Assembly (NCBI GenBank): GCA_016780065.1
Contig: JADHML010000004.1
Span: forward strand, 1-64,000
DNA from: Flavobacteriaceae bacterium
GTDB taxonomy: Bacteria > Bacteroidota > Bacteroidia > Flavobacteriales > Flavobacteriaceae
Direction of reading: 5' to 3'
DNA: 64,000 nucleotides
Part shown: positions 1 to 64,000 of the stretch, one piece after another
Layout of the letters: every line of letters starts with the position of its first letter
Numbering within the stretch: the first letter of the stretch is position 1
The notes under the pieces: model-generated
Told to the model about the DNA's origin: nothing
Seen by the model: only the letters and a program-made list of their open reading frames with translations
Databases searched by the model: none
Made by a program: the position numbers and the translations under genes

Positions 1-404
1 CGGCTTATTCATGGGTCATAGAGTCTAAAAACACACAGACCACCAAAACTGCTACAAGTGATACATGGAAGTTTTATTTGGCAGGCCCAGGAACATCAAA
101 CCATGTGCCTTTTCCTGCCGCCCTGCTAAGCCCAGAGCGAGACGCTCGAATTGCTAGAAACAGTAATGGTGAAGTTGATTTTTCATGGGAAGGCGCTGAT
201 CCAGACGCCAACGACGAATTGACATACACTTTATATGTTGATGACATAGACGGCAAACAAACACCTAGTAGTGTATGGTCTGATTTAAATGATCAATCTG
301 TAAGCGTGGCACTTGATGGATCCACAAAATACTATTGGAGGGTGTTCACTTCTGATGGTTCCAACAGTAGTTTTTCGCAGATACAGACCTTTACAACGGA
401 ATAA
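1..404 (+). CDS. Fibronectin type III-like surface protein, C-terminal end (5' truncated)
   Basis: The frame is open from base 3 to a TAA at 402-404, so this is the last 133 residues of a gene that begins left of the window. The visible part ends one repeat (a W-x-F strand) and then carries a full repeat of about 85 residues, with the pattern FSWEGADPD, LTYTLYVDD and YYWRVFTSDG typical of fibronectin type III or SusE/SusF-like beta-sandwich modules in Bacteroidota surface lipoproteins. No T9SS sorting domain is present at the C-terminus. The function is probably binding or structural at the cell surface; the substrate cannot be told from this fragment. Confidence 0.7.
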   Translation, partial: AYSWVIESKNTQTTKTATSDTWKFYLAGPGTSNHVPFPAALLSPERDARIARNSNGEVDFSWEGADPDANDELTYTLYVDDIDGKQTPSSVWSDLNDQSVSVALDGSTKYYWRVFTSDGSNSSFSQIQTFTTE

Positions 405-467
405 TCATTGTAGGACTAAACCCATATATCTTCATCATATTTATTACATTTAGAATAAACAGGAAAG

Positions 468-749
468 ATGCTCAAAAAAAATCCATACATCTTCGCAATT
501 TGTTTGTCTTTTTTGTTGATCCCTTTTATCGGTATGCAGCTTACTGACAGCATCGAGTGGTCTTTGTTAGACTTTGCGGTTATGGGAATTTTGTTATTTG
601 GTCTTGGCTCTGGGATTCAATGGGCAAGGGAAAAAATCCAAACCCCTCGGAAAAAACAAGTTTTTGTGGGCCTTTTGATATTAACTTTTCTATTGGTTTG
701 GGCTGAGCTTGCCGTTGGAATTTTAGGCACTCCATTTGCAGGAAATTAA
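468..749 (+). CDS. Small hypothetical membrane protein (93 aa)
   Basis: This 93-residue protein starts at an ATG 63 bases after the preceding gene. It has three hydrophobic stretches, at about residues 8-24, 31-52 and 64-86, with a basic loop (REKIQTPRKKQ) between the second and third, so it is most likely a three-span inner-membrane protein. I do not recognise the family. It could be cotranscribed with the fibronectin-type gene upstream. The next 390 bases hold no conventional gene on this strand apart from the 25-codon ORF described separately. Confidence 0.6.
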   Translation: MLKKNPYIFAICLSFLLIPFIGMQLTDSIEWSLLDFAVMGILLFGLGSGIQWAREKIQTPRKKQVFVGLLILTFLLVWAELAVGILGTPFAGN

Positions 750-978
750 AATGAATTCTCATATTGTTGATTTCACAATTAAACAAAGTGAAACACACAA
801 TTTGTTTTTATATCATTAGTTATTTAATAATATTTTATTAACTTAGTAAAATAAATGAGCGAAAACACTTATTTCGCATCTTGACCCGTGTGGACTGGGT
901 CTAACAATAGAGTCGCGGGTGGAGAGAACGCACCCGGAACAATCGTTACATAAGTTTAATGCTTTAAATTATATAATT

Positions 979-1056
979 ATGAGCAATGAAATTATGTTAG
1001 CACTTGCACTCAATCAAGGTCATGCACATGCCTTGGTTCGCGAAGAAAAAAAATAA
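979..1056 (+). CDS. Short ORF (25 aa) inside the structured RNA
   Basis: ATG at 979, TAA at 1054-1056. The peptide begins MSNEIMLALALNQG and continues HAHALVREEKK. It has a short hydrophobic stretch, a His-Ala-His motif and a charged tail. It ends 13 bases before a strong terminator hairpin, so the ORF fills the 3' part of a compact transcription unit. It does not look like the usual amino-acid leader peptides (only two His) and does not end in an ALAA-type tmRNA tag. Translation is unproven. Confidence 0.35.
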   Translation: MSNEIMLALALNQGHAHALVREEKK

Positions 1057-1069
1057 TTTTCTTCCACAA

Positions 1070-1105
1070 TTGTAAACGGCTCCCAAGGAGCCGTTTTTTT
1101 TACAA
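1070..1105 (+). terminator. Rho-independent terminator after the 25-codon ORF
   Basis: AAACGGCTCC (1074-1083) pairs with GGAGCCGTTT (1087-1096) around a three-base loop and is followed by a T-run; the outer bases TTGTAAA/TTTACAA extend the stem further. It is bidirectional in appearance, but the T-run favours the plus strand. It separates the small RNA unit from the hydroxylase gene at 1144. Confidence 0.8.
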
Positions 1106-1143
1106 TTTATTTTCTATTTAGCTGATTTTTATACCTTTACGTA

Positions 1144-2196
1144 ATGAGAGACTTGAAATACCTCTTGGCTTATACTGTGCCACTATCAGCTTATATATCC
1201 TTTGAATCCTTTGGTTTAGGAACCTATACGGCCGTATTTTATGCCTTTGTGATATTGCCTATCCTTGATTTGATTACAGGGAAAACCACCACCAATTTGA
1301 ATCCAGAAAAAATTCAACAAAAAGCAGCCAATAAAATCTTTGATTGGATGCTTTATCTAAACTTACCCATAGTATTTTGTCTTCTCTATGTGGTTTTTTC
1401 AAAAATATTAACCACAGATTACACAACCACAGAGTATATCGGTTTGTCGCTTTCAACCGGGATTTTATTAGCGACCAATGGCATCAATGTTGCTCACGAG
1501 CTAGGACATCGAAAAAGCTTGGTCGAACGCCTGATGAGTAAAACACTATATATGCCATGCTTGTACATGCATTTTTACATAGAACATAATTTTGGACATC
1601 ATTTTAAGGTAGCCACTATTGAAGACGGCGCAACCGCTAGATACAATCAATCTGTTTATGCTTTTTGGATAAGATCGGTCAGCAAACAGTATGTGGATGC
1701 ATGGAAGAAGCAATTCGAACTTCTCAAAAACCAAAACCAGCCCTTCTTTTCTTGGAAAAACGACATGCTGTTCTATCACCTCATACAACCTCTTTATTTA
1801 GCAGGTATCTTGCTTTGGTTTTCTCCAAAAGTGATGATGTTTGCTCTATTGGTTGGCGTCATATCATTTTTGTTTTTGGAATGCATCAACTATATAGAGC
1901 ATTATGGACTGAGGAGATTTAAAACAACCTCAGGAAGGTATGAACGAGTACAACCCCATCATTCTTGGAATTCTAATCACAACATTGGTAGAATAGTACT
2001 CTATGAACTTACCCGTCATAGCGATCATCACTTCAAGGCCTCCAAAAAATATCAAATACTTGATAGCCATGAAAAAAGCCCGCATCTTCCACTGGGTTAT
2101 CCGGCTTCCATTCTGTTGAGCTTGATGTCTCCTCTTTGGTTTTGGTTTATGAATCCATTAGTGCCTCAAAACATGAAACCTGAACTCAAAAAATAG
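1144..2196 (+). CDS. alkB: AlkB-like membrane alkane/fatty-acid hydroxylase
   Basis: The 350-residue integral membrane protein carries the histidine boxes of the AlkB di-iron hydroxylases in the right order: HELGHRK at 118-124, EHNFGHH at 147-153, NYIEHYGL at 249-256 and RHSDHH at 291-296. Six or so hydrophobic helices surround them. AlkB enzymes hydroxylate the terminal carbon of medium-chain alkanes or related chains, using electrons from rubredoxin. No rubredoxin or rubredoxin reductase gene is nearby, so the electron donor must be encoded elsewhere. At about 350 residues it is somewhat shorter than the classic 400-residue AlkB. The substrate is not settled by sequence. A TACCTTTA box lies five bases before the ATG. 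Confidence 0.8.
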   Translation: MRDLKYLLAYTVPLSAYISFESFGLGTYTAVFYAFVILPILDLITGKTTTNLNPEKIQQKAANKIFDWMLYLNLPIVFCLLYVVFSKILTTDYTTTEYIGLSLSTGILLATNGINVAHELGHRKSLVERLMSKTLYMPCLYMHFYIEHNFGHHFKVATIEDGATARYNQSVYAFWIRSVSKQYVDAWKKQFELLKNQNQPFFSWKNDMLFYHLIQPLYLAGILLWFSPKVMMFALLVGVISFLFLECINYIEHYGLRRFKTTSGRYERVQPHHSWNSNHNIGRIVLYELTRHSDHHFKASKKYQILDSHEKSPHLPLGYPASILLSLMSPLWFWFMNPLVPQNMKPELKK

Positions 2197-2259
2197 GCTC
2201 ATTATTTTTTTTAAAATGGTTAGTGATTAAATAAATCGCTGAAGTCTTTAGAATTGGGT

Positions 2260-2267
2260 TACTTTTG
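2260..2267 (+). promoter_or_regulatory. Putative -7 promoter element for sulP
   Basis: TACTTTTG matches the Bacteroidota -7 consensus TAnnTTTG and lies 23 bases before the TTG start of the SulP gene. I see no convincing TTG-type -33 box at the expected distance. Confidence 0.35.
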
Positions 2268-2290
2268 CCACTTGTTTTAAAAAAAGGGGT

Positions 2291-3895
2291 TTGAAAGCAT
2301 TTCATTTTATTGATAAATCGGTACGCGCTAATTTTAGAAACGATCTTTTATCTGGGATTACAGTTGCCTTGGCCTTGGTTCCTGAGGCGGTTGCCTTTGC
2401 ATTTGTTGCAGGGATTTCTCCTATCGTAGGTCTTTACGGCGCTTTTATGATGGGTCTGATTACGTCTATTTTTGGAGGTCGACCAGGGATGATTTCGGGT
2501 GCCACGGGCGCTATGGCAGTTGTTATGGTTCATCTTGTTCGCGAGGGCAACGAACTTGGCGGAAGCGATGCGTCAGGACTTCAATATCTTTTTGCCACCC
2601 TATTGTTAACAGGCTTGATTCAAATGAGCGCAGGCTTTTTGCGTCTGGGTAAATTTGTCAGAATGATCCCCCGTTCAGTGATGATGGGTTTCGTCAACGG
2701 GCTTGCAATTGTCATTTTTCTTTCCCAATTAGGGATGTTTAAAAAACAAGGTTCTTGGCTTGTAGGAAGCGAACTTTACATTATGATAGGCTTGGTGGCT
2801 TTGACTATGACCATCATGTTTGTTTTGCCCTTGATTACCAAAAAAATTCCAGCGGCACTCAGCGCTATTTTAGCAGTCTCTTTATTGGTCATCTTCGGCA
2901 ATATGGAAACAGAGACTGTCCGATCCTTTATTCAGGCCAATGGTGGGGATGGCATCCAGGCTGGTTTGCCAACATTCCAGGTGCCACTTATCGCTTTTTC
3001 GTTAGAAACACTAGTTTTTATAGCGCCCTATGCGATCATTTTAGCCGCTATTGGGCTCATTGAATCCCTGATGACATTAAATCTTATTGATGAGCTGACG
3101 GACTCCCATGGGAGTGGCAATCGCGAGTGCGTTGCACAAGGGGCCGCCAACATCACCAATGGATTCTTCGGTGGTATGGGAGGCTGTGCTATGATTGGGC
3201 AGAGCATTATCAACATCAAATCGGGAGGAAGAGGCCGTTTATCAGGGGTTACCGCAGCTCTCGCGTTGTTATTGTTTATATTGTTTGGATCTAGCTACAT
3301 AGAACAGATTCCCATAGCTGCTTTGGTAGGGGTCATGTTTATGGTGGTCTTTGGCACATTTGCTTGGAGTACGTTTAAAATTTGGAACAAAGTGCCTTTT
3401 TCAGACTTGTTTGTTATCGTGCTTGTAACTTCGCTGACGGTCATTTTTGACTTAGCAATCGCCGTATTAGCAGGAGTTATCATTTCATCTTTGGTTTTCT
3501 CTTGGGAAAATGCAAAACGCATTCGGGCTCGGAAAAAGACAGACGAATATGGCGTCAAACACTACCAGATTTATGGTCCTTTGTTTTTCGGGTGTATTGA
3601 ACTATTTAACAGCAAATTTGATGTTAAAAACGACCCCGAAGAGGTTATAATCGACTTTAAAGAGTCAAGAATCATGGATCAATCTGCCATTGAATGCATC
3701 AATAAGTTAGCAGAAAGGTATTTGAAAAATGGTAAGAACATTCATCTTCGACACCTATCATCGGATTGTACAAAATTGATAAAAAAAGCAGAAAAAATTT
3801 GTGAAGTCAATGTATTAGAAGACCCCAACTATTTTGTCGCAATTGACAATTTTCGACAAGCCCAAAAGACAATAACGACAAGCCAAAAGGATTAA
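2291..3895 (+). CDS. SulP family inorganic anion transporter with STAS domain
   Basis: The 534-residue protein opens with the SulP signature region (FRNDLLSGITVALALVPEAVAFA) and has ten to twelve membrane helices up to about residue 420, then a cytosolic STAS domain (about 430-520) with VIIDFKESRIMDQSAIE. SulP proteins carry sulfate, bicarbonate or other anions, usually with Na+ or H+. The GGMGGCAMIGQS motif in the middle is typical of this family. The start is a TTG at 2291, chosen because the family N-terminus begins there and no in-frame ATG precedes it. The anion cannot be deduced from the sequence. The gene appears to be a single transcription unit. Confidence 0.88.
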   Translation: MKAFHFIDKSVRANFRNDLLSGITVALALVPEAVAFAFVAGISPIVGLYGAFMMGLITSIFGGRPGMISGATGAMAVVMVHLVREGNELGGSDASGLQYLFATLLLTGLIQMSAGFLRLGKFVRMIPRSVMMGFVNGLAIVIFLSQLGMFKKQGSWLVGSELYIMIGLVALTMTIMFVLPLITKKIPAALSAILAVSLLVIFGNMETETVRSFIQANGGDGIQAGLPTFQVPLIAFSLETLVFIAPYAIILAAIGLIESLMTLNLIDELTDSHGSGNRECVAQGAANITNGFFGGMGGCAMIGQSIINIKSGGRGRLSGVTAALALLLFILFGSSYIEQIPIAALVGVMFMVVFGTFAWSTFKIWNKVPFSDLFVIVLVTSLTVIFDLAIAVLAGVIISSLVFSWENAKRIRARKKTDEYGVKHYQIYGPLFFGCIELFNSKFDVKNDPEEVIIDFKESRIMDQSAIECINKLAERYLKNGKNIHLRHLSSDCTKLIKKAEKICEVNVLEDPNYFVAIDNFRQAQKTITTSQKD

Positions 3896-3985
3896 AAGGC
3901 AGAATAAGATTTTCCATTTTATTTTTAATTAAATTTGGGAAGATTTTTGCAATTTGCACAATAGAACCAAACTTTTTACTTAAGA

Positions 3986-4855
3986 ATGAAAAACAACAAA
4001 ACTTTCTTTGGGATTACCATTCTGGCTGTTCTAATTGCAACGACACTATATATGAAATCGAATCAAGAGACCCCCGATTCTTTACCCTCAGCCCCTCAAT
4101 GGGAAGTAGATTTTTTTGATGACTTTAACACATTTAACACTGACAACTGGCAAGACCAACGAATTTGGGTCAACGATGAAAAACAGTGTTATGTTCCAGA
4201 TGGTCAATATGGAACTCGAGAAGTGAGTGACGGCACTTTGAAAATCAAAGTTGTCAATGTTGGAGAAAAGATAAGCTGTGACAATATGGACAAGCATGGC
4301 AATCAACACCCAGACACCGAGTATGTTGCCGGGAGAATTGCCTCCAAAAACAGAAAGGAGTTTATAAAAGGCAAGTGGACCGCTAGGTTGCGACTCTACG
4401 GAAATGGCACAAAGAGTATGTTCCCAGCTTGGTGGATATTGGGCGCTCAAAACAATGAGTCCCCTGTACAAGAACCCGATGAAAATATATGTTGGCCATT
4501 AACTGGATCTGGAGAGATTGATATATTTGAACACCATGGCGATTATGGAAGTGATCATTATACGGCTGGAGCCATTAAAAACTTAGGGGAGTGCGATAAA
4601 GGCGATTGGAGAACGCTTCGAACAGACCTCCCTGCAACCCTAGATCAATTTCATGAATATTCTGTAGAGTGGGAAGCGGACGACTTGGTTTACCGCCTTG
4701 ATGGAGAAGAAGTGTATAGAAATCAAGGAGAAGGTAATAAATATCCCGAACCTATGTTTGCAATTCTAAACTTTGCTAAAATCACCGACAGCCCTATGAC
4801 GGGTGAGTGGGTAATGGAAGTTGACTGGGTAAAACATGAATACAGAAAAAAATAA
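3986..4855 (+). CDS. GH16 family beta-glucanase, membrane-anchored or secreted
   Basis: The 289-residue protein has one N-terminal hydrophobic segment (residues 8-22) with no lipobox cysteine, then a GH16 jelly-roll domain. The catalytic motif GEIDIFE at 176-182 gives nucleophile E177, D179 and acid/base E182 in the ExDxxE spacing of laminarinases and other beta-bulge GH16 enzymes. It has four or more cysteines, possibly in disulfides. It lies 37 bases before the DUF4956 gene on the same strand and 15 kb from the main laminarin locus, so its substrate may be a different beta-glucan or galactan. The subfamily is not assigned. Confidence 0.85.
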   Translation: MKNNKTFFGITILAVLIATTLYMKSNQETPDSLPSAPQWEVDFFDDFNTFNTDNWQDQRIWVNDEKQCYVPDGQYGTREVSDGTLKIKVVNVGEKISCDNMDKHGNQHPDTEYVAGRIASKNRKEFIKGKWTARLRLYGNGTKSMFPAWWILGAQNNESPVQEPDENICWPLTGSGEIDIFEHHGDYGSDHYTAGAIKNLGECDKGDWRTLRTDLPATLDQFHEYSVEWEADDLVYRLDGEEVYRNQGEGNKYPEPMFAILNFAKITDSPMTGEWVMEVDWVKHEYRKK

Positions 4856-4892
4856 AGCTCATTTTTGAGAACAAACAATAAACAATTACCAC

Positions 4893-5519
4893 ATGGAATT
4901 TGAAGAGAGTTTACGTTTTTTAGGTATTAAAATAATTAACACGGGAGATTTTTTTGAATTACTATTAAGACTAGCACTTAACAGTTTGGTGGTTTATATC
5001 CTGACCAAGAAAGTATATTTAAAACGAAATGGAACGATTTCTTTCTTTTTTGGGTATAATACAATTGCATTAATTACTTTTCTGTTGTGCTTTTTGCTCA
5101 GTAGTGTCAAACTAGAATTGGGATTTGCTTTGGGGTTGTTTGCCATTTTTGCCATCATGCGTTTTCGCACTGGGACCATACCTATCAAAGAAATGGCTTA
5201 TTTGTTTACGACGATCGGCATAGCAGTCATCAACGCTTTGGCCAACAAAAAAGTAAGTTATGCCGAATTGTTTCTTGCCAATTCAGTAGTTCTTCTAATG
5301 GTATGGCTGCTTGAATCCTATCTTCAAAAAAACCAAGAAGAAGCGCTTCAATCCTTTACAATCGTTTTGTCCAATATTGAAGAAGTGACTCGCTGGAATC
5401 GCTCGGAAATGATTCAAGAGTTAGAAAATAGATCTGGCAAAAAAATTGTTGACTACAAAACAAAAAAAATCAACCTTTTAAGCGATAGTATGGAAATTAC
5501 CATATATCTAAAAAAATAG
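4893..5519 (+). CDS. DUF4956 family membrane protein
   Basis: The 208-residue protein has about four to five membrane helices in the first 145 residues, including the conserved FALGLFAIFAIMRFRTGTIPIKEMAYLF block (written here in part: AIMRFRTGTIPIKEMAY) characteristic of DUF4956. The last 60 residues form a soluble tail. In many bacteria DUF4956 genes sit beside CotH-type kinases and VTC-domain polyphosphate polymerases; here CotH and DUF2490 are present but no VTC gene is visible. It is followed 11 bases later by the DUF2490 gene, so the two probably form an operon. The molecular role is unknown. Confidence 0.75.
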   Translation: MEFEESLRFLGIKIINTGDFFELLLRLALNSLVVYILTKKVYLKRNGTISFFFGYNTIALITFLLCFLLSSVKLELGFALGLFAIFAIMRFRTGTIPIKEMAYLFTTIGIAVINALANKKVSYAELFLANSVVLLMVWLLESYLQKNQEEALQSFTIVLSNIEEVTRWNRSEMIQELENRSGKKIVDYKTKKINLLSDSMEITIYLKK

Positions 5520-5530
5520 ATCTCTCAAAA

Positions 5531-6241
5531 ATGAAAAACAGATACTTAATAATGTTCTTACTAGGGGTTCTGTCTTGTGGAACTCTTTATGCTCAACAAA
5601 ATGACAACTCTTATGATGCTGAAAAATTAGAAAGTTGGAATGGTTTGAAAGTAGCCTATCCTTTTTCAAAAACAGTAACATTTGCTGCAGAAGCACAATT
5701 GAGACTTAAATCATTCGGGAACACCTACAGTCAAGCTTTTTTGGAATTGCAAACTATTTATGAACCATTCAAATCACTAGAGCTTGGACTTGGTTATAGA
5801 AACATCGACAGCTACGACGATGTGGGCAAAAATCAAGGTCATGAAAACTTTCATCGATATTCTGCTTATGTGCTAGGTAAAATGGCTGTTAAAAGATGGG
5901 ATTTTAATGCACGTATACAACATCAAACCAAAAGGGAAATAAATGATTCTTCATCTAAGAAAAATAACAGCTATTGGAGAACAAAATTAGGCTTCAAATA
6001 CAACATTCGAAATTGGAAGTTAGACCCACGTTTTGCAGTTGAATTTTTTATGCAAGATCGGTTCGATCCTCAAGATTCGTACAATAAGTTTAGAGCATCA
6101 TTTGGCACTCGAGTGAATTTAAAAAACAAACGCAATCTTGTAATCAAATATCTCTTCGAGGAATCAGTAAACAAGACAAATCCGCTTCAATACCATATTT
6201 TGAGCTTAAGTTACGGGCTATCCTTGAAAAAGTCTAATTAA
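5531..6241 (+). CDS. DUF2490 outer-membrane-like protein
   Basis: The 236-residue protein has a signal peptide ending near TLYAQQ (residues 16-22). The mature part is an alternation of short amphipathic strands (LELGLGYRNID, RWDFNARIQHQTKR, WKLDPRFAVEFF) ending in an aromatic-rich final strand, the layout of a small outer-membrane beta-barrel. It fits DUF2490, which is often annotated as such in Bacteroidota. It follows DUF4956 by 11 bases and overlaps the end of the convergent CotH gene by 8 bases. The function is unknown; pairing with CotH suggests a surface role. Confidence 0.7.
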   Translation: MKNRYLIMFLLGVLSCGTLYAQQNDNSYDAEKLESWNGLKVAYPFSKTVTFAAEAQLRLKSFGNTYSQAFLELQTIYEPFKSLELGLGYRNIDSYDDVGKNQGHENFHRYSAYVLGKMAVKRWDFNARIQHQTKREINDSSSKKNNSYWRTKLGFKYNIRNWKLDPRFAVEFFMQDRFDPQDSYNKFRASFGTRVNLKNKRNLVIKYLFEESVNKTNPLQYHILSLSYGLSLKKSN

Positions 6242-7772
6242 AAGATCCGTTCATCCAGTTCATTCGAGTGTCGAGCCAGTTTTTAAGATAATTTAACTCT
6301 TCCTCATAGCTGTCATAGACATTTTTATTGTTCCACATCTCTTGTCCCAATGTTTCCCATAGCATATAGTTTTCCTTTTGTGATGCATCAATCTGCTGTG
6401 CATAACCGTCTATTTTTTCCAAGAAAAGTTCCTTGTTGTTGAAATAGAAGGAAAATCGTTCGCGAACCTTATCTCTGAAGTAAGAATCTTGTAACAGTCG
6501 ATCGAACCAAGGGTGTTCGCTTACCCAGTTTCCTTGAGGGTTAAAGGAGTTTTGATTGTAGTCTGCATTGCCATAGGAAAGATCAAAATCCCAAATGGGG
6601 CCCATTTTGATTTTACCCCCAGGTTCGTAATGAAAAAATACACTTGCGTATCCATAGGCATCTACAGACTTGCCAATTTCATTAATCAAATACCAATCCA
6701 CAAAACTAGGCACATCAATGTAGGTGCGGTATCCAGTATTGGGGTCCGAAAAATTTGACCCAAACAATACAGATTCGAACATATTGATGTGATTTTCTAT
6801 ATAAAGCTGTTGTTGGCTACCCCACTGAACATTGGGTTCTTTGATATTAAAGACGGTATCTGTCCAAAAAAACTTTTGCATTTTATCTCTAAAAATTGGA
6901 GGTTCAAAATACACATCGTCGTCATCAATTCTTCCCCGTTGGTCCATCTCCACCAAAAAACCCTCATCTCCAATGTTGACTCTGTTTGTGGACTCTTCAA
7001 CTTTTTGAGCGAGCAAATAAGTTCCTAAGGGGTTGCCATTATAAATCACTTCAATAAATTCACCCGTAGGAGAATAGTCAAACCTACTCATCACTCCCAT
7101 GTCATAAGAGATCTTGTTTCTAATCATGGTTCGATCCCAAAACTCAGCGAGTAAAACCCATCGTCTGTCTGCTGGCATACCCAATACTTCGGTTCTTTCA
7201 ATAAACTTAATTTGATAGGGTTTTTTTGGAACTTCCTCTCCGTTACTGATCCAAGATGAATTTCCTCTACCCCTTATCTGGACATTGGTCAGTTCCAAAT
7301 CTTCCATATCCAGCCCCCCATAGATGTTAACTTCTGCAGGGATGTAGGATTCATTTGAAGTAATCTCTTGTCCATAGGTGTCTATGTAAAGGATGGGAAG
7401 GCCTGTATGATATGCAACTCGAATGTTATAATCTTTACTTGCACTCTGAACGTCATTAAAAACCGAAACGACAACCTCCTTTGCAAAGTCGTTAGATGAG
7501 AGTTCATCGTTGTAGGGTAAACCATCGATTTCAATGGAACTGCCATCGTATTCAAACGTTGCAACTAGATTATTAATATCAGCCTCTTTTGACACCTTGG
7601 CTGTAAAAGTAGAGGCGCCATCAAAACTCATTGTAATGTCATTGTCTAAGCTGGGATTGAGCGCTTTTTCAAAAGAAACTTTGTTTAAGCCGACTTCAGA
7701 AAGGTCGATTTCATCTTTTTGACATGAGATAAGCAAAACGCTTAAAACAGAAAATACAAGAAGTTTTTTCAT
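6234..7772 (-). CDS. CotH kinase family lipoprotein
   Basis: The 512-residue protein has a lipoprotein signal with lipobox LISC (Cys17), an N-terminal beta-sandwich region to about 125, then a CotH domain: RGRGNSSW at 167-174, KKPYQIKF and RRWVLLAEFWDRTMIRNK following, and GPIWDFDLSYGN at 391-402, where the WDFDLS aspartate is the likely metal ligand of this atypical kinase fold. CotH proteins phosphorylate partner proteins in Bacillus spore coats; substrates in Bacteroidota are unknown. It is convergent with DUF4956-DUF2490 rather than in their operon. Being a lipoprotein, it probably works in the periplasm or at the surface, where ATP supply is unclear. Confidence 0.82.
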   Translation of the reverse strand: MKKLLVFSVLSVLLISCQKDEIDLSEVGLNKVSFEKALNPSLDNDITMSFDGASTFTAKVSKEADINNLVATFEYDGSSIEIDGLPYNDELSSNDFAKEVVVSVFNDVQSASKDYNIRVAYHTGLPILYIDTYGQEITSNESYIPAEVNIYGGLDMEDLELTNVQIRGRGNSSWISNGEEVPKKPYQIKFIERTEVLGMPADRRWVLLAEFWDRTMIRNKISYDMGVMSRFDYSPTGEFIEVIYNGNPLGTYLLAQKVEESTNRVNIGDEGFLVEMDQRGRIDDDDVYFEPPIFRDKMQKFFWTDTVFNIKEPNVQWGSQQQLYIENHINMFESVLFGSNFSDPNTGYRTYIDVPSFVDWYLINEIGKSVDAYGYASVFFHYEPGGKIKMGPIWDFDLSYGNADYNQNSFNPQGNWVSEHPWFDRLLQDSYFRDKVRERFSFYFNNKELFLEKIDGYAQQIDASQKENYMLWETLGQEMWNNKNVYDSYEEELNYLKNWLDTRMNWMNGSFN

Positions 7773-7871
7773 CAGAAGTTTAGTTTTTTAATATTACAGA
7801 AATTCTTTTTAGAAAAAAACAAAATTCATGAAATAAATTGTTTAAATTTATAACCAAAAGGCTAAACAATT

Positions 7872-8003
7872 ATGAAAAAGATAAAAACCGCAACAGTAGA
7901 TGTCCGAAAGCGCACCCTAAAGATTGTTGATTCTAAAACAAACCTAACCTATTTAGGGATGCTGAAGAGTTATATTGGCAATAAGTTAAATCGAACAATC
8001 TAA
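7872..8003 (+). CDS. Small hypothetical protein (43 aa)
   Basis: ATG at 7872, TAA at 8001-8003. The 43-residue product is strongly basic, with the start MKKIKTATVDVRKRTLKIVD and a later YLGMLKSYIGNKL segment. It lies in the 245-base spacer between two leftward genes and is the only plus-strand reading in it. Its codon use looks like real coding sequence rather than AT-rich noise, but I recognise no family and see no paired gene. It may be a small nucleic-acid-binding protein or spurious. Confidence 0.35.
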   Translation: MKKIKTATVDVRKRTLKIVDSKTNLTYLGMLKSYIGNKLNRTI

Positions 8004-8017
8004 CCCGCACTTCCCAA

Positions 8018-9427
8018 CTAAAGCGTTGAAGGGCAGATATAGTCGGACAGAGTGATGCCTGCCTCTTTAATGGCTTTCATTCCTCCAATGACATTGATGC
8101 CGTTGTGGATTCCACGACTTTTAAGAATAGATAGGGCAATCATGCTTCGATAGCCGCCCGCACAGTGTACATAGAACGATTCTTTTCCAGCAAATGCGCT
8201 TAAGTGATCATTAAGGAACTCCAAAGAAGCATGATAAGCACCTGGAATATGTTCAGATGTATGCTCCCCATCTTTTCTTACATCAAAAATGGAGACTTCA
8301 TTTTTCTCAGCCAGTTCTTTTAAATACTGTGCATTTAAAGAAGGAACTGAATCAACTTCTTTGCCTGTAGCTTTCCAAGACGCGATTCCAGCCTTTAAAT
8401 ACCCCAAAGTATTGTCAAATCCAACTCGAGATAAACGTGTGATGGTTTCTTTTTCTCTGCCCTCAGGAGCTACAAAGAAAATCGGATGTTCGGTATCGGC
8501 AATCAGCGAGCCCACCCAAGGCGCAAAGCTACCGTCTAAACCAATAAAAATGCTTCTGGGTACGTGTCCTTTTGCGAACTCTTCAGGGCTACGTACGTCC
8601 AGTACGATGGCTCCTGTTTCGTTTACAGCGAGTTCGAAAGCATTTGGGCTCAATGCCTGAGTGCCTTTTTCTAGTATGTTTTCAATATCAGAATATCCGT
8701 GTTTATTCATTTTTACGTTGGCTGGAAAATATTGTGGAGGGGGTGCTAAACCATCTAACACTTCCTCAACAAACTCTTCTTTGGTCATATCAGCACGCAA
8801 TGCATAATTCATTTGCTTCTGATTGCCAAGAGTGTCTACAGTTTCCTTCATCATATTTTTACCACAAGCCGAGCCAGCTCCGTGGGCAGGATACACAATC
8901 ACATCATCTGATAAAGGCATAATCTTTGTGCGTAAACTGTCGAATAAAGTTTCAGCCAATTGTTCTTGTGTCATATGAGCCGCTTTTTGAGCCAAATCTG
9001 GCCGACCTACGTCCCCTAAAAAGAGGGTGTCTCCCGTAAAAATTGCATGATCATTTCCTTGAGGATCTCTTAAGAGGTATGTTGTACTTTCCATGGTGTG
9101 ACCGGGCGTATGCATCACGATCAATGACAAATCTCCAATCGAGAATACTTGTCCGTCTTCTGCTATGATGGCTTCAAAGCTCGGGTTTGCATTAGAGCCA
9201 AATACTATTGGAGCCTTACTATGTTTGGACAACGTAAGGTGGCCACTCACAAAGTCTGCATGAAAATGAGTTTCAAATACATATTTTATGCGAGCCCCAT
9301 TTTTTTTTGCTTTTTCTAAATAAGGGGTTACCTCTCGCAAAGGGTCAATGATAGCCGCTTCTCCTTGGCTTTCAATATAATAGGCGCCTTGAGCCAAGCA
9401 TCCGGTGTAGATCTGTTCAACAATCAT
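8018..9427 (-). CDS. CstB-like persulfide dioxygenase with two rhodanese domains
   Basis: With the ATG at 9427 the product has 469 residues; an upstream in-frame TTG at 9451 would add eight. An N-terminal metallo-beta-lactamase fold contains THFHADFVSGH at 53-63, the iron-binding motif of ETHE1-type persulfide dioxygenases. Two rhodanese domains follow. The first (about 255-345) has FVAPEGRE at the active loop and no cysteine, so it is a pseudo-rhodanese; the second has HCAGGYRS with catalytic Cys422. This dioxygenase - pseudorhodanese - rhodanese order is that of staphylococcal CstB, which oxidises persulfide to thiosulfate. It likely detoxifies sulfide. No CstR-like regulator or SQR gene is nearby. 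Confidence 0.82.
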   Translation of the reverse strand: MIVEQIYTGCLAQGAYYIESQGEAAIIDPLREVTPYLEKAKKNGARIKYVFETHFHADFVSGHLTLSKHSKAPIVFGSNANPSFEAIIAEDGQVFSIGDLSLIVMHTPGHTMESTTYLLRDPQGNDHAIFTGDTLFLGDVGRPDLAQKAAHMTQEQLAETLFDSLRTKIMPLSDDVIVYPAHGAGSACGKNMMKETVDTLGNQKQMNYALRADMTKEEFVEEVLDGLAPPPQYFPANVKMNKHGYSDIENILEKGTQALSPNAFELAVNETGAIVLDVRSPEEFAKGHVPRSIFIGLDGSFAPWVGSLIADTEHPIFFVAPEGREKETITRLSRVGFDNTLGYLKAGIASWKATGKEVDSVPSLNAQYLKELAEKNEVSIFDVRKDGEHTSEHIPGAYHASLEFLNDHLSAFAGKESFYVHCAGGYRSMIALSILKSRGIHNGINVIGGMKAIKEAGITLSDYICPSTL

Positions 9428-9527
9428 AGGGTCTATATTTTTGTATCGCAAATTAAAGAATTTTTACTGAACCCATAAAGTTTATTTGTTTAATTACTCA
9501 GTTAAAAAACCACTCTCTTAGATCAAC

Positions 9528-9902
9528 CTAACTTTTGAATTTTGGATCGTGGTCAATAAAAAAATGCGCCCAAATTGATTTGGACAACGCCCCTATGTAA
9601 GGCATCAATAGGAACAAAACGAGAGAGATCGCAAAAAAATATTGTAACATGTCTTTAAGTCCCAACAACAGCCCTAGAACAAATACAGTCACAGCCACGG
9701 CAACACCAATTGCATAAGACACATACATGGAACCATAGAAGAAACTGGGTTCGAGTTTAAATTTTTGACCACAAACCGCACAATGGTCATTGACCTTGTT
9801 CATAGCGCTTAATTTGTAGGGATGCTGCACCAACAAATCCCCTTTATGACACTTAGGACATTTTAGAAACAAAATGCTGTAAAGTTTCGATGATTTTCTC
9901 AT
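9528..9902 (-). CDS. DUF983 family membrane protein
   Basis: The 124-residue protein has two CxxC pairs, CPKCHKGDLL near residue 14 and CAVCGQKF near residue 41, that would form a zinc ribbon, followed by two membrane helices (about 58-78 and 85-108). This is the DUF983 pattern, common in Bacteroidota and Alphaproteobacteria; the function is unknown. Its start lies one base after the stop of the penicillin-acylase gene upstream, so the pair is probably one transcript. Confidence 0.8.
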   Translation of the reverse strand: MRKSSKLYSILFLKCPKCHKGDLLVQHPYKLSAMNKVNDHCAVCGQKFKLEPSFFYGSMYVSYAIGVAVAVTVFVLGLLLGLKDMLQYFFAISLVLFLLMPYIGALSKSIWAHFFIDHDPKFKS

Positions 9903-9903
9903 G

Positions 9904-11961
9904 TTATTTTGGGTGGTATATTTTTTGAGCTGTCTTTAAAACAGACTCTTTATCAAAATACATGGGTTTGGTTTGAAAGTTTTGATACAATCCCATTTGG
10001 TCATCATAGTGGGGCGAATCTGGACGTTCACTATTGCCATAAGAGATGACAGACTCGTAATAAGTCTCTTCGGGGGTAAAACGGACCAGGCCTATATAGG
10101 ACTCTCCGTGCGTAATTTTAATTATGCCTTTTTTATAGGGCTCTCCGCGCATGGCTGTCACCACATCGGGAAGCCCATAAATAGGCAATTCGGTTTCTCC
10201 ACGCACAAGCTTTTGAAAATCTCCTAAACGCACATTTGTTGTTTTAAAGTGTTTCAGCATATAAGCCTTTGTTTTTTTTAAGCATGTATAAATCAACAAC
10301 GGATTGAATGTTTTTGAAGGTCCCAATTTATAGTAATATTCTCTTAAATGATAATAAAAGATCGCATAAGCTCCTGCTCCAAAAGAGTTCGCATCAGCCA
10401 GTCGATCCCAAAGTTGAATACGCACCAAAATTTCTTTAACCTCAGGGTAATCATTTGGGTTCATTTCAAACAAAGCGTCTATATTGAGAAAATTGTATTT
10501 CAAAGGAGTAGGCAGTTTTCGATCGTATTTGACAGCCTTAAACGCTTCATAGTTTAAAGTGTCATTTGCCGTCAAAAGCTCAAGAAGACGCGTGCTTCGG
10601 TTGTTGTCATATTTTTCGTACCCCATGGCGGCTTCAAAATCATCTTCTTTGGGATTTTCTAAGGAATCTGTAGACTTAAAAGGAGTGTGGTTGGCATTGT
10701 ACACAAAACCTGCTTTAGGCGCAATCACCTGAGGCAAGTCTGTTGTCGTATAATATGTATTCCATAAAGTCTTCAACGTATTTCCAGGCACTACTTTGCT
10801 CCACTGATAGTCGGGAGACCGTTTTGGAATTTTACCATTTGAGATATAAAAAATGGTGTCATTTCTGTCGGCATATCCAATATTATACCCTGGAATGGCA
10901 TTTTTTTCTAAAATGCTGTAAAAGTCGCTAAAACAAGAGGCTTTGTTCATCATCCACCATTGCTCTAATGCGTCTACGTTGGTCGTGCTTGGGGTACGAA
11001 CAGAAAAAACACCTTTCTTGTTTTTTAGGGTAGGGCCATAGATGCTCGTATAAAACTTCTTAGCGATGGGGATATACATGCCCAAAAAATTCAGATATAG
11101 CTTCGCTTTCTTTTTTTCTAGATGGTATTCTTTGTCATCAACCAAATACACATTCTTTTTTTTTGGGTGCATTTCAAGAGCATATATATCAGCTTTGTCA
11201 GGATAATTTACTGTGTGTGTCCATCCAATAAATTGGTTGGCTCCTGTCAAAATACAGGGTGCGCCAGGAAACGTAGCCCCAATAATATTGGTGCCTTCTT
11301 CGCTTACCAAGTGTGCTTCATACCAAGAAGTGGGGCCTTCTAAAGGTTGATGGGTGTTGATGGCTAGATACGTTTCATCCAAACCAGTTTTTACGCTACT
11401 CAATGCGATTAAATTAGAACCATGCGTATCATTTTCAATAGAAGGTTTATTCACAGGGACTTTATTTGCCACAATCGCACCGATAAGTTCATCAGCCTGA
11501 TTTGAAACAAACAACTGCAACTGTGAATAAGCCAATATTTTTTTGGGAGTGATGGGGAATAAATCTTTCACCAAAACCTCTTCTGGTCGTTTTGCAGCAA
11601 AGGCATTCAGCCCTTGAGCATAGCCCTTCAGTACATTTACAAAGTCTGAACTCAATTTTTCGAATCCTTCTTCAACTATTTTATGTGATTCAATCATTTG
11701 GGTTAAAAAATCAGCGGGAGCACCTTTTAACCCCAGATGTTTGCTCAACAAGCCATTACCTGCCAAATAAGCCTTTTGGATGGTTTCAAAATCATCCTCA
11801 GCATGTGCCCATGCCAGACCATAGGCCGTGTCGGCATCTGTTTGACCATAAATGTGAGGCACGCCATAACCATCACGAATGATTTCAACATGATTGGGAT
11901 TAACCTGACAAAAAACCCAAAAGGTCCCTAAAAAACTAATCCAAATAGGTAGTACCTTCAT
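9904..11961 (-). CDS. Penicillin acylase family Ntn-hydrolase
   Basis: The 685-residue protein has a signal peptide (first 19 residues) and the penicillin-amidase layout: an alpha-chain region with DGYGVPHIYGQTDADTAYGLAWAHAED, a spacer, then the beta-chain nucleophile in HGSN (Ser182), followed by NTHQPL and FPGAPCILTGANQFIGWTHT. Such proteins are cut autocatalytically before the serine and hydrolyse amide bonds of beta-lactams, acyl-homoserine lactones or related lipoamides in the periplasm. Quorum-signal quenching, beta-lactam or natural-product deacylation are all possible here; the sequence does not choose. It is cotranscribed with DUF983. Confidence 0.85.
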   Translation of the reverse strand: MKVLPIWISFLGTFWVFCQVNPNHVEIIRDGYGVPHIYGQTDADTAYGLAWAHAEDDFETIQKAYLAGNGLLSKHLGLKGAPADFLTQMIESHKIVEEGFEKLSSDFVNVLKGYAQGLNAFAAKRPEEVLVKDLFPITPKKILAYSQLQLFVSNQADELIGAIVANKVPVNKPSIENDTHGSNLIALSSVKTGLDETYLAINTHQPLEGPTSWYEAHLVSEEGTNIIGATFPGAPCILTGANQFIGWTHTVNYPDKADIYALEMHPKKKNVYLVDDKEYHLEKKKAKLYLNFLGMYIPIAKKFYTSIYGPTLKNKKGVFSVRTPSTTNVDALEQWWMMNKASCFSDFYSILEKNAIPGYNIGYADRNDTIFYISNGKIPKRSPDYQWSKVVPGNTLKTLWNTYYTTTDLPQVIAPKAGFVYNANHTPFKSTDSLENPKEDDFEAAMGYEKYDNNRSTRLLELLTANDTLNYEAFKAVKYDRKLPTPLKYNFLNIDALFEMNPNDYPEVKEILVRIQLWDRLADANSFGAGAYAIFYYHLREYYYKLGPSKTFNPLLIYTCLKKTKAYMLKHFKTTNVRLGDFQKLVRGETELPIYGLPDVVTAMRGEPYKKGIIKITHGESYIGLVRFTPEETYYESVISYGNSERPDSPHYDDQMGLYQNFQTKPMYFDKESVLKTAQKIYHPK

Positions 11962-12031
11962 AGGATTGCAATTTATTTAAATTTTAATTAAAACACTTTC
12001 CAAAAACTTCGTTATATTTAAAATAAAAAAC

Positions 12032-12544
12032 ATGAAGGACAGAAGGTCGTTTTTAAAAGAGGTTTGCCCTACGGTCGCATTTGCTTTTTTTGGCATCAGT
12101 TTCTTAGAAGCTTGTAGTTCTGATACTACAGATGATCTCACTCCCAATCCAGGGGGAGGAGGCAATACTGGAGGAGGCACTTCCCAAGACAATGGTTTTA
12201 CCTTCTCTAACAACACTTATACGATTGACTTAGCCCATTCTAATTTCTCACAGCTTTCTCAAGAAGGGGGTTGGATGAATGCTCAAAGTTTAGGGATCCC
12301 TTTGTTGTTTTTACGGGTGAGTAACAACGACATCAATGCTTACACCAATAAGTGCCCCCACCAAGGTGTTCAGACCGCTTGGACTTACCAAAGTGATCTC
12401 AACCAATTTAAGTGTCAAGCATCTGAAGGAGGTCACGATAACACTTATTCTGATGACGGTAAAACACCTGGAGAAGGGGGTGTTTTGGTTGATTATGTAA
12501 CCAGTCTGAGCGAGGATGGTAAAACCTTGACTGTAAATCTTTAA
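12032..12544 (+). CDS. Rieske-like [2Fe-2S] lipoprotein with expanded second motif
   Basis: The 170-residue protein begins with RRSFLKE and a hydrophobic stretch ending in lipobox LEAC (Cys28), then a Gly/Thr-rich linker and a Rieske fold. The first ligand motif is normal (C108-P-H110). The second is C128-Q-A-S-E-G-G-H135, that is C-x6-H instead of C-x2-H, but the His is four residues before an aromatic exactly as in ordinary Rieske proteins, so a four-residue insertion seems to have expanded the loop. It lies 88 bases before crtI and may supply electrons to an oxygenase or be a general periplasmic redox lipoprotein. Cluster binding is uncertain because of the insertion. Confidence 0.7.
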   Translation: MKDRRSFLKEVCPTVAFAFFGISFLEACSSDTTDDLTPNPGGGGNTGGGTSQDNGFTFSNNTYTIDLAHSNFSQLSQEGGWMNAQSLGIPLLFLRVSNNDINAYTNKCPHQGVQTAWTYQSDLNQFKCQASEGGHDNTYSDDGKTPGEGGVLVDYVTSLSEDGKTLTVNL

Positions 12545-12618
12545 AACAACATTGAAATACCATAGATTTTCAATGATAAAATTACGGGAATTATCTCTAA
12601 GAATTGAAAAACATACCC

Positions 12619-12626
12619 TAAATTTG
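12619..12626 (+). promoter_or_regulatory. Putative -7 promoter element for crtI
   Basis: TAAATTTG matches TAnnTTTG and lies six bases before the crtI ATG, which would give an almost leaderless transcript. No clear -33 element is seen at the usual distance. Confidence 0.35.
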
Positions 12627-12632
12627 TGATGG

Positions 12633-14084
12633 ATGAAAAAGATCATCATTATAGGCTCCGGATTTTCTTCTCTTTCTGCAGCATGCTATTTGGCAAAGAA
12701 AGGGCACACCGTTGAAGTATTTGAAAAAAATGAATCTTTAGGTGGACGTGCGCGCCAGTTTAAAAAGGAAGGGTTTACTTTCGATATGGGCCCCTCTTGG
12801 TATTGGATGCCCGATGTGTTTGAAAGTTTTTTTGCCGATTTTGGAAAAAAAGTTTCCGACTACTATAGACTAGACCGCCTAAACCCAGGGTATCAAGTTT
12901 TTTTTGGCCCCAACGATGTCTTTCCAGTCGCAGACAATGTTGATGATATTGCTGCGCGTTTTGAGGCTGAAGAGCCTGGAACAGGAGCTAAGCTCAAGCA
13001 TTTTTTAAAACAAGCTGGTTATAACTACAATGTAGCCATCAATGAACTGGTTTACAAACCAGGCAAATCCCCCTTGGAGTTGATCACTCCTCAAACCATC
13101 AAAAAAGTGGGCTTGTTTATGACCAATGTTCGCAAACAGGTGGAGCGGCATTTCAAAAGTCCTAAACTACGCTCATTACTCCAATTCCCAGTACTCTTTC
13201 TTGGCGCCAAACCCGAACAAACCCCCGCTTTTTACAACTTTATGAATTTTGCAGATTTCGGTCTGGGCACTTGGCACCCTCATGGTGGAATGATTCAAAT
13301 TGTAAACGCCATGGTTGCTTTGGCAAAGGAACTAGGTGTCACTTTTTACAAAGATCACCCTATAGATCAAATTTTGACATTCAAGAAAAAAGCTACTGGA
13401 ATCCGTGTAGGAAAAAAGACCTACGAAGCCGATTTGGTCATTAGCGGTGCCGATTATCACCACACCGAAACCCTGCTTCCAGCTCCGTTACGGGTATATA
13501 GCGAGGGCTATTGGAAGAAAAAAATCTTTGCACCTTCATCGCTTTTGTTCTATATGGGTATAGACAAAAAACTTGATAAGTTGTCTCATCATAACCTGTT
13601 TTTTGATGTAGATTTTGATGCTCATGCTCAAAGCATTTACGATACAGCAGAGTGGCCCAAAGAACCCTTGTTTTATGTTAATTTGCCCTCTCAAACAGAC
13701 GCAAGCATGGCTCCAAAAGGAAAGGAAGCTTGTTTTATTTTGATTCCCATTGCCCCAGGTTTAGAAGATACTCAAGCACTGCGAGAAAAATATTATAAAA
13801 TTGTGGTGGATCGCATGGAAAAACTCACTGGCCAATCCATTCAAGAAGATGTTTTGTTTGTGGACTCTTTTTGTGTGCAAGATTTTATTGAAGCCTACAA
13901 CTCTTACAAAGGCAACGCCTATGGCATGGCCAACACGTTGCAACAAACCGCTTTTCTACGCCCCAAAATGAAGAGTAAAAAAGTAGAGAACCTTTACTTT
14001 ACGGGTCAACTAACCGTTCCGGGCCCTGGTGTACCACCAGCCTTGATTTCAGGAAAAATAGTCTCTGAACTTATAGATTCATAA
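12633..14084 (+). CDS. crtI: Phytoene desaturase (CrtI type)
   Basis: The 483-residue FAD enzyme opens with the dinucleotide-binding motif IIIGSGFSSLSAACYLAKKGH (partly shown) and the EKNESLGGRARQF and FDMGPSWYWMPD blocks of bacterial CrtI. The C-terminus has the flavin-contact region YFTGQLTVPGPGVPPALISGK. CrtI introduces the double bonds that turn phytoene into lycopene. The length matches the family. No phytoene synthase, lycopene cyclase or beta-carotene hydroxylase gene is in the window, so the pathway is split across the genome. A second, related enzyme at 16900 acts later in the pathway. Confidence 0.88.
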   Translation: MKKIIIIGSGFSSLSAACYLAKKGHTVEVFEKNESLGGRARQFKKEGFTFDMGPSWYWMPDVFESFFADFGKKVSDYYRLDRLNPGYQVFFGPNDVFPVADNVDDIAARFEAEEPGTGAKLKHFLKQAGYNYNVAINELVYKPGKSPLELITPQTIKKVGLFMTNVRKQVERHFKSPKLRSLLQFPVLFLGAKPEQTPAFYNFMNFADFGLGTWHPHGGMIQIVNAMVALAKELGVTFYKDHPIDQILTFKKKATGIRVGKKTYEADLVISGADYHHTETLLPAPLRVYSEGYWKKKIFAPSSLLFYMGIDKKLDKLSHHNLFFDVDFDAHAQSIYDTAEWPKEPLFYVNLPSQTDASMAPKGKEACFILIPIAPGLEDTQALREKYYKIVVDRMEKLTGQSIQEDVLFVDSFCVQDFIEAYNSYKGNAYGMANTLQQTAFLRPKMKSKKVENLYFTGQLTVPGPGVPPALISGKIVSELIDS

Positions 14085-14164
14085 GATCCTATTTTAGGGA
14101 ATTGCTTTTCATAAAATAAGCCTGCCAGAACCCCGTACTTTTATATCCTTACACTTTTTTCATT

Positions 14165-14172
14165 TACATTTG
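14165..14172 (+). promoter_or_regulatory. Putative -7 promoter element for the pirin gene
   Basis: TACATTTG matches the TAnnTTTG consensus, 20 bases before the pirin ATG. The -33 region is poor. Confidence 0.35.
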
Positions 14173-14192
14173 AGGAGACTTAAAAGTTGCTT

Positions 14193-14906
14193 ATGAAAAT
14201 CGTACTCCACACTTCAGACAGTCGTGGCCATGCCAATCATGGTTGGCTTAACGCTCGCCATAGTTTTAGTTTCGCTGGTTGGTTTGATCCAGAACGCATC
14301 CAGTTTGGAGCGTTACGAGTGCTCAACGACGACATCATTCAGGGAGGTATGGGCTTCGGCACACACCCTCATGACAATATGGAGATTATAACCCTCCCAC
14401 TCAAAGGAGATTTGGAACACAAAGACAGCATGGGCAACAGTGCGGTCATACGTGAAGGCGATATTCAAGTCATGAGTGCAGGAACCGGGGTCTATCATTC
14501 CGAATACAATAAAAATCCAGACAAAGAAATCAACTTATTTCAGCTTTGGGTTTTACCCAATCAACGCGATGTTGAACCGCGATACGATCAAATTCCCATT
14601 CGGTCTCTTCACCAAAAAAACATTTTTTTTCAGATTTTATCACCCCATCAGGACGGACAAGGTGTATGGATTCATCAAAACGCTTGGATACACTTGCTTG
14701 ACGCAGACGCTCAAACAAATCACAGCTACACCATAAAATCCCCTGGAAATGGAGTTTATGTGATGGTCATTGAAGGTGAAATCACCATTGGTGATCAAGT
14801 TCTTAAGCGTAGAGATGCTATGGGAATTTGGGACACAGCTGTTTTTGACCTCAACGTTCTTCAAGGCGCCCAAGTGATGCTTGTGGATGTCCCGATGAAT
14901 GCTTAA
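14193..14906 (+). CDS. Pirin family protein
   Basis: The 237-residue protein is a two-cupin pirin. The N-terminal cupin contains HSFSFAGWFDPERIQFG, GFGTHPHDNMEIITLPL and MSAGTGVYHSEYN, whose histidines and glutamate are the metal ligands. Pirins include quercetin-2,3-dioxygenase-like enzymes and iron-dependent regulators. The ATG at 14193 is preferred over a TTG six bases upstream. It lies 21 bases before the HMA-MauE gene and may be cotranscribed with it. The substrate or partner is unknown. Confidence 0.85.
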   Translation: MKIVLHTSDSRGHANHGWLNARHSFSFAGWFDPERIQFGALRVLNDDIIQGGMGFGTHPHDNMEIITLPLKGDLEHKDSMGNSAVIREGDIQVMSAGTGVYHSEYNKNPDKEINLFQLWVLPNQRDVEPRYDQIPIRSLHQKNIFFQILSPHQDGQGVWIHQNAWIHLLDADAQTNHSYTIKSPGNGVYVMVIEGEITIGDQVLKRRDAMGIWDTAVFDLNVLQGAQVMLVDVPMNA

Positions 14907-14927
14907 TTTTATTAAAAACCCCAAAAA

Positions 14928-15611
14928 ATGACTCAACAATTTTCCATTCAAGGCATGACATGTGGCAGTTGTGCTCAACAGGTCCAAACTGCCTTAGAAA
15001 CACTGCCTGGCGTGACTGAAGTGGAGGTTTCTCACCAACGAGGAACAGCCACTCTAAAAAGCAACGAACACATCAAGGATGCACAGGTGGTGGAGGTACT
15101 GCCTGCTAAATATACTCTTACAAGTGACGTATCTAGCACTCCATCTAAAGCCCGACAACTTTATCCCTTATTTTTGATATTTGGTTATCTAGTAGGGGCT
15201 ACTTTGCTGATTCACAAAGATGCTTTTACACTTTCGAATGCATTGCCTGACTTTATGGGCCTCTTCTTTATTGTATTTTCTTTTTTTAAATTTTTAGACC
15301 TCAAAGGCTTTCAGGAATCTTTTCGAATGTATGATCCTTTGGCAAAACACCTACACATCTATGGATGGTTCTATCCCTTTTTAGAATTGGCTTTGGGACT
15401 GATGTTTTTGATGCAGATAGAACTTACAATCGCTCTGTGGGCAACCGTACTTGTTTTGAGCATTACCACCTTTGGAGTGGTGAGGGCTTTGTTGTCAAAA
15501 AATCAAATTCAGTGTGCATGTTTGGGATCGGTGTTAAACCTTCCAATGACAGAAGCTACCTTTATCGAAAACGCCATTATGATCGTGATGGCGGTTTTTA
15601 TGTTGCTATAA
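14928..15611 (+). CDS. HMA domain fused to MauE/DoxX-like membrane domain
   Basis: Residues 1-65 form a heavy-metal-associated domain with GMTCGSCAQQV (Cys12 and Cys15). Residues 75-227 hold four membrane helices with a CACLG motif near residue 200, resembling the MauE/DoxX or thioredoxin-oxidoreductase membrane family. HMA domains bind Cu+ or Hg2+; MauE-type modules are linked to disulfide handling. The fusion suggests thiol or copper handling at the inner membrane. It overlaps the convergent FMN reductase gene by six bases. I am fairly sure of both domains, not of the biological role. Confidence 0.7.
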   Translation: MTQQFSIQGMTCGSCAQQVQTALETLPGVTEVEVSHQRGTATLKSNEHIKDAQVVEVLPAKYTLTSDVSSTPSKARQLYPLFLIFGYLVGATLLIHKDAFTLSNALPDFMGLFFIVFSFFKFLDLKGFQESFRMYDPLAKHLHIYGWFYPFLELALGLMFLMQIELTIALWATVLVLSITTFGVVRALLSKNQIQCACLGSVLNLPMTEATFIENAIMIVMAVFMLL

Positions 15612-16139
15612 CTGTTCTGAAAAAACTTCCAAAGCAGCGTTAAATTTTAGTTGCAATTCTTTGTTTTTGATCCCTTTTTCAGACTCGAAGTTTTTTGAAA
15701 ATTCAGGTAAGGAGAAGGAGGGAATTTCATGTGGATTACCAATCGACATGCGACTATGCGCGGCCTTCAACACATGCTGTGCGCCTCCAGCACCATTAGA
15801 AGTTGCGAGGAGCCACATGGGCTTATTATACCATACTATTTTTTCGATTCGTGAAATCCAGTCATAAATGTTTTTAAAAGCCGCAGTGTAAGAGCTGTTA
15901 TGCTCGGCAAAGGAAATTATAATACCATCCGTATCTACAATTTTTTCTTTAAATAAATAAGCTTGTGACGGAATCCCTTCTTCCCTCTCGCGATCTTCCG
16001 AATAAATAGGCATCTCGTAATCATTCAAGTCCAATAAATGTACCTCGGCATTAGGGATTTGCGCCGCAGTATAGGCGGCAAATTGTTTATTGATAGAATT
16101 AGAGGAGGAACTGGCGCCAAAAGCAACGATTTTTTTCAT
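15606..16139 (-). CDS. NAD(P)H-dependent FMN reductase family protein
   Basis: With the ATG at 16139 the protein has 177 residues and starts MKKIVAFGASSSSNSINKQ, the phosphate-binding loop of the flavodoxin-like FMN reductases. Later motifs DGIIISFAEHNSSYTAAFKN and KPMWLLATSNGAGGAQ are also typical. The enzyme reduces flavin, quinones or azo compounds with NAD(P)H. An in-frame codon at 16169 would extend it by ten residues that lack family resemblance. It is convergent with the HMA-MauE gene. Confidence 0.82.
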   Translation of the reverse strand: MKKIVAFGASSSSNSINKQFAAYTAAQIPNAEVHLLDLNDYEMPIYSEDREREEGIPSQAYLFKEKIVDTDGIIISFAEHNSSYTAAFKNIYDWISRIEKIVWYNKPMWLLATSNGAGGAQHVLKAAHSRMSIGNPHEIPSFSLPEFSKNFESEKGIKNKELQLKFNAALEVFSEQL

Positions 16140-16237
16140 AGACTGGGTGTTTGGTTGTACAAAATACAAAACATAGACTTATTTTTACGGTATTTCGATA
16201 TGTATATTTTTGACAACATACACTTTATTATAGCTTG

Positions 16238-16903
16238 ATGCGACAGCAGGTTTTTTTGCATTTTTTTACTTACCAATCCCATAAGTTCTGGGCATTTACC
16301 CAAATGCAACGGGCACACAAGCTCCTACAACAAGTTCAGGGTTTGAAGTTTTACCGTATGTTGGGAACAGGTGCAGGTGCTGGGTTTAGTTTACGACCTG
16401 ACTTTTCTACCTATGCTTTGCTTTCGGTATGGGAACATGAGAATGATAAAAACCGATTTTTTGACGGTCATCGTTTAGGCAGGCAGTTTTTCGAGCTTTC
16501 TTCTGAACAGGTAGCTTATCATTTGCATCCCATACACACCCATGGTCACTGGAGCGGGTACCAACCTTTTGAGGTGCAAAAACCTTTAGCAGACAAGCCC
16601 ATTGGGGTGATCACGCGGGCTACCCTTCGTCCAAGTCGACTCATCGATTTTTGGCGTCATGTGCCACAAGCTTCTAAAGCCATTAAAAACGCACAGGGAG
16701 TTCATTTTTATAAAGGAATAGGAGAGTGGCCCTTTATACAACAAGCTACTTTCAGTGTGTGGGATAGCAATGAGGCCATTCATAACTTTGCTTATAAACA
16801 AAAAGCGCATGCAGACATTGTTCGCAAAACCAAAAAGCGCAAATGGTATAAAGAAGACATGTTTAATCGGTTTGAAATTCTTTCCACAACCCACACTTCA
16901 TGA
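16238..16903 (+). CDS. CrtA-related carotenoid hydroxylase/monooxygenase
   Basis: The 222-residue protein (ATG at 16238, one codon inside a TTG start) contains FRML/YRMLGTGAG, LLSVWE and the LRPSRLIDFW and FSVWDS blocks of the spheroidene monooxygenase (CrtA) family. In flavobacteria a CrtA relative works as a carotenoid 2-hydroxylase in myxol synthesis, which fits the neighbours. Its last four bases overlap the start of the crtD-like gene (ATGA at 16900-16903), so the two are translationally coupled. Exact product chemistry (2-hydroxylation or 2-keto formation) cannot be read from the sequence. Confidence 0.75.
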   Translation: MRQQVFLHFFTYQSHKFWAFTQMQRAHKLLQQVQGLKFYRMLGTGAGAGFSLRPDFSTYALLSVWEHENDKNRFFDGHRLGRQFFELSSEQVAYHLHPIHTHGHWSGYQPFEVQKPLADKPIGVITRATLRPSRLIDFWRHVPQASKAIKNAQGVHFYKGIGEWPFIQQATFSVWDSNEAIHNFAYKQKAHADIVRKTKKRKWYKEDMFNRFEILSTTHTS

Positions 16904-18369
16904 GTTCAAAAGCCATAGTAATCGGATCTGGAATTGGGGGAATTGCTACGGCCATTCGTTTGGCTTGTAAGGGATATGAGGTGACCGTGTATGAAAAAAA
17001 CCCTTCGGCTGGCGGTAAACTTTCTTCCTTCTCGTTGGGCGAGTATCGCTTTGACCTAGGCCCTTCTTTGTTTACCATGCCTCATTTTGTAGACGAACTG
17101 TTTGAATTGGCTGGCGAAAACCCTAGAGACTACTTTAATTACAAGCGCAAGTTGGTCGGATGTCAATATTATTGGGAAGACGGAACCAGTCTTAAAGCTT
17201 ATGGCGACACAAATGCATTTTTGACAGAGGTTGAAAACAAGTTAAAAGTTCCCAAAAAAAGACTTCAAAAATATCTTGACAAAGCAGCCATGAAGTACGA
17301 CCGTACAAAGGCCTTGTTTTTGGAGCGTTCTCTTCATAGGTGGCAAACTTATCTAAGTACCGATACCCTTAGAGGCATTGCCAAATTGTTTGCTTATGAG
17401 CTTGAAACAAGCTTACACAATGTGAACCATAAACAGTTAAAAGAACCCCATTTGGTGCAGTTCTATGATCGTTTTGCTACTTACAACGGATCGGACCCCT
17501 ATCAAACACCTGGGATGATGACCCTTATTCAGCATTTGGAACAGCATTTTGGCACCTTTGTTCCCGACAAAGGCATGGTGGACATCACCAACAGCTTGGT
17601 GGGCTTGGCCAAACGTAAGGGCGTAACTTTTGAGTATAATACATCCGTGGACCGTATTGCGGTTACAAATGGTGTGGCCCATGGGGTAGAAGTCAATGGA
17701 AAACTACACATAGCCGATGTGGTTGTCTCCAACATGGACGTAGTGCCGACCTACCGTCATCTGCTCTCAGATCAGATGGCACCGGAACGCATTCTAGGAC
17801 AAGAAAGATCTAGTTCGGCAGTGATATTTTATTGGGGGATGTCTCGGAATTTTCCTGAGCTTGATCTGCATAACATTTTTTTTAGTGAGGACTATAAGGC
17901 GGAGTTTGAAGCAATTTTCACCAACAAAGCCCTTTCTGAGGACCCTACCATCTATGTAAACATTACTTCCAAAGACGTAACGGCAGATGCTCCCAAAGGC
18001 AAAGAAAACTGGTTTGTAATGGTCAATGCACCCCATGATGACGGTCAGGACTGGGAGGCTTTGGTAACAAAACTTCGTAAGCAAGTATTGGAGAAGCTTG
18101 TGCGGAATTTAAAGACAGACTTAGAATCCTTGATTGAAGAGGAATACATCTTAACCCCTCCGCTGATTGCTCAAAAAACGGATTCTTTTAAAGGAGCTTT
18201 GTATGGAGCTTCTAGTAACAGTCGGATGGCAGCCTTTTTGAGACATCCGAATTTTTCACATAAAATTTCAAACCTTTACTTTTGTGGAGGCAGCGTACAT
18301 CCTGGTGGTGGAATTCCATTGTGTTTGCTCTCCGCTAAAATAGTTGCTGATTTAGTTCAAAACAGATGA
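16900..18369 (+). CDS. crtD: CrtD-like 1-hydroxycarotenoid 3,4-desaturase (CrtI family)
   Basis: The 489-residue FAD enzyme carries VIGSGIGGIATAIRLACKG, EKNPSAGGKLSSF and FDLGPSLFTMPHFVDELF near the N-terminus and FCGGSVHPGGGIPLCLLSAK at the C-terminus. It is a paralogue of crtI at 12633 but diverged; placed between a crtA relative and cruF, it fits the 3,4-desaturase that acts on 1-hydroxylated monocyclic carotenoids. It overlaps the gene before it by four bases and cruF by four bases. The neighbouring genes, more than the sequence itself, support CrtD over CrtI. Confidence 0.75.
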   Translation: MSSKAIVIGSGIGGIATAIRLACKGYEVTVYEKNPSAGGKLSSFSLGEYRFDLGPSLFTMPHFVDELFELAGENPRDYFNYKRKLVGCQYYWEDGTSLKAYGDTNAFLTEVENKLKVPKKRLQKYLDKAAMKYDRTKALFLERSLHRWQTYLSTDTLRGIAKLFAYELETSLHNVNHKQLKEPHLVQFYDRFATYNGSDPYQTPGMMTLIQHLEQHFGTFVPDKGMVDITNSLVGLAKRKGVTFEYNTSVDRIAVTNGVAHGVEVNGKLHIADVVVSNMDVVPTYRHLLSDQMAPERILGQERSSSAVIFYWGMSRNFPELDLHNIFFSEDYKAEFEAIFTNKALSEDPTIYVNITSKDVTADAPKGKENWFVMVNAPHDDGQDWEALVTKLRKQVLEKLVRNLKTDLESLIEEEYILTPPLIAQKTDSFKGALYGASSNSRMAAFLRHPNFSHKISNLYFCGGSVHPGGGIPLCLLSAKIVADLVQNR

Positions 18370-19013
18370 TAAAACTCTTGATCCCTTCCAACCGTACGGC
18401 ACAGATTTCTGTGGGGCTTGTTTGGTTGTTTCATATCAGTGGCATGTTGGGAATCCTTTATGGAAATAGAGAATTTTTTCTACAAACCACGCCCATCAAT
18501 CTGTTTTTCACCTTAGCATTGTTGTTTATCAACCTTCCTGCTTTGGACAAAGGAGTGGCTCGAGCGGCTTTGTTGGCTTTTTTGTTAGGGATGTTGGTTG
18601 AAATATTGGGCGTTAATTATGGATTGGTTTTTGGAGAATATGCCTATGGTGAAAACTTAGGCGTGAAGGTTCTTGGAGTCCCTCTGTTGATTGGTGCCAA
18701 TTGGGCCATGCTGAGTTTTATAACGGGCTCCATGGCCGCATTGTTTTTTTCCGGTCGCAAAATAGTAGCAGCCATAGCCGGAGCGGTTTTGATGGTGTTA
18801 CTTGACCTTGTCATTGAGCCAGTGGCACCCTTGTTTGATTATTGGGAATTTAGCAACCCTGTGGCGCCTTTATCCAATTATATAGGTTGGTTTTTGGTGG
18901 CTTTACCCATACAGTTGGGGTATCAGTATTGGGTAGTGGATAAAGAGTATACTTTTTCAGCCCATTTGGTATTGATTCATTTTTTGTTTTTTGGTGTATT
19001 TGCACTTCTTTAG
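18366..19013 (+). CDS. cruF: CruF-like carotenoid 1',2'-hydratase
   Basis: The 215-residue protein has about six to seven membrane helices and the conserved blocks GMLVEILGVNYGLVFGEYAYG, GVPLLIGANWAM and DLVIEPVAPLFDYWEF (shown in part) of the CruF family. CruF adds water to the psi-end of gamma-carotene or related carotenoids, giving the 1'-hydroxyl needed for myxol or saproxanthin. Its ATG overlaps the crtD-like stop (ATGATAA). The stop codon TAG at 19011-19013 is shared with the first two bases of the tRNA-Arg gene. Confidence 0.78.
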   Translation: MIKLLIPSNRTAQISVGLVWLFHISGMLGILYGNREFFLQTTPINLFFTLALLFINLPALDKGVARAALLAFLLGMLVEILGVNYGLVFGEYAYGENLGVKVLGVPLLIGANWAMLSFITGSMAALFFSGRKIVAAIAGAVLMVLLDLVIEPVAPLFDYWEFSNPVAPLSNYIGWFLVALPIQLGYQYWVVDKEYTFSAHLVLIHFLFFGVFALL

Positions 19014-19083
19014 CCCCGTAGTTCAACGGATAGAATAGAAGTTTCCTAAACTTTAGATCCAGGTTCGATTCCTGGCGGGGCTA
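19012..19083 (+). tRNA. tRNA-Arg (anticodon CCU)
   Basis: The 72-base sequence folds as a tRNA: acceptor AGCCCCG (19012-19018) with CGGGGCT (19076-19082), D-arm around GTTCAACGGATAGAAT, anticodon stem GAAGT/ACTTT with loop TTCCTAA, and T-arm CCAGG-TTCGATT-CCTGG. The anticodon CCT reads AGG arginine codons. CCA is not encoded. The gene begins on the second base of the cruF stop codon, so processing of the transcript must cut right after the carotenoid operon unless the tRNA has its own promoter inside cruF. Confidence 0.92.
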
Positions 19084-19154
19084 CTTGTGGCCCCGACAGC
19101 GGTGCCTTGCACCGAGATGCGCAGCATCGAATCGAAGCCTGTGCCCTATGGGTA
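19068..19154 (+). repeat. tRNA-3'-end repeat, copy 1 (includes the real tRNA end)
   Basis: The 87-base unit starts in the T-loop of tRNA-Arg (ATTCCTGGCGGGGCTA) and continues through TTGTGGCCCCGACAGC to CCCTATGGGTA. It contains hairpins CGGGGC/GGCCCCG, CGGTGC-CTT-GCACCG and GATGC-GCA-GCATC. Copy 2 follows without a gap. Confidence 0.8.
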
Positions 19155-19235
19155 ATTCCTGGCGGGGCTACTTGTGGCCCCGACAGTGGTGCTTTTGCAC
19201 CAAGATGCGTAGCTTACAACCGACCCTATGGGGTA
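19155..19235 (+). repeat. tRNA-3'-end repeat, copy 2 (81 bases)
   Basis: This copy repeats the last 16 bases of the tRNA and the downstream segment. The central hairpin is TGGTGC-TTTT-GCACCA, where both stem ends changed together relative to copy 1 (C-G to T-A), so pairing is preserved. It lacks the rest of a tRNA and is not a second tRNA gene. Beyond it, from 19236 to 19412, I see only the AT-rich promoter region of the next gene. Confidence 0.75.
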
Positions 19236-19312
19236 ATATCTGCTGAGGTCGTGGTTAGATTGAACAGCCTATAACACTTAATTTCGAGGGGTAAAAAAAA
19301 TACATTGAGTGC

Positions 19313-19360
19313 TGTAGTGTCAATGTAGAGGTGTATATAAGAAATTGTAGTGTTAATTAA
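19313..19360 (+). promoter_or_regulatory. Two TGTAGTG-type elements before the first PUL gene
   Basis: TGTAGTGTCAATGTAG (19313-19328) and TTGTAGTGTTAATTAA (19345-19360) share TGTAGTG-(N2)-AAT and lie 33 bases apart, about three helical turns, upstream of the T9SS carbohydrate-binding gene at 19413. A close match occurs before the sugar porter at 33397. They may be operator sites for the PUL regulator. Confidence 0.4.
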
Positions 19361-19412
19361 ACCGACATAGGATTCTTTATTTAATATTATTGTCTCCTTA
19401 AAATTATTATAT

Positions 19413-21008
19413 ATGAAATATTTATACTCTTTAATTGCCTTTTTGGCAATATCCTGGAGCTATTCTCAGGTAACACTCCAAGATTTTGAATCTTCTCCAT
19501 CTCTGGTCCCTTTTGGTGGTGCAGCTGCGGTTTTTGATGCAGATCCCGAAACTGGCGGAACGCGTGGTAATGTTGTAAAAGCTACATCGGTATCCACTGG
19601 CAATGTATGGCAAGGTTTTACATTTGCTGTTGGTGATAACGATCTTGATCTTACAACCGACAAGACAATCAAATTAGATGTTTACTCCACAACTGCAACA
19701 GAATTTGCTGTTAAGGTACAAGACGGTCTTTCAGGAGCTGCTGCTTCTGCCAAAAACACAGCGCATACTGGATCGGGTTGGGAACAACTTACCATTGATT
19801 TTTCTAGTGGCAATGTTGATGGTACAGGTGCTGCTAACGGTGTTTACACAGTAATTGCTGTATACCTAAATTGGGATGCATCAGCAGGTGGTTTTGGAAC
19901 ACCGCAAGACAAAACTTTTTACATCGATAACATAGTAGGTACTGCTAGCACTCTTCCGGAGACGAATGTTACTTTTGAAGTTAATACTGCAAACATCACT
20001 GTTGGTGCCAATGGAATGTATCTCGGTGGTGGAGTTTTCGGCGGTTCTGATGCCCATGCCATGACAGATTCCGGTAATGGCATTTGGACAGTAACAGTAT
20101 CCATTACTCAAGGAACTACTGGAAACTATGTTTTCTTTAACAGCCCTAGCCATGGTAGTGATTGGGGTACAAAAGAGGATCTAGCAGGTCAATCTTGTGC
20201 CGATGCTGGTAATTTTAATGACAGAATTTTGGATGCTGTCGGAACTGATCCTTATACGCTTCAACACTGTTTTGGTAGTTGTGAGACTGATGGAACTTGC
20301 TCTACTCCAGCTCCCCCACTTACCGATTTTGATGCTACTTTCACCGGAAGTGATTTTAGTGCAGCTGACGGACTAACATACTCAGAGACTGGTGGCGTAG
20401 GCACCATAACCAACATCAATGGAGCTAATTCTGGGGCTAATGATTCCCCTTGGGCCCACATTTATGTTACCCCAGAGGGTGGTTTTGACTTTTCTACTTC
20501 AGACAGAGGGGTTTCAATCCGAGTGAAAGGACCTCGATCTATCCCTGTAAAAGTTAAATTTGAATCCAATAATGTAGAGTTAGATCAAACTTATACAGAT
20601 GCTGGCAATTGGCAAACCTTAACGTTTGATTTTTCTTCTGTAGCAGCAGCTACTCGATCGAAAGCCATTATTTTCTTTGAAATTAATACTGCAGCAAGTG
20701 CAGATTTAGCAGATGATTTATTCTATATCGACCAGTTTACTTTTGGTGAATTTGCTACTTTGAGCTCTAACAAGATTTCTATTTCAGACATTTCTTTATA
20801 CCCAAACCCTGCTGTAGATGTGGTTAACATTGCAGCTGCAGAATCTATCGATCAAGTACTTGTATTTGATTTGATGGGCCGTTTGGTGAAAGACGCTACT
20901 CCTGGGTCAAATGACTTTAGATTAGATGTTTCTCATTTAAACAAAGGCGTTTATATGGTACAATTAAAAGCGGGTGATAAAGTAGCCACTACAAAATTGA
21001 TCAAATAA
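19413..21008 (+). CDS. Secreted carbohydrate-binding-type protein with T9SS sorting domain
   Basis: The 531-residue protein has a signal peptide (about residues 1-19, WSYSQ), then three beta-rich modules. Residues 22-178 resemble a jelly-roll binding module (WQGFTFAVGDND, WEQLTIDFSSG, FYIDNIVG). Residues 185-300 are a second module with several cysteines. Residues 305-450 are another jelly-roll (WQTLTFDFSS, LFYIDQFTFG). The end has a type A T9SS sorting domain (ISLYPNPAVD, VFDLMGR, GVYMVQL). There are no catalytic motifs. The position at the start of the laminarin locus suggests beta-glucan binding on the cell surface or in the medium. Confidence 0.75.
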   Translation: MKYLYSLIAFLAISWSYSQVTLQDFESSPSLVPFGGAAAVFDADPETGGTRGNVVKATSVSTGNVWQGFTFAVGDNDLDLTTDKTIKLDVYSTTATEFAVKVQDGLSGAAASAKNTAHTGSGWEQLTIDFSSGNVDGTGAANGVYTVIAVYLNWDASAGGFGTPQDKTFYIDNIVGTASTLPETNVTFEVNTANITVGANGMYLGGGVFGGSDAHAMTDSGNGIWTVTVSITQGTTGNYVFFNSPSHGSDWGTKEDLAGQSCADAGNFNDRILDAVGTDPYTLQHCFGSCETDGTCSTPAPPLTDFDATFTGSDFSAADGLTYSETGGVGTITNINGANSGANDSPWAHIYVTPEGGFDFSTSDRGVSIRVKGPRSIPVKVKFESNNVELDQTYTDAGNWQTLTFDFSSVAAATRSKAIIFFEINTAASADLADDLFYIDQFTFGEFATLSSNKISISDISLYPNPAVDVVNIAAAESIDQVLVFDLMGRLVKDATPGSNDFRLDVSHLNKGVYMVQLKAGDKVATTKLIK

Positions 21009-21030
21009 ACAAACCATAACCAACCCTAGA

Positions 21031-21061
21031 AAACCTGCCAACACTTTGGCAGGTTTTTTTT
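21031..21061 (+). terminator. Rho-independent terminator after the T9SS binding protein
   Basis: AAACCTGCCA (21031-21040) pairs with TGGCAGGTTT (21047-21056), followed by a T-run to 21061. It ends the first transcription unit of the glucan locus. Confidence 0.85.
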
Positions 21062-21068
21062 AATTTTG
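21061..21068 (+). promoter_or_regulatory. Putative -7 promoter element for the GH16 gene
   Basis: TAATTTTG fits TAnnTTTG directly after the terminator T-run and lies 16 bases before the ATG at 21085. Confidence 0.35.
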
Positions 21069-21084
21069 CAACCTAGTAACTATC

Positions 21085-22818
21085 ATGAAAAACGCACTTC
21101 TTTTCCTATGGCTTTTAACAAGCCTACACATCTCAGCTCAAAATTTGGCTTTAAACAAATCGGTCAGTTCTAGCAGCGATGAGTCTGGGGTTCTAACAGC
21201 TTCTAATGCGGTAGACGGGAATCTTACCACTCGATGGGCAAGTGCCTTTTCAGATCCACAATGGATTCGAGTAGATTTAGGTACTGCTACTGACATATCC
21301 CAAGTAGTACTACACTGGGAAGGGGCCTATGCAATTCAGTACCAAATCCAAGTTTCTAACAATGGACAGTCATGGACATCGGTATTTTCAGAAACGAATG
21401 GCAATGGAGGTACGGATACCATCTCCTTTTCCACGGTCTCTGCCCGCTATGTTCGCGTGTACGGCACTCAGCGTGCAACTCAATATGGGTATAGCCTGTT
21501 TGAGTTTGAAGTGTATGGTCCTGCAAGCCCCTCAGATGCCAATCTTCAAAATCTTTATGTAAACGGGACTGCATTGAGCGGATTTTCCTCGGATGATTAT
21601 AGTTACACATATGCCCTAAGCCCTGGAGTTACTACCGTACCCACCGTAACGGCAACTGCCTCTAACTCAAATGCCCAAGTTTCTATAAACCCAGCGAACT
21701 CTGTTCCTGGAACGACTACCATCACGGTTATCTCAGAGGACGGTACGACCACGCAAGATTACAGCATCAGTTTTCAAGTAAGTTCCTATGTATTGGTTTG
21801 GGGTGATGAATTTGAAAATGATGGATCTGTTTATATAGCAGGAGAAATCAACGACGTTGATCCCGCCAAATGGTTTCACCAAACCTATCCCGCCAATGGA
21901 GGTAATGGATGGTTTAACAACGAACAACAACACTATACAGACCGTACTGTCAATTCTTATGTTAGTGATGGAACACTTAAGATTAAAGCCATCAAAGAAA
22001 CGTATGCAAACCCCCAAACGGGATCTACACAGAACTATACATCTGCGCGGCTCAACAGCAAATATGCTTTTCGCTATGGCCGTATGGATGTCCGCGCCAA
22101 GCTCCCCTCAGAACAAGGCACATGGCCTGCTATTTGGACACTAGGCCAAAACATAACCGAAACCGGCGCCTATTGGCAAACACAAGGCTATGGCACTACG
22201 GGTTGGCCAGCCTGTGGAGAGATCGATATTATGGAGCAGGACTCCAATAAATCCATAACCTCAGGAGCCTTTCATTTTCCAGACGCACAAGGAAACCACA
22301 CCTATACAACCAATCATACTTCTGTGACTGACACGGAAGGCACCTGGCATGAATATTCTATGATTTGGACTGCAGACGGGATATCTCTGATGGTGGATGG
22401 TGTTGAGTTTCACAATACTAGTGGAGTTGATATGTCATATTTTCAAAACAATCATTTTATTCTGCTCAATGTGGCCATGGGTGGAGCTTTAGGTGGGGGC
22501 ATAGATCCTAATTTTAGCACTGCAATTATGGAAATTGATTATGTACGTGTTTATGAAGAACAAACACAATCTTCGCCTGGTTTTGATGTGTTACCTAGTT
22601 TACAAGTGTATCCTAATCCTACCAACAGCCTCGCGACGATTTCCTCTAAAAGCACCATGTCTTCTTTGTCGATTTATGCTATCTCAGGACAAAAACTCTT
22701 GCACCAAACCCCAAACACCAATGAGGTTCTCTTGACGCTAGATCTTCCTGAAGGGATTTATATTGTGGAAGCAATTGTGTCGGGTCATAAGTTGCATAAA
22801 AAGCTTGTTATTGAGTAA
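21085..22818 (+). CDS. Multidomain GH16 laminarinase, T9SS-secreted
   Basis: The 577-residue protein has a signal peptide (to about residue 19), an F5/8 type C (CBM32-like) domain at about 22-152 (TRWASAFSDPQWIRVDLG, FEFEVYG), a cadherin-like beta-sandwich at 153-233, a GH16 catalytic domain at about 237-492, and a T9SS sorting domain at 500-577 (LQVYPNPTN). The catalytic motif is GEIDIME with E379, D381 and E384. It should cut internal beta-1,3-glucosidic bonds of laminarin outside the cell. It is preceded by a terminator and its own promoter box and followed by the regulator. Confidence 0.9.
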   Translation: MKNALLFLWLLTSLHISAQNLALNKSVSSSSDESGVLTASNAVDGNLTTRWASAFSDPQWIRVDLGTATDISQVVLHWEGAYAIQYQIQVSNNGQSWTSVFSETNGNGGTDTISFSTVSARYVRVYGTQRATQYGYSLFEFEVYGPASPSDANLQNLYVNGTALSGFSSDDYSYTYALSPGVTTVPTVTATASNSNAQVSINPANSVPGTTTITVISEDGTTTQDYSISFQVSSYVLVWGDEFENDGSVYIAGEINDVDPAKWFHQTYPANGGNGWFNNEQQHYTDRTVNSYVSDGTLKIKAIKETYANPQTGSTQNYTSARLNSKYAFRYGRMDVRAKLPSEQGTWPAIWTLGQNITETGAYWQTQGYGTTGWPACGEIDIMEQDSNKSITSGAFHFPDAQGNHTYTTNHTSVTDTEGTWHEYSMIWTADGISLMVDGVEFHNTSGVDMSYFQNNHFILLNVAMGGALGGGIDPNFSTAIMEIDYVRVYEEQTQSSPGFDVLPSLQVYPNPTNSLATISSKSTMSSLSIYAISGQKLLHQTPNTNEVLLTLDLPEGIYIVEAIVSGHKLHKKLVIE

Positions 22819-22846
22819 AAAAATAGACTGTATAGGAGTTTAAGCT

Positions 22847-22876
22847 TTTGAAGGTTAATTATAATTTTTAACTTTG
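22847..22876 (+). promoter_or_regulatory. Putative promoter of the PUL regulator
   Basis: TTTG (22847-22850) and TAACTTTG (22869-22876), 18 bases apart, match the Bacteroidota -33/-7 pair. They lie 19 bases before the TTG start. A short inverted repeat GTTAA/TTAAC overlaps the spacer. Confidence 0.5.
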
Positions 22877-22895
22877 ACGCTCAAATACACCTACA

Positions 22896-25691
22896 TTGAA
22901 TCAACATTTTATTTTTAAAGCGCTGTTTGTCAGCTTTTTAACTGTTACATGTAAACTTTACACTCAGCAGATCCCTCCTATACAGTCTTTCCCCATGGAA
23001 GTATACGCTGCAGGGAGTCAGAACTGGATGGTCACTCAAGGTGACAATCGTGAGATGTATTTTGCCAATAATGAAGGTTTACTTGTTTATGACGCAGCCC
23101 GTTGGGAATTATATCAAACGCCCTCTATTCTAAGGTCTGTAGCCTATGTAGACGGTATGTTGTACTCAGGCTCTTACATGGATTTTGGTTTTTGGGAACG
23201 CGATAGCACAGGTGCCCTTACTTATACATCTTTATCTAAACAGTTAGAAACACCTCTTCTAGAGGATGAACAATTTTGGAATATTTTATCTCTCGATAAT
23301 ACGATAATTTTTCAATCACTGGATAGATTGTTGCTTTATGATAAATCGAATGAAGAAATCAAAGCTTATCACCCAGGTCCCTCAATTTTAAAGTCGTACT
23401 TGGTCGATGACCGTATTTTTTTCCAGCAGCAAGGACTTGGAATATTTGAACTAACTCCCACAGGAATCCTTCCTTTTATTGTCAACAATAATTTTGAAAA
23501 CTCTATAGTGGTCAATATGTTTTCTTATGGTGACGGTTTCCGATTGCTGACTTCAAATAACGGCTTTTTTACCTACAGTCGAGGACGCCTCAGAACATGG
23601 TCTAACATGAACAACCTAGTCAAAAATGAGGTTGTTTATAGCGCAATTAGAACACAAACTGGGGATTATGTGCTTGGCACCATATCTAATGGTGTCTTTG
23701 TGGTAAACAGAGAAGACGCGTCTGTTAAACACATGAATTTCCAAAAAGGACTGATCAACAATACCATCCTTTCCGTGTTTGAAGATATTGATCAAAATTT
23801 ATGGCTCGGTTTAAATAGCGGAATTAATTGTGTTAACATCAAGGCGCCGTTCGAAGTGTTTAATGACCGCGACGATGTTTTGGGCGCCGTTTACGCCTCT
23901 GTCAGACACAAGGATCTTCTTTATGTGGGAACGAATATGGGGCTTTTTGTTCGATCAGATATTGACAAAGAAGCCATGTTTACGCCAATTGACGGACTTG
24001 CTGGACAAGTGTGGAGTCTACAAGTGGTAAACAACACCTTGTTTTGTGGTCACGACTCAGGAACTTATGTCATCAATCAAGACCAAGCCAAGCAAATAGA
24101 AACACTGTACGGCAGCTGGACTCACAAGAAAATGGATGACCAAACCATTTTGGTAGGTACCTACTCTGGTTTACACATCGTTAAATATGTTGAGAACCAA
24201 TGGCGATACAGTCACAAATTGGAAGGATTTGACATTTCATCACTACACGTCGAAATCACCAATGACAAAAACATACTGGTTAGCCACGAATACAAGGGAG
24301 TGTTTCGTTTGGTTATAAGTGAGGATTTGAAATCTGTTGAGAAAACTCAAAAAATCAACATCAAAAGACCGCGACATTCAAGTTTGGTCAAGCTTAATGA
24401 TGAAATTTACTATCTGTGTCCAGATGGTTTCTTCAGATATGTAGAAGATTTAAAAGATTTTACACTCGTTTCAGTGTCCACTGAGATGTTCTCAAGTGAT
24501 CATTATGTAAGTGGTAAAATGGTTGTCGACGAGCAAAACCGAATTTGGACCTTCTTTAATAAAAACATTGTGATTTTGGACAAGAATATTTTTGACGCAA
24601 GCTTTAGTGTTCAAAAACTACCCATCCCGTACGAGGATCGCAAAGCCAATTTGGGGTTTGAAAACATTAAACTCTTATCCAATGCTTCCTATTTGTTAGG
24701 TACACTGAAAGGTTTCTTAGTATTGAATCTTAATCAATACAAAACTCCGATTGCTAGCGTGATGTTTAATCAAATAAAAGCGTTTAATCGAAGTCAATCT
24801 CAGATGCAACTTCCTATTTCCGAGGACATCTCTTTACAACCATCGTATAACAACTTAGATTTTAAATTTTCGGTCCCTAGCTACAGCAAACTCAATGCGA
24901 TTGAATATCAATGGAAACTTGAAGGATACCATAAGGATTGGGTTGACTGGTCGTCAAACAACTCAGTAGCGTTTAGCAATCTTGATTTTGGTTCCTATGT
25001 GTTTTATCTGAAAGCTCGAAGCGGTCAACAACTACTAGGAGATACGCTTACTTATCCTTTTAGGATCAATCGTCCATGGTATTTTTCATACACAGCCATT
25101 GGAAGTTATTTTCTGGTTTTAATTTTATTGTCTCTTTTTATCAATAACCTGTACACAAACTATTATAAAAAGCAACAATCACGTTTTATTGAAGACACCC
25201 AAAAAGAACTTGCACTCAAAGAAATGGCAAACACCAAGGCATTGGTCGAAGCTAAAAATGAACAACTCAATCAACGTATTGAAAATAAAAACCGTGAGCT
25301 TGCGATCTCAACCATGAGTATGATTAAGAAGAATACGCTCTTAGGTTCTATCAAAGACGATTTAACCAAAATCGATGACGTAGCTCAAATCAAGGCAGTC
25401 ATTAGATCTATAGACAACAACATCAATAATGAAGATGATTGGAATTTCTTTGAAGAAGCTTTTAACAATGCGGATAAAGACTTTTTAAAGAAAATTAAAG
25501 ACATTCACCTCAAACTAACCCCCAATGACCTTCGTCTTTGCGCTTATTTACGCTTGAATCTATCTTCAAAAGAGATTGCCTCCCTATTAAACATCTCTTC
25601 AAAAAGTGTTGAAATCAAGCGCTACAGACTCCGGAAAAGGATGAATTTGGATCATAAAACCAATTTGATAAGCTATATTCTTTCTGTATAG
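22896..25691 (+). CDS. Membrane-bound Y_Y_Y / LuxR-type HTH transcription regulator
   Basis: The 931-residue protein has a signal peptide (about 1-23), a periplasmic beta-propeller sensor to about residue 620 (repeats with NQNLWLGLNSGI, GTISNGVFVVNRED), a Y_Y_Y domain (about 640-720), one membrane helix (about 733-752), a coiled coil (about 760-830) and a C-terminal LuxR/GerE-like helix-turn-helix (about 865-925, LSSKEIASLLNISSKSVEIKRYRLRKRM). It lacks histidine kinase and receiver domains, so it links glycan sensing outside directly to DNA inside, unlike hybrid two-component systems. Likely ligand: laminari-oligosaccharides. The start is TTG. Confidence 0.85.
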   Translation: MNQHFIFKALFVSFLTVTCKLYTQQIPPIQSFPMEVYAAGSQNWMVTQGDNREMYFANNEGLLVYDAARWELYQTPSILRSVAYVDGMLYSGSYMDFGFWERDSTGALTYTSLSKQLETPLLEDEQFWNILSLDNTIIFQSLDRLLLYDKSNEEIKAYHPGPSILKSYLVDDRIFFQQQGLGIFELTPTGILPFIVNNNFENSIVVNMFSYGDGFRLLTSNNGFFTYSRGRLRTWSNMNNLVKNEVVYSAIRTQTGDYVLGTISNGVFVVNREDASVKHMNFQKGLINNTILSVFEDIDQNLWLGLNSGINCVNIKAPFEVFNDRDDVLGAVYASVRHKDLLYVGTNMGLFVRSDIDKEAMFTPIDGLAGQVWSLQVVNNTLFCGHDSGTYVINQDQAKQIETLYGSWTHKKMDDQTILVGTYSGLHIVKYVENQWRYSHKLEGFDISSLHVEITNDKNILVSHEYKGVFRLVISEDLKSVEKTQKINIKRPRHSSLVKLNDEIYYLCPDGFFRYVEDLKDFTLVSVSTEMFSSDHYVSGKMVVDEQNRIWTFFNKNIVILDKNIFDASFSVQKLPIPYEDRKANLGFENIKLLSNASYLLGTLKGFLVLNLNQYKTPIASVMFNQIKAFNRSQSQMQLPISEDISLQPSYNNLDFKFSVPSYSKLNAIEYQWKLEGYHKDWVDWSSNNSVAFSNLDFGSYVFYLKARSGQQLLGDTLTYPFRINRPWYFSYTAIGSYFLVLILLSLFINNLYTNYYKKQQSRFIEDTQKELALKEMANTKALVEAKNEQLNQRIENKNRELAISTMSMIKKNTLLGSIKDDLTKIDDVAQIKAVIRSIDNNINNEDDWNFFEEAFNNADKDFLKKIKDIHLKLTPNDLRLCAYLRLNLSSKEIASLLNISSKSVEIKRYRLRKRMNLDHKTNLISYILSV

Positions 25692-25870
25692 TTTTCTAAG
25701 CTGCCATCAAAGACCTTAACATCACCTATACAATAAGGAGCGCTCCTGCCATTTTAACAAAATCTGACAGGTTAAAACATGTAATTCTCTCTTTTCAAGC
25801 TCTTTTTTTGTTGAGTATATAAATTGTATAGTGTAGAATTAAGGTATTAACAATTACCTTCCTTTATATT
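25692..25870 (+). promoter_or_regulatory. susC upstream region with inverted repeats
   Basis: The 179-base spacer contains CTATACAAT (25726-25734) with its reverse complement ATTGTATAG (25823-25831), a TGTAGTG-like element ATTGTATAGTGTAGAATTAA (25823-25842), and a perfect six-base inverted repeat AAGGTA-(N8)-TACCTT (25841-25860). I place the susC promoter and regulator sites here but cannot fix the transcription start. Confidence 0.45.
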
Positions 25871-25906
25871 GTGACATCATTTCTATTCATGTTAAACAAA
25901 CCAATA

Positions 25907-28888
25907 ATGAAACAAATTCTAAATTTAATTCTGATTTTAAACCTTGGGTTTTTGGGGTTTGCTCAGAATGTCTCAATTTCTGGTGTTATTTATGATGCCG
26001 ACACAAGTCAACCCTTACCTGGAGCTACCGTTCTAGTTGTTGGTACTAATAATGGCACTACCTCTGATTTTGATGGAAACTTTTCATTAGAAGCTGCAAA
26101 AGGGGCTTCTATCTCAGTTAATTATGTTGGGTTTAAAACACAAATACTTGTTGTTAATGACTCCAACCCGTTAACAATACAACTACTACAAGACAACAAA
26201 CTAGACGAAGTAATCGTAGTTGGTTATGGTACTCAAAAACGAAGCAATCTTGTAGGGTCTATTGCAACCATTGACGTTGAGAAAGCCACTCAGATTCCCA
26301 CTACCAATGTTACTGAGCTTTTACGTGGAAGGGCTGCTGGGGTACAAGTAAATCTTGGTGATGCACGCCCTGGGGGTTATTCTAACATTGTAATTAGAGG
26401 AAATGTTTCTGTAGCCGGAGGTAACAGTCCACTTATTATTGTAGACGGATTGCCCTATGATAATCTTAACGATATATCGCCTGATGATATATCAAGTGTT
26501 GAGATTTTAAAAGATGCTGCATCAACCGCAATTTATGGTGCTCGTGCTTCTAACGGAGTTGTTTTGGTTACCACCAAAAAGGCTAGAGAGGGTTACAAAA
26601 GCTTTAATTACTCTGCATACGTAACCACTCAAACCCTCACCAAGAACTTTGAAATGTATGACGCTCCTGGTTTTTTCAATTACCGCATGGATGCCTGGAG
26701 GGCTAGAACAGGAGTTCCTAACCCCCCTTTAAGTTTTGTATGGGATGACTTTGAACTAGAGTTTATTGAAAACCAAAATTTTGTTGATTGGGAAAGTTTG
26801 GCCCTCAACGATGCTTTGTTGACAAATCATTCTTTAAGTTATTCTTCTGGAACTGAAAAAACTCAAGTATATTCAAGTATAAACTACTTTTCACAAGACG
26901 GAATTATTCCAAATTCTGGATTTGACAGATTGCAATACAAATTAAACTTTAGCCAACAATTGACCGATCAGTTGAGCATGGAAGCGATAATCAATATTCA
27001 AAATGCCAATCAAAGTCGTGAAACAGGCGGTTTATTTCTTTCAAGTTTAAGCCCCATCGCCAAACCCTATGACGATAATGGAAATTTGGTAAAATATTAT
27101 TTTGGTGAATCAAACTCTGTTGCTGTAAATCCCTTGTGGGACCAAAGAGAATCTATTGATGAAACAGAGACCAATCTGACCGATTTTAGTTTGCGTTTGA
27201 ATTATCAGATATCACCAAAACTTTCATATTCATTTAAATCATTTTTCAGAAACCGAAACACCGACCAAGGGACTTATCGTTCTTCCTTGCATTCCTCTGG
27301 AGATGAAGGAAACAATGGAATTGGCGTGTTAATCGACACTCAGTACAAACAATTATTGATTGAGCACATCTTGAACTATGATATTCTAAAAAACGATATT
27401 CACAATCTTGATTTTACAGGGGTTCATGCTTATGACGAACAAAATTTTAAGTTCAATGAGCTAGTAAAATCTGATTTTGTAAATGATGCACTTTCGTACA
27501 ACGGTCTCGCCTCTGAATTACTTGCAAACAATCGTGACGTTTGGAGAAGGAGAGTTTTATCCTTTATGGGAAGGTTTCGCTACTCGTTTAAAGACAAATT
27601 CCTTCTTGAGTTTACAACGCGAGCGGACGGAGCGTCTGTATTTTCCGAAAACAACAAATGGGGTTTCTTCCCTGCAGTCTCTGTTGCATACAAATTTGAG
27701 GAAGATTTAGAAATAGATGCAATCGACCAACTCAAGCTCCGCCTAAGTTACGGTGCGACTGGAAATCAAGGAATCAACCCTTTAGAATCTCTTGGGGTCG
27801 CTGATTATAATCCATACGTTTTTGGAACTTCTACTGTAAGCGGTTCTTCTGCATCTTCTCGTCTTAGAAATCCAAATTTGAAATGGGAAACAACTACCAC
27901 TCTCAATGCGGGTGTTGATTTTGCGTTTCTCAACAATAAGATTAGAGGTACTTTTGAGTATTACAAAGCCAATACGACCGATCTTTTGTTGGACAGACAG
28001 TTGGCATCGTCAACTGGATATAGTGTGACACGTTTTAATGTTGGTGAACTTCAAAATACTGGCTTAGAATTATCACTTAACAATTCTATTATTCAAAAAA
28101 AGGATGTTTCATTTGACCTAGGATTTACTTGGTCTACAAATGAAAACGAAATCGTTGCATTGACTGGAGAAACTCAGGTTGATTCCGAAACGGGAGAAAC
28201 GTATTTTATCGACATCACAGAATCTAATGGAAGAAGGCTGTCCATAGGTCAATCTATAAACAACATATGGCTTCCAGAATATGCAGGAATTTATCAAGAA
28301 TCCGACTTTTTGGACGGCAGCCCTATAACACCTGAAGTGGGGGCAAAACCAGGTCACATTCGTGTAGTTGATCAAAATGGTGATGGAAAAATCGACGACG
28401 ATGACAATATATTCATAAACACTGATCCTGATTGGTTTGGATCTATTAATACCACTCTTAGAGTCAAAAATTTTGACATCTTCATGGACTGGTATATTGT
28501 GCAAGGTGTTACAAGAATCAACTCTGTGTTGTCTAACGGGGAGTTTTGGAAAGCATCGCTCAACGGGCCTGTGGTGCCCTATTATACCGATGCTAACCCA
28601 TCTACAGAATGGCCTAAAGCCAATGCGGCACCCGCTTGGTTAAAGCACTTGAACTCTTTTGCAGCTCAAGACGCTTCTTACATGCGCTTACGAACTTTAT
28701 CTGTTGGATATAATTTTGGGGAACGTTTAAATCAGCTCTTGAATACAACGAAGGGAAGATTGTACTTTACAGGAACAAACTTAATTACTGTAACAGACTT
28801 TTTATCATATTCTCCTGAGCAAGATTTAAGAGAGGGTGTATTCCCAGAAACATTAAATCTTACAGTTGGACTAAACCTAACATTTTAA
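25907..28888 (+). CDS. susC: SusC-like TonB-dependent glycan importer
   Basis: With the ATG at 25907 the protein has 993 residues and a clean signal peptide (MKQILNLILILNLGFLGFAQ). An in-frame start at 25871 would add 12 residues with no signal character. A carboxypeptidase-like beta-sandwich follows (ISGVIYDADTSQPLPGATVLV), then the TonB plug region with EVIVVGYGTQKR and the conserved SVEILKDAASTAIYGARASNGVVLVTTKK, then the 22-strand barrel ending in an aromatic (LTVGLNLTF). The next gene, susD, starts nine bases later. It should take up laminarin fragments across the outer membrane using TonB energy. Confidence 0.93.
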   Translation: MKQILNLILILNLGFLGFAQNVSISGVIYDADTSQPLPGATVLVVGTNNGTTSDFDGNFSLEAAKGASISVNYVGFKTQILVVNDSNPLTIQLLQDNKLDEVIVVGYGTQKRSNLVGSIATIDVEKATQIPTTNVTELLRGRAAGVQVNLGDARPGGYSNIVIRGNVSVAGGNSPLIIVDGLPYDNLNDISPDDISSVEILKDAASTAIYGARASNGVVLVTTKKAREGYKSFNYSAYVTTQTLTKNFEMYDAPGFFNYRMDAWRARTGVPNPPLSFVWDDFELEFIENQNFVDWESLALNDALLTNHSLSYSSGTEKTQVYSSINYFSQDGIIPNSGFDRLQYKLNFSQQLTDQLSMEAIINIQNANQSRETGGLFLSSLSPIAKPYDDNGNLVKYYFGESNSVAVNPLWDQRESIDETETNLTDFSLRLNYQISPKLSYSFKSFFRNRNTDQGTYRSSLHSSGDEGNNGIGVLIDTQYKQLLIEHILNYDILKNDIHNLDFTGVHAYDEQNFKFNELVKSDFVNDALSYNGLASELLANNRDVWRRRVLSFMGRFRYSFKDKFLLEFTTRADGASVFSENNKWGFFPAVSVAYKFEEDLEIDAIDQLKLRLSYGATGNQGINPLESLGVADYNPYVFGTSTVSGSSASSRLRNPNLKWETTTTLNAGVDFAFLNNKIRGTFEYYKANTTDLLLDRQLASSTGYSVTRFNVGELQNTGLELSLNNSIIQKKDVSFDLGFTWSTNENEIVALTGETQVDSETGETYFIDITESNGRRLSIGQSINNIWLPEYAGIYQESDFLDGSPITPEVGAKPGHIRVVDQNGDGKIDDDDNIFINTDPDWFGSINTTLRVKNFDIFMDWYIVQGVTRINSVLSNGEFWKASLNGPVVPYYTDANPSTEWPKANAAPAWLKHLNSFAAQDASYMRLRTLSVGYNFGERLNQLLNTTKGRLYFTGTNLITVTDFLSYSPEQDLREGVFPETLNLTVGLNLTF

Positions 28889-28897
28889 AAAACCAAG

Positions 28898-30526
28898 ATG
28901 AAAAATTTTCGATTACTTTATATAACCTTGACTTTTGCAGTAGTAACCTCTTGCTATCAAGATGACTTTCTAAAGGACGAGCTACTCACTAATAACTCTG
29001 TGGATTTTCTTTACAGCAGCTCTGAAGGGATTTCGAACGCTGTCGTGGGACTCTATTCTTTAAATCGTGAGCCTTATGTCCGTGATTGGTTTAACGGTGC
29101 CATTCCTTTAATCCTTCAGGCTAAGAGTGATATTGCCGCCGGAGTTGATGGAGAAATTTCTCTCTTTAGCAACTGTTTTTGGGGTTGTGGTCTTGATGGA
29201 GATTATGGAACCGAAGCAGCATTTGGCTTCTTCTGGGGACACAATTATAAGATAATAGACATTACCAACTCTATAATCCAAGGAGGTGATGCACTTGTGC
29301 AGGCTGGGAACTCAAGTAGTGAGCTCGCTGTAAGTCTGGCAGAAGCCAGAACTTTTAGAGCTCATGCTTATTTCACTCTGTACAGAATGTTTCAAAACAT
29401 TTATGTCAAAATGGAACCTACCACGCCAGAAACGGCCTTTGATAGGGTTTCAAAAAAGTCATCCAAAGACGAAATCTTCAACTTGATTCGCGAAGACCTA
29501 AAGTATGCCAGCGACAATCTTTCTTATACAACATCTCAATTTGGACGGTGGAACAAAGGAGCTGTCGATCACTTACGAGCAAAAGTTGAAATGTGGTACG
29601 GAGATGACGCAATTGATGATGAAGGAACTACAGGCTATGAAGCAGCAGCTGAAATAGTTGACGATATTCTTGCAAACGGACCCTATGCTTTGGTTGATCC
29701 TGAGCAAGTTTTTGCTGGAGAGTTGATGCATTCAGAGACGCTTTTTGCCATCAATTTCGAAAAGAACACCATCGGAGGTGGAGACTGGCACCAGATGAAC
29801 TGGCAGACAGTAGCACATTATTCCTCCGAAAAAGGTCTAAAACAGTCTGTTGAAAACGGAGGTGATGGTTTTGGTTTCATTTCCCTCAACCCTTATGCTG
29901 TCGATTTGTTGAACGAGAACCCAGCAGACAAAAGAATTGGCAACTATTATATTTTTGAATACTTATATAATGATCCTGCTACACTTCCTGCTGGAAAAAA
30001 CATTGGAGACCCTTTTGATAGATACGACAGGGACGACGAAGATGAATTTTTCGAATACTACAAAACCCAGGCTCCTGGTGTTATAAAGTTTTTGGATACT
30101 AATGCTGAGCCTACAGACCGTAATCACTTTAAAAATATTATGATTTATCGTTTGGCTGAAACTTATTTGCTTGGTGCAGAAGCTCATTTTGAAGAAGGTA
30201 ATTCTGCAAAGGCTCTTGATTATTTGAACGAGGTTCGTACAAGAGCTGGAATTCCGGCAGCAACGACTGTTTCCATTGAAACTATTTTTGAAGAAAGAGC
30301 CAGAGAGCTCGCTTTTGAAGGACAACGCTGGTATACTTTAAAAAGAAAGGGACTTTTGTTTGATTATCTGATTGATCACATGAATTCACCACTTCTTAAT
30401 GAATATTACGAAAATGCACATGTCAACCCAGTAGAGGTGTACGAACCCCACATGGTAAACCTTAAAATTCCACAAGGAGTGTTGGATTTATTAGGTGAGG
30501 GCTACCCCCAAAATACGGGCTATTAA
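28898..30526 (+). CDS. susD: SusD/RagB-like glycan-binding lipoprotein
   Basis: The 542-residue lipoprotein has lipobox VTSC (Cys19) and the SusD/RagB fold: N-terminal helices with ISNAVVGLYSLNREPYVRDW, a central LAEARTFRAHAYFTLYRMF block, and the C-terminal KALDYLNEVRTRAGIPA and EERARELAFEGQRWYTLKRKG blocks. It lids the SusC barrel and binds glycan. The four-gene group susC-susD-SGBP with the following terminator is one transcription unit. Confidence 0.92.
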   Translation: MKNFRLLYITLTFAVVTSCYQDDFLKDELLTNNSVDFLYSSSEGISNAVVGLYSLNREPYVRDWFNGAIPLILQAKSDIAAGVDGEISLFSNCFWGCGLDGDYGTEAAFGFFWGHNYKIIDITNSIIQGGDALVQAGNSSSELAVSLAEARTFRAHAYFTLYRMFQNIYVKMEPTTPETAFDRVSKKSSKDEIFNLIREDLKYASDNLSYTTSQFGRWNKGAVDHLRAKVEMWYGDDAIDDEGTTGYEAAAEIVDDILANGPYALVDPEQVFAGELMHSETLFAINFEKNTIGGGDWHQMNWQTVAHYSSEKGLKQSVENGGDGFGFISLNPYAVDLLNENPADKRIGNYYIFEYLYNDPATLPAGKNIGDPFDRYDRDDEDEFFEYYKTQAPGVIKFLDTNAEPTDRNHFKNIMIYRLAETYLLGAEAHFEEGNSAKALDYLNEVRTRAGIPAATTVSIETIFEERARELAFEGQRWYTLKRKGLLFDYLIDHMNSPLLNEYYENAHVNPVEVYEPHMVNLKIPQGVLDLLGEGYPQNTGY

Positions 30527-30574
30527 TTAATAAACACAATTAAACCAATAATTATAATTTAAATACTAATAAAA

Positions 30575-32179
30575 ATGAAAACACGATTAATTTTATTATT
30601 TTCACTATTACTTGTCTTTACTTCATGTAAAGAAGATGATAACGGAGGAGGAACCATCGTCATCCCTGGTCCAGACCCAGGCGAGACTGTTTTTATTGCA
30701 GCCCAGCCTAATCTAAATGATGGAGCTATTGAATTTGAAGTTACGGGCCCAAGCTTTGATGCAGATGATGCGGAAGATGCTACCAGAACCAATGGTGGTA
30801 CATGGAGTCGCTTCGGAGGCAATGACGAAGATGGTCACCTCGAAATTGAATATGCTGATAACCCTGCAAAAGACGATGTAAACGGCTCGGACAGAGTACT
30901 TAAGATAACTGAGCCAGAAGGTATTTTTGAATGGGCTGGTTTTTATTTCACTCTCAGCGAAGCAATTAATTTCCCTGATGGCAAAGAAGCAATCAAAATG
31001 GATTATTATTCTAATGCTGCTGGAACAAAAGTTGCCATCAAACTCGAGGATGAGCTTGCAAACGGAACTGAGGGAAAAGTAGCTACTTCTGACATCTATG
31101 CTGAAACTGAAGGAACTGGTTGGGAAACTCTTGTATTCAATCTTCCCGAAGGGAAAGACACAGACGGCGTATACAATACCCTTGTTATCATGCCCACAAG
31201 AGCAGATGGTGGAGTTGCTAATACTGCATATCTTGACAACATCGATTTCGCAACACCCAAAGAAGTTGTGGCTGCTGTTGATCCCACGGATGCTCCCGCT
31301 GCACCTTCGTATGCGGCAGCTGAAGTAATCTCTCTTTTCAGTGATGCTTATGAAGATGTTGCTGGTACGGACTTTAATACAGACTGGGGCTCAAATAGTG
31401 GTGCAGAAACGGTTACCATTGCGGATAATACAGTCCTTAAGTATGCCAATTTAGGTTTCCAAGGAACACAACTTTCAGCTGCACTAGATGTTTCATCTAA
31501 AACCAAGCTTCACGTTGACTTTTTTACTGGAAACGCCTCGGATTTAGACCTGTATCTAATCAGTACTGTTGATGGAAATGAAGTTGCGTATTCATTTGAT
31601 GTAGAAACAACTCCTGGAGAGTGGAATTCGGTTGATATTTCACTTGATCATTTTACAACAGGCGACAACCCTGTAGATTTGACTAAAGTAGATCAATTGA
31701 AACTGGTTGGTAACGGAACAGTTTACCTTGATAACATCTTCTTCTATGGAGGTGGAAGCCAAACAGGAACAGATTATAATGCTACTTTCGAGCCATTTGA
31801 AGGTTCTGGCGCTACATATGATGCCGAAACAAATGTTTACGAATTTCCTACTGGTGCACAAGCTTGGGCTGGTTTTGCCAACACTGATGCTTCAATCTAT
31901 CCGTTAGCATTTGTAAATGGAGGTAAAGTCACCTTCACTGCAGCTACAGCGGGTGTTGATATTGTAGTTAATTTCCGTTTTGAAAAAAATCCGTATCCTG
32001 ATGTAGACCCAGCTTTTAGTACTGCAAATGTGACTGTTTCAGGAACTACTGCTACTGAATATACTGTCGAAATACCACCTCGACCAGCTGAAGAAACATA
32101 TAGTTCTGCATTATTTTATCTTGTTACACAAGATCAAGCGCTTACAGCTTCTGATTTTGTAATCACATCATACGACTAA
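30575..32179 (+). CDS. Putative surface glycan-binding lipoprotein
   Basis: The 534-residue lipoprotein (lipobox FTSC, Cys18, followed by acidic EDD, a surface-export-like signal) has three beta-rich modules of about 150-170 residues: residues 45-220 and 240-390 with jelly-roll patterns ending in YLDNIDF and YLDNIFFYG, then 395-534 with a different sandwich. The modules resemble the binding domains of the T9SS protein at 19413. Third place after susC and susD is the usual SGBP position. It probably holds laminarin at the surface and has no catalytic residues that I can see. Confidence 0.75.
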   Translation: MKTRLILLFSLLLVFTSCKEDDNGGGTIVIPGPDPGETVFIAAQPNLNDGAIEFEVTGPSFDADDAEDATRTNGGTWSRFGGNDEDGHLEIEYADNPAKDDVNGSDRVLKITEPEGIFEWAGFYFTLSEAINFPDGKEAIKMDYYSNAAGTKVAIKLEDELANGTEGKVATSDIYAETEGTGWETLVFNLPEGKDTDGVYNTLVIMPTRADGGVANTAYLDNIDFATPKEVVAAVDPTDAPAAPSYAAAEVISLFSDAYEDVAGTDFNTDWGSNSGAETVTIADNTVLKYANLGFQGTQLSAALDVSSKTKLHVDFFTGNASDLDLYLISTVDGNEVAYSFDVETTPGEWNSVDISLDHFTTGDNPVDLTKVDQLKLVGNGTVYLDNIFFYGGGSQTGTDYNATFEPFEGSGATYDAETNVYEFPTGAQAWAGFANTDASIYPLAFVNGGKVTFTAATAGVDIVVNFRFEKNPYPDVDPAFSTANVTVSGTTATEYTVEIPPRPAEETYSSALFYLVTQDQALTASDFVITSYD

Positions 32180-32186
32180 TGATCTT

Positions 32187-32226
32187 TAAAAGCTATCCCG
32201 CCCTGGCGGGATAGCTTTTATTTTTA
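32187..32226 (+). terminator. Rho-independent terminator after the SGBP gene
   Basis: A 14-16 base-pair stem, TAAAAGCTATCCCGCC (32187-32202) with GGCGGGATAGCTTTTA (32205-32220), has a tight loop and a T-run following. It separates susC-susD-SGBP from the downstream enzymes; partial read-through would lower expression of the latter. Confidence 0.88.
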
Positions 32227-32238
32227 TTACCAACAACT

Positions 32239-33378
32239 ATGGCTAAATCCTTTTTTTCTTTTATTCTAACAATTTTAATTTCATCGAACGTTTCTTGTTC
32301 TAAAGATTCAAATTCAGATGTAAATCTTCGAATCGAACTTGGAGAGAATGGACTAGTCAATGCTACAGCAACTGCTGATGGAGCACTTAGTTACCGTTTT
32401 TCATTTGAAGACAATGCGGTGTTTGAAAACACCACAGGAACCTATGAATACACTTATTCAAATAAGGGAACTTATCTTATAGGTGTATGGGCTTTTTTTG
32501 ATCAACAAAAGACATCTTATTCCTATCAATCTGTTGAAATTGAAATTACCAATGCTGCCGGGGACTCCAACAACAATGGACCTATCGACACAAGTGAAAC
32601 GGTCACTGAATATTCAAATTACAGTTTGGTATGGAATGATGAATTTAATTACGACGGTGCGCCGTTAGATTCGCGTTGGCATTTACAATACAAACCGATC
32701 CTCGGTTGGGGGTGGGCTAACGGAGAACAACAGCACTATACCAGACGTCGAGATAACTCCTATGTAAGCGATGGGACACTCAAAATTGTCGCTAAAAGAG
32801 AAACTTATTCCTCTTCTGGAGTGACCAAATCATACACATCTGCTCGCTTAAACTCTAAGTATCAAATCGAATATGGAAGAATAGATGTCCGCGCCAAGTT
32901 ACCATCCAAGGGAGGTACATGGCCTGCGATTTGGACTTTAGGTACGAATGTCAACGAATTGGGGAATTACCATGGTAATAGTGATGGAGATGTAGGTTGG
33001 CCACGATGTGGGGAAATAGACATTTTAGAACAAAGAGGTTCCGAAAAAGATATTTTGTTGGGAACATTTCATTGGGGTGATACTCAACCTCCTTATAATT
33101 ATGGCTCTTATGGACAATCCAAAAGCACTTCGGCTTTAAACATTTCGGATGTAACTACGGACTTCCATTTATATTCACTTGTTTGGACCCGAACCAGCTT
33201 GAAAATTTACGTTGACAACAAATTTATAGTCTCTTTAAACAACAGCGCTAGTGTTCCGTTTGATAATCCACATTATCTTATTTTGAACCTTGCAATGGGT
33301 GGTGATTTAGGAGGAACCATACCAAGTACTTTTGATGAGGATGTTATGGAGATTGATTACGTCCGTTTTTACCAATAA
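32239..33378 (+). CDS. GH16 laminarinase lipoprotein
   Basis: The 379-residue lipoprotein has lipobox NVSC (Cys20), a PKD-like beta-sandwich at about 30-105 (ALSYRFSFEDNAVFEN), and a GH16 domain from about 125 with GEIDILE, giving E259, D261 and E264. Its domain is close to the GH16 at 21085: both share GTWPAIWTLG and NEQQHYT or GEQQHYT patterns. The lipid anchor suggests action at the outer-membrane surface, feeding oligosaccharides to SusCD. It sits directly after the terminator and has no strong promoter of its own that I can see. Confidence 0.9.
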   Translation: MAKSFFSFILTILISSNVSCSKDSNSDVNLRIELGENGLVNATATADGALSYRFSFEDNAVFENTTGTYEYTYSNKGTYLIGVWAFFDQQKTSYSYQSVEIEITNAAGDSNNNGPIDTSETVTEYSNYSLVWNDEFNYDGAPLDSRWHLQYKPILGWGWANGEQQHYTRRRDNSYVSDGTLKIVAKRETYSSSGVTKSYTSARLNSKYQIEYGRIDVRAKLPSKGGTWPAIWTLGTNVNELGNYHGNSDGDVGWPRCGEIDILEQRGSEKDILLGTFHWGDTQPPYNYGSYGQSKSTSALNISDVTTDFHLYSLVWTRTSLKIYVDNKFIVSLNNSASVPFDNPHYLILNLAMGGDLGGTIPSTFDEDVMEIDYVRFYQ

Positions 33379-33396
33379 TTCAATCATTCAAAAGTT

Positions 33397-33413
33397 TTGT
33401 AGTGGTAATGTTG
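33397..33413 (+). promoter_or_regulatory. TGTAGTG-type element before the sugar porter
   Basis: TTGTAGTGGTAATGTTG matches the two elements at 19313 and 19345 in the core TGTAGTG-(N2)-AAT and, like the first of them, continues with GT-n-G. It lies 128 bases before the transporter start within the 162-base spacer, and probably marks the start of the second PUL transcription unit. Confidence 0.4.
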
Positions 33414-33540
33414 AGTTTATTTACTTGTAAGTAGATGGTTAGTAGAGTGTTTTATGCGTGATCTATCATCTTAATTTTTAATTTTTGTACCGCTTAAAAA
33501 GGCCGCTTTTTAATTTTTAAAACCAAACCTGATAATAACA

Positions 33541-35085
33541 ATGACCAAAAAAACTCTTTTTATCGCTTTTGTAGTCTCGCTTGGGGGTTTTCTCTTTGGT
33601 TTTGATGCAGGTATTATTTCTGGAGTCATGTCCTATGCAGGCCCAGAATTTAATCTAAACGACACACAAACAGGTTGGGTGGTAAGTTCCCCCTCCTTTG
33701 CAGCCATGATAGCTATGTTGGTAGCTGGCCGCTTAAGCGATCGAGTGGGTCGAAAAAAAATATTACTAGTCGTTGCGTTTCTATACGCATTTTCTGCAAT
33801 TACTTCTGCTTATGCACTTTCTTATGAAGCCTTGTATTTGGCGCGGATGGTCGGAGGCCTGGCCTTTGGAGCCGCATTGGTCTTAGCACCTACATACATT
33901 GCAGAAATATCAACCGCTGAAAATCGAGGTACACTCGTTTCTGTACAGCAACTCAATATTGTCTTAGGTTTTTTTGCAGCCTTCTTAAGCAATTATTACT
34001 TTAATCAAAGTTACAGTTCAGGGGTGTCATCTCTGAATGAGCAAAATATTTGGCGTTGGATGTTAGGCGTAGAATTTTTGCCCGCCATCCTTTACTTTTT
34101 ACTATTGTTTTTTGTGCCAAAAAGTCCTAGATGGCTGTATACTCAAGGTCATGTTTCTCAAGCACAATCGGTATTAGAAACCATTCATGGATCTAAACAA
34201 GCAGCTTTAGAAATCCAAGGGATCGAAAAAAATATTACTGAAAATACCCAACAAAAGAAAACCTCCATTCGTGAATTGCTCCACCCGTCTTTGCGATTTA
34301 TTATGCTGGTGGGCCTAACCTTAGGGATCCTCCAACAGGTAACAGGGATCAATGCCATTTACTTTTATGCTACGTCCATATTCAAACAAACAGGTATTGG
34401 TACTGATGCGGCTTTCTCCACAGGGGTTTTATTGAGTTTTACAACAGTGGTTTTCACTCTGATTGCTATGTACTTAGTGGATCGCATGGGCCGAAGACCT
34501 CTTCTTGTCGTTGGTATGACAGGTATTGCTGTGAGTTTGCTTGTGTGTGCTTATGGTTTCAACCAAGCCAAATACCAACTTACTGCTCAAGAAATTACAA
34601 ACTTAAAGGGTATTGAATCTTTCAAACTAGCTGAATTTCAAGATCAAACTTATTACAGTGATGTAGCCTTTAAAAATGACATCAAAGAAGCCATAGGCAG
34701 TCAAGTTTATGCCAAACATGAAGGCGCTATTTTAGAAGCTGCCATTGAGATGAATGCCACCCTTGTCCTTATTGGAATTTTAGGCTTTATCGCATGCTTC
34801 GCTTTTTCTTTGGGCCCCGTGATGTGGGTCATGCTTTCTGAACTTTTTCCGAACCGTTATCGTGGATTAGCGATTGGCGCCATCGGCTTTGTCAACTCAT
34901 TTGCCAGTTGGACTATTCAACAAGTTTTTCCTTGGGAGTTGTCAAATCTAGGCAGCGCTCTTACGTTTTTGATATATGGCTCTATCGCAGCTGTTGGCGT
35001 TCTGTTGTTTGTTCGAATATTGCCTGAAACCCGTGGAAAATCCTTAGAAGAAATTGAAAATGAACTTGTGGCCAAGACCGCATAA
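33541..35085 (+). CDS. Sugar porter family MFS transporter
   Basis: The 514-residue protein has twelve membrane helices and the sugar porter signatures GRLSDRVGRKK after helix 2, PKSPRWL before the central loop, the QQVTGINAIYFYA stretch in helix 7, DRMGRRP after helix 8 and PETRGKSLEEIE at the end. A loop of about 60 residues before helix 10 (KGIESFKLAEFQDQTYYSDVA) is larger than in E. coli XylE but usual in Bacteroidota homologues. It likely imports glucose across the inner membrane with H+. It starts a run of tightly spaced genes reaching 46742. Confidence 0.88.
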   Translation: MTKKTLFIAFVVSLGGFLFGFDAGIISGVMSYAGPEFNLNDTQTGWVVSSPSFAAMIAMLVAGRLSDRVGRKKILLVVAFLYAFSAITSAYALSYEALYLARMVGGLAFGAALVLAPTYIAEISTAENRGTLVSVQQLNIVLGFFAAFLSNYYFNQSYSSGVSSLNEQNIWRWMLGVEFLPAILYFLLLFFVPKSPRWLYTQGHVSQAQSVLETIHGSKQAALEIQGIEKNITENTQQKKTSIRELLHPSLRFIMLVGLTLGILQQVTGINAIYFYATSIFKQTGIGTDAAFSTGVLLSFTTVVFTLIAMYLVDRMGRRPLLVVGMTGIAVSLLVCAYGFNQAKYQLTAQEITNLKGIESFKLAEFQDQTYYSDVAFKNDIKEAIGSQVYAKHEGAILEAAIEMNATLVLIGILGFIACFAFSLGPVMWVMLSELFPNRYRGLAIGAIGFVNSFASWTIQQVFPWELSNLGSALTFLIYGSIAAVGVLLFVRILPETRGKSLEEIENELVAKTA

Positions 35086-35096
35086 AAACGTTACAT

Positions 35097-36434
35097 GTGA
35101 AAAAAAAACACTCTGTCATTCTCGCGTTAATTGTTCTTGTGTTTTCAACCGCATACATGAGTTTTAAAGATAACATGAACAACAAAACCACTGAAGGACC
35201 CGCTCGAGTGACTATTGACAAATCAAATGGTCAATATGTATTGTCAGTCAATGACCAACCTTTTTATATCAATGGAGCTGGCCTAGAGTTTGGAAACATC
35301 GCTGCGTTGGCCAAACACAAAGGCAATTCATTTCGCACATGGCGCACCGACAATGGTCAAAATACGGCATTAGAGATCTTAGATGAGGCTCACAAATATG
35401 GCCTTATGGTTACGATGGGTATTGAAGTTGCTAGAGAACGGCACGGCTTTGACTACAACGATCAAAAAGCAGTTACCGCCCAATTGGAACGTATAAAAGA
35501 AGAAGTAATTGCACTTAAAGATCACCCTGCTTTGTTGATATGGGCGATTGGAAACGAGCTCAACTTGCGATACACCAATCCCAAAGTTTGGGATGCTGTT
35601 AACGACATTTCTCAAATGATCCATAAGGTCGATCCAAACCACCCTACAACAACAACTTTGGCAGGAATTTCTCGACGTGAGGTTCAGGAGATTAAAGAAC
35701 GCGCACCGGATCTAGACATCCTTTCTTTTCAGGTTTATGGAAAAATAGAACAACTGCCCAAACAAGCTCGTGATTATGGCTGGGAAGGGCCTTATATGGT
35801 TACTGAATGGGGTGCCACGGGGCACTGGGAAGTTCCAAAAACTTCTTGGGGCGTACCCATTGAAGAAAACAGCTCTGTTAAAGCCAAAAATTACTTAAAA
35901 CGTTATCAAAACAGCATTCAAAAAGACACCACCCAATGTATAGGGTCTTATGTCTTTTTATGGGGACAGAAACAAGAACGAACCCCCACTTGGTATGGAA
36001 TCTTTACGGAAGATGGAAGCGCTACCGAGTCTGTTGATGTCATGGAATATTTATGGACCGGAAATTGGCCTCAAAACCGTTCTCCAATCATCGAATCATT
36101 TCAATTAAACAATAAAGACGCCTACAGCAATATAAAACTTGCTGCAAACCAGTCTTATCAAGCCGAGGTCAAAAGCTCAGATCCTGATGGAGATAAGCTT
36201 ACTTATAGTTTTGAAATCCTACATGAAAGTACAGACCTTAAGGATGGTGGAGATTTGGAAAATCGTCCTCAAACGGTGCAGTGGAATAGAAAAGAATTAA
36301 AGGAAGGAATCATAGAGTTTTCGGTACCTGACACAAACGGAGCCTACCGAATTTTTGCTTATGTACATGACGGCAACGAACATGTAGCCACAGCCAACAT
36401 CCCTTTCTTTGTAAACAACAATGTAAAACAATAA
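35097..36434 (+). CDS. Clan GH-A glycoside hydrolase (GH158- or GH2-like)
   Basis: The 445-residue protein starts at GTG, 11 bases after the porter, with a hydrophobic N-terminal segment (residues 6-20) and no lipobox. A TIM barrel spans about 35-325: GNSFRTWRTDNG, the acid/base motif IGNEL (Glu154) and the nucleophile motif TEWGA (Glu237). A C-terminal beta-sandwich (about 335-440) follows, with SSDPDGDKLTY. The barrel plus Ig-like tail and the PUL context suit GH158 endo-beta-1,3-glucanases; a GH2 TIM-barrel assignment is the alternative. It probably works in the periplasm. Confidence 0.7.
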   Translation: MKKKHSVILALIVLVFSTAYMSFKDNMNNKTTEGPARVTIDKSNGQYVLSVNDQPFYINGAGLEFGNIAALAKHKGNSFRTWRTDNGQNTALEILDEAHKYGLMVTMGIEVARERHGFDYNDQKAVTAQLERIKEEVIALKDHPALLIWAIGNELNLRYTNPKVWDAVNDISQMIHKVDPNHPTTTTLAGISRREVQEIKERAPDLDILSFQVYGKIEQLPKQARDYGWEGPYMVTEWGATGHWEVPKTSWGVPIEENSSVKAKNYLKRYQNSIQKDTTQCIGSYVFLWGQKQERTPTWYGIFTEDGSATESVDVMEYLWTGNWPQNRSPIIESFQLNNKDAYSNIKLAANQSYQAEVKSSDPDGDKLTYSFEILHESTDLKDGGDLENRPQTVQWNRKELKEGIIEFSVPDTNGAYRIFAYVHDGNEHVATANIPFFVNNNVKQ

Positions 36435-36480
36435 CATCAATGGGCTTTTGTTCCATTGACTATAAAAATATAGAGTACTT

Positions 36481-39400
36481 ATGCATATTGGCCAAACAGA
36501 ACGTAAGGTTAATTCACGTCAAACAGACGGAGACTTAGTAAAGATTGAAGGAGAATGGTTCTACAAAATCAGTAATGTAGACAACATGCCTCCATTTTTT
36601 ATGAGTGTTGTCAGCGATGCCAACCATTGGATGTTTATCGCAAGCAATGGAGGTCTATCAGCAGGTAGAAAAGATTGTAATCAGTCTTTATTTCCATACT
36701 ATACTGTCGATAAAATCACAGAAACATCCGAAACAACTGGCAGTAAAACCATTTTAAGAGTAGAACAAGGGGATAAAACTTTCCTGTGGGAACCCTTTTC
36801 TGTTTACACCAACCACTTGTACGACCTTGAAACCAACTTATTTAAAAGCGAGTATGGGAATACTTTGATTTTTGAACAAATCAATCATGATTTGAATCTC
36901 TCGTTTCGTTATCAGTGGAGTTCCAGTAACAAGTTTGGTTTTGTTCGTCAAGCTACGCTGACCAATTTGGGCGATCACTCTCGTGTAATACATGTTTTGG
37001 ATGGGATCCAAAACTTAGTCCCCTATGGAGTTGAGGCCGATTTACAGAACAGCAAAAGCAACCTGGTCGATGCATATAAGAAAAGCGAGCTCGAAAGAGA
37101 CTTAGGATTGGGTATTTATGCTTTAAGTGCCATTATTGTGGACCGTGCAGAACCTAGCGAAGCGCTCAAGGCAACCACCGTGTGGTCAATCGGTCTTGAA
37201 AAACCAACTTATTTACTCTCTTCTTTTCAATTAGAAGCATTTCGTAGAGGTCAAGCAGTCACAGAAGAATGGGAAAATAAAGGGGAGAAAGGCGCCTATT
37301 TTGTTTCAGACACCCTGACTCTAGATACAGGTGCTGAAAAATCTTGGTATGTTGTTGCCGAAGTCAACCAGTCTATGGTGGGCATTCGCACCTTAGCCGA
37401 TGCCATCAACAGTAAAAACATCACAGAACAATTACACGCTGATATAAAATCGGGCACTGACAATCTTATTCAGCTTTGTGCTGCATCTGATGGTCTTCAA
37501 AAAACAGAAGACAAGCGTACCATCATGCGCCATTTTTCTAACACCCTATTTAATATTATGCGTGGTGGAATTTTTGACGCCAACTATCAAATAGAAAAGG
37601 CAGATTTTTTAGAATACTTACAAAAAGCAAACAAAGAAGCTTTTGCACAACATAAACAATCTCTCGATCAACTCGATGATATTTTTGACTTGGGTCAATT
37701 GACAGAAACCATCAAAAACATCCCTTCTGTTGCCATTCAACGTTTAAGCACAGAATATTTGCCTTTAAAATTCAGCCGTCGTCATGGAGACCCGAGTCGT
37801 CCTTGGAACTGGTTTTCTATCAATACACAAAATGAAAATGACGGATCAAAAATTTTAGATTACCAAGGGAACTGGCGCGATATTTTCCAAAATTGGGAAG
37901 CTCTAGCACATGCCTACCCTACTTTTATTGAGGGCATGATTTTCAGGTTTTTAAACGCTTCAACTTTTGATGGCTACAACCCTTATCGAGTTACAAAAGA
38001 TGGATTTGATTGGGAAATTATTGAACCCCACGACCCATGGTCATATATTGGTTATTGGGGAGATCATCAGATCATCTACCTACTCAAATTTTTAGAATTT
38101 TCAGAAAAACACCATCCTGGTAAGATTGCATCTTTCTTGCAAGAAAACCGTTTTGTATACGCACACGTTCCTTATGTCATCAAATCTTATGAAGACATAG
38201 TAGCCGATCCAAAAGACACCATCATTTTTGACAAACCTTTGCATAATCAAATCGACCGTCAGAAATCCCAATTGGGTGCCGATGGCGCTTTGCTTAAGGA
38301 TCCTAACGGAGCGGTCTATCATGTCAATATGTTAGAGAAGTTGTTGGTTATGGTTTTAGCAAAAATGTCAAATTTTGTTCCTGAAGCAGGAATATGGCTT
38401 AACACCCAGCGACCCGAATGGAACGATGCCAACAACGCTTTAGTTGGAAATGGCACCTCCATGGTGACTTTGTACTATATGCGGCGATTCTTTAAGTTTT
38501 TTGACAATTTGATTGACTCAGTGGCGTTCGATGAAACTTCGGTCTCGAAAGAACTACAAATGTTTTTCCAGCAAATTGCTCAGAACTTATTGCGCTTCGA
38601 ATCTTTGCTCTCAGATCAGATTAGTGATGCGGATCGAAAAACGGTCGTGGATGCATTGGGTCAGGCAGGCAGTCAATACAGAAACCAAATTTATAAAAAC
38701 GGGTTTTCTGCAGAAGGAGCGTCTATCAGTACATCTGATTTGAAAGAATTTGTTAGAGTGAGTTTGGCATTTATTGACCATTCGATTGCTGCCAACAAAC
38801 GCAATGATGGCTTATATCATGCGTATAACCTAATTGCATTTGAAGAAAACCAAGAGATCTCTATCGCCTACCTATCCGAAATGTTAGAAGGTCAGGTAGC
38901 TGTTTTAAGCTCTGGCTATCTTTCATCTGAAGAAGCACTCGAAGTGCTCGATCAAATGCGCGCAAGTAAGCTTTATCGTCCGGATCAAAACAGTTATATG
39001 TTATATCCTGACAAATCCTTGCCTCGTTTTTTTGAAAAAAACAACATTCCAAAAACTGCAGTGGATGGCTCTAGGCTGTTAACACAATTGTTAGAAAACA
39101 ACAACAATCAGATCGTACAGCAAGACAGCTCAGGAGCCTACCACTTCAACGGAAACTTTACAAACGCCAACAGCCTGAAAGAAGCTTTGGGCAATTTATC
39201 AGATCAATATGCGGCGATGGTTGCCGAGGAACAAAACCAGTTGATGAACCTTTTTGAGGATCTTTTTGACCACAAATCGTTTACCGGTAGGTCTGGAACA
39301 TTCTTTGGCTTTGAAGGCCTAGGATCTATCTACTGGCACATGGTTTCAAAATTGGCTTTGGCCGTACAAGAAGCATTGTGGAGTTCTATTCATGATAAAT

Positions 39401-39918
39401 CTTCTGAAGAAATTACCAAAGCACTTCGCGATCATTATTATCAAGTGGTAGATGGCATTGGTGCTCATAAGACCCCTCAAGTATATGGGGCGTTTCCAAC
39501 AGACCCATACTCTCATACACCTGCAGGAAGAGGGGCTCAACAGCCTGGCATGACAGGACAAGTCAAAGAGGATATCCTTTGCCGTTGGGGCGAGTTTGGG
39601 GTGTCTGCCCATGACGGATCTTTGCAGTTCGACCCGCAGATTGTTCGTGAGGATGAGTTTTTGAAGCAAGAAGAAGTTTTTGTTTACTATGACGTTCACA
39701 ACAACAAACAATCGATTGTAATTCCTTCGCAGGCACTTTGTTTTACATATTGCCAGATACCGGTTGTCTATCACAAAAACCATTCAAAAACAGGGATCGA
39801 ATTGACATTTACTGATGGTCAAAACCAGCTACTAGAAACTCATCAACTTACCGAAGCACATTCCGAAAAGGTATTCGATCGAGATGGACAAATCAAACAA
39901 ATACAAGTTTATTTTTAA
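36481..39918 (+). CDS. Putative beta-1,3-glucan phosphorylase, clan GH-Q-like (GH149/GH161-like)
   Basis: The 1145-residue protein has no signal peptide and so is cytosolic. The first 300 residues are beta-rich, in the style of the sandwich domain of GH94-like phosphorylases, followed by a long helical region suited to an (alpha/alpha)6 barrel. Motifs include RHGDPSRPWNW, IGYWGDHQ (Y525-W526-G527-D528) and PEWNDANNALVGNG (W647-N648-D649), the last resembling the catalytic WND stretch of GH94 relatives. GH149 and GH161 enzymes of about this size phosphorolyse beta-1,3-glucans to glucose-1-phosphate. The call rests on size, motifs and context; the exact family is unproven. Confidence 0.5.
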   Translation: MHIGQTERKVNSRQTDGDLVKIEGEWFYKISNVDNMPPFFMSVVSDANHWMFIASNGGLSAGRKDCNQSLFPYYTVDKITETSETTGSKTILRVEQGDKTFLWEPFSVYTNHLYDLETNLFKSEYGNTLIFEQINHDLNLSFRYQWSSSNKFGFVRQATLTNLGDHSRVIHVLDGIQNLVPYGVEADLQNSKSNLVDAYKKSELERDLGLGIYALSAIIVDRAEPSEALKATTVWSIGLEKPTYLLSSFQLEAFRRGQAVTEEWENKGEKGAYFVSDTLTLDTGAEKSWYVVAEVNQSMVGIRTLADAINSKNITEQLHADIKSGTDNLIQLCAASDGLQKTEDKRTIMRHFSNTLFNIMRGGIFDANYQIEKADFLEYLQKANKEAFAQHKQSLDQLDDIFDLGQLTETIKNIPSVAIQRLSTEYLPLKFSRRHGDPSRPWNWFSINTQNENDGSKILDYQGNWRDIFQNWEALAHAYPTFIEGMIFRFLNASTFDGYNPYRVTKDGFDWEIIEPHDPWSYIGYWGDHQIIYLLKFLEFSEKHHPGKIASFLQENRFVYAHVPYVIKSYEDIVADPKDTIIFDKPLHNQIDRQKSQLGADGALLKDPNGAVYHVNMLEKLLVMVLAKMSNFVPEAGIWLNTQRPEWNDANNALVGNGTSMVTLYYMRRFFKFFDNLIDSVAFDETSVSKELQMFFQQIAQNLLRFESLLSDQISDADRKTVVDALGQAGSQYRNQIYKNGFSAEGASISTSDLKEFVRVSLAFIDHSIAANKRNDGLYHAYNLIAFEENQEISIAYLSEMLEGQVAVLSSGYLSSEEALEVLDQMRASKLYRPDQNSYMLYPDKSLPRFFEKNNIPKTAVDGSRLLTQLLENNNNQIVQQDSSGAYHFNGNFTNANSLKEALGNLSDQYAAMVAEEQNQLMNLFEDLFDHKSFTGRSGTFFGFEGLGSIYWHMVSKLALAVQEALWSSIHDKSSEEITKALRDHYYQVVDGIGAHKTPQVYGAFPTDPYSHTPAGRGAQQPGMTGQVKEDILCRWGEFGVSAHDGSLQFDPQIVREDEFLKQEEVFVYYDVHNNKQSIVIPSQALCFTYCQIPVVYHKNHSKTGIELTFTDGQNQLLETHQLTEAHSEKVFDRDGQIKQIQVYF

Positions 39919-39919
39919 T

Positions 39920-41164
39920 ATGAAACCCCTCCTTAAATCTAGCGTACAAATTAATTTTCTTCTTATGCTAACAGCTTGTATCTCGGCTTGTACTACGACT
40001 GAATCAGATCCGACAGCGGCGGAGATACTAGGCAATCCCGACTATCAGGCCATTTCTTACGGAGGATATAGACAGTCCACTCGTGATTCAGTTCCTAGTG
40101 TGGATCAAATTAAGGATGATATGCGCATTCTCTCTGCCATAGGGGTCAAGGTGTTGCGTACCTACAACACGGAGTTGGCACAATTGCCTCATTTGCTCGA
40201 TGCCATCACAGAGATGAAACAAGAGGATCCTCATTTTGAAATGTATGTCATGGTAGGCGCATGGATCAATTGCAAGGATGCATGGACGGATAATCCTGAC
40301 CATACACTAGGAGACGAGGCCTATAACGCAGCAGAAATACAACGGGCCGTAGCCTATGCCAAGCAGTACCCAGAGATTGTCAAATTCATTGCTGTGGGCA
40401 ACGAGGCCATGGTACACTGGGCATCGGGTTATTTCGTACCGCCTGGAGTGATACTTAAGTGGGTCAATCACCTTCAAGATTTGAAGAAACAAGGTGATTT
40501 ACCAATGGATTTATGGGTTACTAGTTCGGACGACTTTGCGTCATGGGGTGGAGCTTCTTCAGTCTACCACACCGAAGACCTAAACCGTCTTATACATGCA
40601 GTAGATTTTATTTCGATGCATACCTATCCCTTTCATAACTCTCATTACAATCCTGATTTTTGGTACAATAGAGAGCCAGAATGGTCGACGATCGAACAAA
40701 TCGATTCTGCGATGGTTCGTGCAGCAGAGTTTGCCGCTGGTCAATACCAAGATGTCAAAAACTATATGTTGAGCATTGGAGCCAACAAACCCATTCATAT
40801 AGGCGAAACAGGGTGGGCTACAAAGTCCAATGGTTTATATGGAGCAGAAGGGTCTCAAGCTGCGGACGAATATAAAGCCAAAAAATTTTACGATAACATA
40901 CGCCAGTGGACAAACACGAACGGAGTTTCCTGTTTTTACTTTGAAGCTTTTGACGAACAGTGGAAGGATGCTGAGAATTCCTTAGGCTCAGAGAATCATT
41001 TTGGACTGATCAATTTACAGGGTCAAGCTAAATATGTGATTTGGGATTTGGTAGAGGCAGGGACTTTCGACGGGCTTATGCGTGATGGAAAGCCGATTAC
41101 AAAAACGTTTGATGGCGACGAGACCAAGCTGTTATCCAATATAAATCCACCCCCAACCCTATAA
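39920..41164 (+). CDS. GH17 endo-beta-1,3-glucanase lipoprotein
   Basis: The chosen start is the ATG at 39920, one base after the previous stop, which gives a lipoprotein signal ending ISAC (Cys24); an in-frame start 36 bases earlier would bury it. The 414-residue protein has the GH17 barrel with acid/base motif VGNEAM (Glu162) and nucleophile motif GETGWAT (Glu296), and FEAFDEQWKD near the end. GH17 enzymes cut linear beta-1,3-glucan stretches of laminarin. As a lipoprotein it acts outside the cytosol, unlike the two GH17 genes at the end of the locus. Confidence 0.88.
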   Translation: MKPLLKSSVQINFLLMLTACISACTTTESDPTAAEILGNPDYQAISYGGYRQSTRDSVPSVDQIKDDMRILSAIGVKVLRTYNTELAQLPHLLDAITEMKQEDPHFEMYVMVGAWINCKDAWTDNPDHTLGDEAYNAAEIQRAVAYAKQYPEIVKFIAVGNEAMVHWASGYFVPPGVILKWVNHLQDLKKQGDLPMDLWVTSSDDFASWGGASSVYHTEDLNRLIHAVDFISMHTYPFHNSHYNPDFWYNREPEWSTIEQIDSAMVRAAEFAAGQYQDVKNYMLSIGANKPIHIGETGWATKSNGLYGAEGSQAADEYKAKKFYDNIRQWTNTNGVSCFYFEAFDEQWKDAENSLGSENHFGLINLQGQAKYVIWDLVEAGTFDGLMRDGKPITKTFDGDETKLLSNINPPPTL

Positions 41165-41167
41165 AAA

Positions 41168-43429
41168 ATGCGTTTCACCCAATTAAAACTAAGTCTTTTG
41201 AGTTTGCTTTTATTTTCTTGCGCCAATGAGTCTGCCGAAGAGAGCAAAATCAATGCGATATTGTCTCAAATGACTTTAGAGGAAAAAGCGGGTCAAATGC
41301 TCAACCTCGGTTTGCCAAGTGTGTTGACTGGAGACTATTGGGATGAACGTGAAGAGGTGGTGTTTGACAGTGTACGTTTCAAAAAGTACATTGAAAAACT
41401 CAATGTTGGGTCTATCCACAACACGCCTCACCCTCATTTTCTTCCAGACGCCGATACATGGCACTACATTATCAAAACCATTCAAGAGGCCTCACTCAAA
41501 AACACTCGTTTGGGGATTCCGGTAGTATACGGGATTGATAACATACATGGTGCAAATTATGTCAAAGAATCCGTGATGTTTCCTCACCAAATCGGTTTGG
41601 CCGCATCGCGCAATACGGACTTAGTTGCTAGAACTGCCGAAATTACCTCTTATGAATCACGCGCAGCCTCCATGCCTTGGACCTATAATCCCAATGCGGA
41701 TGTGTCTTTTAGCCCACTTTGGGGTCGTATTGCAGAAAGCTTTGGAGAAGATCCATATGTAGTATCTCAAATGACCAATGCTTACATTAGAGGTTCACAA
41801 GGCAGCACACTTTCCGACTCCACTCGTACAGCGGTTTGTGTAAAACACTATTTGGGCTATGGAGCAGGTTCGAACGGAAAAGACCGTGCGAACGCGATCA
41901 TTCCCGAAGGTATGTTGCGACAGTACTTTATACCACCATTTGAAGAGGCTGTCAAATCTGGGGCCATGAGCGTTATGGTTAGCTCCAACTCTGTCAATGG
42001 AGTCCCATGCCACGCGAATAGCTATTATATCAATGACATACTAAAAGGAGAATTGGGCTTTGAAGGCGTTGTTTTGTCTGATTTTAGTGATGTTGAATTT
42101 CTCGTAGAAGCCCACGAAGTAGTGGACAACAAAAAAGAAGCTACATGGATGGCAGTCAATGCAGGGTTGGACATGCTGATGAATCCTTATGACGCAGATG
42201 TTGTTGACTATATAGTAGAAGGTGTAGAATCAGGCACCATTACAAAAGAAAGAATCGACGATGCTGTTCGAAGAGTTTTGCGACTGAAGTTTCGCTTAAA
42301 CCTTTTTGAAAAACCATATAACGACCCTACGAATTTTCCTAACCTCGGTAGTGATGCGCATGTAGAGGTCAACTACCAAGCGGCATCAGAATCCCTGACC
42401 TTGTTGAAAAATGAAGGTGTTTTGCCTTTAAAAGCCGGGAAAAAGATATTGGTCACTGGGTATGCTGCCAACTCTATCAACGTACTCAACGGTGCATGGT
42501 CACGCACTTTCTTAGGGCAAATGACACAGTTTAATGACCCTACCAAAGCCACTATTTTTGAGGCCATCAAGCAAACCAACGGAACAAAAAACACCTTGTT
42601 TGGTCAAGGAACGGATTATCTCACTGATGTCAACATAGATCAGGTGGTCAAAAGAGCCAAATATGCAGACCAGATTGTGGTGTGTGTAGGGGAGTTGCCA
42701 GCGACTGAAAAACCTTCAGACGTAAATGAACTAGACTTACCGCAAGCCCAACAAGATTTGATTAAAAGACTTAGCGCCTTAGGCAAACCGATTGTTTTGG
42801 TCATGGTGCAGGGACGTCCTCGAATCATTCGTCAGATTGAACCCTTGGTAGATGCCATTCTCATGGCGTACCTTCCTGGGCAAGAGGGGGGAAGAGCCAT
42901 TGCGGATGCACTCTTTGGCAAAACCAATCCCAGCGGTAAATTGCCCTACACTTATCCAAAATTTACTGGAAACATATTGCCTTACTATCACAAGAAAACG
43001 GACGCACGTGATGTCGATTGGGGTTACAATGGTTTTTATCCTCAGTATCCCTTTGGACATGGTCTGTCTTACACCACTTTTTCATTGTCTAACATGCAGT
43101 TAGACACAGACACCATCCAAGGAGATGGAGCTCTTAGACTACAAGCAACGTTGACCAACACAGGCAGTCGGAAAGGCAAAACAGCAGTAGCGTTGTATGT
43201 CAAAGACCTGATTGCATCTGTGGCACCAGATGTTAATAAACTGATTGCTTTTCAAAAACACGAGCTAGAGCCAGGCGAGCAAAAAACCATTTTATTCGAA
43301 GTTGCTGCCAAAGACCTCAAGTTTATCGACGCCAAAAACCAATGGGTCGTAGAGCCTGGAGCATTTACATTATCACTGAGTATTGATCCTGACAAACCCC
43401 TAAAAAAAGATATTTTCTACAAGAACTAA
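41168..43429 (+). CDS. GH3 beta-glucosidase lipoprotein
   Basis: The 753-residue protein has lipobox FSC (Cys18) and the three-domain GH3 layout: barrel with VCVKHYLGYGAGSNGKDRAN, nucleophile Asp305 in VVLSDFSD, an alpha/beta sandwich (LLKNEGVLPLKAGKKILVTG, GQEGGRAIADALFGKTNPSGKLP) and a fibronectin III-like tail (GRKGKTAVALYVKD). It releases glucose from the non-reducing ends of beta-glucooligosaccharides, most likely in the periplasm. It follows the GH17 gene by three bases, so translation is likely coupled. Confidence 0.92.
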   Translation: MRFTQLKLSLLSLLLFSCANESAEESKINAILSQMTLEEKAGQMLNLGLPSVLTGDYWDEREEVVFDSVRFKKYIEKLNVGSIHNTPHPHFLPDADTWHYIIKTIQEASLKNTRLGIPVVYGIDNIHGANYVKESVMFPHQIGLAASRNTDLVARTAEITSYESRAASMPWTYNPNADVSFSPLWGRIAESFGEDPYVVSQMTNAYIRGSQGSTLSDSTRTAVCVKHYLGYGAGSNGKDRANAIIPEGMLRQYFIPPFEEAVKSGAMSVMVSSNSVNGVPCHANSYYINDILKGELGFEGVVLSDFSDVEFLVEAHEVVDNKKEATWMAVNAGLDMLMNPYDADVVDYIVEGVESGTITKERIDDAVRRVLRLKFRLNLFEKPYNDPTNFPNLGSDAHVEVNYQAASESLTLLKNEGVLPLKAGKKILVTGYAANSINVLNGAWSRTFLGQMTQFNDPTKATIFEAIKQTNGTKNTLFGQGTDYLTDVNIDQVVKRAKYADQIVVCVGELPATEKPSDVNELDLPQAQQDLIKRLSALGKPIVLVMVQGRPRIIRQIEPLVDAILMAYLPGQEGGRAIADALFGKTNPSGKLPYTYPKFTGNILPYYHKKTDARDVDWGYNGFYPQYPFGHGLSYTTFSLSNMQLDTDTIQGDGALRLQATLTNTGSRKGKTAVALYVKDLIASVAPDVNKLIAFQKHELEPGEQKTILFEVAAKDLKFIDAKNQWVVEPGAFTLSLSIDPDKPLKKDIFYKN

Positions 43430-43452
43430 AAACTAATTAAAACCAAAAGATT

Positions 43453-44871
43453 TTGAAAAAAACAGTCGCCAACACAGTCCCCTTGAGCAAGAAAATTTTC
43501 TTTTGACTTGGAATGCTTGCCATGCAAATGTTCCCGGCCGCGCTTGGGGTATTCATGGTCGTTTTGATTCAAGACTTTGGTTTTGATCCACTGATGTGGG
43601 GGTTGATTTTCTTTTTGCCTAGGGTGATCGATGCAGTGACAGACCCTGTGATGGGTTTTATCTCTGACAACACCAAATCCAAATGGGGTAGAAGAAGACA
43701 ATATATTTTTGTGGGAGCGCTTATTATGGGGGCTTCTTTTATAGCGATGTGGCAAATCTATCCTGAGAACGAACTGAACTATAACTTTTGGTACTTTTTA
43801 CTGCTTTCTGTTTTGTTTTATTTGGGACTCACTATTTTCAGTGTGCCTTATGTGGCTCTGGGATACGAAATGAGTACCGACTTTCACGAACGCACCCGAA
43901 TCATGGCAGTGGCACAGTGGATCAGTCAGTGGGCATGGGTAATCGTTCCATGGTTTTGGATCATCATATATGACGACAGTTGGTTTAGCTCTCCAGAATC
44001 AGGAACCCGAACGCTCGCCATCTATGTGAGTGTATTCTGTACGCTTTTGGCTTTGGTGCCTGCACTCTTTATCAAAGGAAAATCGTCATTGAATGATGAC
44101 ACCTTGGTTTCTATTACATTCAATAACATAAAAAACAATTTATCGACTTTGGTCAAAGGATTTAAGGACGCTGCTAACAACAGGCCTTTTGTACGCCTTT
44201 GTGCCGCTACGTTTTTTATTTTCAATTCTTTCCAGACCATTGCAGCATTTTCTTTTTTCATTATAGTCTACTATTTATTCCAAGGTGATGCAAATGCTGC
44301 TGGTGTGTGGCCTACACTACATGGTTCAGTAGGAGCTTTGTTAACCACTTTTTTAGTCATTCCGATTGTCACCAAAATGTCTGAGCGTTTGGGGAAGAAA
44401 AAAACATTTATGATTTCACAGGCCATTTCCTTACTGGGGTATGTTTTGTTTTGGTTCTTATTTATCCCTGGCAAGCCCTACGCCTTCTTGTTTGCTCTTC
44501 CTTTATTTTCGTTTGGAATAGGTGGCTTATTTACTCTTATGATGAGCATGACTGCAGATACTTGTGATTTGGACGAACTCAATAACGGACTGCCTAGAAA
44601 AGAAGCCACATTTGGGGCTTTGTATTGGTGGATGGTCAAGTTTGGCACTGCACTGGCAGGTTTATTTAGCGGGATCATCATGAGTGCTGTAGGATTCGAT
44701 ACATCCTTACCCGAGCAAACAGATACTGCCATGACGGGACTTCGTATTTTTTACACCGTACTTCCTGTGATAGGAACTTGCATTGCGATCTATGTGATGA
44801 AAAATTATGAAATAAACGAATCGAGCGCTAAAGAAGTCAGTGAGATTCTTGCAAAACGTAACAATAAATAA
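43453..44871 (+). pseudogene. GPH family sugar:cation symporter with in-frame TGA
   Basis: The reading frame from the TTG at 43453 gives MKKTVANTVPLSKKIFF and then TGA at 43504-43506, before LGMLAMQMFPAALGVF. Homologues have FF-(S or G)-LGMLANQMFPAA here, so one base change made the stop. Everything after it is intact: 452 residues from the ATG at 43513, twelve membrane helices, RVIDAVTDPVMGFISDN and SKWGRRRQYI. Internal initiation at 43513 would lose only the cytosolic N-terminus and could still work. GPH transporters move oligosaccharides or sugars with H+ or Na+. Sequencing error is not excluded. Confidence 0.65.
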
Positions 44872-44879
44872 ACATTTCC

Positions 44880-45770
44880 ATGTCTTATAGAAAAGAAAAA
44901 CATTTGTCTCTTGCCGGGTTTTCACAATCCAAACACAACCAAGAAACACTACAAGAAATTTCGGGGACGTTATTAAAGTCCAAAATGCACGGAATTTGCT
45001 TTAGCCCCTACGATCAAGGACAAAACCCAGGAGACGAATTGAGTGAGGCTCAAATACGTCGTAAATTGGAGTGTATTGCTCCATATACCCAATGGATTCG
45101 CACATTCTCTTGTACGGAGGGCAACGAGCAAATCCCCGTTTTAGCCAAATCATATGGGCTCAAAACCTTAGTAGGTGCCTGGTTAAGCGATGATTTAGAG
45201 CAAAACGAGAAAGAGTTAGAAGGGCTCATTAAGTTGTGCCGTGAAGGTCATGTCGATATTGCCGCTGTAGGTAACGAGGTAATGTATAGAAAAGAGCTCA
45301 GCGAGCAGCAACTCATTGACTATATACTTCGCTTTAAAGAAGCGGTTCCCAACATAGAGGTAGGTTATGTAGATGCTTACTATGAATTTTCAAGCAGACC
45401 CAAAATCACGGAAGCATGCGATGTGATTCTAGCCAATTGCTACCCATACTGGGAGGCTTGCCACATTGATTATTCACTCGTCTATATGAAGCAGATGTAT
45501 CACCATGCTAAAGATGTTGGTGGAGGTAAAAAAGTAATCATTACCGAAACAGGATGGCCCAGCCAAGGAACGAGCCTTGGAGGCGCACAACCCTCTTACG
45601 AAAATGCACTTCAATATTATATCAATGCACAGCTTTGGTCAAAAGAAGACAACATCGAAATGTTTTATTTCTCTGCCTTTGACGAGCCCTGGAAAGTAGG
45701 TGCTGAAGGAGACGTAGGAGCTTATTGGGGCCTCTGGGACAAAGACGAAAAACTGAAGTTTAACGCCTGA
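44880..45770 (+). CDS. GH17 family enzyme without signal peptide (first)
   Basis: The 296-residue protein begins MSYRKEKHLSLAG and has no signal peptide, so it should stay in the cytosol. The GH17 motifs are VGNEVM (acid/base Glu133), TETGWPSQG (nucleophile Glu223) and FSAFDEPWK. It starts eight bases after the transporter gene. With imported laminari-oligosaccharides as substrate, it could shorten them for the phosphorylase, or act as a transglycosylase, a known activity of some GH17 members. It is diverged from the next gene, so duplication is old. Confidence 0.82.
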   Translation: MSYRKEKHLSLAGFSQSKHNQETLQEISGTLLKSKMHGICFSPYDQGQNPGDELSEAQIRRKLECIAPYTQWIRTFSCTEGNEQIPVLAKSYGLKTLVGAWLSDDLEQNEKELEGLIKLCREGHVDIAAVGNEVMYRKELSEQQLIDYILRFKEAVPNIEVGYVDAYYEFSSRPKITEACDVILANCYPYWEACHIDYSLVYMKQMYHHAKDVGGGKKVIITETGWPSQGTSLGGAQPSYENALQYYINAQLWSKEDNIEMFYFSAFDEPWKVGAEGDVGAYWGLWDKDEKLKFNA

Positions 45771-45794
45771 TCCGGCTCATAAGATCTATCGTTC

Positions 45795-46742
45795 ATGGAT
45801 TACACCAAGGTACTTTCAATCCCCAAAGGCATGGCCATATGCTATTCCGGGTTTAGAGAGGGTCAAAGACCCGGTGCGGAGTATCCTGAGCGAGCACAAA
45901 TCGAAGAAGATCTTCACATCGTAAAGAATCATTGGGCTTACATTAGGCTTTACAGTTGTGATCCACACGCCAAGACCGTACTCGAGGTGATTAGAGATGA
46001 AAAACTTCCTCTGAAAGTCATGTTGGGCGCCTATTTAGAGGGTGAAGTTTCCAACCCCCATTGTCCGTGGGGTGGAACGTTTAGCGATGAACAAATTGCC
46101 AAAAACAAAAAAATCAATCAACAACAAGTGGATACGCTCATTCGTTGGGCCAATCAGTATCAAGAGGTCATTTTTTCATTGGCTGTGGGTAATGAGTCGT
46201 GTGTCGACTGGTCAGGAAACATGGTCTCTGTAGATGCCATGATTGACTATGTAAATCAAGTAAAAGCAGTTACTAAACAACCCATTACATTCTGCGAAAA
46301 TTACGCTCCTTGGTTAGATAAGCTGGCTCCCTTGGTTGAAGTGTTAGACTTTATATCGATTCACACCTACCCTCTCTGGGAAAACATTAGTATCGATCAT
46401 GCTTTGGCACATACCAAAAGCAATTACCAGCAGGTGTCTGAGCGGTATCCTGAGAAGCTGGTTGTGATCACAGAAGCCGGTTGGGCCACCAAAGCCAATG
46501 GCCGTGGTTTTCCCCAAGCCCATGCCAATGTGGTTTTTCAAAAGATGTATTACGACGCGCTCTGCCGATGGACCGACGAAAACAATATCCTCACCTTTGT
46601 GTTTGAAGCTTTCGACGAACCATGGAAAGGCTCTTCGGACCCTAATGAACCCGAAAAGCATTGGGGGTTGTTTTATGAAGATCGTACACCCAAAATGGCT
46701 CTTGAAGCTTTTCCTGGCTATAAAACCAACGTGCATTCCTGA
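45795..46742 (+). CDS. GH17 family enzyme without signal peptide (second)
   Basis: The 315-residue protein also lacks a signal peptide. GH17 motifs are VGNESCVDW (Glu134), TEAGWATKANG (Glu227) and FEAFDEPWKGSSDP. It is closer in its C-terminal motifs to the lipoprotein GH17 at 39920 than to the enzyme just upstream. It starts 24 bases after that gene and ends the glucan locus. Why two cytosolic GH17 enzymes are kept side by side is unclear; different preferences for chain length or beta-1,6 branches are possible. Confidence 0.82.
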   Translation: MDYTKVLSIPKGMAICYSGFREGQRPGAEYPERAQIEEDLHIVKNHWAYIRLYSCDPHAKTVLEVIRDEKLPLKVMLGAYLEGEVSNPHCPWGGTFSDEQIAKNKKINQQQVDTLIRWANQYQEVIFSLAVGNESCVDWSGNMVSVDAMIDYVNQVKAVTKQPITFCENYAPWLDKLAPLVEVLDFISIHTYPLWENISIDHALAHTKSNYQQVSERYPEKLVVITEAGWATKANGRGFPQAHANVVFQKMYYDALCRWTDENNILTFVFEAFDEPWKGSSDPNEPEKHWGLFYEDRTPKMALEAFPGYKTNVHS

Positions 46743-46807
46743 TTGACTTGTTGACAGAATCTCTTTCTTTCGATTGAAGAATTGTATTTAGGCCGTATCT
46801 TCGCTTT

Positions 46808-47269
46808 GTGAAAGCTTGGTTCTTTTTGTTTTTTCTTATGTGCATGGCTTGTACCCAAAATGCACCTTCGGCGCCTGAAAACTCTGTGATTGGTGATGGG
46901 GAAAACATGTTTTTCACTACGCCTCCCGACCTGACCCCTATTACGGTTGATGAAAATCAAGTTTTTGCGCCTCTATTCGCACAACTATCTGATTTGCCAA
47001 AAATTCCCTATAAAAATCTAAGCGTGCAACTACAGGCCATTGGTCAGGAAGCCGATAAAATCAAACCGAGAGACTTTCCAAATGCACTTCAAATTCCACA
47101 ACTGATTGGTAGGTACAAAGTCTTTCGTACACGGATTGGAATCGTACGATTTTCAGACCCCTCACAATACACACAATCTAAATTCTCCGAAGCTATGAAC
47201 GAGGTGGTCGTAGCATGGAATACCTTTGCCAGACATTACAATCGGGTGGCTACTCAGCCCAGTCTTTAA
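46808..47269 (+). CDS. Hypothetical lipoprotein (153 aa)
   Basis: The product starts at a GTG (46808) with a lipoprotein signal MKAWFFLFFLMCMACTQ (Cys15). The rest is mostly helical with no motif I recognise (PRDFPNALQIPQLIGRYKVFRTRIG is the most distinctive part). A near-consensus TATCTTCG box lies seven bases upstream of the start. It overlaps the convergent epimerase-type gene by 20 bases. It may be unrelated to the glucan locus that ends 65 bases before it. Confidence 0.6.
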   Translation: MKAWFFLFFLMCMACTQNAPSAPENSVIGDGENMFFTTPPDLTPITVDENQVFAPLFAQLSDLPKIPYKNLSVQLQAIGQEADKIKPRDFPNALQIPQLIGRYKVFRTRIGIVRFSDPSQYTQSKFSEAMNEVVVAWNTFARHYNRVATQPSL

Positions 47270-48077
47270 GACCTAGTCTAGGCTCTTTAAAGTGAAAGTC
47301 CAACATGTTTTCAACACGAGGGTCTTTGACCATTTTATTGGTGGTTCCAATAGTTTCACTAAAGGGCAGTTGAGTCAACCCGAGTTCTTTGGCAGCTTGG
47401 TTGTAAAAATCCTTTTTTGAAGGATGCCAAGGAGTCACTCCATGATACACAGCCTTCCAAGGCGCCGTTGTGGGCAAATGCATCAACAAACCCACGGCAT
47501 CCGTCCTATGAATCAGATTTACGGGGGCTTGAGGTTCCATGATGACATTCTTGCGCGCGAGTGTCTTCGCCGGATGTCGATCAAGGTCGATCAGCCCGCC
47601 CAATCGAAGAATTTGTGTGGAAAAAGAAGATTGTGATAACAACCGCTTTTCCACCTCGACCAACTGCCGACCACTCTCTGAATCGGGCAGCGGTTGGGTT
47701 TCTGGCAACACCACCCCTTGTTGACTCCCAAAAACACCCGTACTGCTCGTAAACACCAACTCTTTGACTGCGCTTTTATTCACATAGGGTATCAGGTGCT
47801 CGATAACCGCAACAAAATCACGCTGAGGGTCTTTGCGTATGCCTGGGGGTAATATGACATAAAGCCTAGAAATTTCTTCTAAAAAAGCTTCTATATTACC
47901 TTCAATATGGTTTTCTTGACAATCGATCATCTGCGCTTCAATCCCGACATGTTCAAGTTGATTTAGAGTGACTTTTTGTCGAGCGCTGCCACGGACAGAG
48001 TATCCAGATTTCAACAGGTTTTTGGCTAAGGGCAGCCCCAACCACCCACATCCCAATACGGCAACATTTGATGTCAT
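47250..48077 (-). CDS. NAD(P)-binding SDR-type protein (YeeZ-like epimerase family)
   Basis: The 275-residue protein begins NVAVLGCGWLGLPLAKNLLKSG, a Rossmann GxGxxG-type nucleotide-binding motif as in extended SDRs, followed by ELVFTSSTGVFG with the catalytic-region TSS-x3-FG pattern. Length and the GWLG start resemble YeeZ-like atypical SDRs of unknown substrate. It overlaps the convergent lipoprotein gene by 20 bases. Confidence 0.75.
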   Translation of the reverse strand: MTSNVAVLGCGWLGLPLAKNLLKSGYSVRGSARQKVTLNQLEHVGIEAQMIDCQENHIEGNIEAFLEEISRLYVILPPGIRKDPQRDFVAVIEHLIPYVNKSAVKELVFTSSTGVFGSQQGVVLPETQPLPDSESGRQLVEVEKRLLSQSSFSTQILRLGGLIDLDRHPAKTLARKNVIMEPQAPVNLIHRTDAVGLLMHLPTTAPWKAVYHGVTPWHPSKKDFYNQAAKELGLTQLPFSETIGTTNKMVKDPRVENMLDFHFKEPRLGLKDWAE

Positions 48078-48160
48078 CTTCCAAAAATACAGTCTTTTAT
48101 GGGGATAAAGCCAGAATAGGTTTGTAAAAAAATTGTATATTAAGCCTAAAGAATCACATT

Positions 48161-48625
48161 ATGGCAGTTAAAAGTTTTCAAGGCGCCCGTGCCAAAGCCC
48201 CTAAAGCACCCAATCCACCTTTGCTCGTTTCGGACTATATGACCCGTGATTTGATCACGTTTACTCCTGATCAGTCCATTCTTCAAATCATGGAGACCTT
48301 TGCCAAACATCGGATTTCTGGAGGTCCCGTTGTGGACAAAAGCGGCAAGCTGATTGGGATCATCTCCGAAGCCGATTGTATGAAACAGATTTCAGAAAGC
48401 CGTTACTTTAACATGCCTATTTTAGAAAAGAGTGTAGCTCATTTTATGACAACGGCGGTGAATACCATCAATCACGACGCCACTATCTTTGATGCTGCAC
48501 GCCGGTTTCACCAAAACAGCCGACGACGTTTGCCAGTGCTTAAAAACGGATTGTTGGTCGGCCAAATCAGCCGTCGAGATGTCGTCCTTGCCGCCCTAAA
48601 ATTGCGAAGTCAACGCTGGCGCTAA
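48161..48625 (+). CDS. CBS domain-pair protein
   Basis: The 154-residue protein has two CBS motifs: VSDYMTRDLITFTPDQSILQIMETF with GGPVVDKSGKLIGIISEADCMK, then VAHFMTTAVNTINHDATIFDAARRF with LPVLKNGLLVGQISRRDV (shown in part). It has no other domain; such stand-alone pairs bind adenine nucleotides and regulate partners. It is a single gene on the plus strand, and no partner is obvious nearby. Confidence 0.85.
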   Translation: MAVKSFQGARAKAPKAPNPPLLVSDYMTRDLITFTPDQSILQIMETFAKHRISGGPVVDKSGKLIGIISEADCMKQISESRYFNMPILEKSVAHFMTTAVNTINHDATIFDAARRFHQNSRRRLPVLKNGLLVGQISRRDVVLAALKLRSQRWR

Positions 48626-48694
48626 TCTCTTTTGACAACACATATGCATCTTCTTCATTGAGCATCAGGCATGTGTACACCCAACCGTCTTTTT

Positions 48695-48970
48695 CTATCC
48701 TTCATAATGAAACCGACACTGTATGATGGTGCATTTTTGATCTACGCCCCGTTTTCCGGATATTTGATAGACCAGTCTGTGTTCTGAAGTGATTCTTCGA
48801 GACCAAAACCCTTTGAGGCCATATTTTAAGGGTTCGGGCTTGCCCAAACCTTTGAAGGGCTGTCGTTTGATCGAGCCAATCAAAGCCTTGATTTTAACAA
48901 TGGTGTCCATGTCGTTTTCCAACCAGTAAGAAAAATCTTCCCATCCGTATGTAGTAAACTCGATGTGCAT
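48695..48970 (-). CDS. YoeB-like toxin (Txe/YoeB family)
   Basis: With the ATG at 48970 the toxin has 91 residues (an in-frame extension to 49012 lacks similarity). It has the RelE-fold YoeB layout: FTTYGWEDFSYWLENDM at the start, KGLGKPEPLKYGLKGFWSRRIT and the C-terminal HRLVYQI and CRFHY blocks that hold the catalytic residues. YoeB toxins cut mRNA on the ribosome. The start is seven bases after the antitoxin stop, so the two are one operon. Confidence 0.9.
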   Translation of the reverse strand: MHIEFTTYGWEDFSYWLENDMDTIVKIKALIGSIKRQPFKGLGKPEPLKYGLKGFWSRRITSEHRLVYQISGKRGVDQKCTIIQCRFHYEG

Positions 48971-48977
48971 GAAGGTT

Positions 48978-49235
48978 TTATTCTTTGGTGTCCGGATAGT
49001 CGACCAGGTCACCCCTTTCGATTTGGGCTACAGATTCCATCAGCCTATCTCTGTTGGATTTGGAGGACAACAGATATTCGGTTTCTTTTAGGGCGTTGTA
49101 CTCCTGAATTGACATGATGACAACCGCATCTTCCTCCTTGCTTCTGGGAACTACAATCACCTCCAAAGATTTTGAAACATAATCAAAATGTTCTTTGATG
49201 TTTTTACGCAATGTGGAAATACTGATTGCTTTCAT
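48978..49235 (-). CDS. YefM/Phd-like antitoxin
   Basis: With the ATG at 49235 the protein has 85 residues. [20 protein letters not shown] matches the N-terminal DNA-binding part of the Phd/YefM family (STLRKN), and [19 protein letters not shown] is the classic SxxEYxxLxET motif. The C-terminal tail should wrap the YoeB toxin. It probably represses its own operon. Confidence 0.9.
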
Positions 49236-49303
49236 GTTATGTACTTTAATTTGTACGTTCAAATGTACAAATTATACTTCAAACCTTCAAACCAACACTG
49301 GCG

Positions 49304-49651
49304 TTAAGTGCGTTTTACCAATAAAAACCAATCATTTCCAAGGTCCAAATATCCCTGGTTGTAAACATAGCAGTACAAGGCGCCTTTGTGGGTGCGATAC
49401 ATTTGCGTAATGTATTCAAACGAAAAACCTTCCTCCAACATCCGTTTGCGAGACATCTTCACTTTGCCTCTAGGGTTGAGTTTCATTAAGATTCTATAAT
49501 TTCTACGCAAGGCATAGTGGGTGTTGCGCATCAGTTGATTGTGGTCTCGGTTCTGACGGTTGTTGTAGTTGCTACGACAAGCATCGTCACAAAAGCGTTT
49601 GTCGATCCGTCCTGTCAGCGGCTTATCACATTCCCAGCATAGTCTTGCCAT
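49304..49651 (-). CDS. Zinc-ribbon conserved hypothetical protein (115 aa)
   Basis: The 115-residue protein opens MARLCWECDKPL and has Cys5-x2-Cys8 and Cys21-x3-Cys25, which would bind one zinc, followed by a basic region and a C-terminal GNDWFLLVKRT. It resembles the small DUF2116-type zinc-ribbon proteins of Bacteroidota. It lies 12 bases from the downstream T9SS gene on the same strand and 68 bases from the antitoxin. Function unknown. Confidence 0.65.
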   Translation of the reverse strand: MARLCWECDKPLTGRIDKRFCDDACRSNYNNRQNRDHNQLMRNTHYALRRNYRILMKLNPRGKVKMSRKRMLEEGFSFEYITQMYRTHKGALYCYVYNQGYLDLGNDWFLLVKRT

Positions 49652-49663
49652 GATAAAATATTT

Positions 49664-50738
49664 TTATTCCTTAATAAATTTTAGGGTCTGTACACCTTCT
49701 AATTTTAGAAAATACAGCCCTTTTGGCAGGTCAGATACAGTCACCGAACCGCCATTGGCTATGGTTCCTTGTCCACTTGCTACACCCAGCAGGTTGTAGA
49801 GGGTGTAGTGTTGGGTATTGGTTATCCCCAACACCTGTAGTTCTTCTTGTACGGGATTGGGATAAATGCGAAGCGCGTTTGTTTGGGTAATGGGTTCTAA
49901 AGACAGGGTAGCATCGGTATATTTTGTAAAATAACCTGTTTCAGAATCTAGAGAACCAATATAGAGGTAACTCCCATCAACTAGTAACTTGTATGGGCCA
50001 ACGATGCTAAGGACATCAGTAGTAGTCGGGGAATCGGCGGTAACATCTATTTTTACAATTTTATTATTGGACAAACTGATGTATAAGTCGTTTTCATCAA
50101 ATGCAATATCATGAGGGAGACCTGTGAGACCCGAAATAACCTCAGTAGGGGTAGGAGATGCTTGGCTCACATCTATTTTCATAATACGAGAATTAGCATC
50201 TGGACTGAAGGAAGTAAAATACAACTCATCTCCATCACCATGAAATGCCAACCCTTGGAGCCCGACATCTGGACCATCGATCACATGCGTGGGGGTTGTA
50301 TCACTGCCCGAAACATCTATTTTAAAAATATCGGAAACCTCCATACCATTTTCAAAGCGATCATCTGCAATGTAAAGGACATCTCCTTTAAATGCTAAAT
50401 AGTTTGGGCTGTTTAATCCTGAAGTAACCACATCAACAATGGTAGGAGGTTGGTCTGTAACAGTTATTTTCGAAATGGTTGAACCAGCATTAAAATAGAG
50501 GTCATCTCCATGAAAAACTAGGTTTTCTGCAACTTCTTCCAGCACCAGAACAGACGAAGGGTTTGTTTGGGTATGATCAATTTTTAGAGTTTGGGTGTGT
50601 GTTGGGAAGTATAGTTCGTTTCCGTGGATGGCCATATGAATTCCATTAATAGCATCATGGCTGAATATTGTGGTGGTGGTTTGGGCATACAAAGAAGCAG
50701 TCAATAAAAAAACAATAAAAGGTATATAGGTGTTTCAT
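49664..50738 (-). pseudogene. T9SS-sorted beta-propeller protein with frameshift in the signal peptide
   Basis: From 50704 the frame encodes 346 residues: about six propeller repeats of 45-50 residues (GDELYFTSF, DDLYFNAGS, GDVLYIADD, each near a conserved Asp), then a T9SS sorting domain (LRIYPNPVQEELQVL, GLYFLKLEG). The open frame starts with TTG inside a signal peptide. An ATG at 50738 starts MKHLYTF, but the two parts are one base out of frame; removing one base from the T7 tract at 50706-50712 joins them into a perfect signal peptide ending SLYAQ. Either the gene is off, the tract is phase variable, or the base is an error. Confidence 0.65.
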
Positions 50739-50840
50739 TGGGGTAATTTTAGGGGTTTTGTTAAAACAACAAGTTACACACTTTTAGTTGCTCAAAAAAG
50801 CCAAAAAACGACGGTTTGTAGTTAAAAAACGACCATTCAC

Positions 50841-50869
50841 AGAAAAAAACAGCGATCCGAGTGCTGTTT
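50841..50869 (-). terminator. Terminator-like hairpin on the minus strand
   Basis: On the minus strand AAACAGC (50869-50863) pairs with GCTGTTT (50853-50847) around a nine-base loop and is followed by a T-run. It may stop leftward transcription that crosses ssb from metG. It may instead be part of the ssb leader hairpin set; a separate TCCGGCAA/TTGCCGGA inverted repeat lies at 50875-50900. Confidence 0.45.
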
Positions 50870-50978
50870 GTGTATCCGGCAACAAACGGATATTGCCGGA
50901 AGTAAAAGAAAAACAACCGACTGGGGTGTTGGTGTCAGTGTAGTTTTGGGTCCTTATTTTACTTTAAATCTATTGATC

Positions 50979-51305
50979 ATGAACAACATTCAAAATAGGG
51001 TCAGGCTGATTGGGCATTTGGGAGCAGACCCTGAAATTCTCCAATTAGACAACGACCGCAAAGGCGCTAAGTTTTCTATCGCGACCAACGACCATTACAA
51101 AAACGCTCAAGGCGAACGCATCGAAAACACCCAGTGGCACCAGGTAGTCGCTTGGGGCAAGTTGGCTGAGCTGTGTGAGCAGCTGCTCGAAAAGGGTAAA
51201 AAAGTAGCCATCGAAGGCAAGTTGGTTCACAGGAGCTACGAAAACAAAGCCGGTGAAAAGCGCTATGTGTCAGAAATCCATTGCGACGAACTGTTGTTGT
51301 TGTAG
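50979..51305 (+). CDS. ssb: Single-stranded DNA-binding protein
   Basis: The ATG at 50979 gives a 108-residue protein with the OB fold only: MNNIQNRVRLIGHLGADPEI, FSIATNDHYKN, TQWHQVVAWGKLAELCEQLLEKGKKVAIEGKL (shown in part). An in-frame extension upstream has no similarity. It lacks the acidic C-terminal tip and the long tail of housekeeping SSB (E. coli has 178 residues), so it is probably a secondary or short SSB and not the main replication protein. The 240-base spacer before it holds two inverted repeats (see terminator entry). Confidence 0.85.
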   Translation: MNNIQNRVRLIGHLGADPEILQLDNDRKGAKFSIATNDHYKNAQGERIENTQWHQVVAWGKLAELCEQLLEKGKKVAIEGKLVHRSYENKAGEKRYVSEIHCDELLLL

Positions 51306-51321
51306 CGATTTCCAAAAAACA

Positions 51322-53001
51322 CTAAGTGTTTTGGAGTTTTTCGATTTGGGTTTCGATGGCGCTGTCATCGATTCTTTCAAAAAGCAATTCAGGTTTTTGT
51401 AGCTGACTGCCCGGTGTGAGCCATTCGTCTTGAGACAGTTCGGACCAGTTGGCTTGTTGAGGCAGTCCCAAAAGGCGTCGTAGCTTTTCGGCGGTATGCG
51501 GCAAGAATGGGATGCTCACCAACGACAAGACTGCAGCCACCTGTAGGGCAGTATGTATGATGGTTTGAACACGCTCGGGATCGGTTTTTATCTTTTTCCA
51601 GGGCTCCTCATCGGCGAGGTATTTGTTGCCCAACCGTGCGATTTTCATCATGGTTTGGCTGGCCTCCCGAAAGCGGTATGCGTCGAGCGATGTGGCTACT
51701 TCAACAGGCAAATCACGCAAGGCCTGCAAGGTTTCTCGATCGACTTGGGTCAAGTCGTTGGGTATGGGAACTTGTCCGTCGTAATATTTGTGGGTCAGCA
51801 CCAAAATCCGATTGATAAAATTGCCGTAAATGGCGACCAATTCACTGTCGTTGCGGGTTTGAAAATCGCGCCAGGTAAAATCGTTGTCCTTTGTTTCGGG
51901 TGCGTTGGCGGTGAGCGCATAGCGCAGTACATCTTGCTTGCCAGGAAATTCTTGTAAATACTCGTGGAGCCATACGGCCCAATTTTTGGACGTGGATAAT
52001 TTTTGACCTTCTAGGTTTAAAAACTCATTGGCGGGTACGTTTTCGGGCAACACATAGGAACCTTCTGCTTTGAGCATGGCCGGGAATATGATGCAGTGAA
52101 AAACGATGTTGTCTTTTCCGATAAAGTGGACCAACTCGGTGTCGCTGTCTTGCCAGTAGGGCTTCCAGTCTTTTCCGTTGGCTTCAGCCCAAGCCTTGGT
52201 GGCTGAGATATAGCCAATCGGCGCATCAAACCAAACATAGAGCACTTTGTTCTCTCCGCCAGGAACGGGTACGGGAATGCCCCAGTCCAAATCGCGCGTA
52301 ACGGCTCGAGGTTTGAGTCCATCATCGAGCCACGATTTGACCTGCCCATACACATTGGGTTTCCAGTCGTCAGCATGACCTTTTAAGATCCATTCTTTAA
52401 GGAAGTCTTGGTATCGATCAAGCGGTAAAAACCAGTGTTTGGTGGCTTTGAGGGTTGGGGTGCTTCCACTTAAAGTTGATTTTGGATCGATTAGGTCTGT
52501 GGCGTTGAGCGAACTGCCACAGGCTTCGCATTGGTCACCGTAAGCTTCTGTATGGCCACACTTGGGGCAAGTGCCCACGACAAAGCGGTCTGCCAAAAAT
52601 TGTTGGGCCTCTTCGTCATAGAGTTGATCCGTGGTCTGCTCAACAAAATCGCCTTGCTGATGTAGTTTTTTAAAAAAATCGCTTGCCGTTTGGTGATGTA
52701 TGTGGTCAGAAGTTCGGCCATAATAGTCAAACGAAATGCCAAAATCCTCAAAAGATGTTTTGATAAGCCCGTGGTAGTGATCGATGATTTGTTGAGGTGT
52801 TTTGCCTTCCTTACGTGCTCGCATAGAGATGGCTACCCCATGCTCATCACTGCCGCAAACAAATAGGACGTCTTTGCCTTTTAGACGAAGGTATCTTGCA
52901 TAAATATCTGCCGGCACATAGACTCCAGCCAAATGACCAATATGAATGGGTCCGTTGGTATAGGGTAGGGCGGCAGTTAGGGTGTATCGTTTGGCTGTCA
53001 T
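51322..53001 (-). CDS. metG: Methionyl-tRNA synthetase, lacking the C-terminal dimerisation domain
   Basis: The 559-residue class I synthetase has the HIGH-region [16 protein letters not shown], the zinc knuckle [18 protein letters not shown] and KLSTS (the KMSKS equivalent) in the Rossmann core, then the anticodon-binding helical domain to about residue 555. Many Bacteroidota MetRS of about 690 residues carry an extra C-terminal tRNA-binding (Trbp111-like) domain; here the gene stops at 51322 without it, and the stop lies 16 bases from the convergent ssb stop. A separate Trbp111-like gene is not in the window. Confidence 0.92.
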
Positions 53002-53084
53002 CGAATGTTGATCAGCCGCAAAAATAGGAATTTATCCCTGTTTAGTTGATTTTTTTCATACCTTAAGAATCCCAAAGTACACAT

Positions 53085-53441
53085 ATGAAACCTACCGAAT
53101 TAGGTCGTGCCGGCGAAGACATAGCCGTGACCTACCTACAAAAACAAGGATTCCGCATCTTGGCACGCAACTACCGCTTTGGCAAAGCAGAGATTGATGT
53201 GATTTCTTTAAAAGGCAATCGTCTGTCTGTGGTTGAAGTTAAGTGGCGCAGCAGTGCTGACTATGGTTTGCCTCAAAGTTTTGTAACGTCTAAAAAACAG
53301 CGCCTATTGGTCTATGCTGCCAATCATTTTGTGCAGAGTCGTGACATGGATGTTGAAGTAAGTCTTGATATTATTGGCATTTTGAGGACTAAAAACAAAC
53401 AAATTATTGAATTTATTGAAAATGCATATCACTTTTTTTGA
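53085..53441 (+). CDS. YraN/UPF0102 family protein
   Basis: The 118-residue protein has the nuclease-like signature GRAGEDIAVTYLQKQGFRILARNYR, then EIDVIS and VEVKWRS (E-x-K), in the order of the UPF0102/YraN family, related to Holliday-junction resolvases. Function in vivo is not settled. It lies 83 bases from metG, divergently. Confidence 0.88.
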   Translation: MKPTELGRAGEDIAVTYLQKQGFRILARNYRFGKAEIDVISLKGNRLSVVEVKWRSSADYGLPQSFVTSKKQRLLVYAANHFVQSRDMDVEVSLDIIGILRTKNKQIIEFIENAYHFF

Positions 53442-53479
53442 CAATATGTTAAATCAGTAACAAATTGTTTGTTTTTTAT

Positions 53480-53487
53480 TATTTTTG
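53480..53487 (+). promoter_or_regulatory. Putative -7 promoter element
   Basis: TATTTTTG fits TAnnTTTG, 21 bases before the start of the ACT-like gene at 53509. A TTGTTTG stretch lies upstream but is closer than the usual spacing. Confidence 0.35.
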
Positions 53488-53508
53488 CCTTAACAATAAC
53501 AAACATAA

Positions 53509-54168
53509 ATGAAAACAATAGCAGCTGCGGTAGAGGACTACATAAAAAGCAAACCTTTCCTAGTGAGTGCATTGACACAGGGGATCATCAATCTGACCTC
53601 GCTCGCCCGTATTATCAATAAAGAAATTAGCGATGTGATGAACAAAGACGTTCGCAACGGCGCCATTGTAATGGCTTTAAAGCGTTTGTCTTCTGATTTT
53701 GAATTCCGTTCATCTTTAAAAATCATAAAAACCCTTCGCAATATTGGAGACATTACGGTGCGCTCTTCTTTGATAGATTATAATTACAAGGTATCACCAA
53801 CCTTATTGGCTTCTCAGGCCAAATTGTTGTCAAGTATTTCTGATGACAAAGGTAATTTTTACACATCCTCGCGCGGGGTACATGAGTGCAATGTGGTGGT
53901 GAGCAGCAACTTAGCTGAACAAGTAGAGAGTTGTTTTGAAAATGAGGTTTGCATTCATAAAGAGGATGATTTGTCATCGATTTCAGTGAAGCTTCCGACT
54001 GAGAACGTTTCTGTTCCAGGGATTTATTATTTTGTTTTTCAGCGGCTGTCTTGGGAGGGGATCAACATCTACGAAGTGATTTCTACTTCTAATGAGTTTA
54101 CCATTCTGGTCAACGAAGCACAAGTAGACAAGGCATTCAGAGTCATCAAAGACCTAAAGCAACTCTAA
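53509..54168 (+). CDS. Conserved hypothetical with C-terminal ACT-like domain
   Basis: The 219-residue protein has an N-terminal helical part (residues 1-70, SALTQGIINLTSLARIINKEI), a middle region, and a C-terminal stretch with VSVPGIYYFVFQRLSWEGINIYEVISTSNEFTILV (shown in part), which follows the beta-alpha-beta pattern of ACT domains. It has no kinase or other catalytic motif. It is not next to the aspartate kinase (4 kb away). It overlaps the convergent mfd gene by four bases. A ligand-sensing regulatory role is possible but unproven. Confidence 0.6.
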   Translation: MKTIAAAVEDYIKSKPFLVSALTQGIINLTSLARIINKEISDVMNKDVRNGAIVMALKRLSSDFEFRSSLKIIKTLRNIGDITVRSSLIDYNYKVSPTLLASQAKLLSSISDDKGNFYTSSRGVHECNVVVSSNLAEQVESCFENEVCIHKEDDLSSISVKLPTENVSVPGIYYFVFQRLSWEGINIYEVISTSNEFTILVNEAQVDKAFRVIKDLKQL

Positions 54169-57100
54169 CGTTGCTGTAACCAAGTCAAACATTCGAGGGC
54201 TTTTTGAACGCTTTGAACTTGATCAAAGACCAACATCAGTCGGGTTCGATCGGCTTGTTTTTTTTCTTTCAAAGTGCCTTTCATCGGATGAGCTTGTAAT
54301 TTGACGAGCAGTTCTCTAAAACCATCTGACTGATAAAATTCGCTTTGAGGGTTGGCATCAAAATAACCGATGAGTTTGTTTTTCTTGAGCACTGCTTTTT
54401 CAATATGTAATGCAGCACACACCCATTTGAGCCGCACACTATCAATTAGAGATTGAGAGCTTTCAGGTAGGGATCCGAATCGGTCAGCTATTTGTTCGGT
54501 ATATGATTTTAGCGCTTTTTCATCTTTGACCTCAGCCAGATTTTGGTAACAAACCATACGCTCCCTGACATTGTTGATATATGAATCTGGGAATAACAAT
54601 TCTAAGTCGGTATCGATTTGCGCATCTTTCTGTGGGGCTGGTTCATTCTCAAACAACTCCTTAAAATCGGAGGTCTTTAGTTCGTCTACAGCTTCTTTGA
54701 GAATCTTTTGATAGGTTTCAAATCCGATGTCATTGATAAACCCACTTTGTTCACCACCAAGTAAATCTCCAGCACCCCTGATTTCCAAATCTCGCATAGC
54801 GATTTGAAACCCTGCACCCAACGCGGTGTGTTCTGACAGTGCTCGCATTCTTTTACGGGCTTCGTCTGTAAGAGTAGACATCGGTGCAGATATAAAATAG
54901 CAAAATGCTTTTTTGTTAGACCGCCCCACTCGACCCCGCATTTGGTGGAGGTCGCTCAACCCAAACTGGTGGGCGTTGTTTATTAGAATGGTATTGGCAT
55001 TGGGGACATCCAGACCATTTTCGATGATGGTGGTTGCGATCAAAACATCGTATCGACCCTCCATAAAGTCACGCATGGTGGTTTCTAGTTTTCGCCCTTC
55101 CATTTGACCATGCGCACGGGCGATTTTAGCATCAGGCACCAAGCGCTGGATCATACCGCTAAATTCGGCCAGATGTTCTACTCGATTGTGAACAAAAAAC
55201 ACTTGCCCCCCTCTTTGGAGTTCATAGCTGATGGCATCTCGGATGGCTTCTTCACTAAAGCCAATGACCTGACTGTCGATGGGATATCGGTTTGGCGGTG
55301 GCGTGTTGATGATAGACAGATCACGCGCTGCCATTAGACTAAATTGTAGGGTACGGGGGATGGGCGTAGCAGTCAAGGTTAGTACATCTACATCTGATTT
55401 CAGACTGCGTAATTTTTCTTTTACTCCGACACCAAACTTCTGTTCCTCATCGACAATAAGCAGCCCGAGGTTTTTAAAATCTGTGGGTTTGCTCATCAAT
55501 TGATGGGTGCCAATGAGGATGTCGATAGCCCCTGTTTTGATCTCTTCCAAAACCTCTTTTTGTTCTTTGGTCGTTCGAAAGCGGTTGATATAATCGATCC
55601 GTACAGGAAAGTCTTGCAGTCGTTTTGAAAAAGTGTTGAAATGTTGATAGGCCAAAATAGTTGTCGGCACCAACACAGCTACTTGCTTGTTGTTATCCAC
55701 GGCTTTAAAGGCTGCCCGAATGGCCACTTCTGTTTTTCCAAAACCTACGTCTCCACAAACCAAACGGTCCATGGGTTGTTCGTTTTCCATGTCAGCTTTT
55801 ACAGCTTCGGTAGCCTTGCGTTGGTCTGGAGTATCTTCATAGATAAAAGACGCTTCCAGTTCGTGTTGTAGGGCGCTGTCTGGACCGTATTGAAATCCTT
55901 TTTTGAGTTTGCGCTTTGCGTAGACCTCTATCAAGTTAAAAGCAATTTCTTTGACTTTTTTCTTGGTTTTTTGCTTGAGTTTTTTCCAGGCTGCTGAGCC
56001 TAACTTAAAGAGCCGAGGGACGGATCCTTCTTTGCCATTGTACTTAGCGATTTTGTGAAGACTGTGAATAGAAACGTATAAAATATCTCGTTCCCCATAG
56101 ATAAGTTTGATCGCTTCCTGTTTTTTGCCTTCTACCTCAATATGTTGCAAGCCACCAAACTTTCCGATTCCATGATCGATATGGGTTACATAATCCCCCA
56201 CTTGCAGCTGATTGAACTCCTTTAGGCTAATCGCCTGCTTTTTAGCATATCCATTTTTGAGTCTGAACTTGTGATAGCGTTCAAAAAACTCATGATCGGT
56301 ATAGCAAGCAATCTTGTGATCGGTGTCTAAAAACCCTCTGTAGAGAGGCATCACGTGTAGCTTGTAAGGCACATCGATCTCTTCAAAAATACGTTTGAGT
56401 CGCTCTGCTTGTTGATCGTTGCTGCAGAAAAGGTGGTTTTGTATTCCTTGTTCACCATTCTCTTTAAGGTGGGCGGTGATGCGTTCAAAATTGCGTTGAA
56501 ATGCAGGCTGTGGATTACACGAATATTGATATTGGTGAAATGATTTTGATTGCCCCGAAAAATCTATCTGAGTTCTTTGGGTCAATGCCTCTTCGAACAT
56601 ACTGCCGGTACAATATAAATTGTCAGGATCGTTTCTTTCTGAACTCTTTTCTTTTTTAGAGGTTAATTGCTGATAGCTATTGTTGAGGATGCTTGATACA
56701 TCTGCAATTCCGTGATGTAAAAAAAGGGTGTCTTTGGGAAGAAAAGCCCAAAAAGCCTGACGTTTTTCTTGTAATATTTTTTGCTCTACATTGGCAAGAA
56801 TATCTACCTTATCGCGAGATTCTAACGACAGTTGACTGATGACATCAAAAATACTAATACGGTCTATCTCATCTCCAAAAAACTCCAATCGATAGGGGTA
56901 CTCACTGTCAAAAGAGAATATATCCAAAATACCTCCTCTGACAGAAAACTCTCCAGGCTGTGTAACAAAATCTACTCGCTGAAATTCGTATTCAAATAAA
57001 ACTTCGTTTACAAAATCTATGGACACTTCCATCCCCAAAGCAAGTTGAAGGGTTTTCTTTTTTAGCTCTTTACGGGTCAATACTTGTTCGAACAAAGCAT

Positions 57101-57470
57101 CTGGATAGCTGACAACGCATTGTTTTGGCGCAGCAGATATTTTTTTCAGCACCTCTGCACGCATCATCACATTGGCGTTGTCTACTCTTTCGAATTCTTG
57201 GGTTCCTCGATAACTTGCTGGGTAAAACAACACCTCATTTTCAGGAAGGAGTCGTTCAAGATCATTAAACCAATAGGCCGCTTGCTCTTTGTCTTCGGCA
57301 ATCCAAAGTATGGGGTTTGAGGAGTTTTGAGCGAGCGCAGCTGCCAAAAAAGCATAAGAAGACCCCGAAAGACCCGAAACACAGCAACTCTGTTTTTCAG
57401 AAATCTTCCCTAAAATCTCATGAGTCTGTTCGTTTTCAAACAGACTTTTGGGCAGCTTCACGGGTTTCAA
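54165..57470 (-). CDS. mfd: Transcription-repair coupling factor
   Basis: The 1101-residue protein has the UvrB-like N-terminal region, the RNA polymerase-interacting domain (GDYVTHIDHGIGKF), and a superfamily 2 helicase: Walker A GDVGFGKTEVAIRAAF, DEEQKFG, TATPIPRTL, QMRGRVGRSNKKAFCYF, then the C-terminal TRCF domain. It releases stalled RNA polymerase and recruits UvrA. The start is TTG; no ATG is in a suitable place. It is convergent with the ACT-like gene. Confidence 0.95.
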   Translation of the reverse strand: MKPVKLPKSLFENEQTHEILGKISEKQSCCVSGLSGSSYAFLAAALAQNSSNPILWIAEDKEQAAYWFNDLERLLPENEVLFYPASYRGTQEFERVDNANVMMRAEVLKKISAAPKQCVVSYPDALFEQVLTRKELKKKTLQLALGMEVSIDFVNEVLFEYEFQRVDFVTQPGEFSVRGGILDIFSFDSEYPYRLEFFGDEIDRISIFDVISQLSLESRDKVDILANVEQKILQEKRQAFWAFLPKDTLFLHHGIADVSSILNNSYQQLTSKKEKSSERNDPDNLYCTGSMFEEALTQRTQIDFSGQSKSFHQYQYSCNPQPAFQRNFERITAHLKENGEQGIQNHLFCSNDQQAERLKRIFEEIDVPYKLHVMPLYRGFLDTDHKIACYTDHEFFERYHKFRLKNGYAKKQAISLKEFNQLQVGDYVTHIDHGIGKFGGLQHIEVEGKKQEAIKLIYGERDILYVSIHSLHKIAKYNGKEGSVPRLFKLGSAAWKKLKQKTKKKVKEIAFNLIEVYAKRKLKKGFQYGPDSALQHELEASFIYEDTPDQRKATEAVKADMENEQPMDRLVCGDVGFGKTEVAIRAAFKAVDNNKQVAVLVPTTILAYQHFNTFSKRLQDFPVRIDYINRFRTTKEQKEVLEEIKTGAIDILIGTHQLMSKPTDFKNLGLLIVDEEQKFGVGVKEKLRSLKSDVDVLTLTATPIPRTLQFSLMAARDLSIINTPPPNRYPIDSQVIGFSEEAIRDAISYELQRGGQVFFVHNRVEHLAEFSGMIQRLVPDAKIARAHGQMEGRKLETTMRDFMEGRYDVLIATTIIENGLDVPNANTILINNAHQFGLSDLHQMRGRVGRSNKKAFCYFISAPMSTLTDEARKRMRALSEHTALGAGFQIAMRDLEIRGAGDLLGGEQSGFINDIGFETYQKILKEAVDELKTSDFKELFENEPAPQKDAQIDTDLELLFPDSYINNVRERMVCYQNLAEVKDEKALKSYTEQIADRFGSLPESSQSLIDSVRLKWVCAALHIEKAVLKKNKLIGYFDANPQSEFYQSDGFRELLVKLQAHPMKGTLKEKKQADRTRLMLVFDQVQSVQKALECLTWLQQR

Positions 57471-57664
57471 TATACAGTTACTTTATATCAATCTAAACTG
57501 GAAAGGTTTTTTAAATCGTATTGTGACAAATCGATTTTTTATAACCTTTTTCTGCCGATTTTCCCAAAGGGTTTCCAAAAATACAAATACCAAGAACCAC
57601 CTCAAGGAAAAGACGTCTCTTTTTTTTGAATAGGCACATTTCTTTTCAATTCCTCTTGATGCAT

Positions 57665-57672
57665 TACCTTTG
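57665..57672 (+). promoter_or_regulatory. Putative -7 promoter element for the GNAT gene
   Basis: TACCTTTG matches TAnnTTTG very well and ends six bases before the ATG at 57679, which would give a transcript with almost no leader. Confidence 0.45.
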
Positions 57673-57678
57673 CAGCCG

Positions 57679-58179
57679 ATGAAAAAAGATGTTCTCATAC
57701 GGACGGCTTTGCCAACAGATGTCGATTCGGTATTGACTCTCATTAAAGAGCTGGCTGATTTTGAGCGCGCCCCCGACGCGGTCAACATTCAAGCCCAAGA
57801 CCTTTTGGAAGATGGATTTGGATCCCACCCTGCTTTTACATGCTTTGTGGCTGAATCTGATGGGAAGCTAGTGGGGATGGCACTTGGCTATCCTCGTTAC
57901 TCCACTTGGGATGGGAAAAGCATGCACTTAGAGGATCTGATTGTTAGTCAATCATACCGCGGTTTGGGCATCGGTTTTTCATTGTATAAAACGTTTATCC
58001 ACTATGCAGCCTCTCAAGGGGTACGCCGCATTGAATGGGCCGTACTAGATTGGAACCAGTCGGCCATTGATTTCTATCGAAAAACAGGTGCAGAAGTATT
58101 GCCCGATTGGCGGTTGGTTCAAATGGATAATCAAGCCATTACTGATTTTATAACCCAATACCCTCATGCGAGTATTTAA
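57679..58179 (+). CDS. GNAT family N-acetyltransferase (SSAT-like)
   Basis: The ATG at 57679 gives 166 residues. LEDLIVSQSYRGLGIGFSLYK is the acetyl-CoA-binding motif (R-G-x-G), and IEWAVLDWNQSAIDFYRKTGA is the C-terminal part typical of the spermidine/spermine acetyltransferase-like branch. The substrate is not fixed by sequence. It overlaps the aspartate kinase by 14 bases, so the two form an operon. Confidence 0.85.
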   Translation: MKKDVLIRTALPTDVDSVLTLIKELADFERAPDAVNIQAQDLLEDGFGSHPAFTCFVAESDGKLVGMALGYPRYSTWDGKSMHLEDLIVSQSYRGLGIGFSLYKTFIHYAASQGVRRIEWAVLDWNQSAIDFYRKTGAEVLPDWRLVQMDNQAITDFITQYPHASI

Positions 58180-59416
58180 ATTTGGAGGTGCATCTGTAAA
58201 GGATGCAGCAGGCGTTCAAAACGTGGTTCGTGTCTTAAATGAAGTAGGTCATAAAGACACTCTGATTGTGGTTTCTGCCATGGGCAAAACCACCAATGCC
58301 ATGGAACAGGTCGTGAAAGCCTATTTTGAGCAACCCGATGCCTTGAGCGGCCATGTTCAAGAGGTTGTTTCATATCACCATTCCATTATGGAAGCCCTTT
58401 TTGAGCACAAAGATCATCTTGTCTTTGGACAAGTAAAAACCCTATTCGACGAGCTAAATCATTTCCTTGCTCACAACAAATCGCCTCATTATTCCTTTGT
58501 ATATGATCAAGTAGTCAGTACGGGTGAGTTGGTGTCAACCACCATCATCAATGCTTATTTGAACCATGTAGGCATGAGTTCTACTTGGCTTGATGCCCGC
58601 AATTGTATCAAAACCGACGCCAACTATCGTGATGCCAATGTCGATTGGACAGCCACCCAAGAAGCCGTCAATGAACATTTAAAACCAGGTCAGTTGTACG
58701 TTACCCAAGGATTTATTGGCAGCGACGACAATCATTTTACAACTACTTTGGGCAGGGAAGGTTCTGACTACAGTGCAGCAATCTTTGCCTATTGCCTCAA
58801 TGGAACTTCTGTGACTATTTGGAAAGACGTGCCAGGCGTACTCAATGCAGATCCTCGACACTTCCAATCGACAGAATTGCTTCATCAGATTTCATATCAA
58901 GAGGCGATTGAATTGGCTTTTTATGGTGCATCTGTCATCCATCCCAAAACCCTACAGCCTTTGCAGCGCAAAGAAATTCCTTTGCATGTCAAGTCGTTTG
59001 TCAACCCAAAAAATGCAGGCACCGTAGTAACCAAGGGCGCACCTATTGTCCCAGAAGTGCCTTGTTATATTGTTAAAAAAGGGCTGTCGTTAATCAAATT
59101 ATCTTCCCTCGATTTCTCATTTATTGTGGAGGAAAACATTAGTGACATCTTCAAATGGTTGCACGATCATAAAATGAAAGTCGATCTTATTCAAAACTCT
59201 GCCATTAGTTTTTCGGTCTGTGTATATGATAAATTCAACCGAATGGATGGCCTCTTACAACAATTGCGGGGCCGGTTTAAGGTAAAACACACACCGAATG
59301 TGTCTCTATATACCATCAGACACTTTGACGAACACAGCGCTGACAGCTTGATGGGTGCTCATGAGCTGCTTTTAGAACAACGTGCCAAACTCACCCTTCA
59401 ACTGGTGATGCAGTAA
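58166..59416 (+). CDS. Aspartate kinase
   Basis: The 416-residue enzyme starts MRVFKFGGASVKDAAGVQNV, the lysine/aspartate-binding region of aspartokinases, followed by VVSAMGKTTNAMEQ, the LGREGSDYSAAIFAYCL region and KDVPGVLNADPR. ACT domains at the end (about 295-410) would sense lysine or threonine. It is monofunctional (no homoserine dehydrogenase) and catalyses the first step to Lys, Thr and Met. Coupled translationally to the acetyltransferase upstream. Confidence 0.92.
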   Translation: MRVFKFGGASVKDAAGVQNVVRVLNEVGHKDTLIVVSAMGKTTNAMEQVVKAYFEQPDALSGHVQEVVSYHHSIMEALFEHKDHLVFGQVKTLFDELNHFLAHNKSPHYSFVYDQVVSTGELVSTTIINAYLNHVGMSSTWLDARNCIKTDANYRDANVDWTATQEAVNEHLKPGQLYVTQGFIGSDDNHFTTTLGREGSDYSAAIFAYCLNGTSVTIWKDVPGVLNADPRHFQSTELLHQISYQEAIELAFYGASVIHPKTLQPLQRKEIPLHVKSFVNPKNAGTVVTKGAPIVPEVPCYIVKKGLSLIKLSSLDFSFIVEENISDIFKWLHDHKMKVDLIQNSAISFSVCVYDKFNRMDGLLQQLRGRFKVKHTPNVSLYTIRHFDEHSADSLMGAHELLLEQRAKLTLQLVMQ

Positions 59417-59420
59417 GAGC

Positions 59421-59840
59421 TTAGGGAAGTTCTTTGATAAATTCTTTGACGAAATTTTTGATCTCATCTCGTGTTCGAGCAAAGGCTTTGTAAATCTCCT
59501 CTTCTTCGTCTGAAATCAATTTAGAGGGGTCATAAAAATCATGATGGATACGTACCGCATTGTCAGCCGGTATGTAAGGACAGTTTTCGTGGGCATGGTC
59601 ACAAACCGTCACAATAAAATCAAAATTGATGTCAAGATACTCATCCACATTATTAGAGGTGTGTGATGAGATGTCAACGCCATCATCTTTCATAATTGCA
59701 ATCGCACGTGGATTGACCCCATGAGTTTCGATACCTGCACTATAGACTTCGAGTTTAGCCCCCCCAAAGTGACTGAAATATCCATGAGCCATTTGGCTTC
59801 TACAGGAATTTCCGGTACAAAGAATTAATATTTTTTTCAT
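59421..59840 (-). CDS. arsC: Arsenate reductase, thioredoxin-coupled type
   Basis: The 139-residue protein has the P-loop CTGNSCRSQ (Cys8 to Arg14) of low-molecular-weight phosphatases and CDHAHENCP (Cys80 and Cys87), the two further cysteines of Trx-coupled ArsC such as that of plasmid pI258. It reduces arsenate to arsenite. No arsenite pump or ArsR is nearby. It is the last gene of the leftward group. Confidence 0.85.
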   Translation of the reverse strand: MKKILILCTGNSCRSQMAHGYFSHFGGAKLEVYSAGIETHGVNPRAIAIMKDDGVDISSHTSNNVDEYLDINFDFIVTVCDHAHENCPYIPADNAVRIHHDFYDPSKLISDEEEEIYKAFARTRDEIKNFVKEFIKELP

Positions 59841-59892
59841 GAGGTAAAAGTATTACGAAATGCAAATTTGTAGGTAAAAATAAAGTTAAAAA

Positions 59893-60831
59893 TTAGTGGG
59901 TTTCAAAAAGAATTTTTTTCACCTTTTCGACAATGGTTTTTGCAAGTTTGATTTTACTTTGATGCGACCATCCTGCGATATGAGGACTTAAAATTACTTT
60001 TTCTGAGTTGAGTAGATAAGTGAGCTCAACTTGACTTAATTCGGCCTGTTCAAAAGAGCTTTTTTCATATTCTAGCACGTCCAAACAGGCGCCCAAAATT
60101 TTGTTTTTTTTCAAACCATCGATCAGATCTTTGGTCACTACGTTTTTCCCTCTTGCGGTATTGATCAACCAAAAAGGTTTTGCAACTGCATTGATAAACG
60201 AACGGTCTATCAACGGGGTTGTTAGCGGCGTTTCAGGAACATGTAGACTGATAATATCTGCTTCTTTTTGAAGGATGTTTAACGAAACTTGTTGAGCGAA
60301 ACCGTCTCCCACGTCGGGGTGTATGTCATAACACAAAACCTTTACGTCAAACCCCTTTAACTTTCGGGCCAAAGCTTTTCCTGTATTTCCATAACCAATA
60401 AGTCCAACGGTTTTTCCTTCGAGTTCTTCGCCCCGATTGGATTCTCTTTTCCAGACCCCTTCTTTCAATTCATGAGATACTTCTATAAGCTTGTTGAAAA
60501 GTGTCAAGATCATCCCGGTTGCATGTTCGGCCACAGCATTGCTGTTGCCTTCTGGAGCAGAGATAATATGTATGCCTTTGGACTGGGCGTAAGTGGTGTC
60601 TATGTTTTCCAACCCTGATCCCACCCGAGCGATAAACCGTAAATCGGTGGCAGCATCTATAAAAGTTGCATCTATCGGAAAACGGCTTCTTAGCACGAGC
60701 CCCTGGTAATGATGTATTTTTTGCATCACTTCTTCCTTTGAGGCGGTGTAGTCAAAATCATTTTCGAGACCTAAGGCATGCAGTCCTTCGGGCAGCGCGG
60801 AGTGATTTTCATCAATGTGGAGTATGCGCAT
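59893..60831 (-). CDS. D-2-hydroxyacid dehydrogenase (phosphoglycerate dehydrogenase-like)
   Basis: The 312-residue protein has a NAD-binding domain with GLIGYGNTGKALARKL, the substrate Arg in FIARVGSGLENID and HIAGWSH near the end with the catalytic His. Such enzymes oxidise 3-phosphoglycerate, lactate or related acids. No serB/serC neighbours settle it as SerA. It lies 10 bases after mgtE and 52 before arsC. Confidence 0.85.
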   Translation of the reverse strand: MRILHIDENHSALPEGLHALGLENDFDYTASKEEVMQKIHHYQGLVLRSRFPIDATFIDAATDLRFIARVGSGLENIDTTYAQSKGIHIISAPEGNSNAVAEHATGMILTLFNKLIEVSHELKEGVWKRESNRGEELEGKTVGLIGYGNTGKALARKLKGFDVKVLCYDIHPDVGDGFAQQVSLNILQKEADIISLHVPETPLTTPLIDRSFINAVAKPFWLINTARGKNVVTKDLIDGLKKNKILGACLDVLEYEKSSFEQAELSQVELTYLLNSEKVILSPHIAGWSHQSKIKLAKTIVEKVKKILFETH

Positions 60832-60841
60832 CTGGGTAAGT

Positions 60842-62200
60842 TTAGAATCCTAACATCAACTTGGCGATGTAGAAAAATAGAAAAATGCCAAAAATATCAT
60901 TGCTGGTCGTGATAAAAGGTCCTGTGGCAATGGCCGGATCTATTCCCCTACGATGCAACACAATAGGCACAAAAGTACCTACAAGCGCAGCAACTACAAT
61001 CACACACAACATCGACAATGCTATGGTAATACTCACTTCGATAGGCTGTTGGGCAATCCATCCAAACAAAACAACCAATATCGCCAAAGCTCCTCCATTG
61101 ATCAAGCTCAGCCCAATCTCTTTAAGCAAACGGTGCCATAGACTTCCTTTAACAATGTCGTTGGCAAGTCCTTGTACAATAATGGCAGAAGATTGTACAC
61201 CTACATTTCCTGCCATGGCGGCAATCAAAGGGGTGAAGAAAAACAAAGTTCTGTAAGACGGGTGGCTCATAACCCCTTCAAAGCCTTCAAGGATAAAAAC
61301 ACTTCCCAGGCCGCCTATCAGACCCAAAATAAGCCATGGCAAACGAGCTCGTGTCAGTTCGAGTATGGAGTCGTCTGCTTGTACATCCGAAGAAATACCT
61401 GCTGCGAGTTTATAGTCTCTCTCGGCTTCGTCTTTTATCAAATCTACAATGTCATCAATAGTGATTCTGCCCAATAGTTTTTTGTCGTCATCAACAACAG
61501 GAATGGCTTCTAAGTCATATTTGGACATGATTTTGGCAACCTCTTCACCATTCTCTTCTACATGTACAGAGTCAACTTTTGGGATGTATACGCTCTTGAT
61601 TTTACTTCGATCATTGGCAGTCAAAAGATCTTTCAGTGACAAGCGACCTAACAGAACATTTTCATCATCTACCACATATATGGAATGAACCCGAGTCACT
61701 TCTTGGGCTTGGATGCGCATTTCTTTCACACAGCGTGTTACGGTCCAGTTTTGGTTGACTCGTACCAACTCTTTGGCCATCAATCCTCCAGCAGAACCCT
61801 CATCATATGTCAAAAGTTCGCGGATATCTTGTGCAAATTCGGTATCTGAAATTTGTTCAATAACTTCTTTCTGTCGTTCTTCAGGAAGTTCTGCAATGAT
61901 ATCGGCTGCATCATCCGTATCGATTTCATTGAGCTCGGCAGCGATCTCTTTTACCGATAGGGCTTCAAGAATATCCTCACGTACATCTTCATCGATTTCA
62001 GTGAGTACGTCAGAAGTCTTTTCTGTATCAATGAGTTTAAAAAGATAGACCCCATAATCAATGGGTAAGGCATCGAAAATCTCAGCTAAATCAGCATAAT
62101 GATATTCTTGTAGAAGTTTTTTGAGTGTTTTGTCATGACGGGCATCAATGTCCAGCTTAATTTGCTCTAGGAGTTCATCGCTAAGCTGAAAGGGTGTCAT
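60842..62200 (-). CDS. mgtE: Magnesium transporter MgtE
   Basis: The 452-residue protein (ATG at 62200; a TTG at 62206 is two codons earlier) has the N-terminal helical MgtE domain (about 20-125, [15 protein letters not shown]), two CBS domains (about 135-255), and five membrane helices at the end with [16 protein letters not shown] and [23 protein letters not shown] (shown in part). It imports Mg2+ with gating by intracellular Mg2+. It overlaps ksgA by 20 bases. Confidence 0.93.
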
Positions 62201-62960
62201 GCGCAATCATTTTTGTGAGTCGAACAAAATCCGAAACGCCCAATTGTTCTGGACGTTGCCCAAAGATAGTATCTTCTTTTAAATTGGCAGAGATCTGGAA
62301 TGATTTTAAGCTGTTTCGGAGTGTTTTTCTGCGTTGTTGAAAGGCCGTTTTAACTACTTTGAATAAAAGTTTTTCGTCACAGGATAGTTGATAGTCTTCC
62401 TTCCTACGAAGTCGCAAAACACCTGAAGCTACTTTGGGCGGAGGTTGAAACACAAAGCGAGAGACGTTAAACAAGTATTCAGTTTCATAAAATGCTTGTA
62501 CAAGAACTGAGAGGATTCCGTAGGTTTTACTTCCTGGTTTTTCGCAGATGCGCTCGGCAACCTCTTTTTGGAACATCCCTACAAATTCGGGAATGAGATT
62601 TCGGTGTTCCAAAGTCTTAAAAACGATCTGTGAAGAGATATTGTAAGGGAAATTCCCGATGATCGCAATGGGTTTTTTAAACAGGCTTGCTAAGTCAAGT
62701 TTTAGAAAATCACCTTCAATGATTCGGTTTTCCAGTGATGGATATTCTTGTTTGAGATAGCTCACAGACTCAGAATCAATTTCCACAACATGGACGAGAT
62801 TTTCTGATTCTAGTAAAAATTGGGTTAACATCCCCATTCCAGGACCAATCTCTAAAACCTGATTGTAGCTTTCTCCTGTAAGCCCATTGGCAATATTACG
62901 TGCAATATTGGCATCGGTCAAAAAATGTTGACCTAAATGTTTTTTTGGCCTGACACTCAA
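62181..62960 (-). CDS. ksgA: 16S rRNA dimethyladenosine transferase
   Basis: The 259-residue methyltransferase carries [16 protein letters not shown], the SAM-binding [15 protein letters not shown] and the catalytic [10 protein letters not shown] motif. It dimethylates two adjacent adenosines near the 3' end of 16S rRNA. It overlaps the DUF4286 gene by four bases and mgtE by 20. Confidence 0.95.
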
Positions 62961-63247
62961 GGTAGTATGGCTTCAAGTTCCGTTTCAAACATCACCCATT
63001 TGTTAGGGAATTCCTTGTGAAGGGCTGCGTAAATAAGAGGCAATTGTTGTGCTTTGAAAACGTTTAGCTTTTCAATAGTATCAAAATTAAATTGTACTCC
63101 ATAGCTAGGGTGTGTGCTTTCATCGCTGTGTATACGCAACAAAGTAGTGTGGTATGTGTCATCAGAGAGTATGTTTTTTTTGACATACATTACCCAAGAA
63201 GACTCAGCTCCATTGTCTATGCTAAATGTAATATTGAGAATACGCAT
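62957..63247 (-). CDS. DUF4286 family protein
   Basis: The ATG at 63247 gives 96 residues starting [18 protein letters not shown]. The pattern and length match DUF4286, a small Bacteroidota protein often next to ksgA. The start is one base after the serS stop. Function unknown. Confidence 0.78.
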
Positions 63248-63248
63248 C

Positions 63249-64000
63249 TTAGTCAATAAGCTCAAAACCGGTATAGGGCACCAAGGCTTTGGGAATATGA
63301 ATTCCACGATCGGTCTGGTTGTTTTCTAATAAGGCAGCCAATACACGTGGCAACGCCAACGCACTTCCATTGAGAGTGTGTACCCATTTTTTGCGCCCGT
63401 CTTTGTCTTTAAAACGAAGCTTGAGACGCGTAGACTGAAAGCTTTCAAAATTAGACACTGAGCTTACCTCTAACCAACGTTTTTGTGCTGTTGAATAGAC
63501 TTCAAAATCATAAGTCAACGCCGAGGTAAAGCCCAAATCTCCGCCACACAAACGCAGTACTCTGTAAGGAAGCTCTAAAGCTTCTAAAAGGGTTTTTACG
63601 TGATCCACCATTTCATCTAAAGCATCATATGAGCGATCTGGGTGTTCCAGTCGTACAATTTCAACTTTGTCAAACTGATGCAAACGATTCAGACCTCTTA
63701 CATGTGCTCCGTAGCTCCCTGCTTCTCTACGAAAGCATGGGGTGTATCCCGTATTGGAAATGGGAAGTTGTTCGTGGCTAAGCATCACATCTCTGTATAG
63801 GTTGGTTACAGGCACTTCAGCTGTTGGGATCAAATACAAATTATCGGCACCAACATGATACATCTGACCTTCTTTATCGGGCAATTGCCCCGTTCCAAAC
63901 CCCGAAGCTTCATTGACCAAATGTGGAACCTGAACTTCCTCGTAGCCAACCGCTGTGTTCTGATCTAAGAAATAATGGATCAGCGCACGCTGTAAGCGAG
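63249..64000 (-). CDS. serS: Seryl-tRNA synthetase, C-terminal part (5' end beyond the window)
   Basis: The frame stays open to the end of the window (about 250 residues visible of roughly 420). The class II motifs are clear: RLQRALIHYFLDQNT, VNEASGFGTGQLP, RREAGSYGAHVRGLNRLHQF, and the C-terminal NGSALALPRVLAALLENNQ. It joins serine to tRNA-Ser. It heads the run serS, DUF4286, ksgA, mgtE, hydroxyacid dehydrogenase, arsC. Confidence 0.95.
   Translation of the reverse strand, partial: RLQRALIHYFLDQNTAVGYEEVQVPHLVNEASGFGTGQLPDKEGQMYHVGADNLYLIPTAEVPVTNLYRDVMLSHEQLPISNTGYTPCFRREAGSYGAHVRGLNRLHQFDKVEIVRLEHPDRSYDALDEMVDHVKTLLEALELPYRVLRLCGGDLGFTSALTYDFEVYSTAQKRWLEVSSVSNFESFQSTRLKLRFKDKDGRKKWVHTLNGSALALPRVLAALLENNQTDRGIHIPKALVPYTGFELID

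Follow-up and report, generated by a model that had tools for sequence, protein, structure and literature searches.

The window analysed here, a stretch of 64,000 nucleotides from a Flavobacteriaceae bacterium, carries between positions 22896 and 46742 a series of plus-strand genes (Table 1) that, judged by gene content, is a predicted laminarin polysaccharide utilization locus (PUL): a SusC/SusD pair, beta-1,3-glucanases and a transporter are all present. Within it lies a single intact frame of 1145 aa, running from an ATG to its stop codon exactly where the earlier note had placed a protein of that length. The chance of 1145 consecutive open codons at the base composition of the window is about 3e-32, and the frame is thus not a chance event. 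On the opposite strand of the gene, the single minus frame that was translated contains many stops. Only one minus-strand open reading frame of at least 120 aa is listed inside the gene (145 aa, 39346-39783), and there is no evidence that it represents a real gene.

The protein has no evident export signal when judged by a hydropathy scan (11-residue mean over the first 45 residues) rather than by SignalP. The highest value reached is 0.62, compared with 2.3-3.4 in the same scan for the N-termini of the GH16, GH158, GH17A, GH3, SusD and 534-aa proteins. This agrees with the earlier note, which had seen no signal peptide and had placed the gene among GH16, GH17 and GH3 genes, all of them real according to profile or structure-chain matches. 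Missing from that list of neighbors was the gene immediately upstream, whose 445-aa product resembled a GH2 fragment in Pfam; the PDB chain search gave GH158 instead, and the protein also matches 6pal, a chain labelled uncharacterized, at 232.4 bits. Downstream, the likelier start of GH17A is the Met at 39920, directly after the phosphorylase stop, which would open a lipoprotein signal. For the 534-aa protein encoded after SusD, neither Pfam nor NCBIfam gave a match at 0.001, nor did the PDB at E 1; relatives occur in 34 of 80 related loci.

Table 1. Genes of the predicted laminarin PUL and residues of the GH149 protein considered in the text.
Feature	Position	Strand	Basis or remark
PUL regulator, Y_Y_Y and LuxR-type (GerE) domains	22896..25691	+	
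SusC-type TonB-dependent outer-membrane transporter	25871..28888	+	TIGR04056, 763.4 bits
SusD-type outer-membrane glycan-binding lipoprotein	28898..30526	+	Pfam; hydrophobic N-terminus
Putative surface glycan-binding lipoprotein, 534 aa	30575..32179	+	Position and lipobox-like N-terminus only
GH16 endo-beta-1,3-glucanase (laminarinase-like), probably exported	32239..33378	+	4bq1, 288.5 bits
Sugar-porter MFS transporter, probably for monosaccharides	33541..35085	+	TIGR00879, 321.3 bits vs cut-off 237.8
GH158-type glycosidase, probably a beta-1,3-glucanase and exported	35097..36434	+	9oro (labelled GH158), 300.7 bits
GH149 beta-1,3-glucan (oligo)phosphorylase, 1145 aa, predicted cytosolic	36481..39918	+	NF058639; 6HQ6; N-terminus without evident signal
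Arg466-Asp467, RD motif of the sugar-1-phosphate site	37876..37881	+	Pro_7066 R470, D471; 80/80 loci
YWGDHQ, residues 525-530	38053..38070	+	Identical in Pro_7066
Trp647-Asn648-Asp649, WND catalytic loop	38419..38427	+	Pro_7066 W651/N652/D653; 80/80 loci
Asn837, replacing the stacking Tyr841 in the laminarihexaose surface site of Pro_7066	38989..38991	+	Alignment
Glu945, donor-site glutamate	39313..39315	+	Pro_7066 E951; 80/80 loci
His953, predicted phosphate-recognition histidine	39337..39339	+	Pro_7066 H959; 80/80 loci
GH17 laminarinase (GH17A)	39884..41164	+	6fcg, 541.3 bits
GH3 beta-glucosidase-like, probably exported	41168..43429	+	8va3, 549.3 bits
MFS_2 (GPH-type) inner-membrane transporter	43513..44871	+	PF13347
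GH17 without evident signal peptide	44880..45770	+	Nearest solved chains labelled beta-1,3-glucanosyltransferase
Second GH17 without evident signal peptide	45795..46742	+	Profile match; hydropathy scan

We then examined how far this arrangement is kept in the 49 related loci that are at least 21 kb long (tblastn, E 1e-10). Relatives of GH16 and GH17A are each found in 45 of these, of MFS_2 in 46 and of GH17B in 37; many matches of GH17C land on the GH17A gene and its count was excluded. Relatives are fewer for the 534-aa protein (28 loci), the regulator (19), SusC (13), the sugar porter (10), GH3 (nine), GH158 (five) and SusD (two). The low figures for SusC, SusD and the regulator concern genes near or beyond the 10-kb flank that was fetched (SusC and SusD are 6-11 kb upstream of GH149), and SusC/SusD-type proteins diverge fast. 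These relatives thus generally share the core around GH149, with GH158 and GH3 less common. Within the genus, the gene 3' of GH149 is GH17A in loci L090-L092, L094 and L095 and GH3 in L089 and L093. GH149 itself was matched in 11 of 13 genus genomes (nine above the cut-off, two as partial matches below it), and these assemblies are 1.0-1.7 Mb and 58-86% complete. A wider sample of relatives has GH149 in 18 of 40 genomes, 16 of them above the cut-off; among its 24 genomes with at least 90% completeness and at most 5% contamination, seven have the gene.

Family assignment and active site

The earlier note had proposed a phosphorylase of GH149 or GH161 type, with a profile search as a check, and it is the first of these families that the searches favor. 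The NCBI equivalog model for GH149 1,3-beta-D-glucan phosphorylases (NF058639) matches residues 12-1144, that is 1133 of 1145, with 1737.9 bits, its cut-off being 1150, and no other NCBIfam model matches at 0.001. In the PDB chain search, the GH149 enzyme Pro_7066 (6HQ6/6HQ8) matches residues 16-1143 at 1475.8 bits, and the printed identities amount to 652 of 1128 residues (57.8%). The alignment passes through both inserts in the catalytic domain of Pro_7066 (Dom 1 and Dom 2) with one 2-residue gap in each, and both inserted GH149 domains therefore appear to be present. The fourth PDB match, a GrpE chain, is noise (E 0.91).

GH149, GH161 and GH94 all belong to clan GH-Q and have catalytic and donor-site residues in common (PMC6771811, PMC6484121), and weak matches to the GH161 chain 9qqk (43.8 bits) and to 9h8v, labelled cellobiose phosphorylase (42.7 bits), were indeed obtained. 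If the protein belonged to GH161 or GH94, its minimum chain length would differ: GH161 enzymes such as PapP are likewise beta-1,3-glucan phosphorylases but are described as requiring a degree of polymerization (DP) of at least 3 for phosphorolysis (PMC6484121), and the GH94 laminaribiose phosphorylase, which has the catalytic Asp and the WND and RD motifs in common with the window protein, is described as specific for the disaccharide (PMC6771811). The GH149 scores are nevertheless far above those of the 9qqk and 9h8v chains. Pfam does contain GH94 models, and the Pfam search of the protein returned no family at 0.001. We consider either assignment vanishingly improbable. The evidence supports an ordinary member of GH149, whose activity would be that of the family.

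The active site points the same way. The WND and YWGDHQ stretches singled out as GH94-like in the earlier note are where the alignment to Pro_7066 expects them, and Asp649 is the predicted catalytic residue, equivalent to Asp653 of Pro_7066, the enzyme on which the roles of the RD motif, the WND loop, the donor-site Glu and the phosphate His are defined in PMC6771811. All seven residues checked (W647, N648, D649, R466, D467, E945, H953) are present and invariant in the 80 related loci, and also in all 93 rows of a larger alignment that contains those 80.

The laminarihexaose surface site

Outside the active site, the window protein departs from Pro_7066 at the surface site that binds laminarihexaose in that enzyme. 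Only three of its eight residues are identical (E982, Y993 and R1062, Pro_7066 numbering), two are changed conservatively (K831 to R, E990 to D) and the other three are replaced (E838 to P, Y841 to N, E994 to Q); a site of the Pro_7066 type was thus not found in this protein. In a quick tree of 56 rows, the window protein and ten other rows form one group with support of 100, and we compared these 11 clade rows (two of which are identical proteins) with 83 others. The position of Y841 is N or K in all 11 clade rows and Y in 76 of the others, and that of K831 is R in all 11 and K in 75 of the others. E994 is kept as E in four of 11 clade rows, against 80 of 83 elsewhere, and where the clade has K, Q or D in place of E990, 77 of the 83 other rows have E or D. 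Y993 is retained in all 11 clade rows, and at the position of E838 all other clade rows but one retain E. Rows outside the clade often have the D984 and P834 of the window protein as well (28 and 25 of 83, respectively). The alignment therefore suggests surface-site changes that are partly, but not all, specific to the clade.

These changes have no bearing on membership of GH149, since the site is not general to the family according to PMC6771811; for the same reason we regard the altered site as a refinement, and our literature search found nothing on this site in GH149 beyond that paper. They do bear on whether the enzyme may have drifted towards a different donor, acceptor or linkage, or may have lost its activity, as would also fit the long branch of the clade (0.67 changes per column) together with the five of eight surface residues unlike those of Pro_7066. 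The lack of any variation in the seven active-site residues argues against such drift, as does the full-length open frame in eight of the 13 genus genomes, including that of the window (of the remaining genomes, whose assemblies are incomplete, three have partial matches and two have no match). We judge drift or inactivity extremely unlikely and retain a GH149 enzyme with the activity predicted from its family.

Predicted route of laminarin glucose

The product of the gene is almost certainly, on these sequence grounds, a GH149 beta-1,3-glucan phosphorylase that would act in the cytosol on imported laminari-oligosaccharides. By analogy with its family, which is our guide to the reaction, its inversion, the chain-length range, the transport roles and the direction in the cell, it is expected to release alpha-glucose 1-phosphate from beta-1,3-gluco-oligosaccharides of DP 2 and up. 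Outside the cell or in the periplasm, the GH16, GH158, GH17 and GH3 enzymes would cleave laminarin, and SusC/SusD would move the pieces through the outer membrane. The MFS transporters would then deliver glucose and short laminari-oligosaccharides to the cytosol, where the MFS_2 protein is the probable importer of the oligosaccharides. There, Asp649 would donate a proton to the bridging oxygen while phosphate, held near Arg466 and His953 in the donor site, makes an inverting attack on the terminal glucose, and alpha-glucose 1-phosphate would be freed unit by unit until glucose remains. A phosphoglucomutase-type enzyme would convert glucose 1-phosphate to glucose 6-phosphate. Elsewhere, the genome of the window encodes a candidate for this step, a 579-aa member of the phosphohexomutase family that scores below all curated NCBIfam cut-offs. 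All glucoses of an imported chain except the last could in this way reach glycolysis without ATP. By established biochemistry, one ATP would be saved for each phosphorolysed bond.

The direction of the reaction has to be considered as well. High cytosolic phosphate normally favors phosphorolytic breakdown, and the genes around this one, with SusC/SusD and glucanases that are probably exported, form a degradation locus. Both points argue against an enzyme that runs mainly in synthesis, making beta-1,3-glucan from glucose 1-phosphate. Such a role would be in keeping with the reversibility of the reaction and with the glucanosyltransferase labels of the chains nearest to the signal-less GH17 at 44880-45770. 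It would also recall EgP1 and Pro_7066, proven beta-1,3-glucan phosphorylases in vitro that build oligosaccharides to DP 12 and 11, respectively (PMC5827456). We hold synthesis as the main function to be very unlikely, and breakdown is the direction we adopt below.

The last glucose of each chain, and any glucose imported as such, would call for a kinase. Neither ROK glucokinase nor Glk (PF02685) was found in any of the 13 genus genomes (58-86% complete). Their absence is not special to the genus, since only 26 and seven of 80 genomes sampled across the family have ROK and PF02685, respectively. The hexokinase profile PF00349 had no match anywhere, the controls being likewise blank, and this negative carries no weight. 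The genome of the window does encode a 283-aa kinase of the BadF type (26.3 bits, below the Pfam cut-off of 31.5) beside gapA and pfkA, the latter extending to the end of its locus. This search covered one genus genome, that of the window; among the best 30 BadF loci of the family sample, which include this one, relatives of gapA and pfkA are nearby in 25. The BadF-type protein is probably a hexose kinase, and no paper linking glucokinase, BadF and Flavobacteri was found. The idea of a genus entirely without glucose kinase is weakened by this gene and by the patchy occurrence of ROK and PF02685 in the family.

A broader proposal is that the phosphorylase is the main entry of laminarin glucose into sugar phosphate in this genus, with the remodelled surface site perhaps tuned to short chains brought in by the MFS importer and free glucose left to the putative BadF-type kinase alone. 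The counts cited in its support are those for ROK and Glk (0/13) and for GH149 (11/13) in the genus genomes. We regard it as a speculative and rather unlikely extension of the phosphorolytic route set out above.

Comparison with known laminarin loci

The gene places a predicted phosphorolytic laminarin route in a marine genus represented by incomplete assemblies and leaves the view of the GH149 family unchanged. The additions are modest, namely the surface-site alteration in the clade and the failure to find ROK or Glk in the genus.

Within GH149, the closest characterized counterpart considered here is Pro_7066, which the window protein resembles over nearly its whole length, in the active site and in both inserted domains, and from which it differs in the surface site. 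At the level of the locus, Formosa laminarin PULs are described as having GH16, GH17, GH3 and GH149 near TonB receptors and SusD-like proteins, as here, but with FbGH17b fused to an MFS transporter and with GH30 involved (PMC6246565). In the window, the MFS and GH17 genes are separate and 8 bases apart, and a GH158 gene stands in the row. The GH17 encoded at 39884 is close to 6fcg, which we take to be FbGH17A. A similar likeness is seen with the Muricauda laminarin PULs, described as containing GH16, GH149, two GH17s, of which the second lacks a signal peptide, and an MFS transporter; where those have GH30_1 and GH2, the window locus has GH158 and GH3, and some Muricauda clusters are reported to carry GH3 instead of GH149 (PMC13188888). 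The occurrence of GH149 in laminarin loci of Bacteroidota is already published (PMC5827456, PMC6484121, PMC6246565, PMC13188888), and the gene is a new sequence of an already described kind of enzyme in a typical laminarin locus.

A candidate glucokinase beside gapA and pfkA

In the Flavobacteriaceae genome that contains the window, gapA and pfkA immediately precede a gene for a BadF/NagK-type kinase whose profile-search score lies below the PF01869 cut-off. When the 30 top-scoring BadF loci from our family sample are compared, this genome's locus counted, 25 carry both genes near the BadF gene. Profile searches showed that the glucokinase families ROK and Glk (PF02685) are absent from many genomes of the sample (80 Flavobacteriaceae). 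The BadF/NagK-type kinase may be the unrecognised glucokinase of these genomes.

Features of the laminarin locus and the kinase locus
Feature	Location	Remarks
Second GH16	window 21085-22818	F5/8-type C domain, Por secretion tail; upstream of the regulator (Y_Y_Y/LuxR-type)
534-aa lipoprotein-like protein	window 30575-32179	directly after SusD
MFS_2 transporter, then GH17	window 43513-45770	separate genes, 8 bases between
BadF/NagK-type kinase, 283 aa	L128 (contig C2, same genome) 1267-2118 (-)	PF01869, 26.3 bits

Surface and secreted proteins

The 534-aa protein, a candidate laminarin surface-binding protein, matched nothing in Pfam, NCBIfam or PDB (thresholds 0.001, 0.001 and E 1, respectively), and has relatives in 34 of the 80 compared GH149 loci. 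The second GH16 is probably exported by the type IX system, because it carries a Por secretion tail.

GH17 genes

The frame of GH17A, the laminarinase gene directly after GH149, begins at window 39884 and shares 35 bases with the GH149 3' end. An in-frame Met lies at 39920, past the GH149 stop, and gives a better lipoprotein signal than the frame start. Among the 67 compared GH149 loci with an MFS_2 match, transporter and GH17 are separate in 45, fused in 16 and cut by the locus end in 6. Fusion of the two is known from Formosa, as described in PMC6246565, whereas the window encodes them separately.
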